Shown here one piece after another: positions 1 to 64,000 of a DNA stretch of 64,000 nt. The position numbers and the translations under genes were made by a program. The notes beneath the pieces were generated by a model. The model did not search any database. It was not told where the DNA came from and was given only the letters and a program-made list of their open reading frames with translations. Every line of letters starts with the position of its first letter. The first letter of the stretch is position 1. This stretch comes from an uncultured Eubacteriales bacterium (GTDB lineage: Bacteria > Bacillota > Clostridia > Peptostreptococcales > Anaerovoracaceae): NCBI GenBank assembly GCA_949285555.1, contig CASDYG010000004.1:1-64000 (forward strand). Direction: 5' to 3'.

Positions 1-1269
1 GGCTGCTGGGGTCTTATCTAAAAGCTCCTTAGATTTATCTATAGCATCTTGAAGCTTTTTCTTTACATCATCAGGCTTCTTGGCATTATTTGGATCTGCT
101 AATATCGTTTCACCATTCTTTATCAGCTTATCAAGGTCATTTCTTTCATTACCATCAAGGTCATCCATAGCCTTCTTAAGATCTGCTGCTGCCTTGTCCA
201 CCTGATCCTGAGTAGCATTCTTATCTCCTGCAACCTTTTCAGCTTCCTCTAAAGCCTTATCAAGTGCAGTTTTCTTATCTGCCGATGCCTTCTCATAGTC
301 AGGAGTCTCTTTGTGTTCTTTTGCAGAATCTATTGCATCCGTTAAATCCTGTTTTTCCACCTTTTTAAGATTTGTTAACTTCGCAGTAAATGTCAGCTCT
401 CTTGTCTTAGCTTCTACATCCTGTAAAGCAACGGTTTTATTTTCAGGGAATACAACCTTTATTTCAACATCCTGTGTTCCCTCAAGATTCCAATCAGGTT
501 CAGTAACATATGAAAACTGTGCATTTGCGGGATACAAAATGGACTTAGTTCTTACAAAATCCTGCGGCGTCAGCTTAGCATCTCCAATGGTACGCGTCTT
601 ATCATCGCTGTTTAGTCTACCCGGTCTTATGGTAATAATTACCTCATCCTGCTGGTCGTCCTCAACCCATGCAGTCTCCCTAACCTGGTCAGGGTGCTTT
701 CCACCAAAATCAAGCTCATAATACTCGTACGGCTCTGGTCCCGGCTTTTTCTTTACATCAACAAGATTCTTATAAAGATCCGATCCCTTCTTTGCTCTGA
801 AATTTGTACTTGCAACATAAGTACCATCCTCAAGTACATATTTGATCTTGTAGTCTCCTGTAGGTTCAGGCTTCATAAGAGTGATATGAAAGATACCAAG
901 GCTCTGATCCTTAGTCTTATACCTTTCCATCTGTCCTGTTCCTTCTCTGGCATCAAGAACAAATCCTGCAAGTTCTGGATCGTTTTTGTGCTCCTCAAAT
1001 ACCTTTTCTGCATCCGCCCAAACGAAATAGTTATTTTTGCCAGATGCGTTTTTAAGATCTCCCTCTACTTCAATGGTTTTTATCGTTGTTCTTTTCACTC
1101 CGGTAGCAGTAGTCTTATCTGGTTTAAACCATGAAAATGCTACCTTCACATAGCCTTTTTCAGCTGCAGGTGCTGGATTTTCATCTGCAAATATAAATGC
1201 AGAACCAAATCCAAACAGCATCGCCAGGCTAAGTAAACTAACCATTAGCTTTTTACCAAGCTTGCTCAT
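1..1269 (-). CDS. Secreted surface protein with FIVAR repeats (C-terminus beyond window)
   Basis: The frame is open for 423 codons from an ATG at 1269 to the left edge, so the protein is truncated by the window, not by mutation. It begins MSKLGKKLMVSLLSLAMLFG, a typical signal peptide with a likely cut near residue 30 (after FIFA). Residues 30-300 form an unrecognised beta-rich region. From about residue 305 come FIVAR-type helical repeats: one complete (ETPDYEKASADKK...) and the start of a second (ADPNNAKKPDDVKKK). These closely match the FIVAR repeats of the giant adhesin upstream, for example DKALEEAEKV and LADPNNA in both. A GGGAGAGG ribosome site precedes the ATG. The wall anchor, if any, would lie outside the window. 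Expected role: cell-wall-attached adhesin; ligand unknown. Confidence 0.85.
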   Translation of the reverse strand, partial: MSKLGKKLMVSLLSLAMLFGFGSAFIFADENPAPAAEKGYVKVAFSWFKPDKTTATGVKRTTIKTIEVEGDLKNASGKNNYFVWADAEKVFEEHKNDPELAGFVLDAREGTGQMERYKTKDQSLGIFHITLMKPEPTGDYKIKYVLEDGTYVASTNFRAKKGSDLYKNLVDVKKKPGPEPYEYYELDFGGKHPDQVRETAWVEDDQQDEVIITIRPGRLNSDDKTRTIGDAKLTPQDFVRTKSILYPANAQFSYVTEPDWNLEGTQDVEIKVVFPENKTVALQDVEAKTRELTFTAKLTNLKKVEKQDLTDAIDSAKEHKETPDYEKASADKKTALDKALEEAEKVAGDKNATQDQVDKAAADLKKAMDDLDGNERNDLDKLIKNGETILADPNNAKKPDDVKKKLQDAIDKSKELLDKTPAA

Positions 1270-1323
1270 TTCTCCTCTCCCTTCATAATTATAATTATTA
1301 TCATTCAAGTATCACTATAGTAT

Positions 1324-1352
1324 AATTTATATTTTAAAATCATTTTTGTCAA
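1324..1352 (-). promoter_or_regulatory. Likely sigma-70-type promoter of the partial surface protein
   Basis: On the minus strand TTGACA (1352-1347) is followed after 17 bp by TAAATT (1329-1324). A TATACT lies 5 bp further on but with too long a spacer. Placed 55-80 bp upstream of the ATG at 1269. It implies this gene is transcribed separately from the giant adhesin, whose terminator lies upstream. Confidence 0.5.
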
Positions 1353-1675
1353 GTTATAGTATGTATTACTCATCTAATGTAGCGAAAAAATAAATAGTGC
1401 TATTTTTAATAAACTCTTTCAATTAACTGCATCAATTTTAAATTTTCAACATTTTTTGATAAATCCTGTTACTAGTTAGCTTTACAGCTATCCCCTATAT
1501 GTTGTAGCGTCCTGCTTCAATATATACTTTCTTTAATACACATTAACTATATCTTATATGATGAGATATTATGAAATGTTTATCGCTTGTTCATACCACT
1601 TTAGTTTCTCATACAATTTTCAACTCTGGTTTTTAATTTTAAGCTCTGCATTTTAATATCGAACAGAATTTTTTC

Positions 1676-1703
1676 AATAAAAAAGGGGAGAAATCTCCCC
1701 TTT
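1676..1703 (-). terminator. Rho-independent terminator of the giant adhesin gene
   Basis: On the minus strand AAAGGGGAG and CTCCCCTTT form a 9-bp stem with a 4-nt loop, followed by a short T-run, about 20 bp after the adhesin stop codon. The remaining bases between here and the partial gene (1353-1675) are AT-rich and show no gene. Confidence 0.85.
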
Positions 1704-1720
1704 CTTTAGCTTATATTAGC

Positions 1721-4700
1721 CTAGTCTTCCTTTCGCTTTCTTGAAGCAAAAAGTCCACCAATTGCTGTTAGAAGTAATGCAATCCATCCCATCTGGTTAG
1801 TATCATCTCCTGTCTTAGGAGTCTTAACTACCTGTACATCTGTCTTGCTCTCTTCCTTCTTAATTCCACCAAGCCATGCCTTAAAGGCAGCATCAAGCTT
1901 ATTAAGTGTAGTCTGTAGATCTTCAACAGGTGTGTTCTGGTCTGCAAGTTGCTTCTTAGCTGCATCTAGCATTTCCTTTAGAGTGTCAACACCAGGAGCA
2001 TTAGGATTTTTTTCGATTGCCTTTTCGATAGTCTCTATCAGCTTCTTAAGCTCTTCGGTAACCTTATCCTTATCACTCTTGCTATCTCCATTTAGATCCT
2101 CGATTGCCTTTTCAATGTTATTTTTAGCTTCTTCTACATCTTTCTGGGTAGCGTTTGGATCTGCTATTACCTTCTGTCCTTCCTCTATAGCCTTGTCAAG
2201 GGCATCCTTCTTATCCTGAGAAGAATTGCTATAGTCAGGAGTATTTTGTGCCTCCTTACCCTTTTCAATAGCTTCATTTAGAGGATCCTTGTCCACCTGA
2301 TCTTTGCCTTCAGTGAACTTGTCCAGAGCCTCCTGAAGCTTGTTCTCAGCTTCCTTAAGCTCTTCTGGAGTAGCGGCAGGAGTCTTTTCTAGAGTCTTGT
2401 TTGCATCGTCTATAGCTCCCTGTAACTCCTTCTTTAGTTCCTCTGGTATATTAGCATTGTTTGGATCAGCTAGTGCGCCTTCACCCTTCTGTACGAGGTT
2501 TTCTAGAGAGTTTCTTTCCTCTCCATCAAGTTCGCTGATAGCCTTCTTCAGATCGGATGTAGCCTTATCCACCTGCCCCTGAGTAGCATTTGGATCTTTA
2601 TTCACCTTCTCTGCTTCCTCTAACGCCTTGTCTAATGCCGCCTTCTTTTCATCGGAACCCTTCGTATATTCAGTGCTACCCTTGCTCTTGTTAGCTTCAG
2701 TAATAGCATCTGTTAGCTTGCTCTTATCTACTGCAGGAGTCTCAGTTCCGTCAAGTCCACCTATGGCAGTATTGATTGCATCAGTAGCAGCCTTTAGCTC
2801 TTCAGCAGTGGCTGCTGGGCCAGTCTTAGCAAGTACATCCTCAGCATTTTGAAGTGCCTCATCTAGTCCCTGCTTAGCCTCATCAGAACCATTTGTATAT
2901 GCAGGTTTACCCTTTGCACTGTTTCCGCTGTTTATAGCATCCTCAAGAGCCTTTCTTTCTGCTCCATCTAACGCGTCAATTGCATCATCAAGTGCGCTCT
3001 TAGCTGTATTTACCTGCTCCTGAGTAGCATCTGGATCTGCATTCACCTTCTTAGCATTTGCTAAAGCTTCATCAAATGCAGCCTTCTTTTCAGGTGAAGC
3101 CTTTGTATAATCAGGCGTTCCCTTAGCAGCATCGCCATTTCCAATAGATGTTACAAGTCCACTCTTATCAACAGTCTGTACTGGTGTAGTAGTACCGTTT
3201 AGAGCATTCTTAGCATCGGTTATCTTCTTGGCTGCTGCATCTATCTGAGCCTGAGTAGAGTTCTTATCCTTAAGAACCTTATCACCCTCTGCTATTGCAT
3301 CATCATACGCCTTTTTCTTATCAGGGTCTGCATTAGTGTATGTATCAGTACCCTTTACTGTAGGTGCTTCCTCTACAAGAGCCTTTAGCTTGCTTGGGTC
3401 AGTAGCAACGATTCCTTCATTATCCAGCTTCTCGCTTGATCCATCTGGATATGTAATTGTTACATTACCCTTGCCATCTACAGTAACCTTGCTTCCCTCT
3501 GGTAAAGTATTTCCACCAGTGATAGCATCTTCAACCTTCTTCTTTTCTTCTTTTGTCAGGTTGTTAGGGTCATTTACATTTACAGGGGTCTTTGGCTTAG
3601 TTACATCAGTAGTATCAGCCATGCTGTCACCTGTTGAAGTAGTCTGATCTGGAGTTAGCTTTCCTACCTCCTTACCGTCCTTATCCTTATCAGTAACAGT
3701 TACATTACCCTTGTTGTCAACAGTAATCTCAGGGTTCTTAGGGAAGTTAGGATTATTCTTATTAGCTTCCTCTACACCCTTCTTAATGTGATTCTTCTCG
3801 TCCTCTGTCAGGTTTGTAGGATCCTTAACATGAGTTGGAGTAGTTGGTGGAATAATAACTACAGTTTCCACAGGATCAGAAGTATTTCCAGCCTCATCAC
3901 CTAAAGTTACACTTACTTTCTCTCCACCAGCAAGTGGCTTGTCAAGTGCAACCTCTACTGTCTTTGGATTCTTCTTTAGATCCTCATCAGTAACAGTATG
4001 TGTCTTTTCTGTCACAGTACCGTCGGCCTCTGTTACCTTTACAGTAACAACATCACCCTTCTTTGCACCATCCGGCAGAGTAACTGTTACCTTGTTTTCA
4101 CCCTTCTTGGCAGTTACGCCTGTAGGTGAATCAGGAGCTGTCTTATCAACCTGTGCTGTAGCAGGGTCAGATTTTTCCTTATTCGGCTCTGTAGTCACTA
4201 CCTTAAGTTCATCGCCGTCATTTACGCTATCAGGTAGCTCTATCTTGAAGCTTCCATCAGTAACTGTTCCTGTAACTGCTGGTTCGAATGCCTTACCCTT
4301 GCTGTCAAGAACTTCAACGGTAGCTCCGTTTACGCCCTTACCTACTACATAATACTTGCCATCCTCAGGGTCTTTTATTACCTTAACCTCTGTAGGTGTA
4401 GCACTCTTACCTTTTACTTCGCCAGTCTTTGGATTAGAAGTATTGCCTGCTTCGTCAGAAAGCGTAGCGCTGTACTTATCTCCCTCAGCCAGCTCTCTAC
4501 CAATATCTACCTTAACAGTTTTCTTACCCTTTAGATCATCTTCTGTTACGGTATGAGTCTTGGTGATAGGATTACCTGAATCCTTGTCAGTTACTTTTAC
4601 AGTGATTACATCACCCTTCTTTGCACCGTCTGGCAGAGTAACTGTTACTTCAGTTTCTCCAAGCTTACCTGATACAGCCTTAGGTGCATCTGGTGCAGTC

Positions 4701-7700
4701 TTATCTACTGTAGCCTTGGACTTGTCGGATACGTCTTTTCCGTCTTCCTTAGCAGTTACGGACACTTCATCTCCGTCTGCATATTCAGCAGGTAATGGGA
4801 TTTCAAATGTTCCGTCAGTTGCTGTGGCGGTGCTCTTAGGCTCAGTGGAAGCACCATCTTTTCCTAGTACCTCTACTACTGATCCGGCAGGAGCCTTACC
4901 TGTTACAACATATCCGTCACCCTTCTTTACCACCTTTACATCGCTAGGCTTTGTTGTCTTAGTCTTTGTATCAGTAGTAACGGCAGTAGAAGTGTTTCCT
5001 ACAGGGTCACTTAGTGTAGCGGATATTGTCTTATTAGCCTCTAGTGGCGCATCTAAGGAAATTTCAACTTCCTTAGGTTCCTTCTCTAGGTCTTCCTTCT
5101 TCACTGTGTAGGTCTTAGTAACCTCCGGCTGTCCATTCTTTGGACCAACTGTTACAGTTACTACATCACCTACAGCAGCATCTGCTGGAAGTGTTACCTT
5201 AACCTTGTTATCGCCTGTATTTCCTTCTACAGCAGTTGGAGCTGTAGGTGCAGTCTTATCAATAGTTACAGGAGTCTTATCAGACTGCTTTTCTCCATCC
5301 TTCTTTGCAACTAGGTTTACTACGTCCTGATCATTGAAGCCTTCAGGTACTGGAATCTTAAATGCTCCATCCTTTACCTCAACTTCAGTAGCAGGCTGTG
5401 TAGACTCTCCGTTATTATTTAGTAGCTCTACCTTGCTGCCTTCAGGTGCCTTTCCTGTAATGAAGTAATTATCTCCCTCCTTTACAAGCTTAACATCTGT
5501 AGGAGCAGCAGTCTGCTTCTTGATAGGTGTAGTGTATTCTTTGCTGTTTCCAGTTGGGTCATATACCTTAGCAGTAATAACCTTGCTATTAGCGTCATCC
5601 TGCTTATCTAGTTTTGTACCCTCTCCAGCCTTGGATAAGTCTATTACCAGCTGTCCATCCTTAGATGTTACCTGAGTACCATCATCATAGGTCCAGCCAT
5701 TTTCACCCTTGGTAACAGTGATAGTCTTATCTCCACTAGCTGTAGGTACAGTTACATCCATTTTTACAGTATCGCCTACAGGAAGTATGGTTACTGTAGT
5801 ATCTCCAGGATATGCATCTCCTACAACAGGAGCCTCTGGAGCAGTCTTATCCATAACGGCCATCTCATCAAGAGATTCCTTCTTATCTGCAGCCTTATTG
5901 GTTACAGAAAGGGTAGTACCCTCTTTATAGTCATCGCTGTTTGGAAGAGCTACCTTAAATGCTCCAGCCTGTACATCCTGCTCTACAGGAGCACCCTGCT
6001 GCTCGCCAGCATCATTTCTATTAACAGGTACTATCTTCAGCTTTCCAGCCTCATCTACACTACCTGTCAGATAGTATGTATCTCCCTCTTTGATAACCTT
6101 TAGGTCAGTAGGTGCATTAGTTCTTTCTGCACCCTTTATGGTCTTTGAAGAGTATGCAGTATTTTCATTCTTATCAGAAATTGCAAATCCTACATCACCG
6201 TCATCGGAAATGAGCTTGGAATCAGGAAGTGTAATGGTCAGATTTCCACCTTGCTCAGGTACAGTCTTTCCAGATGCATCCTTCCAGTTTCCATTTCCAT
6301 CTTTATTTAAAACGATTGTTTCAGTATCACCATCCTTAGTAGGAACAGTAATAACAATTCTTTCTCCATCATCAGTAGGTTTCTTGATAGTAAAGCTGTT
6401 AGTATTTGGATTTATATCTCCTACTACCTCTACCGGCTTTGGTGCTTTACCGTCTACCAATGCCGTGTCAATATTACTTCTGTTTCCTACCGGGTCAACG
6501 ATTGAAGCGATAATGGAATCTCCGTCATTAAGTGGCTGATAGCCCTCAAGATTTGAATCGTTGAACTTCAGTTCCTTACCAATGTCAGATTCCTTTATTT
6601 CATATGTATAGCTCTTAGAGCCAGCAGTTATTTCAAGAGTGTCACCCTTTTCAGCATTGGTTGGAATCTGAATACTGATTCCACCATTTCCAGGCTTAGC
6701 TGCGGTGATCTTTGGCTTGCTTGCAGCCTGTAGATCAAGTGTATGGTATAGTCTTGGAGAAGTAGAAGAGCCATCTCCCTTTACCTCTCTTACGGCAACA
6801 GTCTCACCGTGATTATATCCATGTGAATCAAATGTAATTGAGTAGCTGCCGTCAGGTCCTACCTTAGCACGCTGAGTCTCAACTAGTGCTTCTACTCCGT
6901 CAACTACCTGGTATCTTTCCAGAACCACATAGTTGTCATCTCCAGGTGTAGCCTTACCACTTAATGTAACGTTTACAGAATTATCTGTAGTAGTCTGCTT
7001 TACGGACTCTACATTAAGCTCATCGCTGCTGTAGTCATAAAGTGCATCAAGTGGAACATTTAGCTTAGAACCGTCACTTAATATAATGTCAACACCGGTT
7101 CTATTATCCTGAGCTGGCTGAAGGCTTCCGCCCCAGAAATCGCCCAGTTCGGCTTTCTGTATAGCCTTAGACATCTCACTTGTAACATCAATAGGCTTCT
7201 TGCCAGCTGCGTTAGTTACAGTATTCCATGCACGTTGCTGACCTTCATTCATCAGGCCTTCTCCGCCAACAGCCATTAGGTAAGACGCCATAACATGGTC
7301 TTTTGCCATCTGCTCGTTTTCAGCCTTCAGTCTAGGCCATTTGATTCCCTTGAACAGCTGATTTGCATTCACAAATGTAGCGGCGTTGTCATTAGCCTCA
7401 GGCTCGGAATATCTAACTCTGTCTTTAGTATTTTCCTCACCATCATATCCGTCTGACCAGATTTCAAGTCTTACTGGCTTTCCTACAAGACTAGTCCAGT
7501 TAACATCCTTTGCATCTGTCATCTCCGGCTTCATGTTCTTTGCATCAGAACCACTTAGGAAGTTCACCTTTGTACCATATTTGTTGGTAGTTCCATCTTC
7601 TTTTTCCTTAAACACTTTACCCAGTGTCAGGACATAGTCACCATTCTTATCAGCAATAGTATTGGCAATAGTCTTGCCGTCGCTAACTATAGCTACTACC

Positions 7701-8950
7701 TTATATGGCTGAGTCTTTCCTCTAACCTTGCTTCCTGCAATAGCAGCAACAGGCTTTGTAATCTTGTTTGGAGGAATAACTGTAGGATCGGTTCCCTCGT
7801 ACTTCTGTACGCCGTAGGAATCATGCATTTCAGTATTTCTAACTTCTACTCCATCCTCTCTGCCGTCACCGTCAGTATCCTTTGAGAAAGGATCGGAGCC
7901 AATCTTGTTTTCAAAATCGTCAGTTAGTCCGTCGCCGTCGGAATCGAACTTAACATCCTGATATTTATAGTTTGCTCTGATGTATGTCTGAGCGTAGTCC
8001 CAAGACTTGTATGCACCTAATACGAAGGTTCTGTGACCCTCCTTGCCCTTATAAGTATCCGGATCTCTTACTGTTTCAAAGGTAACAGTAGTAATGGATG
8101 TCTTTGCAGGAGGTACAGTCTTCTTAGGAGTCTTGTACTTAAAGAACATACCGCTACCAGTATCTCCCAGTGTCTGGTAGTTACCAGTTAGCGCATTCCA
8201 GTGCTTTCTGAAATGTCCTTCGGTGAAGTTATCTAGGTATTTGAACTCCATACCGATAGTTCTCTCCCAGATACTTGCCTTTAGCTCGTGTGCATCGCTA
8301 TCCTTTGTTACATACTTAAAGTCCCAAAGTCCTTCTACAGTATCTGCGTCTGTTGCGGTAGCAAGTTCATCGTCATACACAGCATTTCCGAACATGTATC
8401 TTAAGAAAACATTCTTTCCAAGCTCCTTGCCCTTTGGCACGCCATTAGGAGAATCGTAGCTCTGAGATACAGCCGTTCTGCTTGGTCTTGCAGGGTCTTC
8501 CATCTCAAACTTAACTGCCTCACTACCTTCTTTAATAGTCAGGTCCTGTGAAAGCAGAATAGCATAGTGTGGATTTGCCCAGTACTCGTCTGCTAAATCA
8601 GCTGTACTATAATCCGGTTTTCTTACGTCCGCATTATTAGTCGGATGCTGATTGAATTTAACCTGCCACTTCTGAACTAGCTGAGTGCTTCCATCATCTT
8701 TTTGTTCTGTCCTTTCAGGTCCTAACGGTGTTACCTCAACGTTTCGTACAGGATTCATACCGCCCAGCTGATCAGAGTACATGTTCTCTGCATAGGCCAT
8801 ATTTCCGTCCTTGTACTCAGTATAAGGATTGACCGCTCTCTCGTCAGCAGCCTTCGCTTTAAAAGGCTTTGCAAGAGGCCCGAAAACCAGAACTAATGTC
8901 AGAATGATAGCTATCACCTGCTTGCTCAATCTGTTCTTGCTCGTGTTCAT
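1721..8950 (-). CDS. Giant LPXTG-type cell-wall adhesin with Ig-like and FIVAR repeats
   Basis: About 2409 residues. Signal peptide at residues 1-37 (hydrophobic VIAIILTLVLVFG, then AKAADE). Residues 330-370 carry two calcium-binding thrombospondin type-3-like motifs (DSDGDGLTD, DTDGDGRED). From about 830 to 1700 come five Ig-like tandem units starting with DKTAP/DGKAP, 180-200 residues each. These are followed by two short domains with GNVTVT/YPDGS signatures, then six to seven FIVAR helical repeats (about 1850-2360). The C-terminus is a sortase substrate: TPKTGDD, a hydrophobic segment and RKRKED; TPKTG replaces canonical LPXTG. Two adjacent ATGs exist (8953, 8950); the AGGAAG ribosome site is better spaced for 8950. 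Function inferred: covalently wall-anchored adhesin or stalk. No catalytic domain seen. Confidence 0.93.
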   Translation of the reverse strand: MNTSKNRLSKQVIAIILTLVLVFGPLAKPFKAKAADERAVNPYTEYKDGNMAYAENMYSDQLGGMNPVRNVEVTPLGPERTEQKDDGSTQLVQKWQVKFNQHPTNNADVRKPDYSTADLADEYWANPHYAILLSQDLTIKEGSEAVKFEMEDPARPSRTAVSQSYDSPNGVPKGKELGKNVFLRYMFGNAVYDDELATATDADTVEGLWDFKYVTKDSDAHELKASIWERTIGMEFKYLDNFTEGHFRKHWNALTGNYQTLGDTGSGMFFKYKTPKKTVPPAKTSITTVTFETVRDPDTYKGKEGHRTFVLGAYKSWDYAQTYIRANYKYQDVKFDSDGDGLTDDFENKIGSDPFSKDTDGDGREDGVEVRNTEMHDSYGVQKYEGTDPTVIPPNKITKPVAAIAGSKVRGKTQPYKVVAIVSDGKTIANTIADKNGDYVLTLGKVFKEKEDGTTNKYGTKVNFLSGSDAKNMKPEMTDAKDVNWTSLVGKPVRLEIWSDGYDGEENTKDRVRYSEPEANDNAATFVNANQLFKGIKWPRLKAENEQMAKDHVMASYLMAVGGEGLMNEGQQRAWNTVTNAAGKKPIDVTSEMSKAIQKAELGDFWGGSLQPAQDNRTGVDIILSDGSKLNVPLDALYDYSSDELNVESVKQTTTDNSVNVTLSGKATPGDDNYVVLERYQVVDGVEALVETQRAKVGPDGSYSITFDSHGYNHGETVAVREVKGDGSSTSPRLYHTLDLQAASKPKITAAKPGNGGISIQIPTNAEKGDTLEITAGSKSYTYEIKESDIGKELKFNDSNLEGYQPLNDGDSIIASIVDPVGNRSNIDTALVDGKAPKPVEVVGDINPNTNSFTIKKPTDDGERIVITVPTKDGDTETIVLNKDGNGNWKDASGKTVPEQGGNLTITLPDSKLISDDGDVGFAISDKNENTAYSSKTIKGAERTNAPTDLKVIKEGDTYYLTGSVDEAGKLKIVPVNRNDAGEQQGAPVEQDVQAGAFKVALPNSDDYKEGTTLSVTNKAADKKESLDEMAVMDKTAPEAPVVGDAYPGDTTVTILPVGDTVKMDVTVPTASGDKTITVTKGENGWTYDDGTQVTSKDGQLVIDLSKAGEGTKLDKQDDANSKVITAKVYDPTGNSKEYTTPIKKQTAAPTDVKLVKEGDNYFITGKAPEGSKVELLNNNGESTQPATEVEVKDGAFKIPVPEGFNDQDVVNLVAKKDGEKQSDKTPVTIDKTAPTAPTAVEGNTGDNKVKVTLPADAAVGDVVTVTVGPKNGQPEVTKTYTVKKEDLEKEPKEVEISLDAPLEANKTISATLSDPVGNTSTAVTTDTKTKTTKPSDVKVVKKGDGYVVTGKAPAGSVVEVLGKDGASTEPKSTATATDGTFEIPLPAEYADGDEVSVTAKEDGKDVSDKSKATVDKTAPDAPKAVSGKLGETEVTVTLPDGAKKGDVITVKVTDKDSGNPITKTHTVTEDDLKGKKTVKVDIGRELAEGDKYSATLSDEAGNTSNPKTGEVKGKSATPTEVKVIKDPEDGKYYVVGKGVNGATVEVLDSKGKAFEPAVTGTVTDGSFKIELPDSVNDGDELKVVTTEPNKEKSDPATAQVDKTAPDSPTGVTAKKGENKVTVTLPDGAKKGDVVTVKVTEADGTVTEKTHTVTDEDLKKNPKTVEVALDKPLAGGEKVSVTLGDEAGNTSDPVETVVIIPPTTPTHVKDPTNLTEDEKNHIKKGVEEANKNNPNFPKNPEITVDNKGNVTVTDKDKDGKEVGKLTPDQTTSTGDSMADTTDVTKPKTPVNVNDPNNLTKEEKKKVEDAITGGNTLPEGSKVTVDGKGNVTITYPDGSSEKLDNEGIVATDPSKLKALVEEAPTVKGTDTYTNADPDKKKAYDDAIAEGDKVLKDKNSTQAQIDAAAKKITDAKNALNGTTTPVQTVDKSGLVTSIGNGDAAKGTPDYTKASPEKKAAFDEALANAKKVNADPDATQEQVNTAKSALDDAIDALDGAERKALEDAINSGNSAKGKPAYTNGSDEAKQGLDEALQNAEDVLAKTGPAATAEELKAATDAINTAIGGLDGTETPAVDKSKLTDAITEANKSKGSTEYTKGSDEKKAALDKALEEAEKVNKDPNATQGQVDKATSDLKKAISELDGEERNSLENLVQKGEGALADPNNANIPEELKKELQGAIDDANKTLEKTPAATPEELKEAENKLQEALDKFTEGKDQVDKDPLNEAIEKGKEAQNTPDYSNSSQDKKDALDKAIEEGQKVIADPNATQKDVEEAKNNIEKAIEDLNGDSKSDKDKVTEELKKLIETIEKAIEKNPNAPGVDTLKEMLDAAKKQLADQNTPVEDLQTTLNKLDAAFKAWLGGIKKEESKTDVQVVKTPKTGDDTNQMGWIALLLTAIGGLFASRKRKED
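1865..3400 (-). repeat. FIVAR repeat array in the giant adhesin
   Basis: Six to seven helical units of about 65-80 residues, each with a core like YTKGSDEKKAALDKAL followed by DPNATQ(x)QVD and ending DLDG or ELDG. Alternating units carry PAATPEEL instead. The array is the likely wall-spanning stalk next to the sortase motif. The same unit types occur in the partial gene at 1-360. Confidence 0.8.
3845..6470 (-). repeat. Five tandem Ig-like repeat units in the giant adhesin
   Basis: Units begin at protein motifs DGKAPKPVEV, DKTAPEAPVV, DKTAPTAPTA, DKTAPDAPKA and DKTAPDSPTG, at roughly 6440, 5840, 5240, 4700 and 4125. Each unit couples two beta-sandwich halves (VTVTLPDGAKKGD... and TDVKxVKxGDxY...TGKAP). 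The last three are most alike, suggesting recent internal duplication. Confidence 0.8.
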
Positions 8951-9110
8951 CATAAGCTTCCTTTCTATTTAAAATATATATTTCCTATGAGAAATTACAG
9001 TAGCCCGAGTATTATTGCTGATAGCATTTCTGATGATTGAGCTACCTATTCTCATTTATTAGCATGTCATCTACAAGCATCGTTTTGCAGACGGCGTGCG
9101 TTTTTATTCG

Positions 9111-9131
9111 TATATATATATATATATATAT
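9111..9131. repeat. Dinucleotide (TA)10 tract in the adhesin leader
   Basis: Ten uninterrupted TA steps plus one T, lying between the adhesin promoter (9152-9179) and its start codon. Such tracts are prone to slipped-strand length change. The rest of 8954-9572 is AT-rich; no gene with a credible ribosome site is visible there. Confidence 0.9.
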
Positions 9132-9151
9132 GCGAGCCTTAAAGCTTTTCT

Positions 9152-9179
9152 ATTATAGAATATTTGAGCATGATGTCAA
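9152..9179 (-). promoter_or_regulatory. Strong sigma-70-type promoter of the giant adhesin
   Basis: Minus strand TTGACA (9179-9174), 16-bp spacer, TATAAT (9157-9152): both hexamers are perfect. The start site would be near 9145, giving a long leader of about 190 nt before the ATG at 8950 that includes the (TA)10 tract. Confidence 0.85.
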
Positions 9180-9572
9180 CGACCCATTTATTTAATATTC
9201 AAATATTTTTTAACGATTATCAGATTTATTTTTATTGCTGCTTTTCCCCTTAAAAATCCAGCTATCTGCTGGCTTTTACAGGTCTTATCTGGCTAATAAA
9301 AAGACATATTTTAACCTCTTTTCAAAAAATCTTAACTGACCATCTACCTGAATAATTCTATTTTTGTAAGCCTCTCTATTTTTACAATCTATATTTGCAG
9401 TCTTTTCTTCCATATAAAAAGACCGTCATAATGCACCTTCTCCATTCGTTAGATTTTAGTCCAACTTTTGAAAGTCGATACATAATGCGGCCTCTTATTT
9501 ATCTGCGACACATTATCAAATTAAGTATAACACCTGCACTTGGCATAATACCTGCTACATGGCATCTGAATA

Positions 9573-10028
9573 CTATAGATTGCCACTTCTTTCTTTCGTC
9601 TCCTTGACCATTTCACGAAGCTTACTCACCTGATTATATATCTCGTACATGTCCTCATCAGGTATGTTGCTTTCTAAGAATATATTCTCAAATTCACTAC
9701 AGGTTTTGATAAGGTTCTTTGCAATGGATTGGAAGTTATCATAGTTGCTACTGTTATAAGCATTCCTGAAGCTGGTGATATCCTCTCGTATCATATTTAT
9801 CAGACTCTGTTCGCTGTACATCTTGCCCATCATCATAAGATATGGTGCTACTCTCTGAAGATAAATATTACCATTTTCCTTCACTTCATACAGATATGTC
9901 ACGTTTTCATCCGGACCAAGATTAAAGGTAACAAGATTATTGTGTGCTCTCGTAGTTTTAATACTAGATGCACCTAGTTGTCTAAGTCCCATATTAATCA
10001 AATCATCTGAAATTGTATCTATTATCAT
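9573..10028 (-). CDS. Unknown 151-residue cytoplasmic protein
   Basis: I do not recognise this family. It starts MIIDTISDDLINMG after a good TTAGGAGGAAGCA ribosome site, so it is very probably real. The first 75 residues look like a small alpha/beta domain (NLVTFNLGPDENVTYLYEV); the second half is helical and mostly amphipathic, without membrane segments or cysteine motifs. It follows the ion permease by 66 bp in the same direction and may be its downstream operon partner. No clear terminator follows; a weak CCAGC/GCTGG hairpin lies near 9260. Confidence 0.75.
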   Translation of the reverse strand: MIIDTISDDLINMGLRQLGASSIKTTRAHNNLVTFNLGPDENVTYLYEVKENGNIYLQRVAPYLMMMGKMYSEQSLINMIREDITSFRNAYNSSNYDNFQSIAKNLIKTCSEFENIFLESNIPDEDMYEIYNQVSKLREMVKETKERSGNL

Positions 10029-10094
10029 TGCTTCCTCCTAACTATTTAATTACGAGCATACTTATCTAATATTTATTTTTGAAAAGTCATCGTC

Positions 10095-11360
10095 TTACAC
10101 ATTCCAATATGCAACAAGCAGATATACTGTAGATATGGAAATGGTCAGAAGCATCATTGGGAATCCCACCTTCATGTAGCTTTTAAAGGTAATAGGATGT
10201 CCATTTTTATTTCCTATGCTTGCCAGAACCACATTGGCAGAAGCTCCTATGAGAGTACCATTTCCGCCAAGACATGCTCCAAGGGAAATAGCCCACCAAA
10301 TAGGCTCGACATTGAGTCCGTCCTTTTGCATGATTAGCACAAGTGGTATCAGGGCAGCTACGAAAGGAATGTTGTTTAACACCGATGATAGAATTGCTGT
10401 AGACCATAGCAATATAATCGTTGCAAAGATTACGTGTCCCGATGTAAAGCCTACGATGAATTTAGAAATTGCATCGATTACACCTGTTTCTACAAGACCT
10501 CCAACAATTATGAAAAGCCCCATGAAGAATAAAATTGTGGCCCACTCAATTTCTAGTATAATGTGCTCAGGGTTTTGTCTGCCTATTAAAAGCATGATTA
10601 CTGCTGCCGCAAGGGCGATTACAGAAGATTCCATATGAATGGTATCATGTACGCAAAAGCCTATTAGCACAAGCACGATGACAATCAAGCTTTTAATCAG
10701 AAGCGGCTTATCACTTATAGCCTTTTTTTCGTCTAACTGCATTACCTCTTTAAGTACATCCCCATCTGTGGTAAGCCTTTTACCATATATAAATTTCATT
10801 GCAAATATTACAACTACCATAATAATCAGGCATGCCAGACCTAAATGTGTTATAAAATCCAAGAATGACAGATGGGCGGCACTTCCTATCATAATATTTG
10901 GTGGGTCTCCTATAAGCGTAGATGTACCACCGATGTTGGATGCAAGAATCTGCGTCATAAGGAAAGGCACCGGATCCAGCTTAAGTATTCTTGTGATTGC
11001 AATAGTCATTGGCCCTACCAAGAGCACTGTAGTTACATTATCCAAAAAGGCAGATAAAACAGCGGTTATGACCATGAATGCCACCATGAGCTTCCATGGA
11101 TCCCCCTTTACTAGCTTAGCCACCTTAATCGAAATGTATTCAAATAGGCCAGAGCATTTCACCACTGCCACAAATATCATCATACCTACAAGCATTCCTA
11201 TCGTATTAAAATCCACATAGGACATGGATTTTTCTACCGATAAAATATTGGTTGCAAGCAAAATTACTACTCCCGTCAGTGCAGCCACCGTCCTGTGCAC
11301 CTTGCCGGACATGTCTGCCAAAATTACAAATACGAATATTCCAATAGGTATAAGTTGCAT
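10095..11360 (-). CDS. ArsB/NhaD-type (P-protein-like, SLC13-related) ion permease
   Basis: A 421-residue membrane protein with about 11-12 hydrophobic segments. The first half carries DNVTTVLLVGP followed by SNIGGTSTLIGDPPNIMIG; the second half has the inverted-repeat partner LGGNGTLIGASANVVLASI. This paired signature marks the Ion Transporter superfamily (ArsB, NhaD, CitMHS, mammalian P protein). The substrate cannot be read from sequence: sodium/proton exchange, arsenite or dicarboxylate are possible. An upstream in-frame ATG exists at 11387, but AGAGGAGACGCT directly precedes the ATG at 11360, so I use that. A 21-bp palindrome lies 53-73 bp upstream. Confidence 0.88.
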   Translation of the reverse strand: MQLIPIGIFVFVILADMSGKVHRTVAALTGVVILLATNILSVEKSMSYVDFNTIGMLVGMMIFVAVVKCSGLFEYISIKVAKLVKGDPWKLMVAFMVITAVLSAFLDNVTTVLLVGPMTIAITRILKLDPVPFLMTQILASNIGGTSTLIGDPPNIMIGSAAHLSFLDFITHLGLACLIIMVVVIFAMKFIYGKRLTTDGDVLKEVMQLDEKKAISDKPLLIKSLIVIVLVLIGFCVHDTIHMESSVIALAAAVIMLLIGRQNPEHIILEIEWATILFFMGLFIIVGGLVETGVIDAISKFIVGFTSGHVIFATIILLWSTAILSSVLNNIPFVAALIPLVLIMQKDGLNVEPIWWAISLGACLGGNGTLIGASANVVLASIGNKNGHPITFKSYMKVGFPMMLLTISISTVYLLVAYWNV

Positions 11361-11412
11361 AGCGTCTCCTCTCAAATAGAAAATCAAGCAATTAGGAAAG
11401 CCCCCTAACTAG

Positions 11413-11433
11413 GAATATTTCAGTGAAATATTC
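11413..11433. promoter_or_regulatory. 21-bp palindrome upstream of the ion permease
   Basis: GAATATTTCA, one central G, then TGAAATATTC: a perfect 10-bp inverted repeat. AT-rich and without a T-run, so it looks more like a repressor operator than a terminator. It lies between the metK stop (11509) and the permease start (11360). Confidence 0.4.
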
Positions 11434-11508
11434 AAAGCTTATGGGAGCCGTCCTTGGTTCTCATAGTAAGTATAAATTTTATTATCTTTTCCGTATTTGT
11501 AATGTATG

Positions 11509-12738
11509 TTATAAATCTGCAACGTACTGTCTTATTTCTTCAGCCTTGTCTGTAGACTCCCATGGCAGGTTAAGCTCCGGTCTTCCGAAATGTCCATAAG
11601 CGGCAACCTGTCTGTAGATTGGGCGTCTCAAATTAAGCTTTTTAATAATAGCAGATGGTCTAAGATCAAATAGCTCATCTACCATTTTGCTAAGCTTTTC
11701 ATCACTTACCTTTCCTGTACCAAAGGTATCTACCATTATACTAACGGGTCTTGCAACACCTATGGCATATGCTAGCTGTATTTCACATCTGTCAGCCACC
11801 TTTGCGGCCACAATATTTTTTGCCACATATCTTGCTGCATATGATGCTGACCTGTCTACCTTCGTAGGATCTTTGCCTGAGAAAGCACCACCACCATGTC
11901 TTGAATATCCACCGTAGGTGTCAACTATTATTTTTCTGCCTGTCAGCCCGGAATCTCCACAAGGACCTCCTATTACGAATCTGCCAGTTGGATTGATGAG
12001 ATATTTTGTTTTTTCATCAATAAGCTCAGCTGGAATCACCTTTTTTATTACCTCTTCAATAATGAATGCAGATAACTCGCTATGGCTAACATCTTCCCCG
12101 TGCTGCGTGCTTATAACAACAGTATCTACACGAACCTGCTTATCATCATCATATTCGACCGTCACCTGTGACTTTCCATCAGGTCTTAGGTAATCTACAA
12201 GCCCCTGCTTTCTCACCAAAGTCAGTCTTTGTGTGAGTTTATGTGCAAGTGAAATTGGCATCGGCATCAGCTCTTCCGTTTCATTGCATGCATATCCAAA
12301 CATCATGCCCTGATCCCCTGCTCCATTATCTTCATCTTCACCGCTTTGAGCCTCTCCAAGGGTCTTTGCATCCTTTAGCCCAATGTCGTCTGTAGTATCT
12401 TTATTTTCCAGGGCATTGTCTACACCCATCGCTATATCCTTTGACTGCTCTTCTATTGCAGTCATAACTGCACAAGTATTACCATCAAAGCCGTACTCCG
12501 ATCTATCATAGCCGATGTCTGTAACTACCTCCCTGACTATCTTTGGTATATCTATATAGCAGTCCGTGCTAATCTCTCCCATGACCATTACATAACCAGT
12601 CTTCGTAGTAGTTTCACATGCTACACGTCCCGTAGGATCTTGCTTTAGTATGGCATCAAGTACAGCGTCAGAAACCTGATCACATATTTTATCTGGATGT
12701 CCCTCAGTAACGGACTCCGATGTAAAAAGTCTTTTCAT
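11509..12738 (-). CDS. metK: S-adenosylmethionine synthetase
   Basis: 409 residues, the usual family length. Makes S-adenosylmethionine from methionine and ATP in the cytoplasm. Signatures: [19 protein letters not shown] at the N-terminus (ATP/methionine site), the [12 protein letters not shown] loop, and [17 protein letters not shown] (phosphate-binding P-loop). Start chosen at the ATG at 12738 because GGAAGGAG sits just upstream; an earlier in-frame codon at 12759 has no ribosome site. Expression is controlled by the SAM-I riboswitch in its leader, so the product represses its own synthesis. SAM is also needed by the radical-SAM enzyme KamA in this window. Confidence 0.98.
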
Positions 12739-12764
12739 GATTACTCCTTCCACTAACATGCCTT

Positions 12765-12965
12765 ATAAAAAAGTAAAACCTCACCCTTGAAAACAAGGAG
12801 AGGCATCTCCTCATCTTTCAAGTACCCTGCTTAGTTATGAAGCTTAAAGCCACATGTTCCATAATATTATAGCTTCATTTTGAATACTTGTAGGAATTAG
12901 CACCTTGCTTTTGCAGGTTGCCGGGCGTCATTGGGCCTATCCCTCAGCCGCTCTTGATAAGGCAT
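12765..12965 (-). promoter_or_regulatory. SAM-I (S-box) riboswitch with terminator, metK leader
   Basis: Reading the minus strand from 12965: CTTATCAAGAGCGG, GAGGGATAGGCCC, GACGCCCGGCAACC, then AAGGTGCTAATTCC and, at the 3' side of P1, GAAAGATGAGGAG (12819-12807). These are the conserved S-box core blocks in order. The expression platform is a CCTCTCCTTG/CAAGGGTGAGG hairpin followed by TTTTACTTTTTT (about 12805-12766), a terminator that should form when SAM is bound. Confidence 0.97.
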
Positions 12966-13006
12966 ATCTTAATTATTTATTCCTATTAACAAATCTTCTA
13001 TACCAC

Positions 13007-13034
13007 ATTATAATACTTTAACTCATTTAGTCAA
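13007..13034 (-). promoter_or_regulatory. Promoter of the metK riboswitch transcript
   Basis: Minus strand TTGACT (13034-13029), 16-bp spacer, TATAAT (13012-13007), placed about 40 bp before the riboswitch aptamer. Confidence 0.85.
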
Positions 13035-13062
13035 TGAAAAAGAGCAATTTATATGATATAAT
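13034..13062 (+). promoter_or_regulatory. Possible promoter of the orphan 783-residue gene
   Basis: A perfect TATAAT (13057-13062) lies 37 bp before the ATG at 13100. The -35 (ATGAAA, 13034-13039, 17-bp spacer) is poor. Its upstream edge abuts the metK promoter, so the two divergent transcripts would compete for polymerase. Confidence 0.4.
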
Positions 13063-13099
13063 TATTTAAAATTTAACTGATTCGTTAGAGGTTCTACTC

Positions 13100-15451
13100 A
13101 TGAAAAAAGATATACATCTGGTTTCTACGCACAAGCTATCCGGAAAAACCTTCAAGGAAAAAAGGACGCTCATTCCCTTGCCCGGAAGTGGATATGGTCC
13201 ATATCCGTCGGCAGGTAGCTTTGAGTATGTCAGACATATAATACAGAGTCTTATGCAAGGTAGTGATGAAAATAGTCCGTGGGATGAAATATCGCAGGCT
13301 ATCTATAGCAACCCTATAATAATGCAGAGCCTGAAACAGCCATACGACAGCCCTCCCAGCAGCCATCACCTTGGTGAATGGGCGAAAATACTGAAAGGAC
13401 TTCTTTCAAAAACAGATGAGGAGTTTTCTGCCTGCACACCTCTTTCTATTTTAGAACATACTGGCAACCTTATTATATTAAGGAATCCCCTTGAAAATCC
13501 TCGAAAAAATGGGGAGAAAGTCACTTTTACAAGTGGCAATCACTACGATCCGCAAGCTCCAGCTGCTGATTCTACAATAGATGAACAAGGAATAAGCGAA
13601 AGTCTTGCTATTGATAGCAAGGCAGATATGAATCACTATATAGATACAGAGGATAAAAATGTCCACGGTGACAACCCTAATGCTGGAAAATTTTTCAAAC
13701 CCGAAATCCAGCCAGGTTCTTCCAAGAGATTCAGAAATGACAAGATATATGGCACAATAAAAACTATAAACGGTGCAATTCTTCCTCCGGATGACGAAAA
13801 AATGAAAAGGCTGTTAGAACTGGAGGATGACATAGATAGGCCACGAGATCCAAAAGAATGGCTAAATTATCTTGCCACCACAAATGAAACTGAAATACAC
13901 CCTCAAAAGAGGATAAACAGCTACAGGCATCCTGTAAGTGAGTCCATTATAAAAAGTAACCCTAATGGCCATAGTGGGGACGGTTCTGCTCCAATACCAC
14001 CTCGCTACACACCAGATGAGGCAAGGAGGCTTCTTGGTGCCGATGCAGATGAGCCAATATATCAAGTGACTCCAAGCTTTGATGACTATATAGACAGTCT
14101 GAAAGACCCTGATTCTACTATCTATCTTAGGTTCAAAAATGCATTTGTAACAAACACTCGCCTTATGGGTGTAATTGCCATTGGCATTTCATGGTATTCC
14201 ACTGGTAAGAAAAAGGAGTTTCATCAGTATTTCTATATTGAAGAGCACCGCGGAATCAAAGACTATATACATGCAGCTACAGACGACTTAGATGATATTA
14301 TCATGTGTGAGCGAAGTATTTGCGGCGGTCTTGGCGGACGCAAGGTAGATATTGACAGACGAGAAGCATTCTATCTCATACAAATATTTCAGAAAATATC
14401 CGAGGAGAAGGGTACCTCTTTAGGAGATATTGAAGATGACTATGCATTTATATTGGCTGATGAGGTAAAGCTAACTCAAAATGAGGAATATATTCTCACC
14501 AGCAAGGAATGTAAGGAAATAGTTTCAAACTATGAGCTAATCAACTATTTTCTCATGGCTATTTTAGGCAAGGATTTCTTTGCTGCCACCCAGCTTTATA
14601 CGGGAGCTGTTTCTTTCGACCTGTTTCCAGAGCTTGATGATACTGCCATTCTACTTGAGAATAACATAGAATATAGCGAGGATACAGGACTGTATCTGAC
14701 ACACTCATTGGTAATAGACGATGAAGAGAGACTGTATGAAATCGGTTGCCAGCTGACCCTAGATGGTCAGTATGTGACAAATATTGAAAGACTGTCATTT
14801 TTCCAAACCAAGCAAGATGATGACGATATAGAAGTATCTCAATACGGGTTGCTTTCCATGGATAATATAGACTTTGATGAATCCGATTTGGATACCGTAC
14901 AAGATCTATACGACTCTTTGCATGATCCAGCTAAGCTTACATTCTTAAGTGATGATGACAGCCGAAGAATGCTTGTATCGCTTAAGCCCCATGAGGATTA
15001 CAAATCAATCGTCTATTTGGACACTTATGGGCTAGAAGAAAATGATGAAATAGACAGCATGGAAATAATTAACTTTCCAAACATTAGTCAAGATAGTACG
15101 ATGATGCTGAACAACTCAACGGAAACTACTTTTATAAACAGGTTTGGTCCTGACTATCCTTGCCACCTTTATCACCTTTATCGTGAGGACAACTCCCATG
15201 TAGATTCAGCACACTACAGATATGACGATGATTTTTATGGTACTTACTACTTCACAGGTGATGAGCTTTTGATTGAGTGTAAGAACAAGGAGAATTTAGA
15301 TCTTTTAATCGAGGATATATTATCTTCACCTTATCTTGGCAAGCTATATTACTTAAAAGGTACTTTTATTTGGCTTCCAGGTCTGACCCTTAAACTCATC
15401 GAAGACCCTGATGGTATGATAAAATATGTTTATCCTATAATTATGGATTAA
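13100..15451 (+). CDS. Unknown acidic 783-residue protein
   Basis: I do not recognise this protein. It is long, cytoplasmic-looking (no signal peptide or membrane segment) and very rich in Asp and Glu, especially residues 180-320 and 590-700. Residues 100-330 appear disordered and carry PIPPRYTPDEARRLLG, a short helix-forming element. Residues 340-470 look folded, with SICGGLGGRKVDIDRRE the most distinctive motif. The C-terminal 300 residues are a repetitive beta-rich stretch with many aromatic residues. The ATG at 13100 has AGAGG 8 bp upstream. It is the first plus-strand gene of the window, stands alone, and has no clear terminator after it. Confidence 0.75.
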   Translation: MKKDIHLVSTHKLSGKTFKEKRTLIPLPGSGYGPYPSAGSFEYVRHIIQSLMQGSDENSPWDEISQAIYSNPIIMQSLKQPYDSPPSSHHLGEWAKILKGLLSKTDEEFSACTPLSILEHTGNLIILRNPLENPRKNGEKVTFTSGNHYDPQAPAADSTIDEQGISESLAIDSKADMNHYIDTEDKNVHGDNPNAGKFFKPEIQPGSSKRFRNDKIYGTIKTINGAILPPDDEKMKRLLELEDDIDRPRDPKEWLNYLATTNETEIHPQKRINSYRHPVSESIIKSNPNGHSGDGSAPIPPRYTPDEARRLLGADADEPIYQVTPSFDDYIDSLKDPDSTIYLRFKNAFVTNTRLMGVIAIGISWYSTGKKKEFHQYFYIEEHRGIKDYIHAATDDLDDIIMCERSICGGLGGRKVDIDRREAFYLIQIFQKISEEKGTSLGDIEDDYAFILADEVKLTQNEEYILTSKECKEIVSNYELINYFLMAILGKDFFAATQLYTGAVSFDLFPELDDTAILLENNIEYSEDTGLYLTHSLVIDDEERLYEIGCQLTLDGQYVTNIERLSFFQTKQDDDDIEVSQYGLLSMDNIDFDESDLDTVQDLYDSLHDPAKLTFLSDDDSRRMLVSLKPHEDYKSIVYLDTYGLEENDEIDSMEIINFPNISQDSTMMLNNSTETTFINRFGPDYPCHLYHLYREDNSHVDSAHYRYDDDFYGTYYFTGDELLIECKNKENLDLLIEDILSSPYLGKLYYLKGTFIWLPGLTLKLIEDPDGMIKYVYPIIMD

Positions 15452-15672
15452 TAAATATAAAATTAAAGCTTTGTTCTGTAATCGGCTATTGGCGATAACC
15501 AAATCGTGCTTAGCCTTGAAAATATGAAGAATTTATTTTTAAAAACTGAACATACATATGGCAGAAAATTTTTCTCAAGCTTTAGAGTAGCATTTTATGT
15601 AAACTATGTACAGGAATTTATTGCAACTGTATAAGCAAAAAACAAGTCTTGATTTTTACTATATTACAGAGC

Positions 15673-15804
15673 TTATCCACAAGGTTTTTGAAAATTGCAT
15701 ACAATGTTATCATAAATAAACTGTGGATAACTCGATAATCTATAGTTATTGAAATTACTGGCTTATTTAGAAAATTGATTTAGAATACACCTAAATTATC
15801 CACA
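15673..15804. promoter_or_regulatory. Cluster of three perfect DnaA boxes
   Basis: TTATCCACA occurs at 15673-15681 (+), 15722-15730 (-, reads TGTGGATAA) and 15796-15804 (+), within the 429-bp gene-free stretch 15452-15880. Three exact 9-mers in 132 bp are far more than expected by chance. No dnaA, dnaN or other origin gene is nearby and genes on both sides are mostly minus-strand, so this is unlikely to be oriC. A DnaA-titration or DnaA-regulation site for the following AlaX gene is more plausible. The rest of the stretch holds nothing I can identify. Confidence 0.7.
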
Positions 15805-15880
15805 GCTTGGCAATAAAATTTTTTGTAACTTAAAAACGATACATAAGTCATGCATAATATAAATAGATGAGGTTTACCAA

Positions 15881-17113
15881 ATGACAAGAGCGTTATATAA
15901 GGAAAATGTATATCAGAAAAATGCAAAAGGACGAATCACCTCCATAGAATATAAGGATGACAGTATAATGGTTACACTGGACGAAACCATTTTCTTTCCT
16001 ACAGGTGGAGGCCAGAGTCATGACCTGGGGACAATAGGAAATCATATAATAAAAGATGTATACATATACAATGGTGAAATATATCATTTGCTTCATCATG
16101 AGGGGGATATTCTCCAAGTTGGTGATGAGATCAAGCAAATCCTAGACTGGGAGCATCGATTTGATAATATGCAAAGGCATTGTGGAGAGCATATTTTATC
16201 CGGAATATTCCACAGAGAGCTTCAAGGGATAAACAGGGGCTTTCACATGGGACAGGATTACATGACAATCGATATAGACTTATCTCATACCCAGCATGAA
16301 AGGCTTACATGGGAAATGGCTAAAAAGATTGAACTTGAAGCAAACAAGGTTATCTGGGCAAATCTTCCTGTTATTACCACTTTTTACGAAACAAAATCCG
16401 CTGCTGAAAATGAGAAGCTACGAAAGGAGCTTAAACTTGAACATAATATAACAATAGTCAGGATCGGAAATGAGGATGCTCCTTCCGATGCTGTTGCCTG
16501 CTGTGGCACTCACCCATCTCATAGCGGACAGGTAGGTCTGATAAAGCTTTATAAGATTGAAAGCAATAAGGGCATGTGGAGGATTTTTTTCGATGCCGGT
16601 CAAAGGGCTTTCAAACATTTAACTACCAGCTATGATCTTCTGACTGAAGTGAAGCTAAGATATTCAGCCAGCGAAGATGATTTACTTACAAAGATGAATG
16701 CAAAAGAGGAACGAGAAGAGCGATTGCATGAACAGCTAAAGGAAATGAGCAAAAATATGATTGATATTTATTATAAGAAGGTATCTGATGATTTTACAGC
16801 TCATAAATCTGACAATTCAAACAGCATCATTCATATCGTAGATGAACTGGATGTAGATAACCTGCAAAGGCTTGGACTTAAGCTACAAAAAAAGTTTTAT
16901 GGCAAAGTGCATCCAAATATTTTAGCCATTGGAAGTACAGTAGATAAAACTATGCTGATTTTCGCTCTCTCCGACTCTGCCGACTGCAGCATACTTGCAA
17001 GCGAGCTTCGAGCTTCCGGCTACAAAGGTGGCGGTAGTTCAAAAAATGCCAGAATTATAGCAGCTACAGATTCACCATTCACGGAGCTGATTGATAAGAT
17101 TAATAATAAATAG
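15881..17113 (+). CDS. alaX: AlaX-type alanyl-tRNA editing hydrolase, long form
   Basis: 410 residues, like the AlaX-L class: a free-standing AlaRS editing domain with a C-terminal DHHA1 domain. Hydrolyses tRNA-Ala mischarged with serine or glycine. Zinc ligands are visible: H100 and H104 in RHCGEHILSG, and the Cys/His of CCGTHPSHSG near residues 207-211. N-terminal FFPTGGGQ is the typical AlaRS-like entry motif. A coiled stretch (about 265-300) leads to DHHA1 with SGYKGGGSSKNAR near the end. GAGG lies 8 bp before the ATG. Monocistronic: it ends at a shared terminator. The upstream DnaA boxes may control it. Confidence 0.93.
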   Translation: MTRALYKENVYQKNAKGRITSIEYKDDSIMVTLDETIFFPTGGGQSHDLGTIGNHIIKDVYIYNGEIYHLLHHEGDILQVGDEIKQILDWEHRFDNMQRHCGEHILSGIFHRELQGINRGFHMGQDYMTIDIDLSHTQHERLTWEMAKKIELEANKVIWANLPVITTFYETKSAAENEKLRKELKLEHNITIVRIGNEDAPSDAVACCGTHPSHSGQVGLIKLYKIESNKGMWRIFFDAGQRAFKHLTTSYDLLTEVKLRYSASEDDLLTKMNAKEEREERLHEQLKEMSKNMIDIYYKKVSDDFTAHKSDNSNSIIHIVDELDVDNLQRLGLKLQKKFYGKVHPNILAIGSTVDKTMLIFALSDSADCSILASELRASGYKGGGSSKNARIIAATDSPFTELIDKINNK

Positions 17114-17197
17114 AATTTATCTACTAAGTCTATAACCCTAAATTAGGTAAGACCATTTACTTTACATCAAGAGTAAAAGAAAACAGATTACTGCAAC

Positions 17198-17237
17198 AAA
17201 AAACTCCTGTACTTTTAAATTTGTACAGGAGTTTTTT
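17198..17237. terminator. Bidirectional terminator between alaX and atoA
   Basis: ACTCCTGTAC (17203-17212) pairs with GTACAGGAGT (17223-17232); A-runs and T-runs flank both sides, so it can end the plus-strand alaX and the minus-strand atoA transcripts. Confidence 0.9.
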
Positions 17238-17250
17238 AAATTTTAATGTT

Positions 17251-17907
17251 CTATTCCTCTTCCATTACCTTTAAATCTGGACTAAAGATTAGTTCACATT
17301 CTGTGGCCGCCTGAATGTCTTCCTTGGTGTAATCCGGGTGCAGTTCTGTCACTACGATTCCCTCATCGGTAACTTTCATTACTCCCATTTCAGTAACTAT
17401 TAAATCCACACATCTTTGAGCTGTTAAAGGAAGTGTGCATTTTTTCAGTATCTTATGGGCTCCCTTTGCTGTATGAGTCATAGCTATGATTACTTCCTTA
17501 GCACCTACCACAAGGTCCATTGCTCCACCCATGCCTGCTACCTTCTTGCCTGGTACAATCCAGTTTGCCAAATCTCCATTTTCAGCTACCTGCATCGCTC
17601 CTAGTACAGTGACATCTACATGTCCACCTCTTACGATACCAAAGCTTGTAGCTGCATCAAAGAAATTTGCTCTTGGTACAGCAGTCACATATGCACCACC
17701 GGAGTTAGTAATATCTACATCCTCATGTCCTGGCTCTGCGGCAGCATCTAAACCAACAAAGCCATTTTCAGAATGTAGGATTACGTCCATTCCTTCAGGA
17801 ATGTAATCTCCTACCATAGTAGGCAGACCTATACCAAGATTTACAACATATCCATCCTTTAATTCCTTTGCAACTCTCTTTGCAATTCTAGCTTTTATAT
17901 CTGCCAT
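17251..17907 (-). CDS. atoA: Butyrate-acetoacetate CoA-transferase, beta subunit
   Basis: 218 residues. With AtoD it moves CoA from butyryl-CoA to acetoacetate, the last step of the lysine pathway, releasing butyrate. The catalytic glutamate is in HSENGFVG (about residue 47), which is diagnostic of the beta subunit. NLGIGLPT and GMGGAMDLV are further family motifs. The start overlaps the atoD stop by 13 bp, so the two are translationally coupled; AAGGAGAAAAGAA provides the ribosome site. The bidirectional terminator follows immediately. Confidence 0.95.
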   Translation of the reverse strand: MADIKARIAKRVAKELKDGYVVNLGIGLPTMVGDYIPEGMDVILHSENGFVGLDAAAEPGHEDVDITNSGGAYVTAVPRANFFDAATSFGIVRGGHVDVTVLGAMQVAENGDLANWIVPGKKVAGMGGAMDLVVGAKEVIIAMTHTAKGAHKILKKCTLPLTAQRCVDLIVTEMGVMKVTDEGIVVTELHPDYTKEDIQAATECELIFSPDLKVMEEE

Positions 17908-18608
17908 TTCTTTTCTCCTTCCACTATGCAGTCTACCATTACTCCGGAAATATCGAATCGATCTGGATCCTCCTCACCTACTTCTACAAGTTTTTCTGTG
18001 GCAAGTATCACCTTATCGGCTGCCCCTGCCATTACATAGTTAAAGGTCTTAGTAGCCTTATTACAGCTAAAATTACCATACTTATCACATATGGAAGCTC
18101 TAACAAATGCATAATCAGCCTTTATTGGTCTTTCTACCAGATACTTGACACCATCTATTTCAATAGTAAGCTTATCTCTGCCTAACTCATCCTTTTCTGT
18201 TTCAACTGGAGTACCTACTCCTGTAGGCGTAACTACCGCTCCCAGTCCATAGTTTGCAGCTCTGATTTTTTCTGCCAGCGTACCCTGAGGTACCAGAGTA
18301 TATTTTAATGTGCCTTCAGCTATCTGCTCATTAATCTTAGGATTTACACCTATATGTGTGGCAATAAGATGATCAACCATGTGATTCTCGAGTAATTTTC
18401 CTACTCCCCTGGCTGTCTTTCCATTATACTGACCTACATCCAGTCCGCCATCGTTAGCAATAACAGTAAGATGCTTTACTCCTTTGCGTACAAGTGCATC
18501 CATTAAAATTTCAGGAGATCCTGTAGCCAAAAAGCCTCCAACCATTATGGTCATGCCGTCCTTCACTCCTGCAACTGCTTCATCTGCAGTCATAAGCTTA
18601 TTAATCAT
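17895..18608 (-). CDS. atoD: Butyrate-acetoacetate CoA-transferase, alpha subunit
   Basis: 237 residues; partner of AtoA in the CoA-transferase. The alpha-subunit signature is visible: TIMVGGFLATGSPE near the start (the GGF-G oxyanion-hole motif) and FVRASICDKYGN around residue 165. GGGAGG lies 8 bp before the ATG. It is 307 bp downstream of atoE in the same direction and may be read both from the atoE promoter and from its own promoter. Products feed the butyrate branch of lysine fermentation. Confidence 0.95.
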   Translation of the reverse strand: MINKLMTADEAVAGVKDGMTIMVGGFLATGSPEILMDALVRKGVKHLTVIANDGGLDVGQYNGKTARGVGKLLENHMVDHLIATHIGVNPKINEQIAEGTLKYTLVPQGTLAEKIRAANYGLGAVVTPTGVGTPVETEKDELGRDKLTIEIDGVKYLVERPIKADYAFVRASICDKYGNFSCNKATKTFNYVMAGAADKVILATEKLVEVGEEDPDRFDISGVMVDCIVEGEKKWQI

Positions 18609-18655
18609 ATCAATATCCTCCCCGCCTCTTAGCTAACGAGCTAATGGCTATTTAT

Positions 18656-18684
18656 ATTATATCATACAATCTGCTTTAGCTAAA
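18656..18684 (-). promoter_or_regulatory. Possible extended -10 promoter of atoDA
   Basis: Minus strand TGATATAAT (extended -10, TATAAT at 18661-18656) with a weak TTTAGC at -35. It lies 48 bp before the atoD ATG inside the 307-bp atoE-atoD gap (18609-18915); nothing else is evident there, and no clear terminator follows atoE. Confidence 0.4.
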
Positions 18685-18915
18685 TTGCATTTCTCATCTT
18701 TAAAATATAAGCAATATATGTAACGTAATAAGCGTATCTTCCTACGCCATTCAATTATAAGATGATACCTATCATGTGCTGATAACTATTGCCTGTTGCC
18801 CCTTTTAAGACCTACATAGCAAGGCTTAATAAATGCCACATTTCTTACCATTAAAGTCTACAGCTTATCTTGGGATAAATCTGCACCTATTTAGTCAGCC
18901 TGCAAATCTTTATGG

Positions 18916-20274
18916 CTAGATCAGTCCTATAATCAAGAAGCCTCCGCAGACCACTATTGCTGCTAAAAATAGGGTTATGAGGCAATATCCCATAATATCA
19001 CGTGCAGAAAGGCCCGCTATACCAAGTGCAGGCAGTGCCCAAAATGGCTGTATCATATTCGTCCAGGCATCACCCCACGCTATAGCCATACCGGTAATAG
19101 ATGGATCTACTCCAAGTGCCGCTCCTGCCGGCATCATAATAGGTCCTTGCACAGCCCACTGACCTCCTCCAGAAGGCACAAACACATTCACGATACCTGC
19201 AGAAAGGAAGGTAAAAAGTGGGAATGTGAGCTCATTTGAGATAGAAACAAATCCATTACTTATGAAGCTTGCAAGTGAAACTCCCGTTTCTGGATTAGGC
19301 GTAATCATCATTGCCATTATTCCTGCATAAAATGGGAATTGCAATATTATTCCTGCCGCTCCTTTAGCTGCGCTTGTAATAGCTGTAACATATGAAATTG
19401 GTGTCTTATGACAAATTATACCACTTATTAAAAATATAAAGTTTACTATATCAAGGGTAAGCTTAAATCCATTGCTGTAAAAATAGAAAACAAGATATAC
19501 GATACCTGCAAGTGCAATTATTGCTGAAGCTATAACGCTATTCTCAATCTTTTCAGCAGGAGTGTTAGGCTTATGATATACATATGTGTCTTCTTCCAGT
19601 AACTTAGGGTCTACCGATATTACTTCCCCTTTATCGGGATGCATCTTAGCATTGATAAATGGCATAGCAATAATAAGTACCAAAACCATTATCAGATTAT
19701 ATGGTGAAAAGATAGTCATAGTAGTAGGTATAGGCTCAGTTACTACACCCCCTGTAGCCTTTGCCAGAGCTTCTGCACCTGGTGTGGCAAGTGCCAATGG
19801 TATAGAACCTGAAAATCCAGCATGCCATATTACAAATCCGGAATAAGCAGACGCTATAAGTAGCCTATAGTCTACTCCTTTTAACTGTCTTGCTATCTCC
19901 TTTGCTAAAATTGCACCTACTACCAGCCCAAAACCCCAGTTTATCCAGCATGCAATAAGCGAGAAGAATGTAACAACAATAATTCCCTGCTTAGGGCTTT
20001 TGGCAAGAGCTGCAACCCTTGATACTATCCTCTTAACTACTGGTGCATTGGCAAGTGCACTTCCAAGTACCAATACAAGTGCCATCTGCATAGAGAATGA
20101 CAGGAGTCCCCATGCTCCACCACCCCAGGCACTTATCATTGCTATTGGTGTCTGTCCCGTGGCAGGAATGGCTGCAACAAAAACTATAACCGTTAAAATA
20201 ATACAAAATATGAATGGATCTGGAAGTAATCTGTTCACCAGATGCACACATCCATTAGTCAGCTTTCGAAACAT
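18916..20274 (-). CDS. atoE: Short-chain fatty acid permease AtoE
   Basis: 452 residues, about 11-12 membrane segments. Moves short-chain fatty acids such as butyrate or acetoacetate across the membrane, fitting the CoA-transferase genes downstream. Family motifs: NRLLPDPFIF at the N-terminus, CWINWGFGLVVGA in the first third, VFVPSGGGQWAVQGP and QPFWALPALGIAGL near the C-terminus. A longer reading frame begins at 20367, but TTAGGAGGAATT precedes the ATG at 20274 and the likely promoter (20306-20334) lies inside the extension, so the shorter form is right. Its upstream region carries one of the three TGAATC-N6-GATTCA dyads. Confidence 0.95.
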   Translation of the reverse strand: MFRKLTNGCVHLVNRLLPDPFIFCIILTVIVFVAAIPATGQTPIAMISAWGGGAWGLLSFSMQMALVLVLGSALANAPVVKRIVSRVAALAKSPKQGIIVVTFFSLIACWINWGFGLVVGAILAKEIARQLKGVDYRLLIASAYSGFVIWHAGFSGSIPLALATPGAEALAKATGGVVTEPIPTTMTIFSPYNLIMVLVLIIAMPFINAKMHPDKGEVISVDPKLLEEDTYVYHKPNTPAEKIENSVIASAIIALAGIVYLVFYFYSNGFKLTLDIVNFIFLISGIICHKTPISYVTAITSAAKGAAGIILQFPFYAGIMAMMITPNPETGVSLASFISNGFVSISNELTFPLFTFLSAGIVNVFVPSGGGQWAVQGPIMMPAGAALGVDPSITGMAIAWGDAWTNMIQPFWALPALGIAGLSARDIMGYCLITLFLAAIVVCGGFLIIGLI

Positions 20275-20305
20275 AATTCCTCCTAAATAATTTATTAACA
20301 CATTT

Positions 20306-20334
20306 ATTCTACCCCTTGAAAATACAATAATCAA
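20306..20334 (-). promoter_or_regulatory. Promoter of atoE
   Basis: Minus strand TTGATT (20334-20329), 17-bp spacer, TAGAAT (20311-20306); start site expected near 20299. Confidence 0.7.
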
Positions 20335-20388
20335 GGCATTTTTTATTCTTTTATTAAACAACTTCATAATTTTTTAAAAAATCTTTTT

Positions 20389-20406
20389 TGAATCGAAAAT
20401 GAATCA
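20389..20406 (-). promoter_or_regulatory. Putative lysine-regulon operator, atoE site
   Basis: On the minus strand TGATTC-ATTTTC-GATTCA: 11 of 12 arm bases match the TGAATC-N6-GATTCA consensus, and the ATTTTC spacer matches the kdd site exactly. Its centre is about 86 bp upstream of the atoE -10, an activator-type position. The rest of 20275-20723 is AT-rich; only the promoter of the next plus-strand gene stands out. Confidence 0.6.
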
Positions 20407-20723
20407 CAATAATCTCAATACATGGAAATAATTTTATTATTAGTTTTTTAGATTAATTTCTAATTTTGAATACCACTTTGTGAATTGACGCCTGTTATTT
20501 CATTGTAATTACATGGTCATTTACTTTATAGGAACATTGGATTAAATAAACATATTTATTTTCCATTCATTATTTTTAAAATATAATAATATTATTTTTA
20601 ATAAGATTATCTACTATTGAAAATTGCTTGATTTTCTCCTTGCATGGGTGTATAACTATTTCATAACAAAGCGAAAGTGGATGCTTTATTCAGTAGATGT
20701 TGTATAATCATCGAGAGGCTCAT

Positions 20724-21143
20724 ATGGACGACAGCATTTTATCAAAGGACGAAGAGCGCCTACTATACTTCGGCTTAGTACTCATGGCTATAAGTTTAGC
20801 CATGATAGTAGTCGCCCACGAAAGTGATTCACCCGGTGCCTTCTTAAAGGTAATAGCTGAATCTCCATTCTACAGGCATAATGCCGACTATGCTTTCAGA
20901 ATTATGTCCACTAATACATGCAGTATGATGGGTTATACCCTTTGGTATATTTCCGCCCTTACTCCATGGATGATTTACTTTTTCAAAAGAAAGAAAATTG
21001 GGCCAAGAAGGATACTAATCGGCAGGCGCAAACTGAAGATATTGTTCCAATATACCCTCGGTATTCATGTCTACCATTGTACTGGTGTTATCAATGATCC
21101 TTTGTGTTATATATACAAAGTATTACGTGATATATTCACATGA
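20724..21143 (+). CDS. Unknown small membrane protein
   Basis: 139 residues from the ATG at 20724 (GAGAGG just upstream). An in-frame ATG at 20697 precedes a TATAAT at 20703-20708, so the later start is more likely. Two membrane segments are visible (LLYFGLVLMAISLAMIVVA, residues 14-35, and WYISALTPWMIYFF, about 78-95), followed by a very basic stretch (KRKKIGPRRILIGRRK). No family recognised. It sits alone between the atoE promoter and the kamE gene and ends at a clear terminator. The function is unknown; a link with lysine fermentation is only positional. Confidence 0.6.
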   Translation: MDDSILSKDEERLLYFGLVLMAISLAMIVVAHESDSPGAFLKVIAESPFYRHNADYAFRIMSTNTCSMMGYTLWYISALTPWMIYFFKRKKIGPRRILIGRRKLKILFQYTLGIHVYHCTGVINDPLCYIYKVLRDIFT

Positions 21144-21167
21144 TAAGAATTAGTGGCTTTAAAAATA

Positions 21168-21202
21168 AAAAAACTGGAGTTTATGTAGCTCCAGTTTTTT
21201 CT
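21168..21202 (+). terminator. Terminator of the small membrane protein gene
   Basis: AAAAAACTGGAG and CTCCAGTTTTTT form a perfect stem with a 9-nt loop and U-tail. Confidence 0.9.
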
Positions 21203-21280
21203 ATTCTATAGTTTATTGACACATAAATTATTGTATAATTTGTATGATTTATAAATTGATTGTTTCCCACGTTAGCATAT

Positions 21281-21373
21281 CAAAAAAATAAAATGACCCG
21301 TACTTTGAGGTGACTCCCAAAAGTTAGACCTAAAATCTAACAGATGGGAGGTCGGTTCACTTAACGGGTCATT
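21281..21373 (-). terminator. Nested long hairpin after kamE, possibly an insertion-sequence end
   Basis: Outer arms AATGACCCGT (21292-21301) and ACGGGTCATT (21364-21373) enclose a CTCCCA/TGGGAG stem and an inner GTTAGA/TCTAAC hairpin. On the minus strand the structure is followed by TTATTTTTTT, so it works as a large terminator for the kam operon. The TGACTCCCAAAAGTTAGAC segment resembles ends of IS3/IS150-type elements, but no transposase is present, so the mobile origin is a guess. Confidence 0.6.
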
Positions 21374-21416
21374 CTTTAATCTAACATCAAATGTGCCTAG
21401 TTTATATCTAGTATTA

Positions 21417-22196
21417 CTAGATTCTTCCTCTTTTTACGATTTCAGTAATTATATAGGAAGCTACATGTTCTGCATAGGTATGTGGTCCAAATCCGGCATC
21501 ATAGCCTAGCTCCTGTGCAAGCTCATGAGAGATTCTTGGACCTCCGCATAAGAGCAACATCTTATCTCTAAGGCCCTCCGCTTCCATAAGCTCAACCATA
21601 TTAGTTAAATTGTGGATATGAACATCTTTTTGGGTAACTGTCTGTGATACTAAGATAGCATCTGCATTTACTTCCTTTGCTTTTGCAATAAGCTCTTCAT
21701 TAGGTACCTGCGATCCCATGTTAATTGCTACTACATTTTTGAACCTCTCAAGTCCAAAATGTCCATGGAATCCCTTCATATTGATTATGGCATCTATTCC
21801 AACAGTGTGAGCATCTGTTCCTGTGGATGCTCCCACAATAACTACATCTCTCTTAATATTATCAGCGATATAGTCACCACATTCAATACGATCCATTACA
21901 TCTACTTCTACCTTAGTTACTTTGATAGATGTGTAATCTACTGTATGCTGGCACTTACCGTAAACAACAAAGAATGTGAAGCCATTGCCCATGTCATGAA
22001 AATATGTCACATTAGGCTCAGTCAGTCCCATCTTCTTTACAAGCTGCCTTGCAGCCTCTTGTCCTTCTTCACCTGCTGGTACAGGAAGGGTAAAGGCAAG
22101 CTCCATCATACCATCATTCATGGTATCTCCATATGGCTTTACCTTAGTAAGATCTACCTGATTGCCAGCAATATCTGCCTTGCATTTTGCTGCCAT
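21417..22196 (-). CDS. kamE: Lysine 5,6-aminomutase, beta (cobalamin-binding) subunit
   Basis: 259 residues. With KamD it moves the terminal amino group of beta-lysine (or D-lysine) to C5, making 3,5-diaminohexanoate, using adenosylcobalamin and PLP. The base-off B12 motif D128-x-H130-x-x-G133 (TDAHTVG) is present, and K141 in NMKGFHGHFGLE is the likely PLP-binding lysine. LLLCGGPRISHELAQELGYDAGFGP completes the Rossmann-like B12 fold (shown here only as a partial match: LLCGGPRIS). Its ATG overlaps the kamD stop by one base (TAATG), so the two are translationally coupled. The nested hairpin follows. Confidence 0.97.
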   Translation of the reverse strand: MAAKCKADIAGNQVDLTKVKPYGDTMNDGMMELAFTLPVPAGEEGQEAARQLVKKMGLTEPNVTYFHDMGNGFTFFVVYGKCQHTVDYTSIKVTKVEVDVMDRIECGDYIADNIKRDVVIVGASTGTDAHTVGIDAIINMKGFHGHFGLERFKNVVAINMGSQVPNEELIAKAKEVNADAILVSQTVTQKDVHIHNLTNMVELMEAEGLRDKMLLLCGGPRISHELAQELGYDAGFGPHTYAEHVASYIITEIVKRGRI

Positions 22197-23752
22197 TATT
22201 CTTCCCTCCTTAGCATTAGTGGTATAAATGGATTGAAATAAGCCTCATCCTTAGTGCAAACACCCTCAAGGCCCTTTCCTCCATCCTTAGGTCTTTTTAC
22301 TCCACCAAATTTTCCTTTTTCAATTGTGGAGAATAGACCTTCTTCTTCTACCTCATGTAGCAATTTTTCAGCCTTCTCTAACACCAGCTGAGCTCTCTTT
22401 TGGATTATTCCATCCTTCTTATACTCAATTTCAGAGCCTAAGTCACGACAGTTATTGAAGATGTATTTTGCATTTTCAATAGAGAGATATCTGTCATGCA
22501 TATGTGGAGTATGAATAGCCTCTGTCAGCATACCTAGAAGCTGTAAGGACTGTCCTGTCCATATGGCAATCAGATTAAAGAGGGCATCCTGAATATGACC
22601 TTTAAATATGTTTCCCGTCATAAACTTAGTAGGCGGCATGTATTTTAGAGAGGCATTAGGGAAAATCTCTCTTGCCATCTGCGCCTGTGCAAGTTCATAA
22701 AGGAATCCGTTTTCAATATCTGGATCCATTTCAAATGCATGGCCTAATCCCATTTGCCATTCTTCAATATTCGCTAGCACCGCAAACTGCTCATTGATAA
22801 ATTGTGATGCAAGTACCGTATGGGCTGCTTCATATGCATCATCTGTAGTGAGGTAGTTATCTTCACCTGAGTTAAAGATGATACCGCAGTAGCCTATAAT
22901 TACACGACTCATGAATTGGTCTACTATAGTTCTTTGCATGTTGATGTCACGGAATAAAATACCGTAGATAGCATCATTTAGCATTACATCAAGTCGCTCT
23001 AGTGCTCCCATGGCGGCAATTTCCGGCATGCACATTCCTGATGAATAATTACATAGTCTTATATATCTGCCTACCTCTTCACCTACTTCGTCCAGAGCCT
23101 TTCTCATGATTCTAAAATTCTCCTGAGTGGCGTAAGTTCCACCGAAGCCTTCAGTTGTAGCACCGTATGGTACATAGTCTAACAGTGACTGAGCAGTTGT
23201 TCTTATAACCGCTATAATATCTGCTCCCTGCCTTGCAGCAGCCTGAGCCTGTAAAACGTCTTCATATATGTTTCCTGTAGCAACGATAACATATAGGTAA
23301 GGCTGCTTTCCTTCACCAATCCTATCAAGATAGTCAAGTCTTTTTTGTGTTTGTGCTTTGATTTTCTTAAGTGCTTCTTTCGCCTTTGGAATAATTACAG
23401 CTTCGATTTCTTCATGAGATGCTATCTCAAGCTTGGTGATATCCATCTCATTTCTTGCTACCTTTTCTGCAATCTCCTGAGGCTGTAGTCCCGTCTGAAT
23501 CATAGCATTACCGATCCAGAAAGCAACACCCCTAGGCAGGCCACCAGCATCCTTAATATGATCTACTACCACATTTGGGAGTGGTGTTTCTACATCGTCC
23601 ACTCCATCAATACCCAAAAGTCTGAGGATTGTTCTTTCTGTACTTACAGTAGTATGGCGATCGATAAAATCCTGCATATCTTTCGCAATACGTCCTGCAG
23701 CCTGTCTAGCACTTTCCACAATCTTTGGATCAAGATTTAATTTGCTTTTCAT
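22196..23752 (-). CDS. kamD: Lysine 5,6-aminomutase, alpha subunit
   Basis: 518 residues, the normal size. Catalytic TIM-barrel subunit partnered with KamE. Characteristic stretches: DVLQAQAAARQGADIIAVIR, GTYATQENFRIMRKALDE and CNYSSGMCMPEIAAMGA. The ATG at 23752 follows GGAGAG and overlaps the last 23 bp of kamC, so kamC, kamD and kamE are co-transcribed. A longer in-frame start at 23773 lacks a ribosome site. Cytoplasmic; second step of lysine fermentation. Confidence 0.97.
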   Translation of the reverse strand: MKSKLNLDPKIVESARQAAGRIAKDMQDFIDRHTTVSTERTILRLLGIDGVDDVETPLPNVVVDHIKDAGGLPRGVAFWIGNAMIQTGLQPQEIAEKVARNEMDITKLEIASHEEIEAVIIPKAKEALKKIKAQTQKRLDYLDRIGEGKQPYLYVIVATGNIYEDVLQAQAAARQGADIIAVIRTTAQSLLDYVPYGATTEGFGGTYATQENFRIMRKALDEVGEEVGRYIRLCNYSSGMCMPEIAAMGALERLDVMLNDAIYGILFRDINMQRTIVDQFMSRVIIGYCGIIFNSGEDNYLTTDDAYEAAHTVLASQFINEQFAVLANIEEWQMGLGHAFEMDPDIENGFLYELAQAQMAREIFPNASLKYMPPTKFMTGNIFKGHIQDALFNLIAIWTGQSLQLLGMLTEAIHTPHMHDRYLSIENAKYIFNNCRDLGSEIEYKKDGIIQKRAQLVLEKAEKLLHEVEEEGLFSTIEKGKFGGVKRPKDGGKGLEGVCTKDEAYFNPFIPLMLRREE

Positions 23753-25433
23753 CTGCTCTCTCCTTATTAACATTTATATAGGTCCTGGCACATTGAATAA
23801 TTTCTTCATCTATACCAAGTATTTTAGCGATATTAAGTGCATCCTTTGGTACTTGCTTGTCATCTTCAACCTTGCATAAGCTGTAATCCATATATTTACC
23901 AATAATATCAATTCTTTCACTCGGCTTGGCGTAGCGGATTTCCTTGTCAAGCTTATTAAAATCTACACCCGACAGACCTCTTACCTGTAACGATGTAATA
24001 TTATGCTCTGCAAAATCTACTTCAAAGTGAGTAGTAATCACAGAAATATATTGACGCTTCATAAGGTAGCTTATAAGTCCCTTTGTCAGTGCTAAACCCT
24101 CAATAGGATTTGTACCACTGGCAATTTCATCTATGAGTATCATTGCCCTATCCTGACTAAGCTGCAATATGAGCTTTAATTCTTCCATCTCACTACCAAA
24201 GCTGGAAAGTCCACGTTCTATGGATTGGCTATCTCCTACTAGCATGCTCACAGAGGACGACAGCCCGACTTTTGCCCATTCACACGGTAAATACAGTCCA
24301 TATTGTGTCATCAGCATCATGAGCGAGATAAGCTTTAAAGAAATGGTTTTACCTCCCATATTAGCGCCGGTTATACATGCAACGCCATCTTCTAGCTCTA
24401 TGCTAATCGGACAGTATTCTTTACCTTTTGCTGCCAACAAGGCTTCTACCCGCGGATGTCTTGCATCCTTAAAGCTAATCATATGCTCACTTACTATTTC
24501 CGGTTTTTTGCAATTATGCTTGATGAAATATTCTCCCTTTGCTAAGTAGAAGTCTAGCTGTCCGAGTCTGCCTAGTGCATCAAGTATAAATTTTTCTTCA
24601 CCTGCGATACTCTGAGATAGCTGCTCACGAACGGATAATTCTTCTTCCTCAATAAGAGTGGCAATTTCTTCTGCACGTCCTCTCATTTGTGAAATATGCT
24701 CCGGTTCTTTCATTGCAAAACCTACTGAAACATAGTCTTCATGATTTTGCACCAAAAGCTCACAGCTTCTTGCTTTATCTAAAAGCGCACTACTCTTAGG
24801 GATTACAATATCAAACTTTGGAGTCAGACTGATACCCTCATTTTTTTCCAGTTCTCTTCGGATTTCTTTGAGGTTACTCCTCACCTCTTTATCCAGTGAT
24901 TTCTTGTCCGCCCTAAGCTGTTTTAGCTTTTCACTATAGGTGTCATATATATAAAATGATGGCATCCTCTCGCCGTTTGGATCCAAAATATCTACAAGGT
25001 GTTCACATTCTAAAGGCATACATGGTTCCGGGAGCTTATGCAAATCAAGTTGATTTATGAGCATGCTCACTTTTGAATATATGTGCGACATCGCAATAAA
25101 CAATCCTTTAAGATCAAAAAGCTCCGTCTCAGTAAGTATATTACCCCCGGCTCTTGAAATAGACTGAGTACAATCCTTTAGCTCATAAAATTCTTCATAC
25201 AGTCCATCTAAAGCCGCTTTTTCTTTTTCAGCAAGCCGAATGAAGTCTATGATTTTCTCTTGAATTTGAAATATTTCTCTCAGCTCGGCTTCCATACCCG
25301 GAAAGAAAATCCTGTTATTTTTCAGAGCAATATTCCCATATGGAGACTTAATATTAAGCTGCCCCAGTACATAATTAAGGCCCGACTCTTCTCTGGTTTT
25401 AACATTTGCAAGCCTTTTATTTGAGCTGTGCAT
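23730..25433 (-). CDS. kamC: KamC, MutS-like ATPase of the aminomutase reactivase
   Basis: 567 residues. The C-terminal half is a MutS-type ABC ATPase: Walker A GANMGGKT (about 354-361), SSFGSEMEEL, Walker B MILIDEIASGT (about 429) and TTHF. The N-terminal half is helical and lacks the DNA-binding mismatch domains of true MutS. Genes of this type next to kamD/kamE are annotated as the lysine 5,6-aminomutase reactivase ATPase, thought to exchange damaged cobalamin. The ATG at 25433 has AAGGAGATCTT upstream. Its position between kamB and kamD agrees with that role; a DNA-repair role is unlikely. Confidence 0.9.
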   Translation of the reverse strand: MHSSNKRLANVKTREESGLNYVLGQLNIKSPYGNIALKNNRIFFPGMEAELREIFQIQEKIIDFIRLAEKEKAALDGLYEEFYELKDCTQSISRAGGNILTETELFDLKGLFIAMSHIYSKVSMLINQLDLHKLPEPCMPLECEHLVDILDPNGERMPSFYIYDTYSEKLKQLRADKKSLDKEVRSNLKEIRRELEKNEGISLTPKFDIVIPKSSALLDKARSCELLVQNHEDYVSVGFAMKEPEHISQMRGRAEEIATLIEEEELSVREQLSQSIAGEEKFILDALGRLGQLDFYLAKGEYFIKHNCKKPEIVSEHMISFKDARHPRVEALLAAKGKEYCPISIELEDGVACITGANMGGKTISLKLISLMMLMTQYGLYLPCEWAKVGLSSSVSMLVGDSQSIERGLSSFGSEMEELKLILQLSQDRAMILIDEIASGTNPIEGLALTKGLISYLMKRQYISVITTHFEVDFAEHNITSLQVRGLSGVDFNKLDKEIRYAKPSERIDIIGKYMDYSLCKVEDDKQVPKDALNIAKILGIDEEIIQCARTYINVNKERADEKQIKS

Positions 25434-25518
25434 AAGATCTCCTTTCTGCAACTGACTAAAATAGTATTAACTATAAATATAACAATCTTTTGACAGACAC
25501 AATATTACATAATTATAG

Positions 25519-26547
25519 CTACAGTCTTACATCTATTACGGGTATATGAGGTAGTGCCTCTTGCATTGCATTTTGTAACGCCTTATGATCAAAGGAATAA
25601 CCTGATGGCGAATAGGGATTTACCGTAACAGCCGCCACATTTATATTCTTAATGACCTTTACTTTAAACCCTTTTTTACATAGCTGCCTGTATGTCACAG
25701 AATCTAAAAAGATTTTTGTAGGATCCTTGAGTATGAATTCTACCTGCTTTAGCTTTCTTATGTTAATATCAGCTATGACACTTGTAGTGAATGCTCCAGG
25801 GACAAATACATGGGTTGTACTTTCATCAATAGCTTCATCTATTACTATGCTGTTTCCAAGACCCGTGCTAATATCTAATAGCTTTAGCGATCTATGATTC
25901 CCTTCCGTTTTTATCACAGCCACCTTATCTGCTTGAATGGCTTCATGTGAAAGCTGGACGATTTCAGGATCACTAGCTTCATGCAAGCCATAGAGCTGAA
26001 CTATATGGGCAGTTTCCTCCACCACCTTTTGCAGACTTCTTGATAATACTGCACCTGTAGCCAAAATAATGGCATCAGATGTTTCAGGTGATGCTATAGA
26101 CTTTCTATCGATAGCTCCGTCAATAAGGACCAAACTGCAATCTTCCTTTTTCATTTCCTCACAAATTGCTTTCGTATCCGAAGTAGTCATTGCCCCGGCA
26201 ATTTGTACATATCCCTCTTCTCGAACACGACATATTAGCAGCTCTCCTAAAGGAGTTCGATAGTGTGACTTCCATAGAATTTCTAGACTTGCTTCTGCCA
26301 TGTTAAACAGCATATGCGGAATGCTCACAAGCGTATCTTCATACAGATAAATTCTCGGTTTTTCCGTACCCGTAACCAGATCCTTGGATTCACCATCTCT
26401 TCCTGTTGATGTGACTCCAATGCATATGCCTTCATTATCGGCTTCTTCTATCAGATAATTAAGCGCAGTAGTCTTTCCTGCATTCTTGGACATCCCCACA
26501 ATGGACAGGGTGTCATAATGTTCAGCTAAATGCTTTATTAAATTCAT
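25519..26547 (-). CDS. kamB: KamB, second subunit of the aminomutase reactivase
   Basis: 342 residues from the ATG at 26547; a second ATG two codons earlier touches the AGG of the ribosome site and is less likely. A P-loop is at the N-terminus (GMSKNAGKTT, residues 18-27), followed by a nucleotide-binding core with VLIDGAID and ILATGAVLSR. Known as a conserved partner of KamC in lysine-fermentation loci and thought to help restore inactivated KamDE. Placed between kamA and kamC in the same direction, with gaps of about 90 bp. Confidence 0.88.
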   Translation of the reverse strand: MNLIKHLAEHYDTLSIVGMSKNAGKTTALNYLIEEADNEGICIGVTSTGRDGESKDLVTGTEKPRIYLYEDTLVSIPHMLFNMAEASLEILWKSHYRTPLGELLICRVREEGYVQIAGAMTTSDTKAICEEMKKEDCSLVLIDGAIDRKSIASPETSDAIILATGAVLSRSLQKVVEETAHIVQLYGLHEASDPEIVQLSHEAIQADKVAVIKTEGNHRSLKLLDISTGLGNSIVIDEAIDESTTHVFVPGAFTTSVIADINIRKLKQVEFILKDPTKIFLDSVTYRQLCKKGFKVKVIKNINVAAVTVNPYSPSGYSFDHKALQNAMQEALPHIPVIDVRL

Positions 26548-26639
26548 ATTCATCCTGCCCTACCTTCTCATAAATAACAGCAAGGAGAAGCCCTGCATAT
26601 ACAAGGCATCTCCATAATGTACCAAAAATTAACAAATAT

Positions 26640-27902
26640 TTATTTTTCGTTTCTCTTATGTCTTTCCAGATTTGCCGGCTCCATAGATTTAATCTGAAGA
26701 CCTTCACCCAGAGCAGAAACACCCTGAGTTGGGAAGTGCCTTTTCTTAGCTCTTTCATAGTCGAAATTACATTTAACCTCTGGTAGTCTAGGCTGAGTAT
26801 AAGTAGTAATAACACCCTCGTAATTTCTCAGAATCACCTTGTCTGGAGTTTCTGAGATAATATACTGAGGCATTACCGGCGTCTTTCCACCACCACCAGG
26901 AGCGTCAACTACGAATGTAGGAACTGCATATCCCGATGTATGACCTCTTAGGCCTTCTATAATTTCAATACCCTTAGATACTGGTGTTCTGAAATGCTCA
27001 ATACCAATGGATAGGTCGCAGATGTAAATGTAGTAAGGTCTAACTCTGTTCATTACAAGCTCATGCATCAGATCCTTCATCAGGTTCTTATCATCATTTA
27101 CACCTCTTAATAGCACTGACTGGTTTCCAAGTGGAATTCCAGCATCAGCCAGCTTTCTACATGCTTCCTTGGCTTCAGGAGTCATTTCCTTAGGATGGTT
27201 AAAATGTGTATTTAGCCATATTGGATGATATTTTTTAAGCATATTACATAGCTTGTCAGTGATACGCTGAGGCATTACAACTGGCGTTCTTGAACCAATT
27301 CTAACGATCTCCACATGCGGAATCTTTCTAAGCTCTGCAATAATGTATTCAAGAGTATCATCCTCTACACAAAGTGCATCTCCACCAGAGAGAAGAACGT
27401 CTCTTACAACAGGAGTTCTTCTGATGTAATCAATACAAGCATCTATATCTTCTCTGCTTCTGGCTCCGTCTGTTTCACCGGCAAGCCTTCTTCTTGTACA
27501 ATGTCTGCAATACATGGAGCACTGGTCAGTAATTAAGAACAGTACTCTGTCCGGATATCTATGTGTCAGACCTGGTGCTGGAGAGTCTGCATCCTCATGC
27601 AATGGGTCTGCGTCATCTGCTTCAGATCTGTGTGTTTCCAAAATTGTTGGCACTGCCTGCATTCTAACAGGACATGTTGGATCATCTGGATCCATTAGAG
27701 AAGCATAATAAGGTGTAATTCCTACACGGAAGCCGTCCATTACCTTCTCAATATCTTCTCTTTCTTTCTCAGTTAAGTTTACTACCTGACAAATGTCCTC
27801 AACACTGTTAAGTCTATGAGCCACCTGCCAATGCCAGTCATTCCACTGCTCTTCTGTCACGTCCTTAAAGAGCGGAATATCTTTCCAATTCCTGATAGCC
27901 AT
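26640..27902 (-). CDS. kamA: Lysine 2,3-aminomutase (radical SAM)
   Basis: 420 residues. Converts L-lysine to beta-lysine, the first step of the pathway, with SAM, a 4Fe-4S cluster and PLP. Cluster ligands C128, C132 and C135 are in CSMYCRHCTRRR. The PLP lysine is in DAPGGGGKTPVMPQY near residue 340, and DVLLSGGDAL is the radical-SAM GGE-like motif. AAGGAGATATGTT precedes the ATG. It heads the kamABCDE part of the operon after a short gap with a hairpin downstream of kdd. Confidence 0.98.
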   Translation of the reverse strand: MAIRNWKDIPLFKDVTEEQWNDWHWQVAHRLNSVEDICQVVNLTEKEREDIEKVMDGFRVGITPYYASLMDPDDPTCPVRMQAVPTILETHRSEADDADPLHEDADSPAPGLTHRYPDRVLFLITDQCSMYCRHCTRRRLAGETDGARSREDIDACIDYIRRTPVVRDVLLSGGDALCVEDDTLEYIIAELRKIPHVEIVRIGSRTPVVMPQRITDKLCNMLKKYHPIWLNTHFNHPKEMTPEAKEACRKLADAGIPLGNQSVLLRGVNDDKNLMKDLMHELVMNRVRPYYIYICDLSIGIEHFRTPVSKGIEIIEGLRGHTSGYAVPTFVVDAPGGGGKTPVMPQYIISETPDKVILRNYEGVITTYTQPRLPEVKCNFDYERAKKRHFPTQGVSALGEGLQIKSMEPANLERHKRNEK

Positions 27903-27958
27903 AACATATCTCCTTTGTTTTTCAACCTGTTATACTTAATGTAACCTTTTTATATTAA

Positions 27959-27978
27959 GGAGGGAGCATGCTCCCTCC
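27959..27978. other. Perfect 20-bp palindrome between kdd and kamA
   Basis: GGAGGGAGCATGCTCCCTCC is fully self-complementary and GC-rich. On the transcribed strand it is followed only by TTAATATAAAAAGG, a poor U-tract, so it is either a leaky terminator or a hairpin that marks an RNA-processing or stability boundary between kdd and kamA. Confidence 0.75.
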
Positions 27979-27999
27979 CTATTATCAATTAAAATGCTA

Positions 28000-29031
28000 T
28001 TATGCATACATCTCCTGGAATAGTTTCTTTAGGCCTTCATGCTCTCTTAGGCACTGTAAAGTGATTTCTGCATGACCCTTCGTATAACCATTTCCAACTA
28101 CCATGTTTACATCCTTGCCAACACCTTCAGCTCCAAGAGCAGCCTTAGTGAAGCTTGTTGCCATGGAGAAGAAGTATACGATTCCGTCATCCTTACAGCA
28201 TAGGATTGAAGCCATCTCTGTATTTTCAATATTTACGCAGTTAATTACTACATCGCATAGCTCACCGTCTGTTAGTTCAACGATCTTATTGTACATTGCA
28301 ACTGCATCTGTAGCATCAATATGGAAATATTCATCTGCAAGATCTAGGCTCTTTGCTCTGTCCTCTGACTTCTGGCTTCCTGCTGCACAGATAACCTGTC
28401 CAGTAACGCCAGCTCTCTTCTTTGCCTCGTATAAGCATAGAAGACCAGACTTTCCACCACCACCTATTACAAGCACTCTATCACCAGGCTTAACAAGCTT
28501 TGCAGTCTGAGCAGGAGCACCAGCAACATCAAGTGCAGATAGTGCTAATCCTGCAGGCATATCCTTAGGTAGTTTAGCATAGATACCACTCTGGAATAAA
28601 ATAGCCTGTCCTTTAATGTCTACCTGGTCAATATCAGGTCTAACATCTAGAATTTCCTCTATTACCAGTGGAGTTAGTGACAATGATACTAAAGTAGCAA
28701 TTTCATCTCCTGGCTTTAGATCTCCCTTGTAGTTTTCGCCTACCTCTTTAACTGTTCCGATAAGCATTCCACCTGAACCAGTCCAAGGGTTCTTGTGCTT
28801 ACCTGCCTTCTCCACGATGCCAAGCATAATCTTTTTGATTTCCTCAACATCTCCGCCTGCTCTCTTTTCAATTTCTGTGAAAGATGCAGAGTCGATGTTA
28901 AGAGTCTTAACATCAATAAGAACTTCATTGTCATAAATTTCCATTGTGTTATCAATAACATCTGCTGGCTGTGGTAGCACTCCCTTTGGAGAGATTACTC
29001 TGTGTGTTCCGTAAGGGCATCCTTTTTTCAT
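28000..29031 (-). CDS. kdd: L-erythro-3,5-diaminohexanoate dehydrogenase
   Basis: 343 residues. Oxidatively deaminates 3,5-diaminohexanoate to 5-amino-3-oxohexanoate using NAD(P); third step of lysine fermentation. The fold is zinc-free medium-chain-dehydrogenase-like: an N-terminal GroES-like part (SGGMLIGTVKEVG, LKPGDEIATLVS) and a Rossmann domain with VLVIGGGGKSG near residue 190. Ribosome site TTAGGAGGAATTTAAA. A promoter, a leader hairpin and an upstream dyad lie before it. The gene immediately upstream encodes a regulator whose first 345 residues are a diverged copy of this protein. Confidence 0.96.
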   Translation of the reverse strand: MKKGCPYGTHRVISPKGVLPQPADVIDNTMEIYDNEVLIDVKTLNIDSASFTEIEKRAGGDVEEIKKIMLGIVEKAGKHKNPWTGSGGMLIGTVKEVGENYKGDLKPGDEIATLVSLSLTPLVIEEILDVRPDIDQVDIKGQAILFQSGIYAKLPKDMPAGLALSALDVAGAPAQTAKLVKPGDRVLVIGGGGKSGLLCLYEAKKRAGVTGQVICAAGSQKSEDRAKSLDLADEYFHIDATDAVAMYNKIVELTDGELCDVVINCVNIENTEMASILCCKDDGIVYFFSMATSFTKAALGAEGVGKDVNMVVGNGYTKGHAEITLQCLREHEGLKKLFQEMYA

Positions 29032-29086
29032 TTTAAATTCCTCCTAAATAGCATTTAATGTACATTCTAATATAATATAGGCTCAA

Positions 29087-29120
29087 GGCTGGATTTATCT
29101 TTGCACCTATATCTCCAGCC
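29087..29120 (-). other. Leader hairpin of kdd mRNA
   Basis: GGCTGGA (29087-29093) pairs with TCCAGCC (29114-29120) around a 20-nt loop. It lies in the 5' leader between the kdd promoter and the ATG at 29031. Flanking TAGGCT and AGCCTA could form an alternative pairing. No known riboswitch class is recognised. Confidence 0.5.
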
Positions 29121-29134
29121 TAGCTTATATACTT

Positions 29135-29162
29135 ATTATACCTGACTTAGCGGGGATGTCTA
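29135..29162 (-). promoter_or_regulatory. Promoter of the kdd-kam operon
   Basis: Minus strand TAGACA (29162-29157), 16-bp spacer, TATAAT (29140-29135). The start site near 29128 gives a leader of about 97 nt. Confidence 0.65.
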
Positions 29163-29206
29163 TATTTTAACATAGTATGGAATCACAATATTTTTAAAAT
29201 TTCGGT

Positions 29207-29224
29207 TGAATCATTTTCGGTTCA
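29207..29224 (+). promoter_or_regulatory. Putative lysine-regulon operator, kdd site
   Basis: TGAATC-ATTTTC-GGTTCA, 11 of 12 arm bases of the consensus dyad. Centre about 75 bp upstream of the kdd -10. A second TTTCGGTT copy just left of it (29199-29206) may add a half-site. Confidence 0.6.
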
Positions 29225-29289
29225 GAAAGTATATGCGAACCACCGTTGTTACACCATATGTATCACCTTTGATTATGAGCCATTTGCCA

Positions 29290-31323
29290 TTATAAATTAT
29301 ATTTTTTCTTTTTTCTCATAAGCTGGCTTTGGCTTATTCCTATAGCCTTGGCTGTTTTTCTAGTAGAACCATGCTTATTCATTGCATCTCTTAGAAGATT
29401 ACTCTCAAAAGCACTTACCATAGCCTCAAAATCCATAATCTGATTCTCCTCACTCTTTACCAGTCCCTCTTCAAAGATGTCGGGATGAAGAGCCCTCATG
29501 GTAGTATTCATGGTAATATCCTCGTTTTTCGAATAAACGATAAGTCTGTTTACAAGACTTTCAAGCTCCTTTATGTTTCCCTTCCAGCTACATTGAGTCA
29601 GATAATCAAGGGCTCCTTCTTCGATTCTCCTTTTTTGCCCAAGCTTTCTATTATACTTATCCAGGAAAAAGCGCACAAGCGGTTCTATATCTCCCCTTCT
29701 TTCTGCCAGCGATGGTATCCTGAGTCTGCCAACACTTAATAAATAAAAAAGGTCTCTTCTGAACTCACCCTTTTCAACAAGTGATTCAAGGTCCTCGCAG
29801 GTTGTAGCAATTACCCTGACATTTATCTTAACAGGTTTTCGAAGGTCGTGTCTGTATATTTCACTTTCCTGAAGTACACGGAGAAGTCTTGCCTGATGCT
29901 CATCGGGCAGTTTTTCCACCTCTGTTAAAATCAGCGTGCCATTATCAGCCTCCTCAAAAGCACCTTTCTTTGTTCTTCCAAAAAGGTCTTCGACACCAGC
30001 TTCGCTTCCAATAGTAGCACAGTTTAATTTGACGAATGGTTGCATCTTACGCGGGCTATAATTATGGATTATACCTGCCACCTTTTCCTTGCCAACGCCC
30101 TCATTTCCTGTGATTAAGATATTACTATCATATCTGGCAAGTCTTAAAGCCTCCTCCATCACGGAAGACATGGATCTGCTCTCACATATAAAGTTTTCAA
30201 TATTTATTGGATTAGCAATAAATTCCTTCACTCTTCCTTCTCGGCTTGTGGCATAAGATGGACTATCATATATGGTCTGATTTGTCGACTTTCCCTTACC
30301 CAAATATGGCATTAGGTCTTTTATTAGCTCAATATCAAAATAGTCGTAGGCTTGCAGGTAGCCGTCAGCACATCTTATATCAAGCTGCCTTGAAATTGAT
30401 TCGGTAATATAAAGCCCTATATTATAATTGTTTATGAGATTAGCAAACACAACCGTGCCACCGGTTCTTGTTGCCAGAATGTTTACCGTTTCCGCACCAG
30501 GAATATCAGCACAATTGATGGACATATCAAATAGTGAATCAGCCTCTAGCTCATCAATAAATTCAAGTGGCCTAAGAATATCTGTCCTGTATACCTTATC
30601 AAACACCTTACTGGTGAGCTTATCTATGCTTGGACCTCGCAGGACTAAATCTGCCCTTTTATCCAGCACACATACAATTCTTGCTCGCTCTCCCGCCACC
30701 TTTCTTGCAGCATAACCAAAAAGCAGGTTGCTTAGCATATTATTGCCAACCACCAATATTTTGTTTCTTCCTACTGCTTCCTGACTGATTCTGTACAAAG
30801 TGCCTGATTCATTAAAGGTGTACAACAGAAGATTTACCGGAAGTCCGTCAGGCTTATATATCAATGGTATTTCAGAGGTAATGATTGCATAACCTTGTGC
30901 TTCTATCTGACCAAAGGCCTTATCCACGTCATATATTTTATCAATATGCATAGGTATAGATGCAAGTGATGCATTACAAACTACGGGATCACCCACCTTA
31001 AAGCCCTGACGATTATCAAACTCACTGCCTATTTCGGAAACAACTCCATAGAAAAGTCCACCTGTATCTGTTACAGGATTGTGCAGCTTTCCTCTGGCTA
31101 TAATAATATCCCTGATACGATTTTTTATCTTATCCTCATTTTCACCTGCTTCCAGTGAAATTTGCTTAAAGCTTGTACCCTCCAAATGGACGGTTTTCAC
31201 CTCTACTCTCATTTCATGAGGCAAAATCTTATAGCTATTATCCAGCTTCCACGCAGAAGTAGGAAGCACATGTGCAGGCTCTAATACCCTGCTAATTCCA
31301 TACTTATTGATAGTTTTTGTCAT
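29290..31323 (-). CDS. Regulator: Kdd-like pseudoenzyme domain, AAA+ and TyrR-like HTH
   Basis: 677 residues in three parts. Residues 1-345 align end to end with Kdd: TGGLFYGVVSEIG matches Kdd SGGMLIGTVKEVG, FKVGD matches LKPGD, and LFDMSINCADI matches LCDVVINCVNI. The Rossmann glycines are lost (VVGNNMLSN against VIGGGGKSG), so it is probably a ligand sensor, not an enzyme. Residues 385-600 are an enhancer-binding-protein AAA+ module with Walker A GNEGVGKE (406-413), arginine fingers GEFRRDLFYLL and sensor II KGNIKELESL. The loop holding GAFTGA is deleted (LFGRTKKGAFEEA), and Walker B reads LILTEV. Residues 635-677 form a Fis/TyrR-type HTH. Without GAFTGA it should not drive sigma-54, but act like TyrR on sigma-70 promoters. 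It sits upstream of kdd and divergent from kal. GAGGTAGAGC precedes the ATG. Confidence 0.9.
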   Translation of the reverse strand: MTKTINKYGISRVLEPAHVLPTSAWKLDNSYKILPHEMRVEVKTVHLEGTSFKQISLEAGENEDKIKNRIRDIIIARGKLHNPVTDTGGLFYGVVSEIGSEFDNRQGFKVGDPVVCNASLASIPMHIDKIYDVDKAFGQIEAQGYAIITSEIPLIYKPDGLPVNLLLYTFNESGTLYRISQEAVGRNKILVVGNNMLSNLLFGYAARKVAGERARIVCVLDKRADLVLRGPSIDKLTSKVFDKVYRTDILRPLEFIDELEADSLFDMSINCADIPGAETVNILATRTGGTVVFANLINNYNIGLYITESISRQLDIRCADGYLQAYDYFDIELIKDLMPYLGKGKSTNQTIYDSPSYATSREGRVKEFIANPINIENFICESRSMSSVMEEALRLARYDSNILITGNEGVGKEKVAGIIHNYSPRKMQPFVKLNCATIGSEAGVEDLFGRTKKGAFEEADNGTLILTEVEKLPDEHQARLLRVLQESEIYRHDLRKPVKINVRVIATTCEDLESLVEKGEFRRDLFYLLSVGRLRIPSLAERRGDIEPLVRFFLDKYNRKLGQKRRIEEGALDYLTQCSWKGNIKELESLVNRLIVYSKNEDITMNTTMRALHPDIFEEGLVKSEENQIMDFEAMVSAFESNLLRDAMNKHGSTRKTAKAIGISQSQLMRKKKKYNL

Positions 31324-31455
31324 GCTCTACCTCATATTTTATAAACATGCTCACATTGCTTTGAGATTTGTATAACTCCTTTTTATCCAAAAGTCATTTA
31401 CTCATCTTTACTATAAATACATTTACTTCTTTTATTTCAATGCCTTCACACATCT

Positions 31456-31473
31456 TGAACCTTTTTCGATTCA
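31456..31473 (+). promoter_or_regulatory. Putative lysine-regulon operator, regulator/kal site
   Basis: TGAACC-TTTTTC-GATTCA, 11 of 12 arm bases of the consensus. Centre about 93 bp upstream of the kal -10, an activating position. On the other strand it lies just downstream of the regulator's likely -10 and over its start site, so it should repress the regulator's own gene. Confidence 0.6.
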
Positions 31474-31474
31474 T

Positions 31475-31503
31475 ATTATATCTGTGATTTTACTATAGAA
31501 TCA
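31475..31503 (-). promoter_or_regulatory. Likely promoter of the regulator gene
   Basis: Minus strand TGATTC (31503-31498), 17-bp spacer, TATAAT (31480-31475). The -10 is perfect and the -35 weak. The leader would be about 145 nt. Confidence 0.5.
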
Positions 31504-31534
31504 GTCTTTTTTCAACTTTATATGCCTCATTAAA

Positions 31535-31563
31535 TTTACTATCTGGATACACTTTGTTATAAT
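31535..31563 (+). promoter_or_regulatory. Promoter of kal
   Basis: TTTACT (31535-31540), 17-bp spacer, TATAAT (31558-31563), about 98 bp before the kal ATG. Confidence 0.7.
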
Positions 31564-31660
31564 ATTGTTAAATAAATTGGCATAATGCTGACTAAAGGTT
31601 ACTGCTTGCCTGCCGTAGGTCACAAGAATGCCATGAAAATCTGCACCAAAGGAGAAAGAT

Positions 31661-32053
31661 ATGTCTGAGAAAATTACATCTACAATTAGAGTTCGTATGT
31701 CTGCAAAGGATGCTCACTATGGAGGAAACTTAGTTGACGGTGCACATATGGTACACCTGTTTGGTGATGTGGCCACCGAATTACTTATAAAGCTTGATGG
31801 TGATGAGGGGCTTTTCTGTGCTTATGATAACGTAGAATTCCTTGCACCTACCTATGCAGGTGATTATATTGAGGCTTATGGAGAAATTACTAAAATTGGA
31901 AATACATCAAGAAAAATGTATTTTGAAGCACGAAAGGTAATTGCAACAAGACCTGATGTAAGTGCGTCAGCAGCGGACTTCTTAGAAGAACCAATCATTG
32001 TGGCTAAGGCTACTGGTACATGTGTTACTCCAAAGGAATGTAAGCGTAAATAG
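31661..32053 (+). CDS. kal: 3-aminobutyryl-CoA ammonia-lyase
   Basis: 130 residues, single hot-dog-fold domain as usual for Kal. Removes ammonia from L-3-aminobutyryl-CoA to give crotonyl-CoA. [20 protein letters not shown] carries the conserved catalytic region, and [18 protein letters not shown] the hot-dog core. AAGGAGAAAGAT precedes the ATG. It is divergent from the regulator and ends at its own terminator. The preceding enzyme, Kce, that makes its substrate is not encoded in the window. Confidence 0.94.
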
Positions 32054-32090
32054 TATAGCAAGAAGCATTTAAGTTAAAAATATTTTGTAT

Positions 32091-32118
32091 GCCTCACTTA
32101 TTGGTGAGGTTTTATTTT
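32091..32118 (+). terminator. Terminator of kal
   Basis: GCCTCAC and GTGAGGT form a stem with loop TTATTG, followed by TTTATTTT. Confidence 0.85.
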
Positions 32119-32240
32119 ACAAGTATTTCTCAAAAAAATAAAAAATTTGATTTTGCTGATGCTTTAATATATGAATTTGTGGTAAATAAAATAAAGATAT
32201 GAATAAATAAGATACGCGTAATAAAAGCGAGGAGGAAGTT

Positions 32241-32447
32241 ATGGCAGATAACAAAATAACTAAGGAAATGCTTATTGGCGAAATCCTAAGGCAGTATCCT
32301 AATGTAGCACCTGTTCTTATGGACAATGGAATGCATTGTCTGGGATGCCCAGCCTCTCAGATGGAATCTCTCGAAGAGGCCAGCATGGTACATGGAATGG
32401 ACATTGACAAGCTAGTCAGAGAAATGAATGAAGTAGTTAATAAGTAA
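32241..32447 (+). CDS. DUF1858 redox-disulfide domain protein
   Basis: 68 residues, all DUF1858. The family is a small helical domain named for its association with hybrid-cluster proteins; the conserved motif MHCLGCPAS with a CxxC pair is present at about residues 32-40. Probably a small redox or metal-handling protein; the partner is unknown. GAGGAGGAAGTT is an excellent ribosome site. It stands alone between the kal terminator and its own. Confidence 0.85.
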
Positions 32448-32587
32448 AAGCAACAAAAATATTACATGGTGTATGGCTCTTTATTGAGAGGTATACACCA
32501 TTATGATGATAAATTTTAACATCTTTATCATTTAAATATATACTTGAGTTCATTTAGGATAATTTCTATAAGATATTAAGCTAATTT

Positions 32588-32620
32588 GCCACGCAAGGTT
32601 TGCGTGGCTTTTCTTCTTTT
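32588..32620 (+). terminator. Terminator after the DUF1858 gene
   Basis: GCCACGCAA and TTGCGTGGC, loop GGT, followed by TTTTCTTCTTTT. An additional hairpin (TGGTGTAT/ATACACCA, about 32467-32500) without a T-run lies between the gene and this terminator. Confidence 0.9.
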
Positions 32621-32675
32621 AGGTCAAAGTCACATTTTGTATACTAATGATATATAACTTCGAAATGAATTTGAA

Positions 32676-32708
32676 ACAAAAAAGGAGATGCCTCTGCATC
32701 TCCTTTCA
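32676..32708 (-). terminator. Terminator of the ABC transporter pair
   Basis: On the minus strand AAGGAGATGC and GCATCTCCTT form a perfect stem with a short AGAG loop, followed by a T-run. Confidence 0.9.
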
Positions 32709-32731
32709 TCTCGCACCTATTAGCAGTTTAT

Positions 32732-35200
32732 CTAATCTATATCTTTTCTGCTCAATATACTTGCTGGTGTCTTACGTATTACCATCCAAACAGGTAGTAG
32801 TCCAAACACTATATTGGAAGCCATATATATAGCAACCGCCGCTAAGAATGTAACCGGCGTGAGCATTATACTGCTTGAAATAATAGAAACACTCTTAACA
32901 CCCTTTAAAATATAATACATCATTAAATATCCCGGTATGCCAGTTACCAAGCTAATGGCCAGTACCTCACCGAGGAACATCTTATAAATATCCAGCCTTT
33001 TTACACCTATTGCTCTCATGATGCCTACTTCCTTGATTCTGGATAAAAAGCTTGCCCTCATCATAAGATAAAGTTCCACCATGGATATGCAAAGGATTGC
33101 CAGATAAATGAGCATTTTTCTGTTATTCTGCTTTTTATTTTGTTCTATATATTTTTCTCTTGCATTGGAATAGCTGTCCTCTACTGAATAACCCTGCTCC
33201 ACAAGCTCCTTTTGCAGTCTGGCTTTAGTTGCCTCATCCTTTACAGCTATGCTATACCCCTTATTGAAACCTATAATGATATTTTCTACCTTGGAGTCGG
33301 TTACAATATTTAAATCTCTGGATTTACTGTCTACGTAATAACCGACAACCTTTAGTTCACCGGCTTTCCTAACCTTTATAGTTTTATAAAGCTCTACATC
33401 AAATCTCTTATCATAGGAAATAACAACCTCGTTATCTGCTGATGGCCAGCGACCTCGTTTTAATGTTACATCACCCTTATCCACCACTTCCGACATAGGG
33501 GTGACACGAAGTATTCTATCATCATTTGCTTTTCCGGATAGGTTCACATTTGAGCCAGGAGTCTGCTCCTTGAACTGCTTTGTGATAAGCGGAAATATCT
33601 GATCTTCCATCACATAGACAGATGGTGACTTCGTGTTACTAATTCCCACGATTTTGTATACCGATTTGTCACTAAGCTCGATTATAGAATCTACATACTC
33701 CTTATATGTTAAGACGCCGGCACTTTTCCCACTCGACTGTAGCATTACACCTGTCGAAATCTGCTTAAGTGCCATTTTATCCAGTACCACTTCATCGGAT
33801 GCCTGAGGAAGGCGTCCTGAAATCAAATCCTTTTCCGTAATCATCTTGGTGCTTCCCAAAGAAGCATCAAGAGGCAATGGCATGGTTCGAGACTGTTCAA
33901 ACTTCGTTAAAGTAATAGGAAGCTTGAGTATTGAGTCGCCTAAAATTATATCCACAACGCCGTCCATGCCTTTAATTGCATTCATGTTATCCACATTGAT
34001 CGGCTTCTCTTTTACCATTAGGTAGTTACGATTTACCTTTTGGAACTGATAATCATCTACCGAAATAAGGGCTCCTATAGAGCTTGTAGCAAATAGAGTA
34101 AAGCCCGCTATTAAAGCAAATCCAAGCAGCAGGAATTTCTTAAGCTTTGGATACTTTGATACCTTTTTAAATCCATTTATCACCATTGTAAACAGATTAA
34201 TAATAGAGGCATTTCTCGGTGGCTTTCTATGAGCCAATTTTTCAAGATCAAAATTGTCCTCAATATTATCCTTATTAATAGCCTTATAGTGATCGTCAAT
34301 AATTTCCACGCTGGAATTATCATCTACAATTTCAATATGAGCATTCTCTCGACTTTTAATATATACGCTTCCATCCTTAATGACTATGTCGAAAGCCAGC
34401 TTGCTTGCATCTACATTGTAGACATTAACATCCACTCCATCTCCTGCAAGTGAAGCTTTATTTTTTAAGTCCTTTAAGTGAATAACACTATCCAGCTTAT
34501 AGTCCAGATCATTTTCATGCTCATTGGTTTTATCAGACTCAATACTGCCATCCTTCAGACGGATGATTCTCGTAGCATAAAAATCTGCTAGATTATCTTC
34601 GTGAGTTACCAGAAGCACGAGTCTATCCTTGGAAATACTCTTGATAATGTTCATTACATCTACGGTATTTCTACTATCCAGATTTCCCGTCGGCTCATCT
34701 GCAATGATAATAGCTGGATTTTTCACCAACGCCCTTGCAATACCCACTCTCTGGCGTTCACCACCTGACAGCATGCCTGCCATTCGAAATCTATATCGAT
34801 ACATGCCTACCTGATTTAGCACATATCCTACCTTTTCCTCTATTTCCTTCTTATCTTTGACTCCTATCATGCGCAATACCATTGCAACATTTTCAAATAC
34901 AGTTTTATTGTCAAGAAGATAGTAATTTTGGAATATGTATCCTATATTTATATTACGAACCTTATCCTTTATCATCTGTGGCTTATGCGTAATAGCCTTA
35001 CCGTTTATTTCTATCGTACCGGCATTTACCTTATCCAGTCCACCTATGACATTTAGCAGGGTAGTCTTACCGCAGCCAGAAGGTCCTAAAATAGCAACAA
35101 GTCCCTTTTCCCCTATTTCGAGGCTTGTATTTCGGATGACATGAATTTGATTTTTTCTATGTCGATTAAAGTATTTATGCACATTATTTAGCTTAATCAT
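32732..35200 (-). CDS. MacB-like ABC transporter, ATPase and FtsX-type permease fused
   Basis: 822 residues. Residues 1-225 form an ABC ATPase: Walker A GPSGCGKTT, signature LSGGERQR, Walker B IIADEPTGNLD. An acidic linker of about 110 residues precedes membrane segment 1 (FLLLGFALIAGFTLFA, near 350), then a large extracytoplasmic domain, and three C-terminal segments with an FtsX-type fold (VGIMRAIGVKRLDIYKMFLGE). MacB-like proteins extrude peptides or transmit force instead of pumping small solutes. It forms a TAATG-coupled pair with the next gene upstream, so the two probably make a heterodimer. No kinase or response regulator is adjacent. Substrate unknown. Confidence 0.92.
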   Translation of the reverse strand: MIKLNNVHKYFNRHRKNQIHVIRNTSLEIGEKGLVAILGPSGCGKTTLLNVIGGLDKVNAGTIEINGKAITHKPQMIKDKVRNINIGYIFQNYYLLDNKTVFENVAMVLRMIGVKDKKEIEEKVGYVLNQVGMYRYRFRMAGMLSGGERQRVGIARALVKNPAIIIADEPTGNLDSRNTVDVMNIIKSISKDRLVLLVTHEDNLADFYATRIIRLKDGSIESDKTNEHENDLDYKLDSVIHLKDLKNKASLAGDGVDVNVYNVDASKLAFDIVIKDGSVYIKSRENAHIEIVDDNSSVEIIDDHYKAINKDNIEDNFDLEKLAHRKPPRNASIINLFTMVINGFKKVSKYPKLKKFLLLGFALIAGFTLFATSSIGALISVDDYQFQKVNRNYLMVKEKPINVDNMNAIKGMDGVVDIILGDSILKLPITLTKFEQSRTMPLPLDASLGSTKMITEKDLISGRLPQASDEVVLDKMALKQISTGVMLQSSGKSAGVLTYKEYVDSIIELSDKSVYKIVGISNTKSPSVYVMEDQIFPLITKQFKEQTPGSNVNLSGKANDDRILRVTPMSEVVDKGDVTLKRGRWPSADNEVVISYDKRFDVELYKTIKVRKAGELKVVGYYVDSKSRDLNIVTDSKVENIIIGFNKGYSIAVKDEATKARLQKELVEQGYSVEDSYSNAREKYIEQNKKQNNRKMLIYLAILCISMVELYLMMRASFLSRIKEVGIMRAIGVKRLDIYKMFLGEVLAISLVTGIPGYLMMYYILKGVKSVSIISSSIMLTPVTFLAAVAIYMASNIVFGLLPVWMVIRKTPASILSRKDID

Positions 35201-37440
35201 TATTCTGCCACCTCCGTTCTAAATGTATTCATAGCCGATGATACAAACAGCTTCCTCGAAAATCTTCTGGAAACGAGAAGTGCCAGTACAAGCATAATCA
35301 GATACAAAACTAGATAATCAATTGGAGGTGTAAACTTCACAAAATTATTTATAAAGGTTACATTTAGCAGATCAGTAAACTTATTGATCATCATTATAGC
35401 TAAAATCAGGGCAAACGATATATGTCCTATTGTGAGTAGTTCCATATCCATTATCTGTCTTACGCTCTTTTTATTCGAACCTAATATTCTGAGAGTAGCA
35501 AAGTAACTTCCCCTGGACTTTAGGATGAGCCTGATTATGAAATAGCCTATGTAGTAAAGACCCACTGCAAAGATGATATATAAAGGCACAACGATGATAT
35601 TTTGAATTTGCTTCATCAAATCATCATTTTTCGCCTGCTGTGTACTTACGGAAACGTAGCCCAGCTTATTTATTTCTTTGCTAATGTCTATGGCATCATC
35701 AGGGTCTTTCACCATGACGCTGTACTGATAATCAGCCTTTGGCATGTAAAGCTCCATAAAGTCCTGTGAATTTACAAAAGCTATACCCGTACCATTTATG
35801 TTCTCAAAGCTTTCTTCAATTCCAAGAAGTGATTTATAATTTTTCTCTGTTATAATCTGCCTTATTGCAAGCTCTTTGGTAACTGTGTTATGTATATCAG
35901 CTACCGTATAATCTACAAGCCTTCCTCTTGCTACCCCAGTGTCGTAATAGGTGTTTGCAACCTCAGGCATATATACAGTTCCTACAGGCACATTATCATT
36001 GGCAACAAGAGTGAACTGTCCGCCGTCAGGTATATCTAATTTCTTGCCACCAATTACTATGTTTGTATGTGTATGGACCTTCTTTCTATTCTGATCCATC
36101 TTTAGCTTGTTTATTAAATTGTCGCTTAAATATGCGATATTATATCTCATTGGATAGCCTTCATCATGTATCCTGATGCCTACCACTTTAGCCGGCACAC
36201 TCTCGTATATACCATTTACAGTAACGCTTCCTTCTTTATCTAGTACTTTTTCCCTTAACTGCTGCTCTGACAAAGCATATAGTTGATTGATTTCAAGCAC
36301 ATATTCATTATCATTTTCCGGCATTCTGCCCAAAGTCAATTTTTTATTAAAGTCGGCCAGTCTTGCAGGATAAATATCTCTTACATCTGTTTCTGGTGGT
36401 ACAATTTCATCTATAGATGTATCAAAAACATCATCATCACGAATGATATTAGCCACTCCTTTGATTTTTGACAGCTTATCGTAGTCCTCCTGAGTCAATG
36501 GGGTATTATCTGCCTTCTTCGTGATTATACGCTCTGTATTTCCATTACTTATATATTGATTGAACTCAAAAACAGGGGTCTTATTGCTCACCTTCCAGCC
36601 TTCATACAGACTAAATAAGCCAGCCAAAACAATGCTAAATACCAAAAGCGTCAATATAAATTTTGTGAAAAGGTTAAATGCATTTCTTGCGCCAAGTCTG
36701 ATCTTATTTCCAAAAGTGATAAATTCAGTTCTATCCTTTTCTGATACTTCATGGCCTTCAGCCTTTTTTATAGTCGTATCCTCCACTATTCTACCGTCAA
36801 ACAGCTTTATGTGACGAGTAGCATAGGCCTCAAACTGATCATAATTATGGGTTACTACTATTACCAGCTTATCCTTTGATATATTGCTCAGCAGCTCCAC
36901 TATGCTTTTTGCACTTTCACTATCCAGATTTCCAGTTGGCTCATCGGCCACAATAATCGGTGTATCCTTAGCAAGGGCTCTGGCAATGGCCACACGCTGT
37001 TTCTGTCCTCCAGATAGCTTGGAAACCTTCGTGTTTCTATATTTTTCCAAACCTACTTGGTTTATCAATTTATTTACACGATCCTTAACATCTCGGCTTT
37101 TCTTGCCATCTATTAGAAGTGCAAGCTCTACATTTTGATAAACGGTATAGCTGGCAACTAGATTAAAACTTTGAAAAATATTGGCAATATATGTTTTTCT
37201 ATAGTTTTCAAAGTCCGTTGCTGTATAATGACTGGTCTCATGACCATTTATATACATCTCCCCTTCTTCGTAGCTGTCTAATCCCGACAGGACATTGATA
37301 AGGGTACTTTTTCCGCTACCCGATTCTCCAGTTATAACAACAAACTCACCCATGGAAAGTTCCAGATTTACCTTGGTAAGTCCACTGGCTATCATTCCAT
37401 TGCTATAGTAAAATTTAGATAAATTTTTAAGACTTAGCAT
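35200..37440 (-). CDS. MacB-like ABC transporter, ATPase and permease fused (partner)
   Basis: 746 residues with the same layout as its neighbour: ATPase at 1-225 (Walker A GESGSGKST, signature LSGGQKQR, Walker B IIVADEPTGNLD), a short linker, membrane segment 1 (FILTLLVFSIVLAGLF, near 265), a large external domain, and three C-terminal segments with an FtsX-like core (ATLRILGSNKKSVRQIMDME). CAGGAGTATT precedes the ATG. Its stop overlaps the partner's ATG. Likely an export or envelope-stress complex; the substrate is not evident. Confidence 0.92.
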   Translation of the reverse strand: MLSLKNLSKFYYSNGMIASGLTKVNLELSMGEFVVITGESGSGKSTLINVLSGLDSYEEGEMYINGHETSHYTATDFENYRKTYIANIFQSFNLVASYTVYQNVELALLIDGKKSRDVKDRVNKLINQVGLEKYRNTKVSKLSGGQKQRVAIARALAKDTPIIVADEPTGNLDSESAKSIVELLSNISKDKLVIVVTHNYDQFEAYATRHIKLFDGRIVEDTTIKKAEGHEVSEKDRTEFITFGNKIRLGARNAFNLFTKFILTLLVFSIVLAGLFSLYEGWKVSNKTPVFEFNQYISNGNTERIITKKADNTPLTQEDYDKLSKIKGVANIIRDDDVFDTSIDEIVPPETDVRDIYPARLADFNKKLTLGRMPENDNEYVLEINQLYALSEQQLREKVLDKEGSVTVNGIYESVPAKVVGIRIHDEGYPMRYNIAYLSDNLINKLKMDQNRKKVHTHTNIVIGGKKLDIPDGGQFTLVANDNVPVGTVYMPEVANTYYDTGVARGRLVDYTVADIHNTVTKELAIRQIITEKNYKSLLGIEESFENINGTGIAFVNSQDFMELYMPKADYQYSVMVKDPDDAIDISKEINKLGYVSVSTQQAKNDDLMKQIQNIIVVPLYIIFAVGLYYIGYFIIRLILKSRGSYFATLRILGSNKKSVRQIMDMELLTIGHISFALILAIMMINKFTDLLNVTFINNFVKFTPPIDYLVLYLIMLVLALLVSRRFSRKLFVSSAMNTFRTEVAE

Positions 37441-37582
37441 AATACTCCTGTTTTTTATATAGATTTTCTGTGAATATGCTATAAGCTATAATTTTAGCTT
37501 ATAAATAATATGAAAATCCATCTAATTACATGAATCACCGAAGATAGGCCTTAAAACCACAAGTGACTCCCTTCCCTTTTGA

Positions 37583-38866
<1,284 letters not shown>

Positions 38867-38874
38867 TTACCTCG

Positions 38875-40806
38875 CTAAAATAAATTCTTTTTGTATTTAT
38901 TATATAAATCTCTTAATTCAGCAACTGTTTTCTTTATTTCCAGTTGTAAATCCGATGCAAGTGAATAGTCCTCTTTCTCAAGTGCTTCCATTGCCCTTGT
39001 CAAAAGACTTTTTTCCGACATTCCGTCCTTGCCCAGTTTGTATCTAAGCTGATTTATCTCCTGCCAAAGCTCCCTATCATAGTCGGTAAATTCTCCGTCC
39101 TGATGAAGCATTTTACACTCTCTGATAAAGAGTCTGGTCTGTGGTATCAGCCGATCATGCAGCTCAGTTTTCCAGCGATGAAGCATCTGTGATCTATATG
39201 ATTCAATCACAACATCTATCATAACATTATCAACTTTAAAAATTTCAAGCTTATCTTTATATTCTTCAAACGCCTGAAGATTTTCCCACACCGTAGCAGG
39301 AGCCTTTCCAAACAGCTTGTCACGCTCCTCCTTGGTATAGTCGCTGAATACATTATTCTCACTTCTATATACTCTGTTTTTCTCCAGATATAAATCTTCC
39401 TGACCATATTCCTTGGATATGGCTTTTTCCAGTTCCTTTGGTTTTCGCTCTGCCTCAAGTGCATTTTCAATTCCATCAATAATTGCCATATATGAAGTGG
39501 CTATTACAAGATACGAGTTACTCTTAGGGCATGGGGATCTTAGCTCAAATCTTGTAGCAAGAGGATTTTTTACATCTCTAATCAAACCTGCCAGTACCGT
39601 CCTGTTTCGAGATGGCTCTTCAACGCTTCGTCCAAGGGATGTTACCGTACACACAGGAGCCTCATATCCTGGTTTTAGTCTGTTTAATGAGTCGTTAGTT
39701 GCATTTACAAAGGGATTCACTACATCATAATTCTTAAGCAATCCCATAAGTGCTCCATATCCAACCGGGCTCATAAAGTCCTCTTTCATATCCTTTGGAG
39801 CAAACAGACTGATGATCCTTCCATCCTTAAGGCAAGCGGCCATGCCAAGGTGAGTATGCTCTCCACTTCCTGCCACTCCGTCAAAGGGTTTTGCCATAAA
39901 TGTTACATCTAAGCTATGCTTTGTAAAAACATCACGAACTACATATTTTACCTGCTTTTCATTATCGGCAGCCTGCATGGCGTCAGCATATTTCCAGTCT
40001 ATTTCCATCTGCTCCATGACATGATCATAGCTTCCTGAATGACTCATTCTTGCCTTTACTCCGCCGACTTCTTTATGTCCCATTTCTACTTCAAAACCAT
40101 ATTTGTCCAAAATGGTAAGCGTTTCCTCAAGAGCAGTTCTTACAGGACCATAGGTCCTTTTCCAGTATTGCTCCTTTAACATTTGGGCTGTAAAAAGCTG
40201 CTCACGATCTCCCTTATCGTCAGGTGTCTTAACCCAAAATTCCAGTTCCGTAGCACTTGTTAAGATGATGTCATCAATATCATCATAGGAAAAGCTGCCA
40301 TCCAGATACTCAAAAATGTAAGGATGCTTTTTCAGCACTGCCATGAGCCTATTTTTAACGGATGCTATTGCATCACGAAGTACCACTCTTGCTCCACATT
40401 GAAAATCCTCATTATGTATCAAAAATGACGGAATTCTTAATGTGCCAATAGGTAATCCAAGCTGATGATCGATATGTGAATAATTGTAGTCCACATACCA
40501 GTTTGCCTCCAAATCCGGCACTATATCAACCTTGGCATTGTTTAAATCTGCTATTCCAGGAAGCACTACGCTTGAGCCGTCTGTCTGAACACCTTTATTT
40601 AAAATTTCTTCCATATCGTCCAAAAATACTTTAACAGGTATTTTTTCATCCGTATCATGGCCGCCCATATCAATACCCACTAGGGAAACGAATTGAACCT
40701 CTTTATGCTCCTGTAAAATGCGATTTATCTCACTTAGCTCATGCATTTCCTTAGGTATATTAAAAAGCATATCGTTCAAATCATATTGTAATTTATGTTC
40801 TCTCAT
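38875..40806 (-). CDS. Glutamine synthetase family protein, long form
   Basis: 643 residues, about 200 longer than ordinary GlnA. The catalytic core is intact: ATELEFW, HKEVGGVKARMSHSG, AKPFDGVAGSGEHTH and NATNDSLNRLKPGYEAP are the ammonia, glutamate and ATP-site motifs; RFELRSPCPKSNSYL is near 430. The tail (about 490-643) is helical and charged. Likely makes glutamine from glutamate, ammonia and ATP, which would fit a cell that releases much ammonia from lysine; a different amine substrate cannot be excluded. GGAAGGATACGT precedes the ATG. Confidence 0.85.
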   Translation of the reverse strand: MREHKLQYDLNDMLFNIPKEMHELSEINRILQEHKEVQFVSLVGIDMGGHDTDEKIPVKVFLDDMEEILNKGVQTDGSSVVLPGIADLNNAKVDIVPDLEANWYVDYNYSHIDHQLGLPIGTLRIPSFLIHNEDFQCGARVVLRDAIASVKNRLMAVLKKHPYIFEYLDGSFSYDDIDDIILTSATELEFWVKTPDDKGDREQLFTAQMLKEQYWKRTYGPVRTALEETLTILDKYGFEVEMGHKEVGGVKARMSHSGSYDHVMEQMEIDWKYADAMQAADNEKQVKYVVRDVFTKHSLDVTFMAKPFDGVAGSGEHTHLGMAACLKDGRIISLFAPKDMKEDFMSPVGYGALMGLLKNYDVVNPFVNATNDSLNRLKPGYEAPVCTVTSLGRSVEEPSRNRTVLAGLIRDVKNPLATRFELRSPCPKSNSYLVIATSYMAIIDGIENALEAERKPKELEKAISKEYGQEDLYLEKNRVYRSENNVFSDYTKEERDKLFGKAPATVWENLQAFEEYKDKLEIFKVDNVMIDVVIESYRSQMLHRWKTELHDRLIPQTRLFIRECKMLHQDGEFTDYDRELWQEINQLRYKLGKDGMSEKSLLTRAMEALEKEDYSLASDLQLEIKKTVAELRDLYNKYKKNLF

Positions 40807-40832
40807 ACGTATCCTTCCATTTTAACTATACT

Positions 40833-40857
40833 TGCAGGGATAGCAGCTATCCCTGCA
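40833..40857. other. Intercistronic hairpin between UPF0182 and glutamine synthetase genes
   Basis: TGCAGGGATAG and CTATCCCTGCA around CAG form a perfect 11-bp stem. The T-run is on the plus strand, where no gene needs it; on the transcribed strand there is no U-tail, so it may mark processing or give only partial termination. Confidence 0.7.
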
Positions 40858-40877
40858 CTTTTTGCTCTAGCTGGCAC

Positions 40878-43799
40878 TTATTCATTGCCCTTTAATTTCT
40901 TTATATAGTTTCCAAGTTCCTCTAGCTTTTTGCCATATGTAGCAAAATCCACTTCCTTAAGAGCAGCCTCTGCCTCATCATATGCCGTAGCGGCCTTATC
41001 GATCAACTGCTTTGTAGATAATGGCTTATCCTTTTCAGCTTCAGCACTTTGCGAACCATCATTATAATTCGCACCCGCTTCTTCACCGAATAGACTTTGC
41101 AGCGCTTCTTTTAGCGTACTTTCGTATGCAATCTTATCTCCATAAGCTACTATGACCCTTTTTACTTCAGGTATAGCAGAGTTTGACGCTTCAAGATATA
41201 CTGGTTCAATGTATAGCAGGGAATCCTCAATTGGTACTACAAACAAATTGCCACGACTGTATTTAGACCCTGATGAGCTCCAAAGTGAGAAATCTTGAGA
41301 AATTTTTGGATTTTGATCTATCTGTGCTTCAATCTGCATCGGCCCATATACAGTTCTGTTCTTAGGGAACTGATATACGACAAGGTCTCCATAATTTTCA
41401 CCATCATTTCTTGCCACCATGAGCGCCGTCATGTTTTGCTTGGATTTAGGTGTAAATGGAATCGAGTTTATAAACTCTGCATCCGTTTCTCCCGGCAGCT
41501 TTGCCACATAATAGTTCGGTTCCATGGCATTTTCGCTTGTTCCATATATCTCATGAGCTATATCCCATTGGTCCTCATTTTGATAGAATACCTTCACATC
41601 ATTCATGTGATATCTGGAATAAATTTTTGCCTGTATTGCAAATAGATAATGCGGATATCTGATATGCTTTCTTAATTCAGAATCCATCTTATCCATGCTC
41701 TTAAACAGTTTAGGATATATTGCCTTAAGAGTATTTGCGATAGGATCTTCTTTGTCTACAATATAGAAGTTCACATCTCCATTATAGGCATCAACAACTA
41801 CTTTTACAGAGTTTCTTATATAATTTGTGCCATCTGTCTCATCAAACGGCTCTGAATACGGATAATAGTTTGTAGTAGTATAGGCATCTACTATCCAGTA
41901 CAGCTTACCATTTACTGCCACTGCATATGGATCCTTTTCATATTGCAGGTATGGCATGATACGTTTTATTCTGTCTTCAATATTTCGTCTGATTAGAATT
42001 TTGGAATCCTTATTGATGTTGGAGGAAATGAGCAGCTTAAGGCTCTTTTCTCTTATGGAAAACATTATTCTGTTTAAGAGACTCATATGGATTCCAGCCT
42101 TGCCCTCATACTTTGTATACTTATTTGATGACCCATCAGGATAATCAAATTCATCTTCTTTAGTATTTACAACGGCATAATTATTTGAAAGCTCTCCAAA
42201 ATATATTTCAGGTCTATCAAGCCTTATTTCCTCCACACTTGAAACTGGAGGAATATTTTTCATCAGTACATCTGGCTGTCCATTTGCAGTTACCGTATCC
42301 ACCCTAGATAAGGTAGCACCATAACCGTGTGTGTATTTTAAATGCTTATTTAGCCACGTATCGTTTATTTTCGATTCATCTATTTCTCTTGTAGACATAT
42401 ATGTTTGAGTAAGCTGTCCACCTATTACATGTCTGTCTACATCTACATCATTAAATGTATAGTATTGCCTTATGCTTTGTGTCTGATTATAGAATGTTTT
42501 TACTGGCTTATAGTCATTGATTCTAATATTACTGATTGTAGGATCATTATTTTTAATATCATCTGCACTTAAGGTGTTTTCTGCTTTGAAATCCTTCGTC
42601 TTGACATGATCCAGTCCATATGCCGCCTGCGTATACTCTATGCTTCTTTTAAGATATGGCTTTTCCTTATTTATTTCATCTGGCGAAACAATCATATTTT
42701 GAACAATTGCAGATAGACCACTACTTAAAATCATCACTACCACAATTCCTGCTGCTGGTAGGATTGCAGGCCTTGCTTTATTCTTTTTGGCAGCAACTAT
42801 TACTGCTACAACTCCAACAGCTGCAAGCACCATGCAGATTCTGTAAGCCCAAAGGGTTATATGCATGTCGGTGAATCCCGCACCAGATACGGTTCCCGTT
42901 TGTGAATGGAGCAATTCAAACTGCCTTAAAAAAATATTAACCTCTGCCATTAAATAAATTATAATGGCCATAAAGCACATCTGGGGCTTGGCTATTTTCA
43001 ATATATCAGAGGTTAGTGATCCCTTCCTGCTGGTTCTTCTCTGTTTTGGCTTAACATTTAGTCCAAAAATTTGCTTCATTGCTTGTTCAAAAGGAGAGGA
43101 TGGATTTTCATACTCATAGGCTTCCTCTTCCTCCTGTGGTGGATGTACAGAATATATAACAGCACAATATATTATTGTAATCGCAATGATTAGAACAGCG
43201 GTTATAAAAACAAGTGCATTTATTCCTTCAAGGAAAGGCATTTTAAATACATAAAATGAAATATCCTGTCCAAATATCGGATCTTTTTTACCGAAGCTGC
43301 TGCTATGTGTAAACTTTAAAATATCCATCCATAGCCTTTGAGAGAAGACAAAGGCAATTATAAGACCAAAAGCCACAGATAAAATGCGTCTATATCTTCT
43401 TAGTCGCTTCACATCTGTAGCTTCTGTTTTCAATATTTTATTAAAATAATTTTTATTTACGGCCTTTAAATAAATCGCCATTAGTAGGGTAACGATTATG
43501 AATGTAGGGATGCCTATTTGCAGCTTTGTAACAAGCTCTTTAAAAAACACTGACAAATAGCCCAGCTCTTTAAAAAGCAGCCCATCCGTAACAAATACAG
43601 AGAGCTTTGTTATAAGCGCCATAATAATTCCCGCTCCCATCACGCATATGCTAACCACTACCTTTATAAAGGGCAATTTTTTTCTGCTTTTATGTCCGTC
43701 TCCTTTTGTTTCATTTGTTCCGGCCCATTTGTTGAATTCCTCTTCGGCCTTATCTTTTTCGTCAAAGGCAAAATGTCCTTTCGAATTAAATATATCCAT
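40878..43799 (-). CDS. UPF0182 family membrane protein
   Basis: 973 residues, normal for UPF0182, a family of unknown function widespread in Firmicutes, Actinobacteria and cyanobacteria. About seven membrane segments lie in residues 45-370 (for example IPTFIIVTLLMAIYLKA and LVFITAVLIIAITIIYCAV), then a 500-residue extracytoplasmic domain with motifs typical of the family (YTHGYGATLSRV, YPYSEPFDETDGTNYIRNS, RGNLFVVPIEDSLLYIEPVYL), and an acidic tail ending in a helical segment. GGAGGTTAT precedes the ATG. It follows the zinc-ribbon membrane protein by 8 bp and is surely co-transcribed with it. Confidence 0.95.
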   Translation of the reverse strand: MDIFNSKGHFAFDEKDKAEEEFNKWAGTNETKGDGHKSRKKLPFIKVVVSICVMGAGIIMALITKLSVFVTDGLLFKELGYLSVFFKELVTKLQIGIPTFIIVTLLMAIYLKAVNKNYFNKILKTEATDVKRLRRYRRILSVAFGLIIAFVFSQRLWMDILKFTHSSSFGKKDPIFGQDISFYVFKMPFLEGINALVFITAVLIIAITIIYCAVIYSVHPPQEEEEAYEYENPSSPFEQAMKQIFGLNVKPKQRRTSRKGSLTSDILKIAKPQMCFMAIIIYLMAEVNIFLRQFELLHSQTGTVSGAGFTDMHITLWAYRICMVLAAVGVVAVIVAAKKNKARPAILPAAGIVVVMILSSGLSAIVQNMIVSPDEINKEKPYLKRSIEYTQAAYGLDHVKTKDFKAENTLSADDIKNNDPTISNIRINDYKPVKTFYNQTQSIRQYYTFNDVDVDRHVIGGQLTQTYMSTREIDESKINDTWLNKHLKYTHGYGATLSRVDTVTANGQPDVLMKNIPPVSSVEEIRLDRPEIYFGELSNNYAVVNTKEDEFDYPDGSSNKYTKYEGKAGIHMSLLNRIMFSIREKSLKLLISSNINKDSKILIRRNIEDRIKRIMPYLQYEKDPYAVAVNGKLYWIVDAYTTTNYYPYSEPFDETDGTNYIRNSVKVVVDAYNGDVNFYIVDKEDPIANTLKAIYPKLFKSMDKMDSELRKHIRYPHYLFAIQAKIYSRYHMNDVKVFYQNEDQWDIAHEIYGTSENAMEPNYYVAKLPGETDAEFINSIPFTPKSKQNMTALMVARNDGENYGDLVVYQFPKNRTVYGPMQIEAQIDQNPKISQDFSLWSSSGSKYSRGNLFVVPIEDSLLYIEPVYLEASNSAIPEVKRVIVAYGDKIAYESTLKEALQSLFGEEAGANYNDGSQSAEAEKDKPLSTKQLIDKAATAYDEAEAALKEVDFATYGKKLEELGNYIKKLKGNE

Positions 43800-43807
43800 A
43801 TAACCTC

Positions 43808-46441
43808 CTACTGAACCTCTACCTTATTAGTTACGATCATCTCATTGTTCTTAGGCTCTACATAGACGACTTCCTGTGAAAAATCTGAAGCACCTTCACT
43901 TTGCACATCTGCCAAAACATAAAAACCGAAGCTTCCGGTTCTTATTTCTCCTAATTGCACACTTGCAATATTCCTAGGAGTTTCTTCCTTAATATCACCT
44001 TGACTATCTACATTTTCGTCGGGAGTAGCAACGATAACGCCACCCCTTGCATAGTAATCAACAACAGCCTTTATAATGCTTTGTCCATAATGGATATCCT
44101 TGCCATTTTCATCTGTACGCCATATGCTATCACTAAATGCATATGAAGTTTTAATATCCTCCAGCCCGTATTCCTTGTCTTTAATGAATTTTAAGTCAGG
44201 TGCATATGTAAAATTAGGAGATGATATTCCCTCACTGGCCTCAGCCATCCAATCCTCTTGCGTAGTGTGGCTGCTTGTAGCTTCTTTATTCTCAGGCTCT
44301 TCTCCAATAACCGTCTGCTTAATCCAGTCATATGCTCCATCCAGCTTTTGTGATACAACACTATCTGGTGCAAAAAACTTAAAGATGATTCCTATCAATA
44401 TTACTATTAGTATCAGATATACAAATACCTTGACAGCTGCCATAACTCCACTGCCTTTTTTAGTATCTGCATCCATCTTTTCTTCATCGTCAAATATTTT
44501 GTTATAGTCAAAATTATATTTGGAGCTTCTATAATTTTTATTTGCAACATTATGTGCCGCTCTTTTATTTATTGCAAATGATGCCAGAAGATTCTTTGGA
44601 AAAGCCTGAACAGGATTGCTTACAACAGGCTGAGCAACTGCAAGCACCTCTCCATCCTCATATTCCTCTAAGTCTACTGTTTCCTCCTGGGCAAGCACAC
44701 CTTCTAGATTAAACAAATTATCAGGATATAGATCTTCCTTTGTAGCATCATCTTCCGGAGTATCTTCGGTATCTGTACCAGCTTCTTCCTGCTCCTTCAC
44801 ACAATTTTGATCTATGCCTTCTGCAGCTTCTTCGTCAGTATTTTGAGGGTCTCCCACATTTTGAGCCTCTCCCACATAAGTAATATTATTGTGCTCATCA
44901 TTTTCTTCTAGTTGAGCTATTTCCATAGCCTCACCAGATTCTTCAACATCACAAGTTACATCGGTAGTATCACCTGTAAAAGTATCACTTGCTATGTTCT
45001 CATTTTCTTCGTCATTGAAGTTTAATTTCGTCTCTGAGGTGCCCTCTAAAGATACATCTTCCTCTTTTTCACTACTTTCAGCTTTTGGTATGTTTTCACT
45101 GGAAGGGGATTTATCCTGTGAATCTTCTTCATTATCCCAATTAAAATCAATAGGCGTTTTTAAAATATTAGTATCATCTTCTGACTCTGTAGGATCCTCC
45201 CACGTCATATCCTGATTGGTGGCCTTTACTCCAGATTCAGCAGCTTCATCAGTCCTGAAAGAAAACGTGGGTCTCCTCCTTGGTGGCTGAGCCTCCTCAT
45301 TTTCCTTTATTTTTAAAGCTTCATCGTCTATTGTAGATATGTGTTTGCCACCTTCTACGCTTCTCTCTTCGTAATCTGCATCATCTTCAGGATGAATTTC
45401 TGGTGTACTGAAAACTTCTTGCTCTACTGCACTTTCTTCTTTTTCAGCATCCTCTCTTTCCTTTCTAAGACGCTCTCTTTCTTCATTCATTGCATCACGA
45501 AGCGCATGCAAATGATCTTGTGGCATTGTAAAAGGCTTTTCTTCTACCTCTTCCTCTTGCTCCTCTATGCCTACTACTGCATTTCTAATACTCTTTAGAA
45601 CCGATGAGAAACCACTCTTCCTGCTCGCATCATCCTCACCCTTATTTAGTTCGTCATACGCTTGATCTAAAACCTCTTGAAATTCTTCTCGGTCCTTATT
45701 GATTGTATAGAATTTATCGATTTTCTGCTTATCAGCATTACCAATATTAGAATTTGCGTCCTCTGCATTTTCCTCACTTCTATCGGCATTACTAAACAGG
45801 CTTTCTATCTCCGTCATAGGATCTATAGGTGCAGTTTCTTTAGCCTCAGTTTCATCGTAATCATATAAAGCCGCACCATCAACATTATCTGTTCTTACCG
45901 AGCCAGTTATACTATTGCTCGCTTCCTGAACTTCCTGTTCTTTCTCCATAGCCAGCTTTTCACGCTTTGCTATTTCAGTAAAGCTAAGCGGCTTATCTTC
46001 AAAACCCTTGGCATGGTCATTAAATATAGCAAGAGTCTCACCAGAAGACAGGGAATCACTCTCACGAGATCCCTTGACATCCCACATATTATCATTCCAT
46101 TGGAATTCCGTCTTTTTTGATGCATTCCTTCCTCTCGTTAGGTCATCATCTTCCCAATCAAAGTTAAAAGGCTTAAGATTTATATGTCCTGAAGATTTTT
46201 CTTCACTACGCCCTACAAATCCTGAGGGTGTTGCAAATTGAAAGGCTTCTTTCCCCCTGCTCTTATTCTCGTTTCGTTCTTCAAACAAATCTGCTTTTGG
46301 AAAGTTGGATGCCCTCCTTACTCCATCGGATATAGCCTCCTGACTTCCCACGCCAAAACCTCTTCTTTCAACCTTAGCGCCACAGCTGCTGCAAAAATTT
46401 GCATCGCTTTCGATTTTCTCTCCACAATGTTTGCAATACAT
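43808..46441 (-). CDS. Zinc-ribbon, disordered-acidic, single-span membrane protein
   Basis: 877 residues. The N-terminus is a zinc ribbon (CKHCGEKIES...CSSCG, two CxxC pairs within 22 residues). Residues 30-620 are a very acidic, low-complexity, probably disordered region that includes repeated NFDWEDD/QWNDN/FNWDNE elements. A single membrane segment (VFVYLILIVILIGIIFKFF) is near 665-690, followed by an external domain of about 170 residues. No family recognised beyond the ribbon; the layout recalls TcaA-like or DUF-type envelope proteins. The chosen ATG (46441) replaces an upstream in-frame TTG. It is operon-linked to UPF0182 and to the small membrane gene upstream. Confidence 0.8.
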   Translation of the reverse strand: MYCKHCGEKIESDANFCSSCGAKVERRGFGVGSQEAISDGVRRASNFPKADLFEERNENKSRGKEAFQFATPSGFVGRSEEKSSGHINLKPFNFDWEDDDLTRGRNASKKTEFQWNDNMWDVKGSRESDSLSSGETLAIFNDHAKGFEDKPLSFTEIAKREKLAMEKEQEVQEASNSITGSVRTDNVDGAALYDYDETEAKETAPIDPMTEIESLFSNADRSEENAEDANSNIGNADKQKIDKFYTINKDREEFQEVLDQAYDELNKGEDDASRKSGFSSVLKSIRNAVVGIEEQEEEVEEKPFTMPQDHLHALRDAMNEERERLRKEREDAEKEESAVEQEVFSTPEIHPEDDADYEERSVEGGKHISTIDDEALKIKENEEAQPPRRRPTFSFRTDEAAESGVKATNQDMTWEDPTESEDDTNILKTPIDFNWDNEEDSQDKSPSSENIPKAESSEKEEDVSLEGTSETKLNFNDEENENIASDTFTGDTTDVTCDVEESGEAMEIAQLEENDEHNNITYVGEAQNVGDPQNTDEEAAEGIDQNCVKEQEEAGTDTEDTPEDDATKEDLYPDNLFNLEGVLAQEETVDLEEYEDGEVLAVAQPVVSNPVQAFPKNLLASFAINKRAAHNVANKNYRSSKYNFDYNKIFDDEEKMDADTKKGSGVMAAVKVFVYLILIVILIGIIFKFFAPDSVVSQKLDGAYDWIKQTVIGEEPENKEATSSHTTQEDWMAEASEGISSPNFTYAPDLKFIKDKEYGLEDIKTSYAFSDSIWRTDENGKDIHYGQSIIKAVVDYYARGGVIVATPDENVDSQGDIKEETPRNIASVQLGEIRTGSFGFYVLADVQSEGASDFSQEVVYVEPKNNEMIVTNKVEVQ

Positions 46442-46481
46442 ACACAACCCCAATTCACATTTATAAAAATTTTAATGTTTA

Positions 46482-47384
46482 CTAATCTCTAAGCTGACTT
46501 GCGATTTCCTCTTCAGTATATTTTCTACCAAAACGGTCTACCGAACAGTCCCTTGATATGAAACGTCTAGTCTCTTCCTTTTCCATCTCCTGTTCTTTTC
46601 TATCTTGTCCCGATATTTCAGCAATAGTTCGCAGAAGTTCTTCCTCATCCATCTGCCTTGCCGTATTTATTTTGTGTAGTGTTACAAGACCAAGATCTTC
46701 GGTTTCATATTCTCTGTTTTGCACCTGTGATTCATTTGGTGCTTTGTCATTACAACATTCACTATCCTGCTTTTCATATTCTCGGTGGCTCTTTGCTACT
46801 GCCGTAGATTCTAATCTGACTTTACTATCTCTATTTTCATTGTAGCTTTCAACCGGTTTTTCAATTTTTTCTGCTCCAAGAATAATATATGTTTTATTAC
46901 CACGCCCATCTATTATGCGATGCTCATATTTGCTACCTTCAGAAAAATCGTCATATTCTCTCTGGGGCTTAAATTTATTGTTCGTAATTACGCCTGTAGC
47001 CTTATTTTCATCAATTCTATCATCTTTTCCAAGGCTATTTTCTGCTACGGTAGCCTGCCTGTCCATTTCCTGATTCACTCGATCATTTAGCAGCCGCACT
47101 CCCTCTTCAACCTGCTCTAGCTGTCGCTCTCTTTTTCTCAGGGATGATCTCCAAGGTTTTATATGCTTATCCTTAGCTTCTTCATATTCATTCTCATCCA
47201 TTTTTTCACAGATTGATTTTAAGGTCTGACTGATGTCCTCCACAGATTTGCTTTCTCTTAAAAAAGCTCTGTAAACCCTTACAAATACGTATATTCCCAC
47301 CAAAATAAGAATGCCGATTACAATCCACTGTATGGCAACCTGATGCTCAACTATAAACTTTCCTATCTGCCCAAAAACATTCAT
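46482..47384 (-). CDS. Unknown single-span membrane protein with charged cytoplasmic tail
   Basis: 300 residues from the ATG at 47384. One membrane segment (IQWIVIGILILVGIYVFV, residues 18-38) near the N-terminus, then a coiled-coil-prone charged region (RKRERQLEQVEEGVRLLNDR, about 80-100) and a disordered polar tail ending SVDRFGRKYTEEEIASQLRD. No known domain. A longer frame to 47450 is open, but the promoter lies inside it. First gene of the likely operon with the zinc-ribbon protein and UPF0182, so it may belong to the same envelope assembly. Confidence 0.75.
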   Translation of the reverse strand: MNVFGQIGKFIVEHQVAIQWIVIGILILVGIYVFVRVYRAFLRESKSVEDISQTLKSICEKMDENEYEEAKDKHIKPWRSSLRKRERQLEQVEEGVRLLNDRVNQEMDRQATVAENSLGKDDRIDENKATGVITNNKFKPQREYDDFSEGSKYEHRIIDGRGNKTYIILGAEKIEKPVESYNENRDSKVRLESTAVAKSHREYEKQDSECCNDKAPNESQVQNREYETEDLGLVTLHKINTARQMDEEELLRTIAEISGQDRKEQEMEKEETRRFISRDCSVDRFGRKYTEEEIASQLRD

Positions 47385-47421
47385 TATAACTGCCTCGCTA
47401 AAAATGGATATATCTTTTAAA

Positions 47422-47450
47422 ATTATACTATATGCCATACTTTTTTTCAA
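47422..47450 (-). promoter_or_regulatory. Promoter of the membrane-protein operon
   Basis: Minus strand TTGAAA (47450-47445), 17-bp spacer, TATAAT (47427-47422). Confidence 0.75.
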
Positions 47451-47481
47451 TTTTTAGTGAAAAAAAGTTGAGTAAAAAACA

Positions 47482-47509
47482 TTGTTTTATCCACCTCATA
47501 TGCTAAAAT
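47482..47509 (+). promoter_or_regulatory. Promoter of the nuclease gene
   Basis: TTGTTT (47482-47487), 16-bp spacer, TAAAAT (47504-47509) preceded by TGC, an extended -10. Divergent from the membrane-protein operon promoter, 32 bp away. Confidence 0.6.
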
Positions 47510-47531
47510 ATCCAAGGAGGTAAATTGAGCA

Positions 47532-48170
47532 ATGAATCGTCGCAAAAAAAATACAGGCAGCTACTCCAAAAGAAGTTATAATAGGAATTCGGAATTGAAG
47601 CTCTTAGATTTGATTTTAAGACGTTTTGGCTTTAGAATTGTTCCTTTTGTAATTGTAATTATCGCCTTAGCCTTCGGCGGAAAACTCATTGGCTATCCGC
47701 AGCTTTATGATTTGATTTTCCAGCAAGAGACTTCTATTTCTACAGGAGAATATTATGTTTCAAGAGTGGTAGATGGAGATACAATGCTAGTTCGTTATAT
47801 TGATAAAAATGGCAATGAAATAGAAGAAAAGCTCAGACTTATTGGAGTGGATACTCCTGAGTCAGTAAGCCCTGATCCATCTCGCAATACTGACGCTGGC
47901 AAGGATGCCTCATCTTACACCAAGAGCAGATTAGAGCATAAAAAAATAGAGTTAGAATTTGATGCAGGAGAGCGAGATAAGTATGGTCGCCTTCTGGCCT
48001 ATGTATATATTGACGGCAAAATGTACAACGAGGAGCTGTTAGAAAAAGGCTATGCACGCACTATGACAATACCTCCAAATGTGAAATATTCGGATAGATT
48101 CCACGCTATTGAGCAAAAAGCAAAAAGGGATGGGAAAGGCTTTTGGAAAGGAGCTTCACCGTACAGGTAG
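47532..48170 (+). CDS. Membrane-anchored thermonuclease (SNase-like)
   Basis: 212 residues. An N-terminal basic stretch and one hydrophobic segment (IVPFVIVIIALAFGG, about 36-50) act as signal-anchor; residues 75-210 are a staphylococcal-nuclease fold: VVDGDT (calcium-site Asp), LRLIGVDTPE (catalytic Arg), GERDKYGRLLAYVYIDG (second catalytic Arg), GYART and KRDGKGFW. It would degrade DNA or RNA outside the cell or at the membrane. AAGGAGG lies 11 bp before the ATG. Single gene; no clear terminator follows before the island. Confidence 0.93.
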   Translation: MNRRKKNTGSYSKRSYNRNSELKLLDLILRRFGFRIVPFVIVIIALAFGGKLIGYPQLYDLIFQQETSISTGEYYVSRVVDGDTMLVRYIDKNGNEIEEKLRLIGVDTPESVSPDPSRNTDAGKDASSYTKSRLEHKKIELEFDAGERDKYGRLLAYVYIDGKMYNEELLEKGYARTMTIPPNVKYSDRFHAIEQKAKRDGKGFWKGASPYR

Positions 48171-48464
48171 TATGGTTTTACTAGCAAGACTTTAATTGGA
48201 TGATTGTAAAATTAAGCTTTTAATTAAGTTCAACTATAAAGCTTATAGTCTTTCAATCTCATCACCTCATTAAGTTCCTTGCCGTAAATATCCAATCATA
48301 ACGATGTAGTGAAATTCCTTATTGCCGGTTTCGGTAGAAACATATAGGCAATAATACTTTTACCTTGTTGGTGTGCAATTCAATTTTGAAATTTTTGCAA
48401 AACCTCTTGACAAACTTAGTGTCGTGTCAATACATTTTAACGAAATAAATGTCGTATTCACTAA

Positions 48465-48854
48465 AAGGAACTTGATATTGAAGTTTTATACTATCCTTTT
48501 GCCCGTCAGCGTAGAGCATATAAAGTCATAATGTGCAACCGCTTTATGTTTATAAAAGATAATCTGCATCCGGTAATGTAGAAAATCGTTCTTCTGCACG
48601 AACTCGGACACGATACGCTGCACAGAGATGAAGTCACAAAAGCCAGCGGCTTCAAGGAATTTAATATTTTTGATATGCGATATAATCGAATGGAATATGA
48701 AGCAAATATCTTTGTTTCTCAAATTGCCCTCCCTGACTATGAGTTCCTTGATTACTGTGAACGTGGATACGATATGCAACAGATCTCAAGGGCGATGAAC
48801 TCGGACATAAATCCTATAGGACTGAAAGCAGATACACTCCTAATTTCACAATAG
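48465..48854 (+). pseudogene. ImmA/IrrE-type metallopeptidase remnant, broken by an in-frame stop
   Basis: A plus-strand frame reads through a typical ImmA/IrrE domain: KDNLHPVM, then TAG at 48579-48581, then KIVLLHELGHDTLHRDE with the zinc motif HELGH, FNIFDMRYNRMEYEANIF, ending at a stop at 48852. The stop falls where family members carry Lys or Arg, so a single nonsense mutation is the simplest reading. A TAA at 48462 closes the N-terminal side, and no helix-turn-helix partner is visible. Normal role: phage or mobile-element repressor cleavage. The preceding 48171-48464 shows no intact gene. Confidence 0.8.
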
Positions 48855-48928
48855 TATCGGCTCAGACCACAAGAATACAGAAGTAACTTTCTCAAATGAT
48901 ATATTATTAGAACATAAGGGGTATTGCT

Positions 48929-50350
48929 ATGCAATATACTGTTGAAGAATTTTATACAAAGAAAGAGGATCAAACCTACGACCGTAAAAGTGCAAGGAAA
49001 GATCCGAAAGGGTTATCTAATCACATCGTTGCCTTTGCCAATGCAGACGGCGGTACACTCGTCATCGGCATCGAAGATGACTTTACCGTAACCGGAATTG
49101 ACGGCTATCAAAATAATGTCAATGACATTTTGAGAGTTCCGTTTAATTACTGCAAGCCTTCAATCCGAGTGATGACAGAAACCGTTGAATGTGTTGATAA
49201 AGACGGAAAGCCTAATCATCTGCTTGTGATTACCATTCCGCAAAGCTCGGAATTACACGCTAATCAACAGGATGATGTTTACTACCGTATGGGAGATAAA
49301 TCGAAAAAGCTCAACTTCGATGAACGTTTGCAGCTTATGTATGCCAAAGGCTCTCGTTATTATGAAGACGAACCTGTTTTTCGGTCAACATTAGACGATA
49401 TCGATATGGATTTTGTTGCTGAATACTGCAAAAAGATTGGTTACGGAAAATCCGCTGAAGAATACATCCGTCAAAACAATGATTACATTGTTCAGCACGA
49501 TGGCAGGGAAGAAATGAGTGGTGCAGCTCTACTTCTTTTCGGTAAGAACCCTCAAAGATTTTTCCAAAGAGCAAGAGTCCGTTTTATCCGCTATGACGGC
49601 ATAGAAGCAAAAGTCGGCACGGAAATGAATGTCATTAAAGATATTGTTTTCGATGGTCGTATTCTCGATGTTGTCCGTCAGTCTTTGAATTTTGTTCGTG
49701 GCCAGATTAAAGAGCGTACACGGCTTGGTAATGACGGTCGCTTTGTAACCATACCTGAATATCCTGAGTTTGCTTGGAAGGAAATCATCATCAATGCCGT
49801 TGCCCATCGTGATTACAGTATCAAAGGCACGGATATTCAAATTAAAATGTTCGATGACCGTATTAGTGTTGAAAGTCCGGGTGTGTTGCCGGGTATTGTT
49901 CGATTGAACAATCTCCGCACTGTACACTTCTCCCGCAATCCTAAGATTGCCGAGTTTCTACATCAGTATGAGTATGTAAAAGAGTTCGGTGAGGGTGTCG
50001 ACCGTATGTTTAAGGAAATGGAAGATGCCGGACTTCCTGCTCCTGAATACACTGACAATACCTTTATGCTCAATGTGACAATCCGAAATGGCAAAATAAA
50101 TGGCGAATTAAATGGCGATAATGGCGAGATAAATGGCGAATTAAATCATGCTCTGCTTTACCTGAATAAGAGTGAATTGGCAGTCTATCATCTCATTAAA
50201 GAAGCTCCGCAAAGTTCTCGTCAAAAAATGGCAGAGAAGATTGGTATATCTCCAAGAACTATTGACAGAGTCATTCAATCCTTAGTTAAGAAAGACTTAA
50301 TTAAAAGAGAAGGCTCAAAGAAAACTGGATATTGGAAAATCAACAGATAA
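48929..50350 (+). CDS. AlbA_2 (Schlafen-like) / HATPase transcriptional-regulator-type protein
   Basis: 473 residues. Residues 1-140 are an AlbA_2 domain (VAFANADGGTLVIGIEDD); residues 280-400 a RecG-type HATPase_c_4 fold (EIIINAVAHRDYSIKGTDI, FDDRISVESPG, EFGEGVDRMFKEM); a low-complexity linker with GKINGELNGDNGEINGELN; then a winged HTH (about 420-473: SRQKMAEKIGISPRTIDRV). Members are annotated as ATP-binding or DNA-binding regulators and are common in mobile and defence regions. Its base and codon use looks more GC-rich and CGT-rich than its neighbours, and it sits next to a broken ImmA gene, suggesting transfer. GGGG lies about 9 bp before the ATG; the ribosome site is modest. Confidence 0.88.
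   Translation: MQYTVEEFYTKKEDQTYDRKSARKDPKGLSNHIVAFANADGGTLVIGIEDDFTVTGIDGYQNNVNDILRVPFNYCKPSIRVMTETVECVDKDGKPNHLLVITIPQSSELHANQQDDVYYRMGDKSKKLNFDERLQLMYAKGSRYYEDEPVFRSTLDDIDMDFVAEYCKKIGYGKSAEEYIRQNNDYIVQHDGREEMSGAALLLFGKNPQRFFQRARVRFIRYDGIEAKVGTEMNVIKDIVFDGRILDVVRQSLNFVRGQIKERTRLGNDGRFVTIPEYPEFAWKEIIINAVAHRDYSIKGTDIQIKMFDDRISVESPGVLPGIVRLNNLRTVHFSRNPKIAEFLHQYEYVKEFGEGVDRMFKEMEDAGLPAPEYTDNTFMLNVTIRNGKINGELNGDNGEINGELNHALLYLNKSELAVYHLIKEAPQSSRQKMAEKIGISPRTIDRVIQSLVKKDLIKREGSKKTGYWKINR
50099..50148 (+). repeat. Short direct repeats coding a GELNG-type linker
   Basis: AAATGGCGAATTAAATGGCG recurs with small changes several times between 50099 and 50148, giving the INGELNG protein repeat. Repeat number could change by slippage and alter the linker between HATPase and winged HTH. 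Confidence 0.8.
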
Positions 50351-50355
50351 GATTA

Positions 50356-50396
50356 AGACCGTCTACTCCAAAAACAAGCAGACGGTCTTTTATTTA
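50356..50396 (+). terminator. Terminator of the AlbA_2 gene
   Basis: AGACCGTCT and AGACGGTCT pair around a 15-nt loop, followed by TTTATTTA. Confidence 0.85.
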
Positions 50397-50540
50397 CTTA
50401 AACAATTCTATCAGGCTAAATGATATCTTATGATAAACCTTGTTGTATGCAGCATTTTTAGGATTTTTCATCCCTCCCGTTCCTTTACAATCCCTACCTT
50501 GCTATTATTATATAAGGATGAATGTGTTTACTAAAATGTG

Positions 50541-50579
50541 AAAAAAATAAGGCTCTAACCGATTAAGGTTAAGCCTTAT
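50541..50579 (-). terminator. Terminator of the lysS transcript
   Basis: On the minus strand AAGGCTTAACC and GGTTAGAGCCTT pair, followed by ATTTTTTTC. About 150 bp beyond the lysS stop. The remainder of 50397-50729 is AT-rich and shows no gene. Confidence 0.8.
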
Positions 50580-50729
50580 AATGAAAACCTTTTTATCGTA
50601 TACGACAGTGCTTTTTTGTAGGATTCAAGAGGTGTTGAAAAATTCATTTGTCGTAATTCCCAACTTTGAGCTGTTTTTTGAATTAACAGCACACCACAAA
50701 CACTGTCAAAACCTGATTCTTGTGGATTT

Positions 50730-52274
50730 TTAGTCCGCGAGAGGTTTCATTGTCGGGAACAACATTACGTCTCTTATGCTTGGTGAATCTGTTATAAGCA
50801 TAATTACTCTGTCTATTCCTACTCCTAAGCCTCCAGTCGGTGGAAGTCCCACCTCTAAAGCATTTACAAAGTCCATATCCATTGGATGTGCTTCATCATC
50901 TGTGCCTGCATCCAGCTGTGCCTGCTGCTCTGTAAATCTTTCAAACTGATCAATTGGGTCATTTAATTCAGAGAATGCGTTAGCAATTTCCCAGCCATTA
51001 ATATATGCCTCAAATCTCCTTGTGATTCTAGGATCCTTGGAATCTCTTTTGGCCAGTGGAGAAATTTCAACAGGGTGTCCTACTACAAAGATAGGGCCGT
51101 CCAAATATCCTGGTACATCCTCACAATATTCTTCAAACATCTCGGCTATAAGCTTACCTCTGCTCATATCCTTTGCGGCTTCAGCATCAAATCCGTATTC
51201 AACAGCTGCTTTTCTTGCCTCCTCGTCACTATCAATGGTAGTAAAATCAACGCCTGTTATTTCTTTTACTGCATCGGCCATATTCAATCTTCTCCAAGGA
51301 GGAGTAACATCAAATTCCTTGCCTTGATACTTGATGATAGGGGTACCATTAACTGCCATTGCAGCTTTATAAACAAGCTGCTCTGTGACCTCCATCACAT
51401 CATCCATATCGCCATATGCCATATAGCATTCCATAGAGGTAAACTCAGGATTATGGTTTCTATCCATTCCCTCATTTCTGAACATCTTGCCCATTTCATA
51501 CACCCTGTCCAGGCCACCTACAATGAGTCTCTTTAAAAAGAGCTCATTGGAAATACGAAGCTTCATATCCATGTTGAGTGTATTATGGTGAGTATCAAAA
51601 GGTCTGGCATTTGCTCCACCAGCAATGGTAGTCAGTATCGGAGTGTCTACCTCAAGGTATCCATAATCCTCTTCAAGCACTCTTCTGATTTCTTTTATAA
51701 TAGTAGCTCTCTTGTAGAATGTCTCTCTGACTTCAGGATTCACTATGAGATCCACATATCTTTGTCTATATCTAAGGTCTTGATCCTTTAAGCCATGGAA
51801 TTTGTTTGGGAGAACCTGAAGCGATTTTGATAATAAAACCAGTTCCTGAGCGCGTATGGAAATTTCACCATGCTTAGTTCTAAAAACACTACCCTTTACA
51901 CCAACAATATCACCTATATCATAGGTTTTGAACCATGTATATTCTTCCTCTCCTATTTCATCTTTTCTGACATAGCACTGAATTCTTCCTTGCTTATCCT
52001 GAATGTCGATGAAGGAAGCCTTACCCATCTGTCTAAATGCCATGATTCTTCCGGCACACGATACCTCTTCATCCTCCATGGCATCAAAGTTCTCTTTAAT
52101 ATCCTGACTATGAGCTGTAACATCCCATTTCTCCTGCAAGAATGGATTTCTTCCAGCTTCTTGTAGCTTCTTTAGCTTTTCTCTTCGAATTACTCTTTGC
52201 TCTGTGAGCTGTTCTTCAGTGATTTCTTGCTCCTGCTCTGATACAGCATTACTGTTTACTCTAGTGTCATCCAT
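50730..52274 (-). CDS. lysS: Lysyl-tRNA synthetase, class II
   Basis: 514 residues from the ATG at 52274 (GGAG 6 bp upstream). Charges tRNA-Lys with lysine. An N-terminal OB-fold anticodon-binding domain (about 60-160: GRIMAFRQMGKASFIDIQD) and a class II catalytic core: motif 2 FRNEGMDRNHNPEFTSMECY and motif 3 GLGVGIDRVIMLITDS. The first 45 residues are a disordered Glu-rich extension. It follows greA by 55 bp in the common greA-lysS order of Firmicutes. Confidence 0.98.
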   Translation of the reverse strand: MDDTRVNSNAVSEQEQEITEEQLTEQRVIRREKLKKLQEAGRNPFLQEKWDVTAHSQDIKENFDAMEDEEVSCAGRIMAFRQMGKASFIDIQDKQGRIQCYVRKDEIGEEEYTWFKTYDIGDIVGVKGSVFRTKHGEISIRAQELVLLSKSLQVLPNKFHGLKDQDLRYRQRYVDLIVNPEVRETFYKRATIIKEIRRVLEEDYGYLEVDTPILTTIAGGANARPFDTHHNTLNMDMKLRISNELFLKRLIVGGLDRVYEMGKMFRNEGMDRNHNPEFTSMECYMAYGDMDDVMEVTEQLVYKAAMAVNGTPIIKYQGKEFDVTPPWRRLNMADAVKEITGVDFTTIDSDEEARKAAVEYGFDAEAAKDMSRGKLIAEMFEEYCEDVPGYLDGPIFVVGHPVEISPLAKRDSKDPRITRRFEAYINGWEIANAFSELNDPIDQFERFTEQQAQLDAGTDDEAHPMDMDFVNALEVGLPPTGGLGVGIDRVIMLITDSPSIRDVMLFPTMKPLAD

Positions 52275-52329
52275 TGTCCTCTCCAGTCTAACTTGCACAT
52301 TCTATAATCTGTTAATCCTTCGTGCCTAT

Positions 52330-52809
52330 CTATTTGCTTATTTTCTGAATTTTATAGGTAGTTACACCATCTGGTGTATTCACTTCTGCAGTTTGACCCT
52401 TTTTCTTGCCCAACAGCGCCTGACCAACGGGTGATTCATTTGAAATTTTTGGAGGCTCTGCAAATGGATCAGCCTGCGTAGCACCCACTATTTCAAATTC
52501 CACTACCTCTTTTGTAGCCATGTCCTTTAGCTTTACCTTCAGCCCGAGGTTCACCACATCTTCAGAGATTTCATCCTCCTTGACGATTTTGGCATTACGA
52601 ATCATATTTTCAAGCTTGTAGATTCTGTTTTCAAGCTCTGCCTGTTCGTCCTTCGCAGCATCATACTCGGTGTTTTCAGAAAGGTCACCATAGGAAATAG
52701 CCTCCTTTAATCTTTCAGAAACTTCCTTTCTTTTAACTGCTGCAAGCTCGTCTCTTTCAGCAACAATCTTATCATACCCTTCCTGGGTTAACAGTATTTC
52801 TTCAGCCAT
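52330..52809 (-). CDS. greA: Transcription elongation factor GreA
   Basis: 159 residues, normal. An N-terminal antiparallel coiled coil (about 12-75, with GDLSENTEYDAAKDEQ at the tip, whose acidic residues enter the polymerase channel) and a C-terminal FKBP-like domain (SPVGQALLGKKKGQTAEV). Rescues backtracked RNA polymerase. AAAGGAGTATCAA precedes the ATG. Upstream of lysS in the same direction. Confidence 0.98.
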   Translation of the reverse strand: MAEEILLTQEGYDKIVAERDELAAVKRKEVSERLKEAISYGDLSENTEYDAAKDEQAELENRIYKLENMIRNAKIVKEDEISEDVVNLGLKVKLKDMATKEVVEFEIVGATQADPFAEPPKISNESPVGQALLGKKKGQTAEVNTPDGVTTYKIQKISK

Positions 52810-53028
52810 TTGATACTCCTTTTATCTCTTATATCTATTTATCCTAAAGTCACAACAACATAGCCTTAATTACTCCTATTAAAGCTATGTATTTGTACTA
52901 TTTAATTACCAGCCTAATAAATCAGAATTGCATTCTTTTTGTACCTACAATCTAGAAGCTCTAAAGTTTACTAATATCATCCACAGATTAGAAAAACCGT
53001 CTCCGCTTCAGCCATCTCAGCATAGGTA

Positions 53029-53739
53029 CTATGCAATTTCTAGTGCAATTTCCATCATCTGAGTGAAGGATAGCTGTCTTTCCTCAGCGCTAAGGCCCTC
53101 TCCTGTAAGAGGCTTATCTGAAATAGTGCATATGCAAAGAGCATTCTTTCCTGCCCTTATAGCTTCCATATACAGGGCTGCGGCTTCCATTTCCACAGCA
53201 AGTACACCCATCTCCTTCCACTTTAACAAGGCTCCTGAAGGATCATAAAAAGCATCAGAAGAATAGATATTTCCTACCTTAGGTTCAATTCCCAGCTTTA
53301 TGGCAGCTTCTTCAGCAGCCTTAAGCAGCTTATATGATGCAATAGGCGCAAACGTTCCAGGAAGACCAAACTGATTTGCAAATGAAGAATTTGTGCATGC
53401 TCCCATACCAAACACTACATCCCTCACCTGTAGATCATCGTGGATCGCTCCTGCAGAGCCTATCCTTATAATATTCTCAACATCGTAAAAGTTAAAAAGC
53501 TCGTGACTGTAAATTCCAATGGATGGCATTCCCATTCCTGATGCCATAACCGAAACTTTTTTACCCTTATATGTGCCTGTATAGCCCTGTACTCCTCGCA
53601 CATTATTTACAAGTACCGGATTTTCTAAGAATGTCTCCGCAATAAACTTGGCCCTAAGTGGATCACCGGGCATCAAAACCGTCTTTGCAAAATCCCCCTT
53701 TTTTGCAGTAATATGAGGGGTAGGAATATTATTTGACAT
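53029..53739 (-). CDS. deoD: Purine nucleoside phosphorylase, DeoD type
   Basis: 236 residues. Splits purine (deoxy)nucleosides with phosphate to base and ribose-1-phosphate for salvage. Motifs: MPGDPLRAKFIAETF (phosphate site), GMGMPSIGIYSHEL, IRIGSAGAI and VEMEAAALY, the nucleoside-binding signature. The catalytic Asp is in TISDKPLTGE near residue 205. GGAGGAGCGT precedes the ATG. It follows the tRNA-Thr gene on the same strand. Confidence 0.98.
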   Translation of the reverse strand: MSNNIPTPHITAKKGDFAKTVLMPGDPLRAKFIAETFLENPVLVNNVRGVQGYTGTYKGKKVSVMASGMGMPSIGIYSHELFNFYDVENIIRIGSAGAIHDDLQVRDVVFGMGACTNSSFANQFGLPGTFAPIASYKLLKAAEEAAIKLGIEPKVGNIYSSDAFYDPSGALLKWKEMGVLAVEMEAAALYMEAIRAGKNALCICTISDKPLTGEGLSAEERQLSFTQMMEIALEIA

Positions 53740-53767
53740 ACGCTCCTCCGAGTTAATATATTCAAAC

Positions 53768-53843
53768 TGGAGCTTCCGAAGGGGCTCGAACCCTTGACCT
53801 GCTCGTTACGAATGAGCTGCTCTGCCAGCTGAGCTACGGAAGC
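53768..53843 (-). tRNA. tRNA-Thr (CGT anticodon)
   Basis: 76 nt including an encoded CCA. Acceptor stem GCTTCCG/CGGAAGC is perfect; D-stem GCTC/GAGC; anticodon loop TTCGTAA; T-arm AAGGG-TTCGAGC-CCCTT. The anticodon CGT reads ACG (Thr). The anticodon stem GCTCA/CGAGC has an A31-C39 mismatch where a U39 would pair. Confidence 0.97.
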
Positions 53844-53893
53844 ATAGGCTATAGCCTGTAATTTTTATATTATAATGCTTTAACGCCTATCGG

Positions 53894-56800
53894 TCAACTT
53901 TTTTTGGCAGGCAGTCTATATCTATCACCCTGCCTAGGATCAAAACGACAAATGTCTGCATAATCACAGTAATCACATGGTTTCTTTTCACCCACCTTAA
54001 GCGGCGATATTCTCGCATCACCCTCACTAATTCCTGTTACTACTGTTTTAAGATTATCCATATTTATCTGAAGTATAGTATTCATTTTTTCCTTGGATAT
54101 AACCTTTATCCCTTTTTCCTTTACTATTCTTTCAGACATCTCATCTGTCATTGCACCATTTACCTCTATAAGTGCAGGACGGCTTTTCCCAAGTGGAGCA
54201 TCATCATTTATTTTTTGCTTTGTATCCTTTAGCTTAATGTATATCATGAGTCCTGGGTTTCCATCAGATTTTGCAACTCCCATATATGTAGCAAGCTGCA
54301 TATTGTATCCACTTATAATCTCATCCTCACTGAAAGCCTCACTGCCAGTTTTATAGTCAATAACACCCATGACTTTAAAGTCTATATTTGCATCAGCCAG
54401 TGTACACTCACTATCATCATGAATGTAAGTATCTAACCTGTCTATTTTCCCCTTTATTTTCACATTTCCATTTATGCTATCTATATTAAGGCCTTCACCT
54501 GATGTGATATTTTCAAATGAAACCTCATATCTGCTTTCATCTATGTTCAGATTCTCTCTGAGCTTTACCATAAAATTTAAGGCGGTAGCACAAATTTCCT
54601 CGATTCTTTTTAGCTTATATCTCGACAGTTCTCCTTCTCGAAATCCAATGGTTTCCTCAGCATAAGCTACAGCTTTTTTATCATCGAGTGTCTGCACAGC
54701 CTGCTCTGCATTTTTCAGGATCTCGCTCCCTACCTCCTTAACTAATTGTGCAAAATACTCTCTGTTATCCTCATCTGAAGAAAGACTATTCCAGCCCCCT
54801 GTATCATCCAGCCTTTTACAGATATTTTCTAATATTTTGTGTGCCATATTACCAATTTCTCTGTTAAGCACATTATACAGTCTCATTTCCTTTGGTCTTA
54901 TAGCTCTGTCTACGAAAAAGGCGAAAGGGCATCGGCTATATTTTTCACCACTACTCATACCGATTCTGATGTCTTCATCCTTGCCTTCATACGACATTGC
55001 TTTTCTGACCAATTTTTCCTGAAGCTTTACAGTACTTCTGTCTAGTACATTGCCTATAGTCTTTATACGATACTCCTTATTTTTTCTAAGAGCTTCCCAT
55101 ACAATCCACCATTCAGGCTTAAGTTTTCCAGTTTTCTTAGCATTAAAAATCGCTCTTGAAAGATGTCTGACAGTACCACTTCCTGCTGATATAAGTGCCA
55201 AAGGATCGTCAGTAGATACCACATCTTGATGCTCAACTATACCAGGGAAAATATTCTTTACCTCTCTAATAAGGGTTGATGGCAATAGGTCCTCTCCATG
55301 TCCGTCTCCCATGCTATAGCTTATCCATATACTTTCATCAGCTCTGGATAAATTTCTGTAAATTCCTATACGCTCTTCCTTTTCCATATCCAGCATTGAT
55401 CTGCCTATCACCTTATGACACGTTATACTGGATATTTCTCTATCAGTAAATATAGATTTACTTAAGCTTTTCTTTGGGATCAGACCATCGTTGGCTCCCA
55501 CAATTACAGTAGCCTTAACACGTCCGCTCCTGGTCCTTTGCATGTTACCAATTAAAAGATCATCAATTGTAGGGGGAAGTACTGCTACCTTCATGTTTGT
55601 AAGTGTTTCTTCAAAAATAAGCGAAAATAATTTTCCGTTAAATGGTTCATGCCCAATAACCTGCGTCATCTTTTCCAGAAGGTCAACAATAAATTTCCAA
55701 ATTGCCCTGCTCTTTCCAATATCATTATCCCCGTCAGATATAGCATTTACACTTTTTGCAAGAAGTTCACGGATTTTAAGTTCATTTTCCAAAAAGTCAT
55801 AAAAGGCCGCTACAAATTCTTGAAAGCTTCTTCCTTTATTTTCTCTAATAATTTCCTTGAGTCTTAACACCGGACTTATCACCGCTAGTCTGGCTTCGTT
55901 TATGTATGATATATCTACATCCTCGTCTAAGGCCCCAACATATGTGAATGGTTTTTCCCACTGCCAGTGTTTAATGCTGTATTGATACACATAATTCTCG
56001 AGCGCCTCCACTTGATTATCATCCAGACTATGAAGCATGCTCTTTAACATATGCATTCGCTCAGCTTCTCTGCCATCTCCTGTAGCCAGCCTAATCATGG
56101 CACTCAAATATATTGTGACAGGTGCGCTGGTTATACTTCTTCGATCATCGACAAATACTGGAATATCATATTCTTCTAGCACTCTCTTTAATAGGGGCAA
56201 CCTTATTTCTTCGTCATTGCATATTACCAAAATATCTCTATACCTAAGCTTTTTATCACGAATTAGATGTATGATGTGAGATGCAGCAGATTCAATCTCG
56301 CTGTATATGTTATTAGCCTTGACGATAGTTATTGGAATGTGTCTAAAGCCTTCATCAGCTACACCCTCAGCATTTAAACTGGAATTACTAACCTTATTTG
56401 ATTCATCAATTATCCTTCCTGTTAGCTCTCCCTTGTTTGCTCCATAATTAGCTTCCAAATACGATAGGCTCTCATTCTTGCTACCATATTTAAATGCTTT
56501 ATCTACATACTCCTCTTTCAGACTCATGGAATATTCTGCAAATGCTTTCTTTATCTTATCTGATGTTTCATAGCTGACTTGAAATAGATTTTTCCTGCGA
56601 TTTTTCTCTCCATATAAAACGATATTTAGTTCACCGCCAAAGTTTTGTAACCTTTTTGCAATTGCTGTGAGAAAATCTATATTACGTGGTGTAAATGTAT
56701 CAAATCCGTATATCCATACATCCTTACCATCAAGTAAAAATGATTCTTTAAGCGCCTCTTGATATAATGTGATTTTATCCTCTACATCAACAATATTTTC

Positions 56801-57289
56801 TCCAACAAGTAGCTCGTAGGAGGATAACAGCCTACCCATATCATGTAGCTTTAGTGAAAGCTCGCCCTCCACAAGCTCACTTAATTGCAAAAGCTCTTCT
56901 CCCGATACATTATGTTGTTTCAAGGATGAAATATCATCATGTAATCTACTTACGAATCCTCTCTTATCCTTCATTCTATGTAGAAGTTTAAGATCCTTTG
57001 AGTTATGCATAAGCATGGAAATTAAAATATGCCTTGCAGTCTTATTTAATAAGGCTTTATTACCTATTCCAAGGTCCTCTAAAAGCCGAGTACCCAGTCT
57101 TGAAAATGTCATGATTTCCACACCCATAAGGCAGCTTGTACCCATATGGGAAATTGCCATTCTTTCACCTTCTAAAGTGTATTGATTAGGCACAATAATA
57201 AAGGAGTCTCTACCTCCTCTTTTTTTGATTTCATCATAAATAAAAGCTTCTGTATCAATTGACTCTCTAGTATAAAAGATTCTATTCAC
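53894..57289 (-). CDS. addB: AddB-type helicase/nuclease subunit
   Basis: About 1131 residues from a GTG at 57289, which has GAGAGG 7 bp upstream; an earlier TTG at 57316 abuts its ribosome site. AddB, with AddA, resects DNA double-strand ends. Family features: SFIIVPNQYTLEGERMAI, the YSRCPFAFFVDRA region, a RecB-type nuclease core (MGVIDYKTGS with Asp and Lys) and the 4Fe-4S cysteines of KPCDYCDYADIC with an upstream Cys in YSRCPF. The usual N-terminal Walker A GRAGSGK is replaced by TRESIDTEAF, so ATP binding there looks lost. addA does not follow; tRNA-Thr and deoD do. Confidence 0.9.
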   Translation of the reverse strand: MNRIFYTRESIDTEAFIYDEIKKRGGRDSFIIVPNQYTLEGERMAISHMGTSCLMGVEIMTFSRLGTRLLEDLGIGNKALLNKTARHILISMLMHNSKDLKLLHRMKDKRGFVSRLHDDISSLKQHNVSGEELLQLSELVEGELSLKLHDMGRLLSSYELLVGENIVDVEDKITLYQEALKESFLLDGKDVWIYGFDTFTPRNIDFLTAIAKRLQNFGGELNIVLYGEKNRRKNLFQVSYETSDKIKKAFAEYSMSLKEEYVDKAFKYGSKNESLSYLEANYGANKGELTGRIIDESNKVSNSSLNAEGVADEGFRHIPITIVKANNIYSEIESAASHIIHLIRDKKLRYRDILVICNDEEIRLPLLKRVLEEYDIPVFVDDRRSITSAPVTIYLSAMIRLATGDGREAERMHMLKSMLHSLDDNQVEALENYVYQYSIKHWQWEKPFTYVGALDEDVDISYINEARLAVISPVLRLKEIIRENKGRSFQEFVAAFYDFLENELKIRELLAKSVNAISDGDNDIGKSRAIWKFIVDLLEKMTQVIGHEPFNGKLFSLIFEETLTNMKVAVLPPTIDDLLIGNMQRTRSGRVKATVIVGANDGLIPKKSLSKSIFTDREISSITCHKVIGRSMLDMEKEERIGIYRNLSRADESIWISYSMGDGHGEDLLPSTLIREVKNIFPGIVEHQDVVSTDDPLALISAGSGTVRHLSRAIFNAKKTGKLKPEWWIVWEALRKNKEYRIKTIGNVLDRSTVKLQEKLVRKAMSYEGKDEDIRIGMSSGEKYSRCPFAFFVDRAIRPKEMRLYNVLNREIGNMAHKILENICKRLDDTGGWNSLSSDEDNREYFAQLVKEVGSEILKNAEQAVQTLDDKKAVAYAEETIGFREGELSRYKLKRIEEICATALNFMVKLRENLNIDESRYEVSFENITSGEGLNIDSINGNVKIKGKIDRLDTYIHDDSECTLADANIDFKVMGVIDYKTGSEAFSEDEIISGYNMQLATYMGVAKSDGNPGLMIYIKLKDTKQKINDDAPLGKSRPALIEVNGAMTDEMSERIVKEKGIKVISKEKMNTILQINMDNLKTVVTGISEGDARISPLKVGEKKPCDYCDYADICRFDPRQGDRYRLPAKKS

Positions 57290-57361
57290 GCAGCTACCTC
57301 TCAGTTTATCTGCCAATTCCTTTTGCCCGTGTTACAAAATTTATATATGGAAATCAGATCT

Positions 57362-57391
57362 AATATATTAGATTTTCCCCACTTATTTCAA
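57362..57391 (-). promoter_or_regulatory. Possible promoter of addB with overlapping palindrome
   Basis: Minus strand TTGAAA (57391-57386), 18-bp spacer, TATATT (57367-57362). The -10 lies within the 16-bp perfect palindrome ATCTAATATATTAGAT (57358-57373), a possible repressor site. Confidence 0.4.
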
Positions 57392-57436
57392 TTAAGGTAA
57401 TGTTTTATATCTAATACTATCTAATACTTTTATAGG

Positions 57437-58093
57437 CTACTTAAAATACTTTTTGACAACATCAAGCAAATCGCCTGCTTCATCTATTATATAGCCGGGC
57501 CTAGCTCCCGCATCTAACTCATCAGCCTTCGCTGCAACAGACCAGCGTACAAATACTGTTTCCACATTCGCCGCTTTTGCTGCAAGCATATCATATGCAC
57601 TATCTCCCACCATAATGCTATCGCTTGCAGGAATATCAAGCATTTGCAAGGCTTTAAGCACAGGGTCAGGATTAGGCTTATGCCTTGTTGTATCTTCACC
57701 TGCAACTATTGCATCCGTAAATCCTGTAAGCCCAAAGCTATCTAAAGCCTGAATGGTAGTCTCTCTCATGCGAGAGGTAACAATTCCTACTAGATACCCA
57801 CTTTTTTTAAGTTCTGAAATAAGCTCATATACTCCAGGGAAAATAGAGATCACATCTAAAAATCTTTCCTTTTGGAAGGTTCTGTAAAGCCTGAGTAGCT
57901 TGTCCATATCCTGCCCTGGAAATTCTCGTGCAAAACTTTCTAAAAGCATCTCACCAAAAGTGGCAATGATTCGTGCTTCTTCCATTTCTTGACCATAGAT
58001 TTCCCTGTGTGTATGCTTCCACGAATCTATAATAAGCTGATTAGTATCTGCTATGGTTCCATCAAAGTCGAATAAAACAGCCTTTCTTTTCAC
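57437..58093 (-). CDS. HAD phosphatase, PpaX/phosphoglycolate-phosphatase type
   Basis: 218 residues with a GTG start after AAGGAGAAGTAC. HAD motifs: FDFDGTIADT (motif I, nucleophile Asp9-like), VTSRMRETT (motif II), HKPNPDPV (motif III Lys) and VGDSAYDMLAAKAA (motif IV). The cap domain is helical (about 15-80). PpaX hydrolyses pyrophosphate in Firmicutes; phosphoglycolate phosphatase is equally possible from sequence. It follows tex by 21 bp on the same strand. Confidence 0.88.
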   Translation of the reverse strand: MKRKAVLFDFDGTIADTNQLIIDSWKHTHREIYGQEMEEARIIATFGEMLLESFAREFPGQDMDKLLRLYRTFQKERFLDVISIFPGVYELISELKKSGYLVGIVTSRMRETTIQALDSFGLTGFTDAIVAGEDTTRHKPNPDPVLKALQMLDIPASDSIMVGDSAYDMLAAKAANVETVFVRWSVAAKADELDAGARPGYIIDEAGDLLDVVKKYFK

Positions 58094-58114
58094 GTACTTC
58101 TCCTTATTACTTAT

Positions 58115-60289
58115 TTAAATATCCTTCATAGATAATCCTATTTTTTTACGCTCCAGATCAATTTCGATTATTTTTACCCGAACATTGTCCCCTATGCTTA
58201 CTATCTCCATAGGATTTCTTATAAATTTATTCGAAAGCTGGGATACATGCACAAGCCCATCCTCCTTGACACCTATGTCAACAAAGGCTCCGAAGTCTAC
58301 GACATTTCGCACTGTTCCAGAAAGAACCATTCCCTCTTTTAAATCTTCCAGTTTTCTCACATCCTGTCTAAATACCACCTCCGGGGCATCCTCACGTGGA
58401 TCTCTGCCAGGCTTTTTCAGCTCCTCAACAATATCCTTTAGGGTCATAGTTCCTACTCCTATGGTTTTTGCTAAATCTTCCTTTTTCATCCTATTTTGTT
58501 TCAAATAGCTATCGACAGAAAGATCAATAGTAGGAAGTCCCCTATGTGAAACCAGTGACATATCAATTCCTAAAAGGGCAAGCAGCATCCTTGTTGCTTC
58601 ATAGGATTCTGGATGTATACCCGTATTGTCTAAAGGCTCCTGCCCCTCTGTAATTCTAAGAAATCCTGCACATTGTTCAAATGCCTTTGGCCCGAGCTTT
58701 GCAACCTTAAGAAGCTCTTTTCTATTAGTAAATGCTCCTTCTTCCTCTCTTCGAGCAACAATATTAGTGGCAACAGCCTGAGAAATACCAGATATATATG
58801 ATAACAACGACGGGGAAGCCGTATTTAGATCAACACCTACCCTGTTTACACAGTCTTCCACAACATTCGTTAATGATTCTTTAAGCTTACTCTGATTGAG
58901 GTCATGTTGATATTGCCCAACTCCTATATGCTTTGGATCTATTTTCACAAGCTCTGCCAATGGGTCTTGCAACCTTCTTCCAAGAGACATTGCCCCCCTT
59001 GTAGTAACATCTAAATCCGGATATTCCTTAGAAGCTAGCTTCGATGCAGAATATACGGATGCACCAGCCTCATTTACAATAGTATAACTGACCTTTCCAT
59101 CACCTCGCTCGCCCAAAATTTTAGCTACCACTTCTTCTGTTTCTCTCGAAGCTGTACCATTACCTATTGCAATTACACTAATATTAAATTTGTCAATAAG
59201 CTTATTGATTACTCTGGTAGCACCCTCTATATCCTCTTTAGGCTTTGTTGGGTAAATAGTTCCATGAGCAAGAAGCTTGCCATTTTCATTTAGTGCAGCC
59301 ACTTTGCATCCGGTTCTATAGCCTGGATCAAGCGCTATGACTCTCTTGCCACGCACGGGTGGAGTCATGAGTAGCTTTTCGGTATTTTTAGCAAAAACCT
59401 TTAGTGCTTCCTCCTCTGCTCTTTCCTTAAGGCGACCCCTAAGTTCCCTTTCAAGAGATGGAAAAATCAATCTCTTATAGCTGTCTTCTGCTGCATTCAT
59501 AATGATTTCCTGATGTGGAGAAGCTTTCTTTGACAGATATTTATTTAAAATTATGGCTAAAATCTTTTCTTCATCTAAAGTTAAGGACACCTTCAATGCC
59601 CCCTCTTTTTCACCACGATTCATCGCAAGGATTCTGTGGTTAGGAATTTTATTAGCTTTCTCTTCCTTCCCATAGTAGTTACGATAGACTGTATCCTTTT
59701 CTTCATCAGTTGCCTCTATTTGGAGCACGCCTTGTTCAAATGTCTTTTCTCTTAATTTTTCGATTAGATCTGCATCCTCTGCTATCTGACCTGCAATAAT
59801 ATCCATAGCTCCCTCTAAGGCAGCCTCTATACTGTCTACTCCCTTTTCCTCGTCTAAAAAGTTCTGAGCTATGGTTTGAGGAGTATCGTCCTTTTCCTGC
59901 TGAAGAAGCAATCTTACTGCAAGTGGCTCAAGCCCTTTTTCAATGGCCTGTCCCATGCGCGTCATTTTCTTTTGTTTAAAAGGCTTATATAAATCTTCTA
60001 CTCGTTGCAAAACAGTTGCAGCATTTATATCCTGCGCAAGCTGCTCTGTCAGCTTTCCTTGTTCTTCAATGAGCCTCTTGACTTCTTCTTTTCTCTCTTC
60101 TAAATTACGTAAATAACTCAGTCTTTCGTCAAGCTCTCTTAGGACTGTATCCTCCATTGCTCCCGTCACCTCTTTACGGTATCTTGCAATGAACGGAATG
60201 GTATTACCTTCATCAATAAGTGCTACAGTTTTCTCAATAAGATGAATTGGCTTATTAAACTCCTGCCCTAATACTTCGAATATATTCAT
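58115..60289 (-). CDS. tex: Tex-family RNA-binding transcription accessory protein
   Basis: 724 residues, normal size. Helical Tex N-terminal domain with IPFIARYRKEVTGAM near 32, a YqgF-like nuclease fold with ALDPGYRTGCKVAAL (about 325), helix-hairpin-helix SPSLLSYISGIS and LLKVAKLGPKAFEQCAGFLR, and a C-terminal S1 domain (GTVRNVVDFGAFVDIGVKED). Nucleic-acid-binding protein of unclear exact role. Its start directly abuts the prfB stop region (both at 60289), so they are translationally coupled. Confidence 0.96.
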   Translation of the reverse strand: MNIFEVLGQEFNKPIHLIEKTVALIDEGNTIPFIARYRKEVTGAMEDTVLRELDERLSYLRNLEERKEEVKRLIEEQGKLTEQLAQDINAATVLQRVEDLYKPFKQKKMTRMGQAIEKGLEPLAVRLLLQQEKDDTPQTIAQNFLDEEKGVDSIEAALEGAMDIIAGQIAEDADLIEKLREKTFEQGVLQIEATDEEKDTVYRNYYGKEEKANKIPNHRILAMNRGEKEGALKVSLTLDEEKILAIILNKYLSKKASPHQEIIMNAAEDSYKRLIFPSLERELRGRLKERAEEEALKVFAKNTEKLLMTPPVRGKRVIALDPGYRTGCKVAALNENGKLLAHGTIYPTKPKEDIEGATRVINKLIDKFNISVIAIGNGTASRETEEVVAKILGERGDGKVSYTIVNEAGASVYSASKLASKEYPDLDVTTRGAMSLGRRLQDPLAELVKIDPKHIGVGQYQHDLNQSKLKESLTNVVEDCVNRVGVDLNTASPSLLSYISGISQAVATNIVARREEEGAFTNRKELLKVAKLGPKAFEQCAGFLRITEGQEPLDNTGIHPESYEATRMLLALLGIDMSLVSHRGLPTIDLSVDSYLKQNRMKKEDLAKTIGVGTMTLKDIVEELKKPGRDPREDAPEVVFRQDVRKLEDLKEGMVLSGTVRNVVDFGAFVDIGVKEDGLVHVSQLSNKFIRNPMEIVSIGDNVRVKIIEIDLERKKIGLSMKDI

Positions 60290-61401
60290 TATGCTTCCTT
60301 CCTAGCCTCAAATTTCAACTGAGCCTGTATAAATCCGTCGATTTGTCCATCCATAACCTTATCTACATTTCCCTCTTCATAGCCGTTTCTATGATCCTTA
60401 ACCATGGTATAGGGCTGAAAAACATAGGATCTTATTTGACTTCCCCATGTTATTTGTGAATAATCTCCTTTAAGCTCCTCAATGCTTTCCTTCTTCTCTT
60501 GCTCCTTTAATTCCATCAGTCTGGACTTTAGCACCTTCAATGCCAGCTCCTTATTTTGTCTCTGGCTCTTTTCATTTTGACATGACACGACTATGCCGGT
60601 AGGTATATGTGTAATTCTTACAGCAGACTCAGTCGTATTAACATGCTGCCCACCGCTTCCACTACTTCTATATACATCTATGCGTAGATCATCTTCTGCA
60701 ATTTTTACATCCTCACTAAGCTCAATTTGCGGAATAACCATAACAGATGCAAAGCTAGTCTGCCTTTTCCCAGCCGCATTAAACGGAGATATTCTCACCA
60801 GTCTGTGAATTCCTTTTTCCGACCTTAGATATCCATAGGCACGACTTCCCTCTACTAAAATACTAGCGCTTTTTATACCTGCCTCCGTATCATCTTGTAA
60901 GTCGAGAATTGTCGTCTTATATCCATGGGCTTCACAGTATCGCAAATACATCCTAAGTAACATTTGTGCCCAGTCCATTGCATCCACGCCTCCAGCTCCG
61001 GCATGAATATTTATGATAGCATCCTCCTCATCATGTTTTCCTGTTAAAAGGGTACTGGTCCAAAGGATCTCAAGGCGGTTATCGTAATTATCCAGTTCTG
61101 TTTCTAAAGCGGTAAGCTCGTTTTCATCGCCTAGCTCTACTGCCAGTTCTAAAAGCTCTTCAGCTCCATGAAGCCCATTTTTAATAGAATTGATTTCTGA
61201 CACGAGCTTTTCAATCTGTGCCTTATCCCCCATTATTTTACGAGCATGCTCTGGATCATTCCACAGATCCTGTGATTCACATTGCTTGCTCAGAGCTTCC
61301 AGTTCTTTAATCTTATCTTCTATTTTAATCGATCTACAGATTTCTTCTAATCTAAGTAAAAGCTTTGGAAGTCTCTGCTTTATTTCATCAGCCTTAAGCA
61401 A
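60289..61401 (-). CDS. prfB: Peptide chain release factor 2
   Basis: 370 residues from a TTG at 61401; AGGAGG is 5 bp upstream. Releases peptides at UGA and UAA. Catalytic GSGGQHVNTTESAVR carries the GGQ loop, and the stop-codon recognition region is near YRSSGSGG upstream of it; note the SPF tripeptide in RISPFNAAGKR, the RF2 decoding motif. The usual +1 programmed frameshift near codon 25 is absent: the frame runs without UGA through RLEEICRSIKIEDKIKELE. It follows secA by 66 bp. Confidence 0.96.
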   Translation of the reverse strand: MLKADEIKQRLPKLLLRLEEICRSIKIEDKIKELEALSKQCESQDLWNDPEHARKIMGDKAQIEKLVSEINSIKNGLHGAEELLELAVELGDENELTALETELDNYDNRLEILWTSTLLTGKHDEEDAIINIHAGAGGVDAMDWAQMLLRMYLRYCEAHGYKTTILDLQDDTEAGIKSASILVEGSRAYGYLRSEKGIHRLVRISPFNAAGKRQTSFASVMVIPQIELSEDVKIAEDDLRIDVYRSSGSGGQHVNTTESAVRITHIPTGIVVSCQNEKSQRQNKELALKVLKSRLMELKEQEKKESIEELKGDYSQITWGSQIRSYVFQPYTMVKDHRNGYEEGNVDKVMDGQIDGFIQAQLKFEARKEA

Positions 61402-61425
61402 TCCATCCTCCTGTCAATATACAAG

Positions 61426-61454
61426 CTAGGTGACCAGCATGACTGATCACCTAG
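61426..61454 (-). other. Hairpin between secA and prfB
   Basis: CTAGGTGA and TCACCTAG pair across 13 nt, in the 66-bp gap. On the transcribed strand it is followed by CTTGTATATTG, a poor U-tract, so it may only weaken readthrough from secA to prfB. Confidence 0.6.
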
Positions 61455-61467
61455 TGTGAATTAAATA

Positions 61468-64000
61468 TTATTCTCTTCCACAGCAATTTTTATATTTCTT
61501 GCCAGAGCCACAAGGGCAAGGGTCATTTCGGCCAATCTTTGGCTCGCTTCTCCTTACAGTTTCTTGCTTAGAATCCCTGCTTTCCTGACTCACTTCTCTA
61601 GTTGCGGCATTTCCTGTACTACCTGCTGCCATGCCATCACCTATATCTTCCTTGGTAGCAGATTTTTCCTTAACTACTGCCTTTCTTTCCGTATCAGTAG
61701 AAATAGTTACACTGTAGCAGTATCTAACAGTTTCTTCTTTTATTTCACCAATCATTTCCTCAAACATATTGAAGCCTTCATTGGCATATGCTGCCGCAGG
61801 ATCTTGTTGCCCTAATGCCCTGAGACCAATACCACTTTTTAACTGATCCATAGCATCTATATGATCCATCCAAAGATTGTCTACTACTCGAAGGAGGACC
61901 ATTCGTTCAAGCTCTCTCATTCTCTCTGTGCCAATCTCAGACTCCTTTTCACTGTAAATGAATTCCATTTCATCTACAATAGCGTCTTTCAGCTCTTCTC
62001 CATTCATATCATTAAGATCAAGCTGCTGTCTGCTGAGCATTTTATCAAAGTCAAAGGCAGGTACGATGCGTCTTAAGGATGTTCTAAGATCTTCTATATT
62101 CCATTCCTCTGGATAATCAGATTCCAAAACAACCGGCTCTACTGTAGCTGTTACTAAATCCTGCATCATATCCATAATATCTTTACGAAGATCACCATTT
62201 AGAAGCACCTTTTTTCTCTGGTCATAGATAATCTCTCGCTGCTTATTCATAACATTGTCATATTGAAGCACATATTTACGAATACCGAAGTTTCTTGCTT
62301 CCACCTTCTTTTGTGCACTCTCAATAATCTTGCTGACAGTAGTAGACTCAATGGCTTCGCCTTCTTCTACTTTCAGCTTTTTGGCGATCATTTGCATACG
62401 CTCGCCACCAAATAGTCGCATAAGCTCATCTTCCATAGACAGATAGAATTGAGTATGACCAGGGTCTCCCTGTCTTCCTGATCTACCTCTGAGCTGATTA
62501 TCTATACGTCTTGATTCATGCCTCTCTGTTCCCATGATACATAGTCCGCCCAAAGCTACTACCTGCTCCTGTTCTGGCCTTCGTTCAAGCTTATATTGTT
62601 CATGCAGTGCATTAAATCTGGATCTGGCAGCTAACATTCTTTCGTCTGATGTAGGCACAAATCCTGTTGCAAAGCTAATTTCTTCCTCAGTGAATTCCTC
62701 TTTGAGCATCTGTCTTCTTGCTTCAAACTCCGGATTTCCTCCAAGAATAATATCGGTTCCTCTACCTGCCATATTCGTAGCGATAGTCACAGCCCCAAGT
62801 CTACCTGCTTCTGCCACAATGGCGGCTTCCTTCTCATGGTGTTTAGCATTCAGGACATTATGCTTTACTCCACGCTTTTTAAGAAGATTACTTAAGAGTT
62901 CTGATTTTTCTATAGAAATTGTACCAACTAAAACTGGTTGTCCCGTCTCATGCACCTCCTTAACGCGATCAGCTAGGGCATTAAATTTACCAGCTTCAGT
63001 GCTGAATATAGCGTCTTTGTCATCCTCTCTTGCAACAGGCTTATTAGTAGGTATTACCACAACATCCATATTGTATATGTCGCGGAATTCATCCTCTTCC
63101 GTCTTTGCAGTACCTGTCATCCCGGACAACTTACCATACATTCTAAAATAATTCTGAAGTGTGATAGTCGCTAATGTTTTGGATTCGGACTTAACCATAA
63201 CCCTTTCTTTCGCTTCAATAGCCTGGTGCAGTCCATTGCTATACCTACGACCATCCATAAGTCTACCGGTAAATTCATCAACGATTACAATTTCTCCGTC
63301 CTTTACTATATAATCCACATCCCTTTCCATTAGATGTCTGGCTTTTAGTGCCTGCAAAACATGGTGATTTATTTCCATATTTTCAGCATCACCAAAGTTT
63401 TCAAGTCCAAAGAATTGCTCCGCCTTAACCACACCTTCATCAGTCAGGGAAATCTGCTTATCCTTCTCTTCCAACTGATAATCTTCTGCATTTAATGTTA
63501 CGACAAATGCGTCAGCCCTTTCATATAAATCTGTAGACTTGTCTCCCTCTCCCGAAATTATAAGAGGAGTTCTGGCTTCATCTACCAAAATAGAGTCTAC
63601 CTCGTCTATGATTGCGTAGTTAAGTTCTCTTTGAAGAAGACTTTCCTCATAAATCGCCATATTATCTCTTAGGTAGTCAAAGCCAAATTCATTGTTCGTA
63701 CCATATGTTATATCGCTTCTGTATGCAGCTCGTCTTTCTTCTCCACTTATACTGTGGATAACGCAGCCAACTGAAAGTCCCAGGAAATTATATAACTTGC
63801 CCATCCACTGTGCGTCACGATGTGCCAGATAGTCATTTACCGTTATTACATGAACTCCCTTACCTTCAAGGGCATTTAAGTATGCAGCGAGTGTGGCCAC
63901 AAGGGTTTTACCCTCTCCAGTTTTCATCTCGGCAATTCTACCCTGGTGTAGTACAACACCACCTATTAGCTGAACTCTAAAATGCTTCATACCAAGGCTT
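61468..64000 (-). CDS. secA: Preprotein translocase ATPase SecA (N-terminus beyond window)
   Basis: About 843 residues are present and about 75 are missing off the right edge: the frame stays open to base 64000 with SLG before the internal Met at 63990. Motor of protein export through SecYEG. Walker [27 protein letters not shown] (Walker B and DEAD-like), [17 protein letters not shown] and [12 protein letters not shown] (helicase motifs) are visible. The C-terminal zinc motif is [13 protein letters not shown], which binds SecB or ribosomes. Would export the adhesins and nuclease of this window. No second SecA is visible here. Confidence 0.98.

Follow-up and report, generated by a model that had tools for sequence, protein, structure and literature searches.

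TyrR couples ACT/PAS sensing to an AAA+ domain without GAFTGA and recognizes the box TGTAAA-N6-TTTACA, and in MocR/GabR an enzyme-like fold serves as the sensor. We know of no regulator of the MocR/GabR or RtcR kind in which a pathway's own dehydrogenase is placed on an AAA+ activator, and, going by few literature searches, no described series of GAFTGA-less activators with a matching promoter change is known to us. According to the accessible parts of the cited papers, the AAA+ sigma-54 activator RtcR carries a Rossmann-type fold (PMC9650030), and in NtrC of Rhodobacter capsulatus and Caulobacter an L1 deletion removes GAFTGA, action at sigma-70 promoters being reported or inferred (PMC10274813), which places single GAFTGA-less activators on record. 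Within the same limits, a survey of Clostridiales sigma-54 regulons, which covered only sigma-54-bearing genomes, lists activator sensors without a Kdd-like domain (PMC6615313); another study kept only GAFTGA-bearing activators and named lysine 2,3-aminomutase among the sigma-54-regulated genes in Bacilli (PMC12316311); and the accessible text on lysine-to-butyrate conversion has no mention of 'regulator' (PMC4697335). Among titles and abstract openings in the open-licence literature, no description of a Kdd-sensor/AAA+/helix-turn-helix architecture was found.

Such a regulator was met in the analyzed stretch of DNA (the window, 64,000 nucleotides), with kdd-kamABCDE and kal as its divergent neighbors. 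The genes and domains are as follows.

29290..31323, minus strand: regulator with Kdd-type sensor, AAA+ domain and helix-turn-helix (P0001), 677 aa, ATG start
30289..31323, minus strand: Kdd-like sensor domain, residues 1-345, with sequence, profile, PDB and predicted-structure matches to Kdd
29500..30201, minus strand: AAA+ domain of the sigma-54 activator type with lid, residues 375-608, L1 GAFTGA loop absent
29293..29433, minus strand: helix-turn-helix HTH_50, residues 631-677, 41.8 bits, cut-off 27
28000..29031, minus strand: kdd, L-erythro-3,5-diaminohexanoate dehydrogenase, 259 bits, cut-off 200
26640..27902, minus strand: kamA, lysine 2,3-aminomutase, 608.7 bits, cut-off 525.4
25519..26553, minus strand: kamB, lysine 5,6-aminomutase reactivase subunit, profile match
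23730..25451, minus strand: kamC, lysine 5,6-aminomutase reactivase ATPase (MutS-like), profile match
22196..23773, minus strand: lysine 5,6-aminomutase subunit alpha (kamD), profile match
21417..22196, minus strand: lysine 5,6-aminomutase subunit beta (kamE), profile match
31661..32053, plus strand: kal, 3-aminobutyryl-CoA ammonia lyase, 191.4 bits, cut-off 160

At the sequence level, residues 1-345 of the regulator are a Kdd homologue in which other residues stand in place of the NAD glycine loop; joined to them are an NtrC-type AAA+ domain and a helix-turn-helix. It would act as a one-component regulator of lysine fermentation that senses a pathway intermediate and now activates sigma-70 promoters, a reading to which we give a probability of about two in three.

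The regulator was aligned with the window Kdd at 28% identity (E 2e-40), which upholds the homology claimed in a preliminary description, although the alignment spans residues 8-336 and not the full 1-345 stated there. The NCBIfam Kdd model NF052381 matched residues 9-174 with 131 bits (E 3.6e-38), short of the curated threshold of 200 bits; the true Kdd of the window exceeded that threshold with 259 bits. At E<=1e-3, residues 1-345 had no relatives in the PDB other than three distinct KDD sequences (7dl0/7dl1/7dl3), and when the predicted sensor model was compared with KDD 7dl0_B using Foldseek, the check proposed earlier, a TM score of 0.80 by target length was obtained over 360 columns (rmsd 4.0). 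The sensor shares with Kdd (7dl0/7dl1/7dl3/7dl7) the fold, the sequence over the aligned span and the equivalents of K78, N81 and E302, but differs from it in the glycine loop, in scoring under the curated cut-off and in being fused to a regulator. An enzyme-like or Rossmann-type sensor is also found in MocR/GabR and RtcR; their folds and ligands are different, as far as the accessible part of the sources goes.

The Rossmann loop glycines G191, G193 and G196 were present in all 44 Kdd enzymes, whereas the regulator has N194, M196 and N199 and consequently no GxGxxG dinucleotide loop, in agreement with the motif loss noted beforehand. In the 27 type A sensors, the same three columns held N24/S3, L17/M7/I3 and N24/S3. 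The sensor is a Kdd-derived, probably non-catalytic domain, much as the preliminary description had it in proposing ligand binding without redox chemistry. The equivalent of KDD Glu310, a residue that contacts the NADPH amide according to the accessible part of PMC9902596, is retained in 27/27 type A sensors; thus, loss of NAD binding is likely, not certain. This residue, together with the dinucleotide-binding fold, would suit a sensor that reads the redox state through NAD(P)(H) and not a pathway intermediate, but the replacement of every loop glycine in each of the 27 sensors argues against it, and we regard this reading as rather improbable.

The Kdd fold does not fix the ligand, because paralogues with the same sensor adjoin quite different genes, and several genomes hold more than one paralogue with a Kdd-type sensor. 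In a tree, 50 sensor domains and 98 Kdd enzymes (one from another phylum) part at a single branch, the branches being long and the exact rooting unsure. On this evidence, with the same reservation on rooting, a recent duplication of the adjoining kdd was ruled out, and the earlier claim that the sensor was duplicated from the pathway enzyme is reduced to an old common origin. The same fusion was sought in other kam loci, as had been suggested, and it proved common, being present in 23/33 family genomes with a Kdd gene; the order kal-regulator-kdd was seen in 18/32 family loci holding kdd, some loci being cut by contig ends. From 147 relatives, 80 were kept as loci, in two of which (L146, L186) no full-length fusion was found. 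Many of these relatives, Anaerovoracaceae and related groups, come from gut or rumen samples, going by record titles. In the viral contigs searched, no relative was found. In the order relatives L113, L115 and L116, a PAS-type sigma-54 activator stands before kdd, at the same place of the kam operon as the regulator, and sigma-54 boxes precede kdd; unlike the regulator, this activator has a PAS and not a Kdd-like sensor, and the best NCBIfam model for those of L113 and L116 was PrdR, under its cut-off.

In the C-terminal part of the regulator, Pfam placed Sigma54_activat at residues 379-533 (142.6 bits against a cut-off of 20.2), AAA_lid_14 at 541-608 and HTH_50, which we take to be of the TyrR type, at 631-677. 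Walker A is present as GNEGVGKE. The curated PrdR model gave 225 bits, under its cut-off of 795. The regulator resembles TyrR in its HTH_50-type DNA binding, its AAA+ domain without GAFTGA and a palindrome with a six-base spacer, but it differs from TyrR in sensing domain and operator sequence, and it scored 180 bits on the curated TyrR model against a cut-off of 576. The GAFTGA loop was removed by an 11-residue deletion with its junction at T451/K452 (29971/29970), as in the GAFTGA-less NtrC proteins named above. In a sigma-54-dependent activator (bEBP), an Asp-Glu pair in Walker B and two arginine fingers are expected, but Walker B here has D->T at residue 467 (LILTEV) and the second finger R->L (FRRDLFYLL); sensor I has N->C.

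Since the AAA+ domain is without the sigma-54 loop and no rpoN was seen, the window regulator probably does not work as a conventional sigma-54 activator. Two models did not find rpoN in its own genome, which is 90.3% complete, and a gap could hide the gene. Four sigma-54-like boxes were counted in this genome and none with the reversed control pattern. A sigma-54 activator after all, with rpoN hidden in an unassembled part of the genome and a different loop standing in for GAFTGA, would fit the incompleteness and these boxes, but we hold it to be very improbable: the loop is deleted and Walker B changed, the best -24/-12 scores (11/16 before kdd, 9/16 before kal) stay under the threshold of 13, and no further Sigma54_activat protein in the genome scores comparably (145.6 bits for the regulator, at most 33.1 for others). 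The box count itself was discarded as a test of rpoN loss, as six other genomes held 4 to 7 and congeners about as many as this genome; the reversed pattern gave none in six of seven genomes and 2 in G015.

The loop was retained in 40/43 fusions of a first set, and GxFTGx in 59/79 of a larger one. Most relatives look like sigma-54 activators, with a GAFTGA loop and -24/-12 boxes before kdd and kal. The loop is absent from 19 further relatives, 18 of which are also without -24/-12 boxes, and on the tree the loop/promoter state needs at least three changes. Where rpoN was searched (50/80 loci, L151 left out), it was present in 19/19 loop-less relatives outside the window; four same-genus genomes all had it as well. 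As a general rule, loop loss as a mere result of rpoN loss is thereby ruled out, though in the window lineage itself loop loss may possibly have followed rpoN loss.

The AAA+ and helix-turn-helix domains of the regulator are 53% and 62% identical to those of congener L131, against 82% and 94% between congeners, and this faster drift could be decay. A regulator on its way to becoming a pseudogene, its AAA+ domain drifting after rpoN loss and kdd and kal being constitutive, would account for the identity values, the motif changes and the missing rpoN. However, the reading frame of 677 codons is unbroken despite saturated synonymous sites, both operators described below are kept, and rpoN persists in the loop-less relatives. 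Synonymous sites were saturated in nearly all pairs when the synonymous/non-synonymous ratio was considered, and loop-less pairs showed low amino-acid change at this divergence, which also speaks against decay. We consider such decay improbable.

The promoter and operator elements recognized before kdd and kal are as follows.

29135..29162, minus strand: sigma-70-type kdd promoter, TAGACA (29162-29157), 16 nt, TATAAT (29140-29135), 11/12 matches
31535..31563, plus strand: sigma-70-type kal promoter, TTTACT, 17 nt, TATAAT, 10/12 matches
29207..29224, minus strand: operator TGAACCGAAAATGATTCA before kdd; its centre precedes the -35 hexamer by 53 bp
29236..29253, minus strand: second, degenerate kdd operator with 3 mismatches; its centre precedes the -35 hexamer by 82 bp
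31456..31473, plus strand: operator TGAACCTTTTTCGATTCA in the intergenic region that the regulator shares with divergent kal; its centre precedes the kal -35 by 70 bp

The palindrome TGAACC-N6-GGTTCA before kdd and kal marks the putative targets of the regulator, TGAACCGAAAATGATTCA and TGAACCTTTTTCGATTCA having one mismatch each to it. Written as TGAACC-N6-GRTTCA, with R chosen after the window's sites were seen, it occurred without mismatch in only two places in 1.45 Mb of the own genome, before kdd and before kal. At <=2 mismatches, operators were found on the kdd side of 44/59 loop-bearing and 13/20 loop-less loci and on the kal side of 35/59 and 15/20, respectively, compared with 1.3% of shuffled regions. 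Because this DNA site is conserved before kdd and kal, the protein most likely reports on the lysine pathway.

In AT-rich DNA such as this, sigma-70-like matches are frequent (13 against 9.0 expected, sd 3.5). Across loci, a sigma-70 score of >=10/12 before kdd was reached in 15/16 loop-less and 5/52 loop-bearing loci scored, 4/20 and 7/59 being left out as the kdd start was unrecognized or the gap too short. Sigma-54 boxes before kdd or kal (threshold 13) were found in 56/59 loop-bearing and 1/20 loop-less loci; the exceptions are loop-less L139, whose box only just reaches the threshold, and three of the loop-bearing loci, which have no box. A tree-aware test of loop and promoter, run with a threshold of 14, gave p 0.25 from three independent pairs only. 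A -12-like TTTGCA, 45-48 bp past the kal operator, survives in 8/20 loop-less loci, of which 7 have no -24 GG.

In 15/16 loop-less loci, an operator centre (<=3 mismatches) lies 53-56 bp upstream of -35, and a further one lies at 85-87 bp in 11/16. This layout would suit activation from around position -90 as well as repression through looping. A loop-less protein with the same sensor and targets could be a repressor or anti-repressor that loops the sigma-70 promoters shut from upstream until the ligand releases it: the window kdd promoter, at 11/12 consensus, may need no activator, and tandem operators can loop. However, the operators do not lie over the promoter, their fixed spacing to -35 is that expected for polymerase contact, and the ancestor was probably an activator; repression is thus unlikely, if the most credible of the alternatives.

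As an activator, the regulator would bind TGAACC-N6-GRTTCA, and a lysine-pathway metabolite, most likely 3,5-diaminohexanoate, its oxo product or a near relative, would enter the old active-site cleft. Ligand binding may then alter the oligomerisation of the regulator on its operators, after which it would contact RNA polymerase with the housekeeping sigma factor and switch on kdd and kal. The ligand is argued from homology and gene context only, and the sign of regulation is likewise inferred. The ancestor would have filled this role with the help of sigma-54, which most relatives appear to use; in the window lineage and at least two other places of the tree, loss of the GAFTGA loop and of the -24/-12 boxes would have left the sensor, DNA-binding domain and operators in place. 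In wider terms, we think it somewhat more probable than its opposite that a Kdd enzyme became a sensor class on AAA+ activators and that in one branch the lysine regulon, loop and both promoters together, changed over from sigma-54 to the housekeeping sigma factor on some three or more occasions, with sensor, DNA-binding domain and operators kept and the spacing between the kdd operator and the new -35 coming out almost equal.

The window regulator shares with the sigma-70-acting NtrC type the loop absence and a putative sigma-70-type promoter with an upstream operator. As far as the accessible text on those proteins goes, they are two-component response regulators, whereas the sensor here is a Kdd-derived domain, and here, unlike there, loop and target promoters differ together between close relatives. 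Close relatives with and without the loop thus form a test set for the passage from an ATP-driven sigma-54 activator to a sigma-70 regulator. A sensor ligand that can be guessed from the parent enzyme is rare among one-component regulators, and the palindrome names a DNA site that probably serves to control lysine fermentation in Anaerovoracaceae and their close relatives.

Further targets were sought with the same palindrome. For kce, no operator at <=2 mismatches was found within 3.8 kb, with one 3-mismatch site on both strands. A scan of the window at <=2 mismatches gave 10 matches against 8.1 expected, among them a candidate third target that is not beyond chance alone.

20389..20406, minus strand: weak operator-like site TGATTCATTTTCGATTCA upstream of an AtoE-like gene (18916-20367)

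Elsewhere, a one-mismatch operator-like site lies upstream of a PFOR-like gene (C7:41905).

The regulator lies on the minus strand:

29290-31323, minus strand: regulator gene, 677 residues

Pairwise alignment of the window Kdd (3,5-diaminohexanoate dehydrogenase) with the regulator covered regulator residues 8-336 at 28% identity (E 2e-40). The NCBIfam Kdd model matched residues 9-174, under its cut-off, and the sole PDB relatives of this region (residues 1-345) at E ≤ 1e-3 were three KDD sequences. The homology of residues 1-345 to Kdd claimed in the preliminary description was upheld, with the minor correction that the alignment ends near residue 336. An AlphaFold2 model was obtained from 43 aligned fusions (mean pLDDT 82.7, pTM 0.60) and compared with solved structures using Foldseek. 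Its N-terminal half matched KDD (7dl0_B; target-length TM of 0.80 and rmsd of 4.0); its middle matched the AAA+ domains of sigma-54 activators (3m0e_A, 0.89), and the C-terminus was assigned to HTH_50 by Pfam. Downstream of the regulator, kdd, kamA, kamB, kamC and two lysine 5,6-aminomutase subunits follow on the same strand, and kal is the divergent neighbour. An inverted repeat, GGCTGGA...TCCAGCC, was observed within the leader that separates kdd from its promoter (29088-29121, minus strand), with no T-run following.

The loss of the Kdd glycine motif was confirmed across the type A sensors. In the alignment, the glycine-loop residues G191, G193 and G196 of Kdd were present in 44/44 enzymes, whereas all three were replaced in the 27 type A sensors (N24/S3, L17/M7/I3 and N24/S3, respectively); type A is our label for the kam-locus kind of sensor, and two members of the set come from a locus that lacks kdd. 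Kdd K78 and N81 were found in 44/44 enzymes, with D in place of N81 in three enzymes of a second kind, and the corresponding K79 and N82 were invariant in 43/43 full-length fusions. The E302 equivalent was kept in 27/27 type A, 3/3 type B and 12/15 type C/D sensors. In the solved KDD, the residue aligned with it is Glu310, which bonds the NADPH amide according to a review (PMC9902596). Since these equivalents are conserved and the glycine loop is replaced, the sensor looks to have kept the cleft and lost the phosphate-binding loop. The cleft may hold a pathway compound.

The sensor had initially been regarded as a duplicate of the enzyme of the same pathway. Sensors and enzymes were compared in two quick trees, both with their long branches flagged. 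In the first, a single branch (SH-aLRT 100) parted 47 sensors from 47 enzymes; in the larger one, a single branch (SH-aLRT 100) likewise parted 50 sensors from 98 enzymes, the Candidatus Cloacimonas KDD among them. This split, seen in both trees, ruled out recent copying of the window kdd into the regulator, and it indicates that the fusion is old and was probably invented once.

By our count, a full-length match was present in 29/99 relatives. The search for the same fusion in other kam loci was successful: among 33 genomes of the window's family with a Kdd gene, excluding one with nothing closer than a 51% relative, we counted 23 with a type A fusion at full length and 2 in which it is split, while 5 had a type D fusion and 3 had none. 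With even sampling, fusions outside the order were found in two of 391 class genomes (G166, G240) and one of 398 phylum genomes (G632), each a few kb or less from a Kdd-like gene. Scanning a genome collection turned up 147 sensor relatives, and the 80 kept include Clostridium aminobutyricum, [Eubacterium] infirmum, and Emergencia timonensis and Aminicella lysinilytica, both Anaerovoracaceae in NCBI taxonomy. In three order relatives (L113, L115, L116), a PAS-type sigma-54 activator occupies the regulator's operon position. At L097 (G023), the kam regulator next to the kam operon is interrupted by stop codons. Six loci (L061, L062, L072, L078, L101, L255) carry a tandem Kdd gene pair ahead of kamA; the window has one Kdd gene.

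The GxFTGx (GAFTGA) sigma-54 loop was intact in 40/43 fusions of the first alignment; in the window protein, 11 residues are missing at this position, Walker B D is changed to T, sensor I N to C and the second arginine finger R to L. In a second set of 79 fusions, the motif was present in 59 (loop-bearing) and missing in 20 (loop-less), the window among the latter. In the window's own genome, rpoN was not found with either of two models, and there was no second strong Sigma54_activat protein; genes may be missing from metagenome assemblies. The four same-genus genomes have rpoN and intact fusion loops. rpoN was also present in 19/19 genomes of the other loop-less loci and 27/29 other searched genomes with a loop-bearing fusion.

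Sigma-54 promoters were scored as TGGCACG-N4-TTGCW over 550 bases after and 450 before the regulator (maximum 16; threshold 13, chosen after inspection of the first results). At least one box was found in 56/59 loop-bearing against 1/20 loop-less loci (Fisher p 3e-14, kinship ignored), the exception (L139) being exactly at threshold. The counts were 53/59 against 1/20 on the kdd side and 44/59 against 0/20 on the kal side, and about 4% of shuffled regions each reached the threshold. When mapped onto a tree of the 79 sensor domains, presence or absence of the loop required three or more gains or losses. Over three independent pairs, the promoter label, here at threshold 14, changed in the same direction as the loop 2.7 times on average and never oppositely, the lowest reachable p being 0.25. 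A sigma-70-type promoter with at least 10/12 matches preceded kdd in 15/16 scored loop-less against 5/52 loop-bearing loci (p 9e-9, kinship ignored); sigma-70-like matches are in themselves frequent in the window stretch, with 13 against 9.0 expected.

The top dyad in an assumption-free count was GAACC-N6-GGTTC (49/79 loci; zero in one shuffled set). The candidate operator TGAACC-N6-GGTTCA, at up to two mismatches, occurred on the kdd side in 44/59 loop-bearing and 13/20 loop-less loci; the kal-side figures were 35/59 and 15/20, and 1.3% of shuffled regions had it. Kinship is left out of account in most of the counts given here. In loop-bearing loci with a kal operator and a -24 box, the operator centre lay 37-38 bp before -24 in 28/28 by our count; kdd operators were at variable distances, often paired 31-32 bp apart. 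In loop-less loci, an operator centre (up to three mismatches) lay 53-56 bp before the kdd -35 in 15/16, with a further one at 85-87 bp in 11/16; the window centres are at 53 and 82 bp. The kal-side spacing to -35 was looser (mostly 54-65, window 70). The agreement in six hand-picked representatives was reached in 0/200,000 uniform random placements, the 53-56 range having been picked after it was seen. On the kal side of loop-bearing loci, a -12-like TTTGCA followed the operator by 47-48 bp in 29/30 loci having it, always with GG upstream. In 8/20 loop-less loci, TTTGCA remains 45-48 bp after the operator, 7 of these without GG, likely a trace of a former sigma-54 promoter.

In the window's own genome, the only mismatch-free copies of the form TGAACC-N6-GRTTCA, whose R was fixed after the window sites had been seen, are those preceding kdd and kal. 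A one-mismatch operator (G000:C7:41905-41922) lies about 200 bases upstream of a pyruvate:ferredoxin oxidoreductase-like gene, named by eye. Five genomes without a regulator beside kdd have a type D regulator elsewhere: at L107, L109 and L118, an operator-kind site and a sigma-54 box precede kdd (the L118 box at the scoring threshold), and at L108 and L110 the operator-kind site is absent before kdd. In G046, which has neither rpoN nor a regulator beside kdd, neither element was found before kdd.

We propose, as the most likely mechanism from sequence comparison, that an accumulating lysine-pathway compound would bind the Kdd-like domain. The regulator would occupy one operator or two, roughly 90 and 120 bases ahead of the start, and from there would aid the housekeeping polymerase at the kdd promoter; kal would be served similarly. 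Contact-type activation fits an operator whose centre is near -90. Because its catalytic residues are altered, the AAA+ domain would probably serve for oligomerisation only. NtrC proteins without GAFTGA that act at sigma-70 promoters are already documented (PMC10274813).

Some genomes carry extra paralogues of the same architecture (types B, C and D):

L082: type B, adjoining a second Kdd with kce, kal and a TRAP transporter (kce and TRAP by model hits)
L085: type C, adjoining D-serine ammonia-lyase (model hit)
L090, L091: type C, adjoining a xanthine/uracil-type permease
L081: type C, adjoining a CoA-transferase with thiolase and aminotransferase
L093: type D, adjoining an amino-acid permease
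L095: type D, adjoining an antiporter

The type B gene group looks like one for taking up and degrading a beta- or 3,5-diamino acid from outside the cell, and in type C the sensor fold was probably redirected to other ligands. Type B regulators at L082, L084, L252 and L254 each share a gene group with a Kdd-like gene and kal. Type C activators span L085-L088, L090 and L091, neighbouring D-serine ammonia-lyase or the xanthine/uracil-type permease.

Two other genes were observed in the window:

1721-8953, minus strand: repetitive 2410-aa protein; Ig-like repeats were recognised by eye, and its end, ...PKTGDDTNQMGWIALLLTAIGGLFASRKRKED, resembles a sorting signal
38875-40806, minus strand: glutamine-synthetase-like protein of 643 aa, far under the GlnA cut-off
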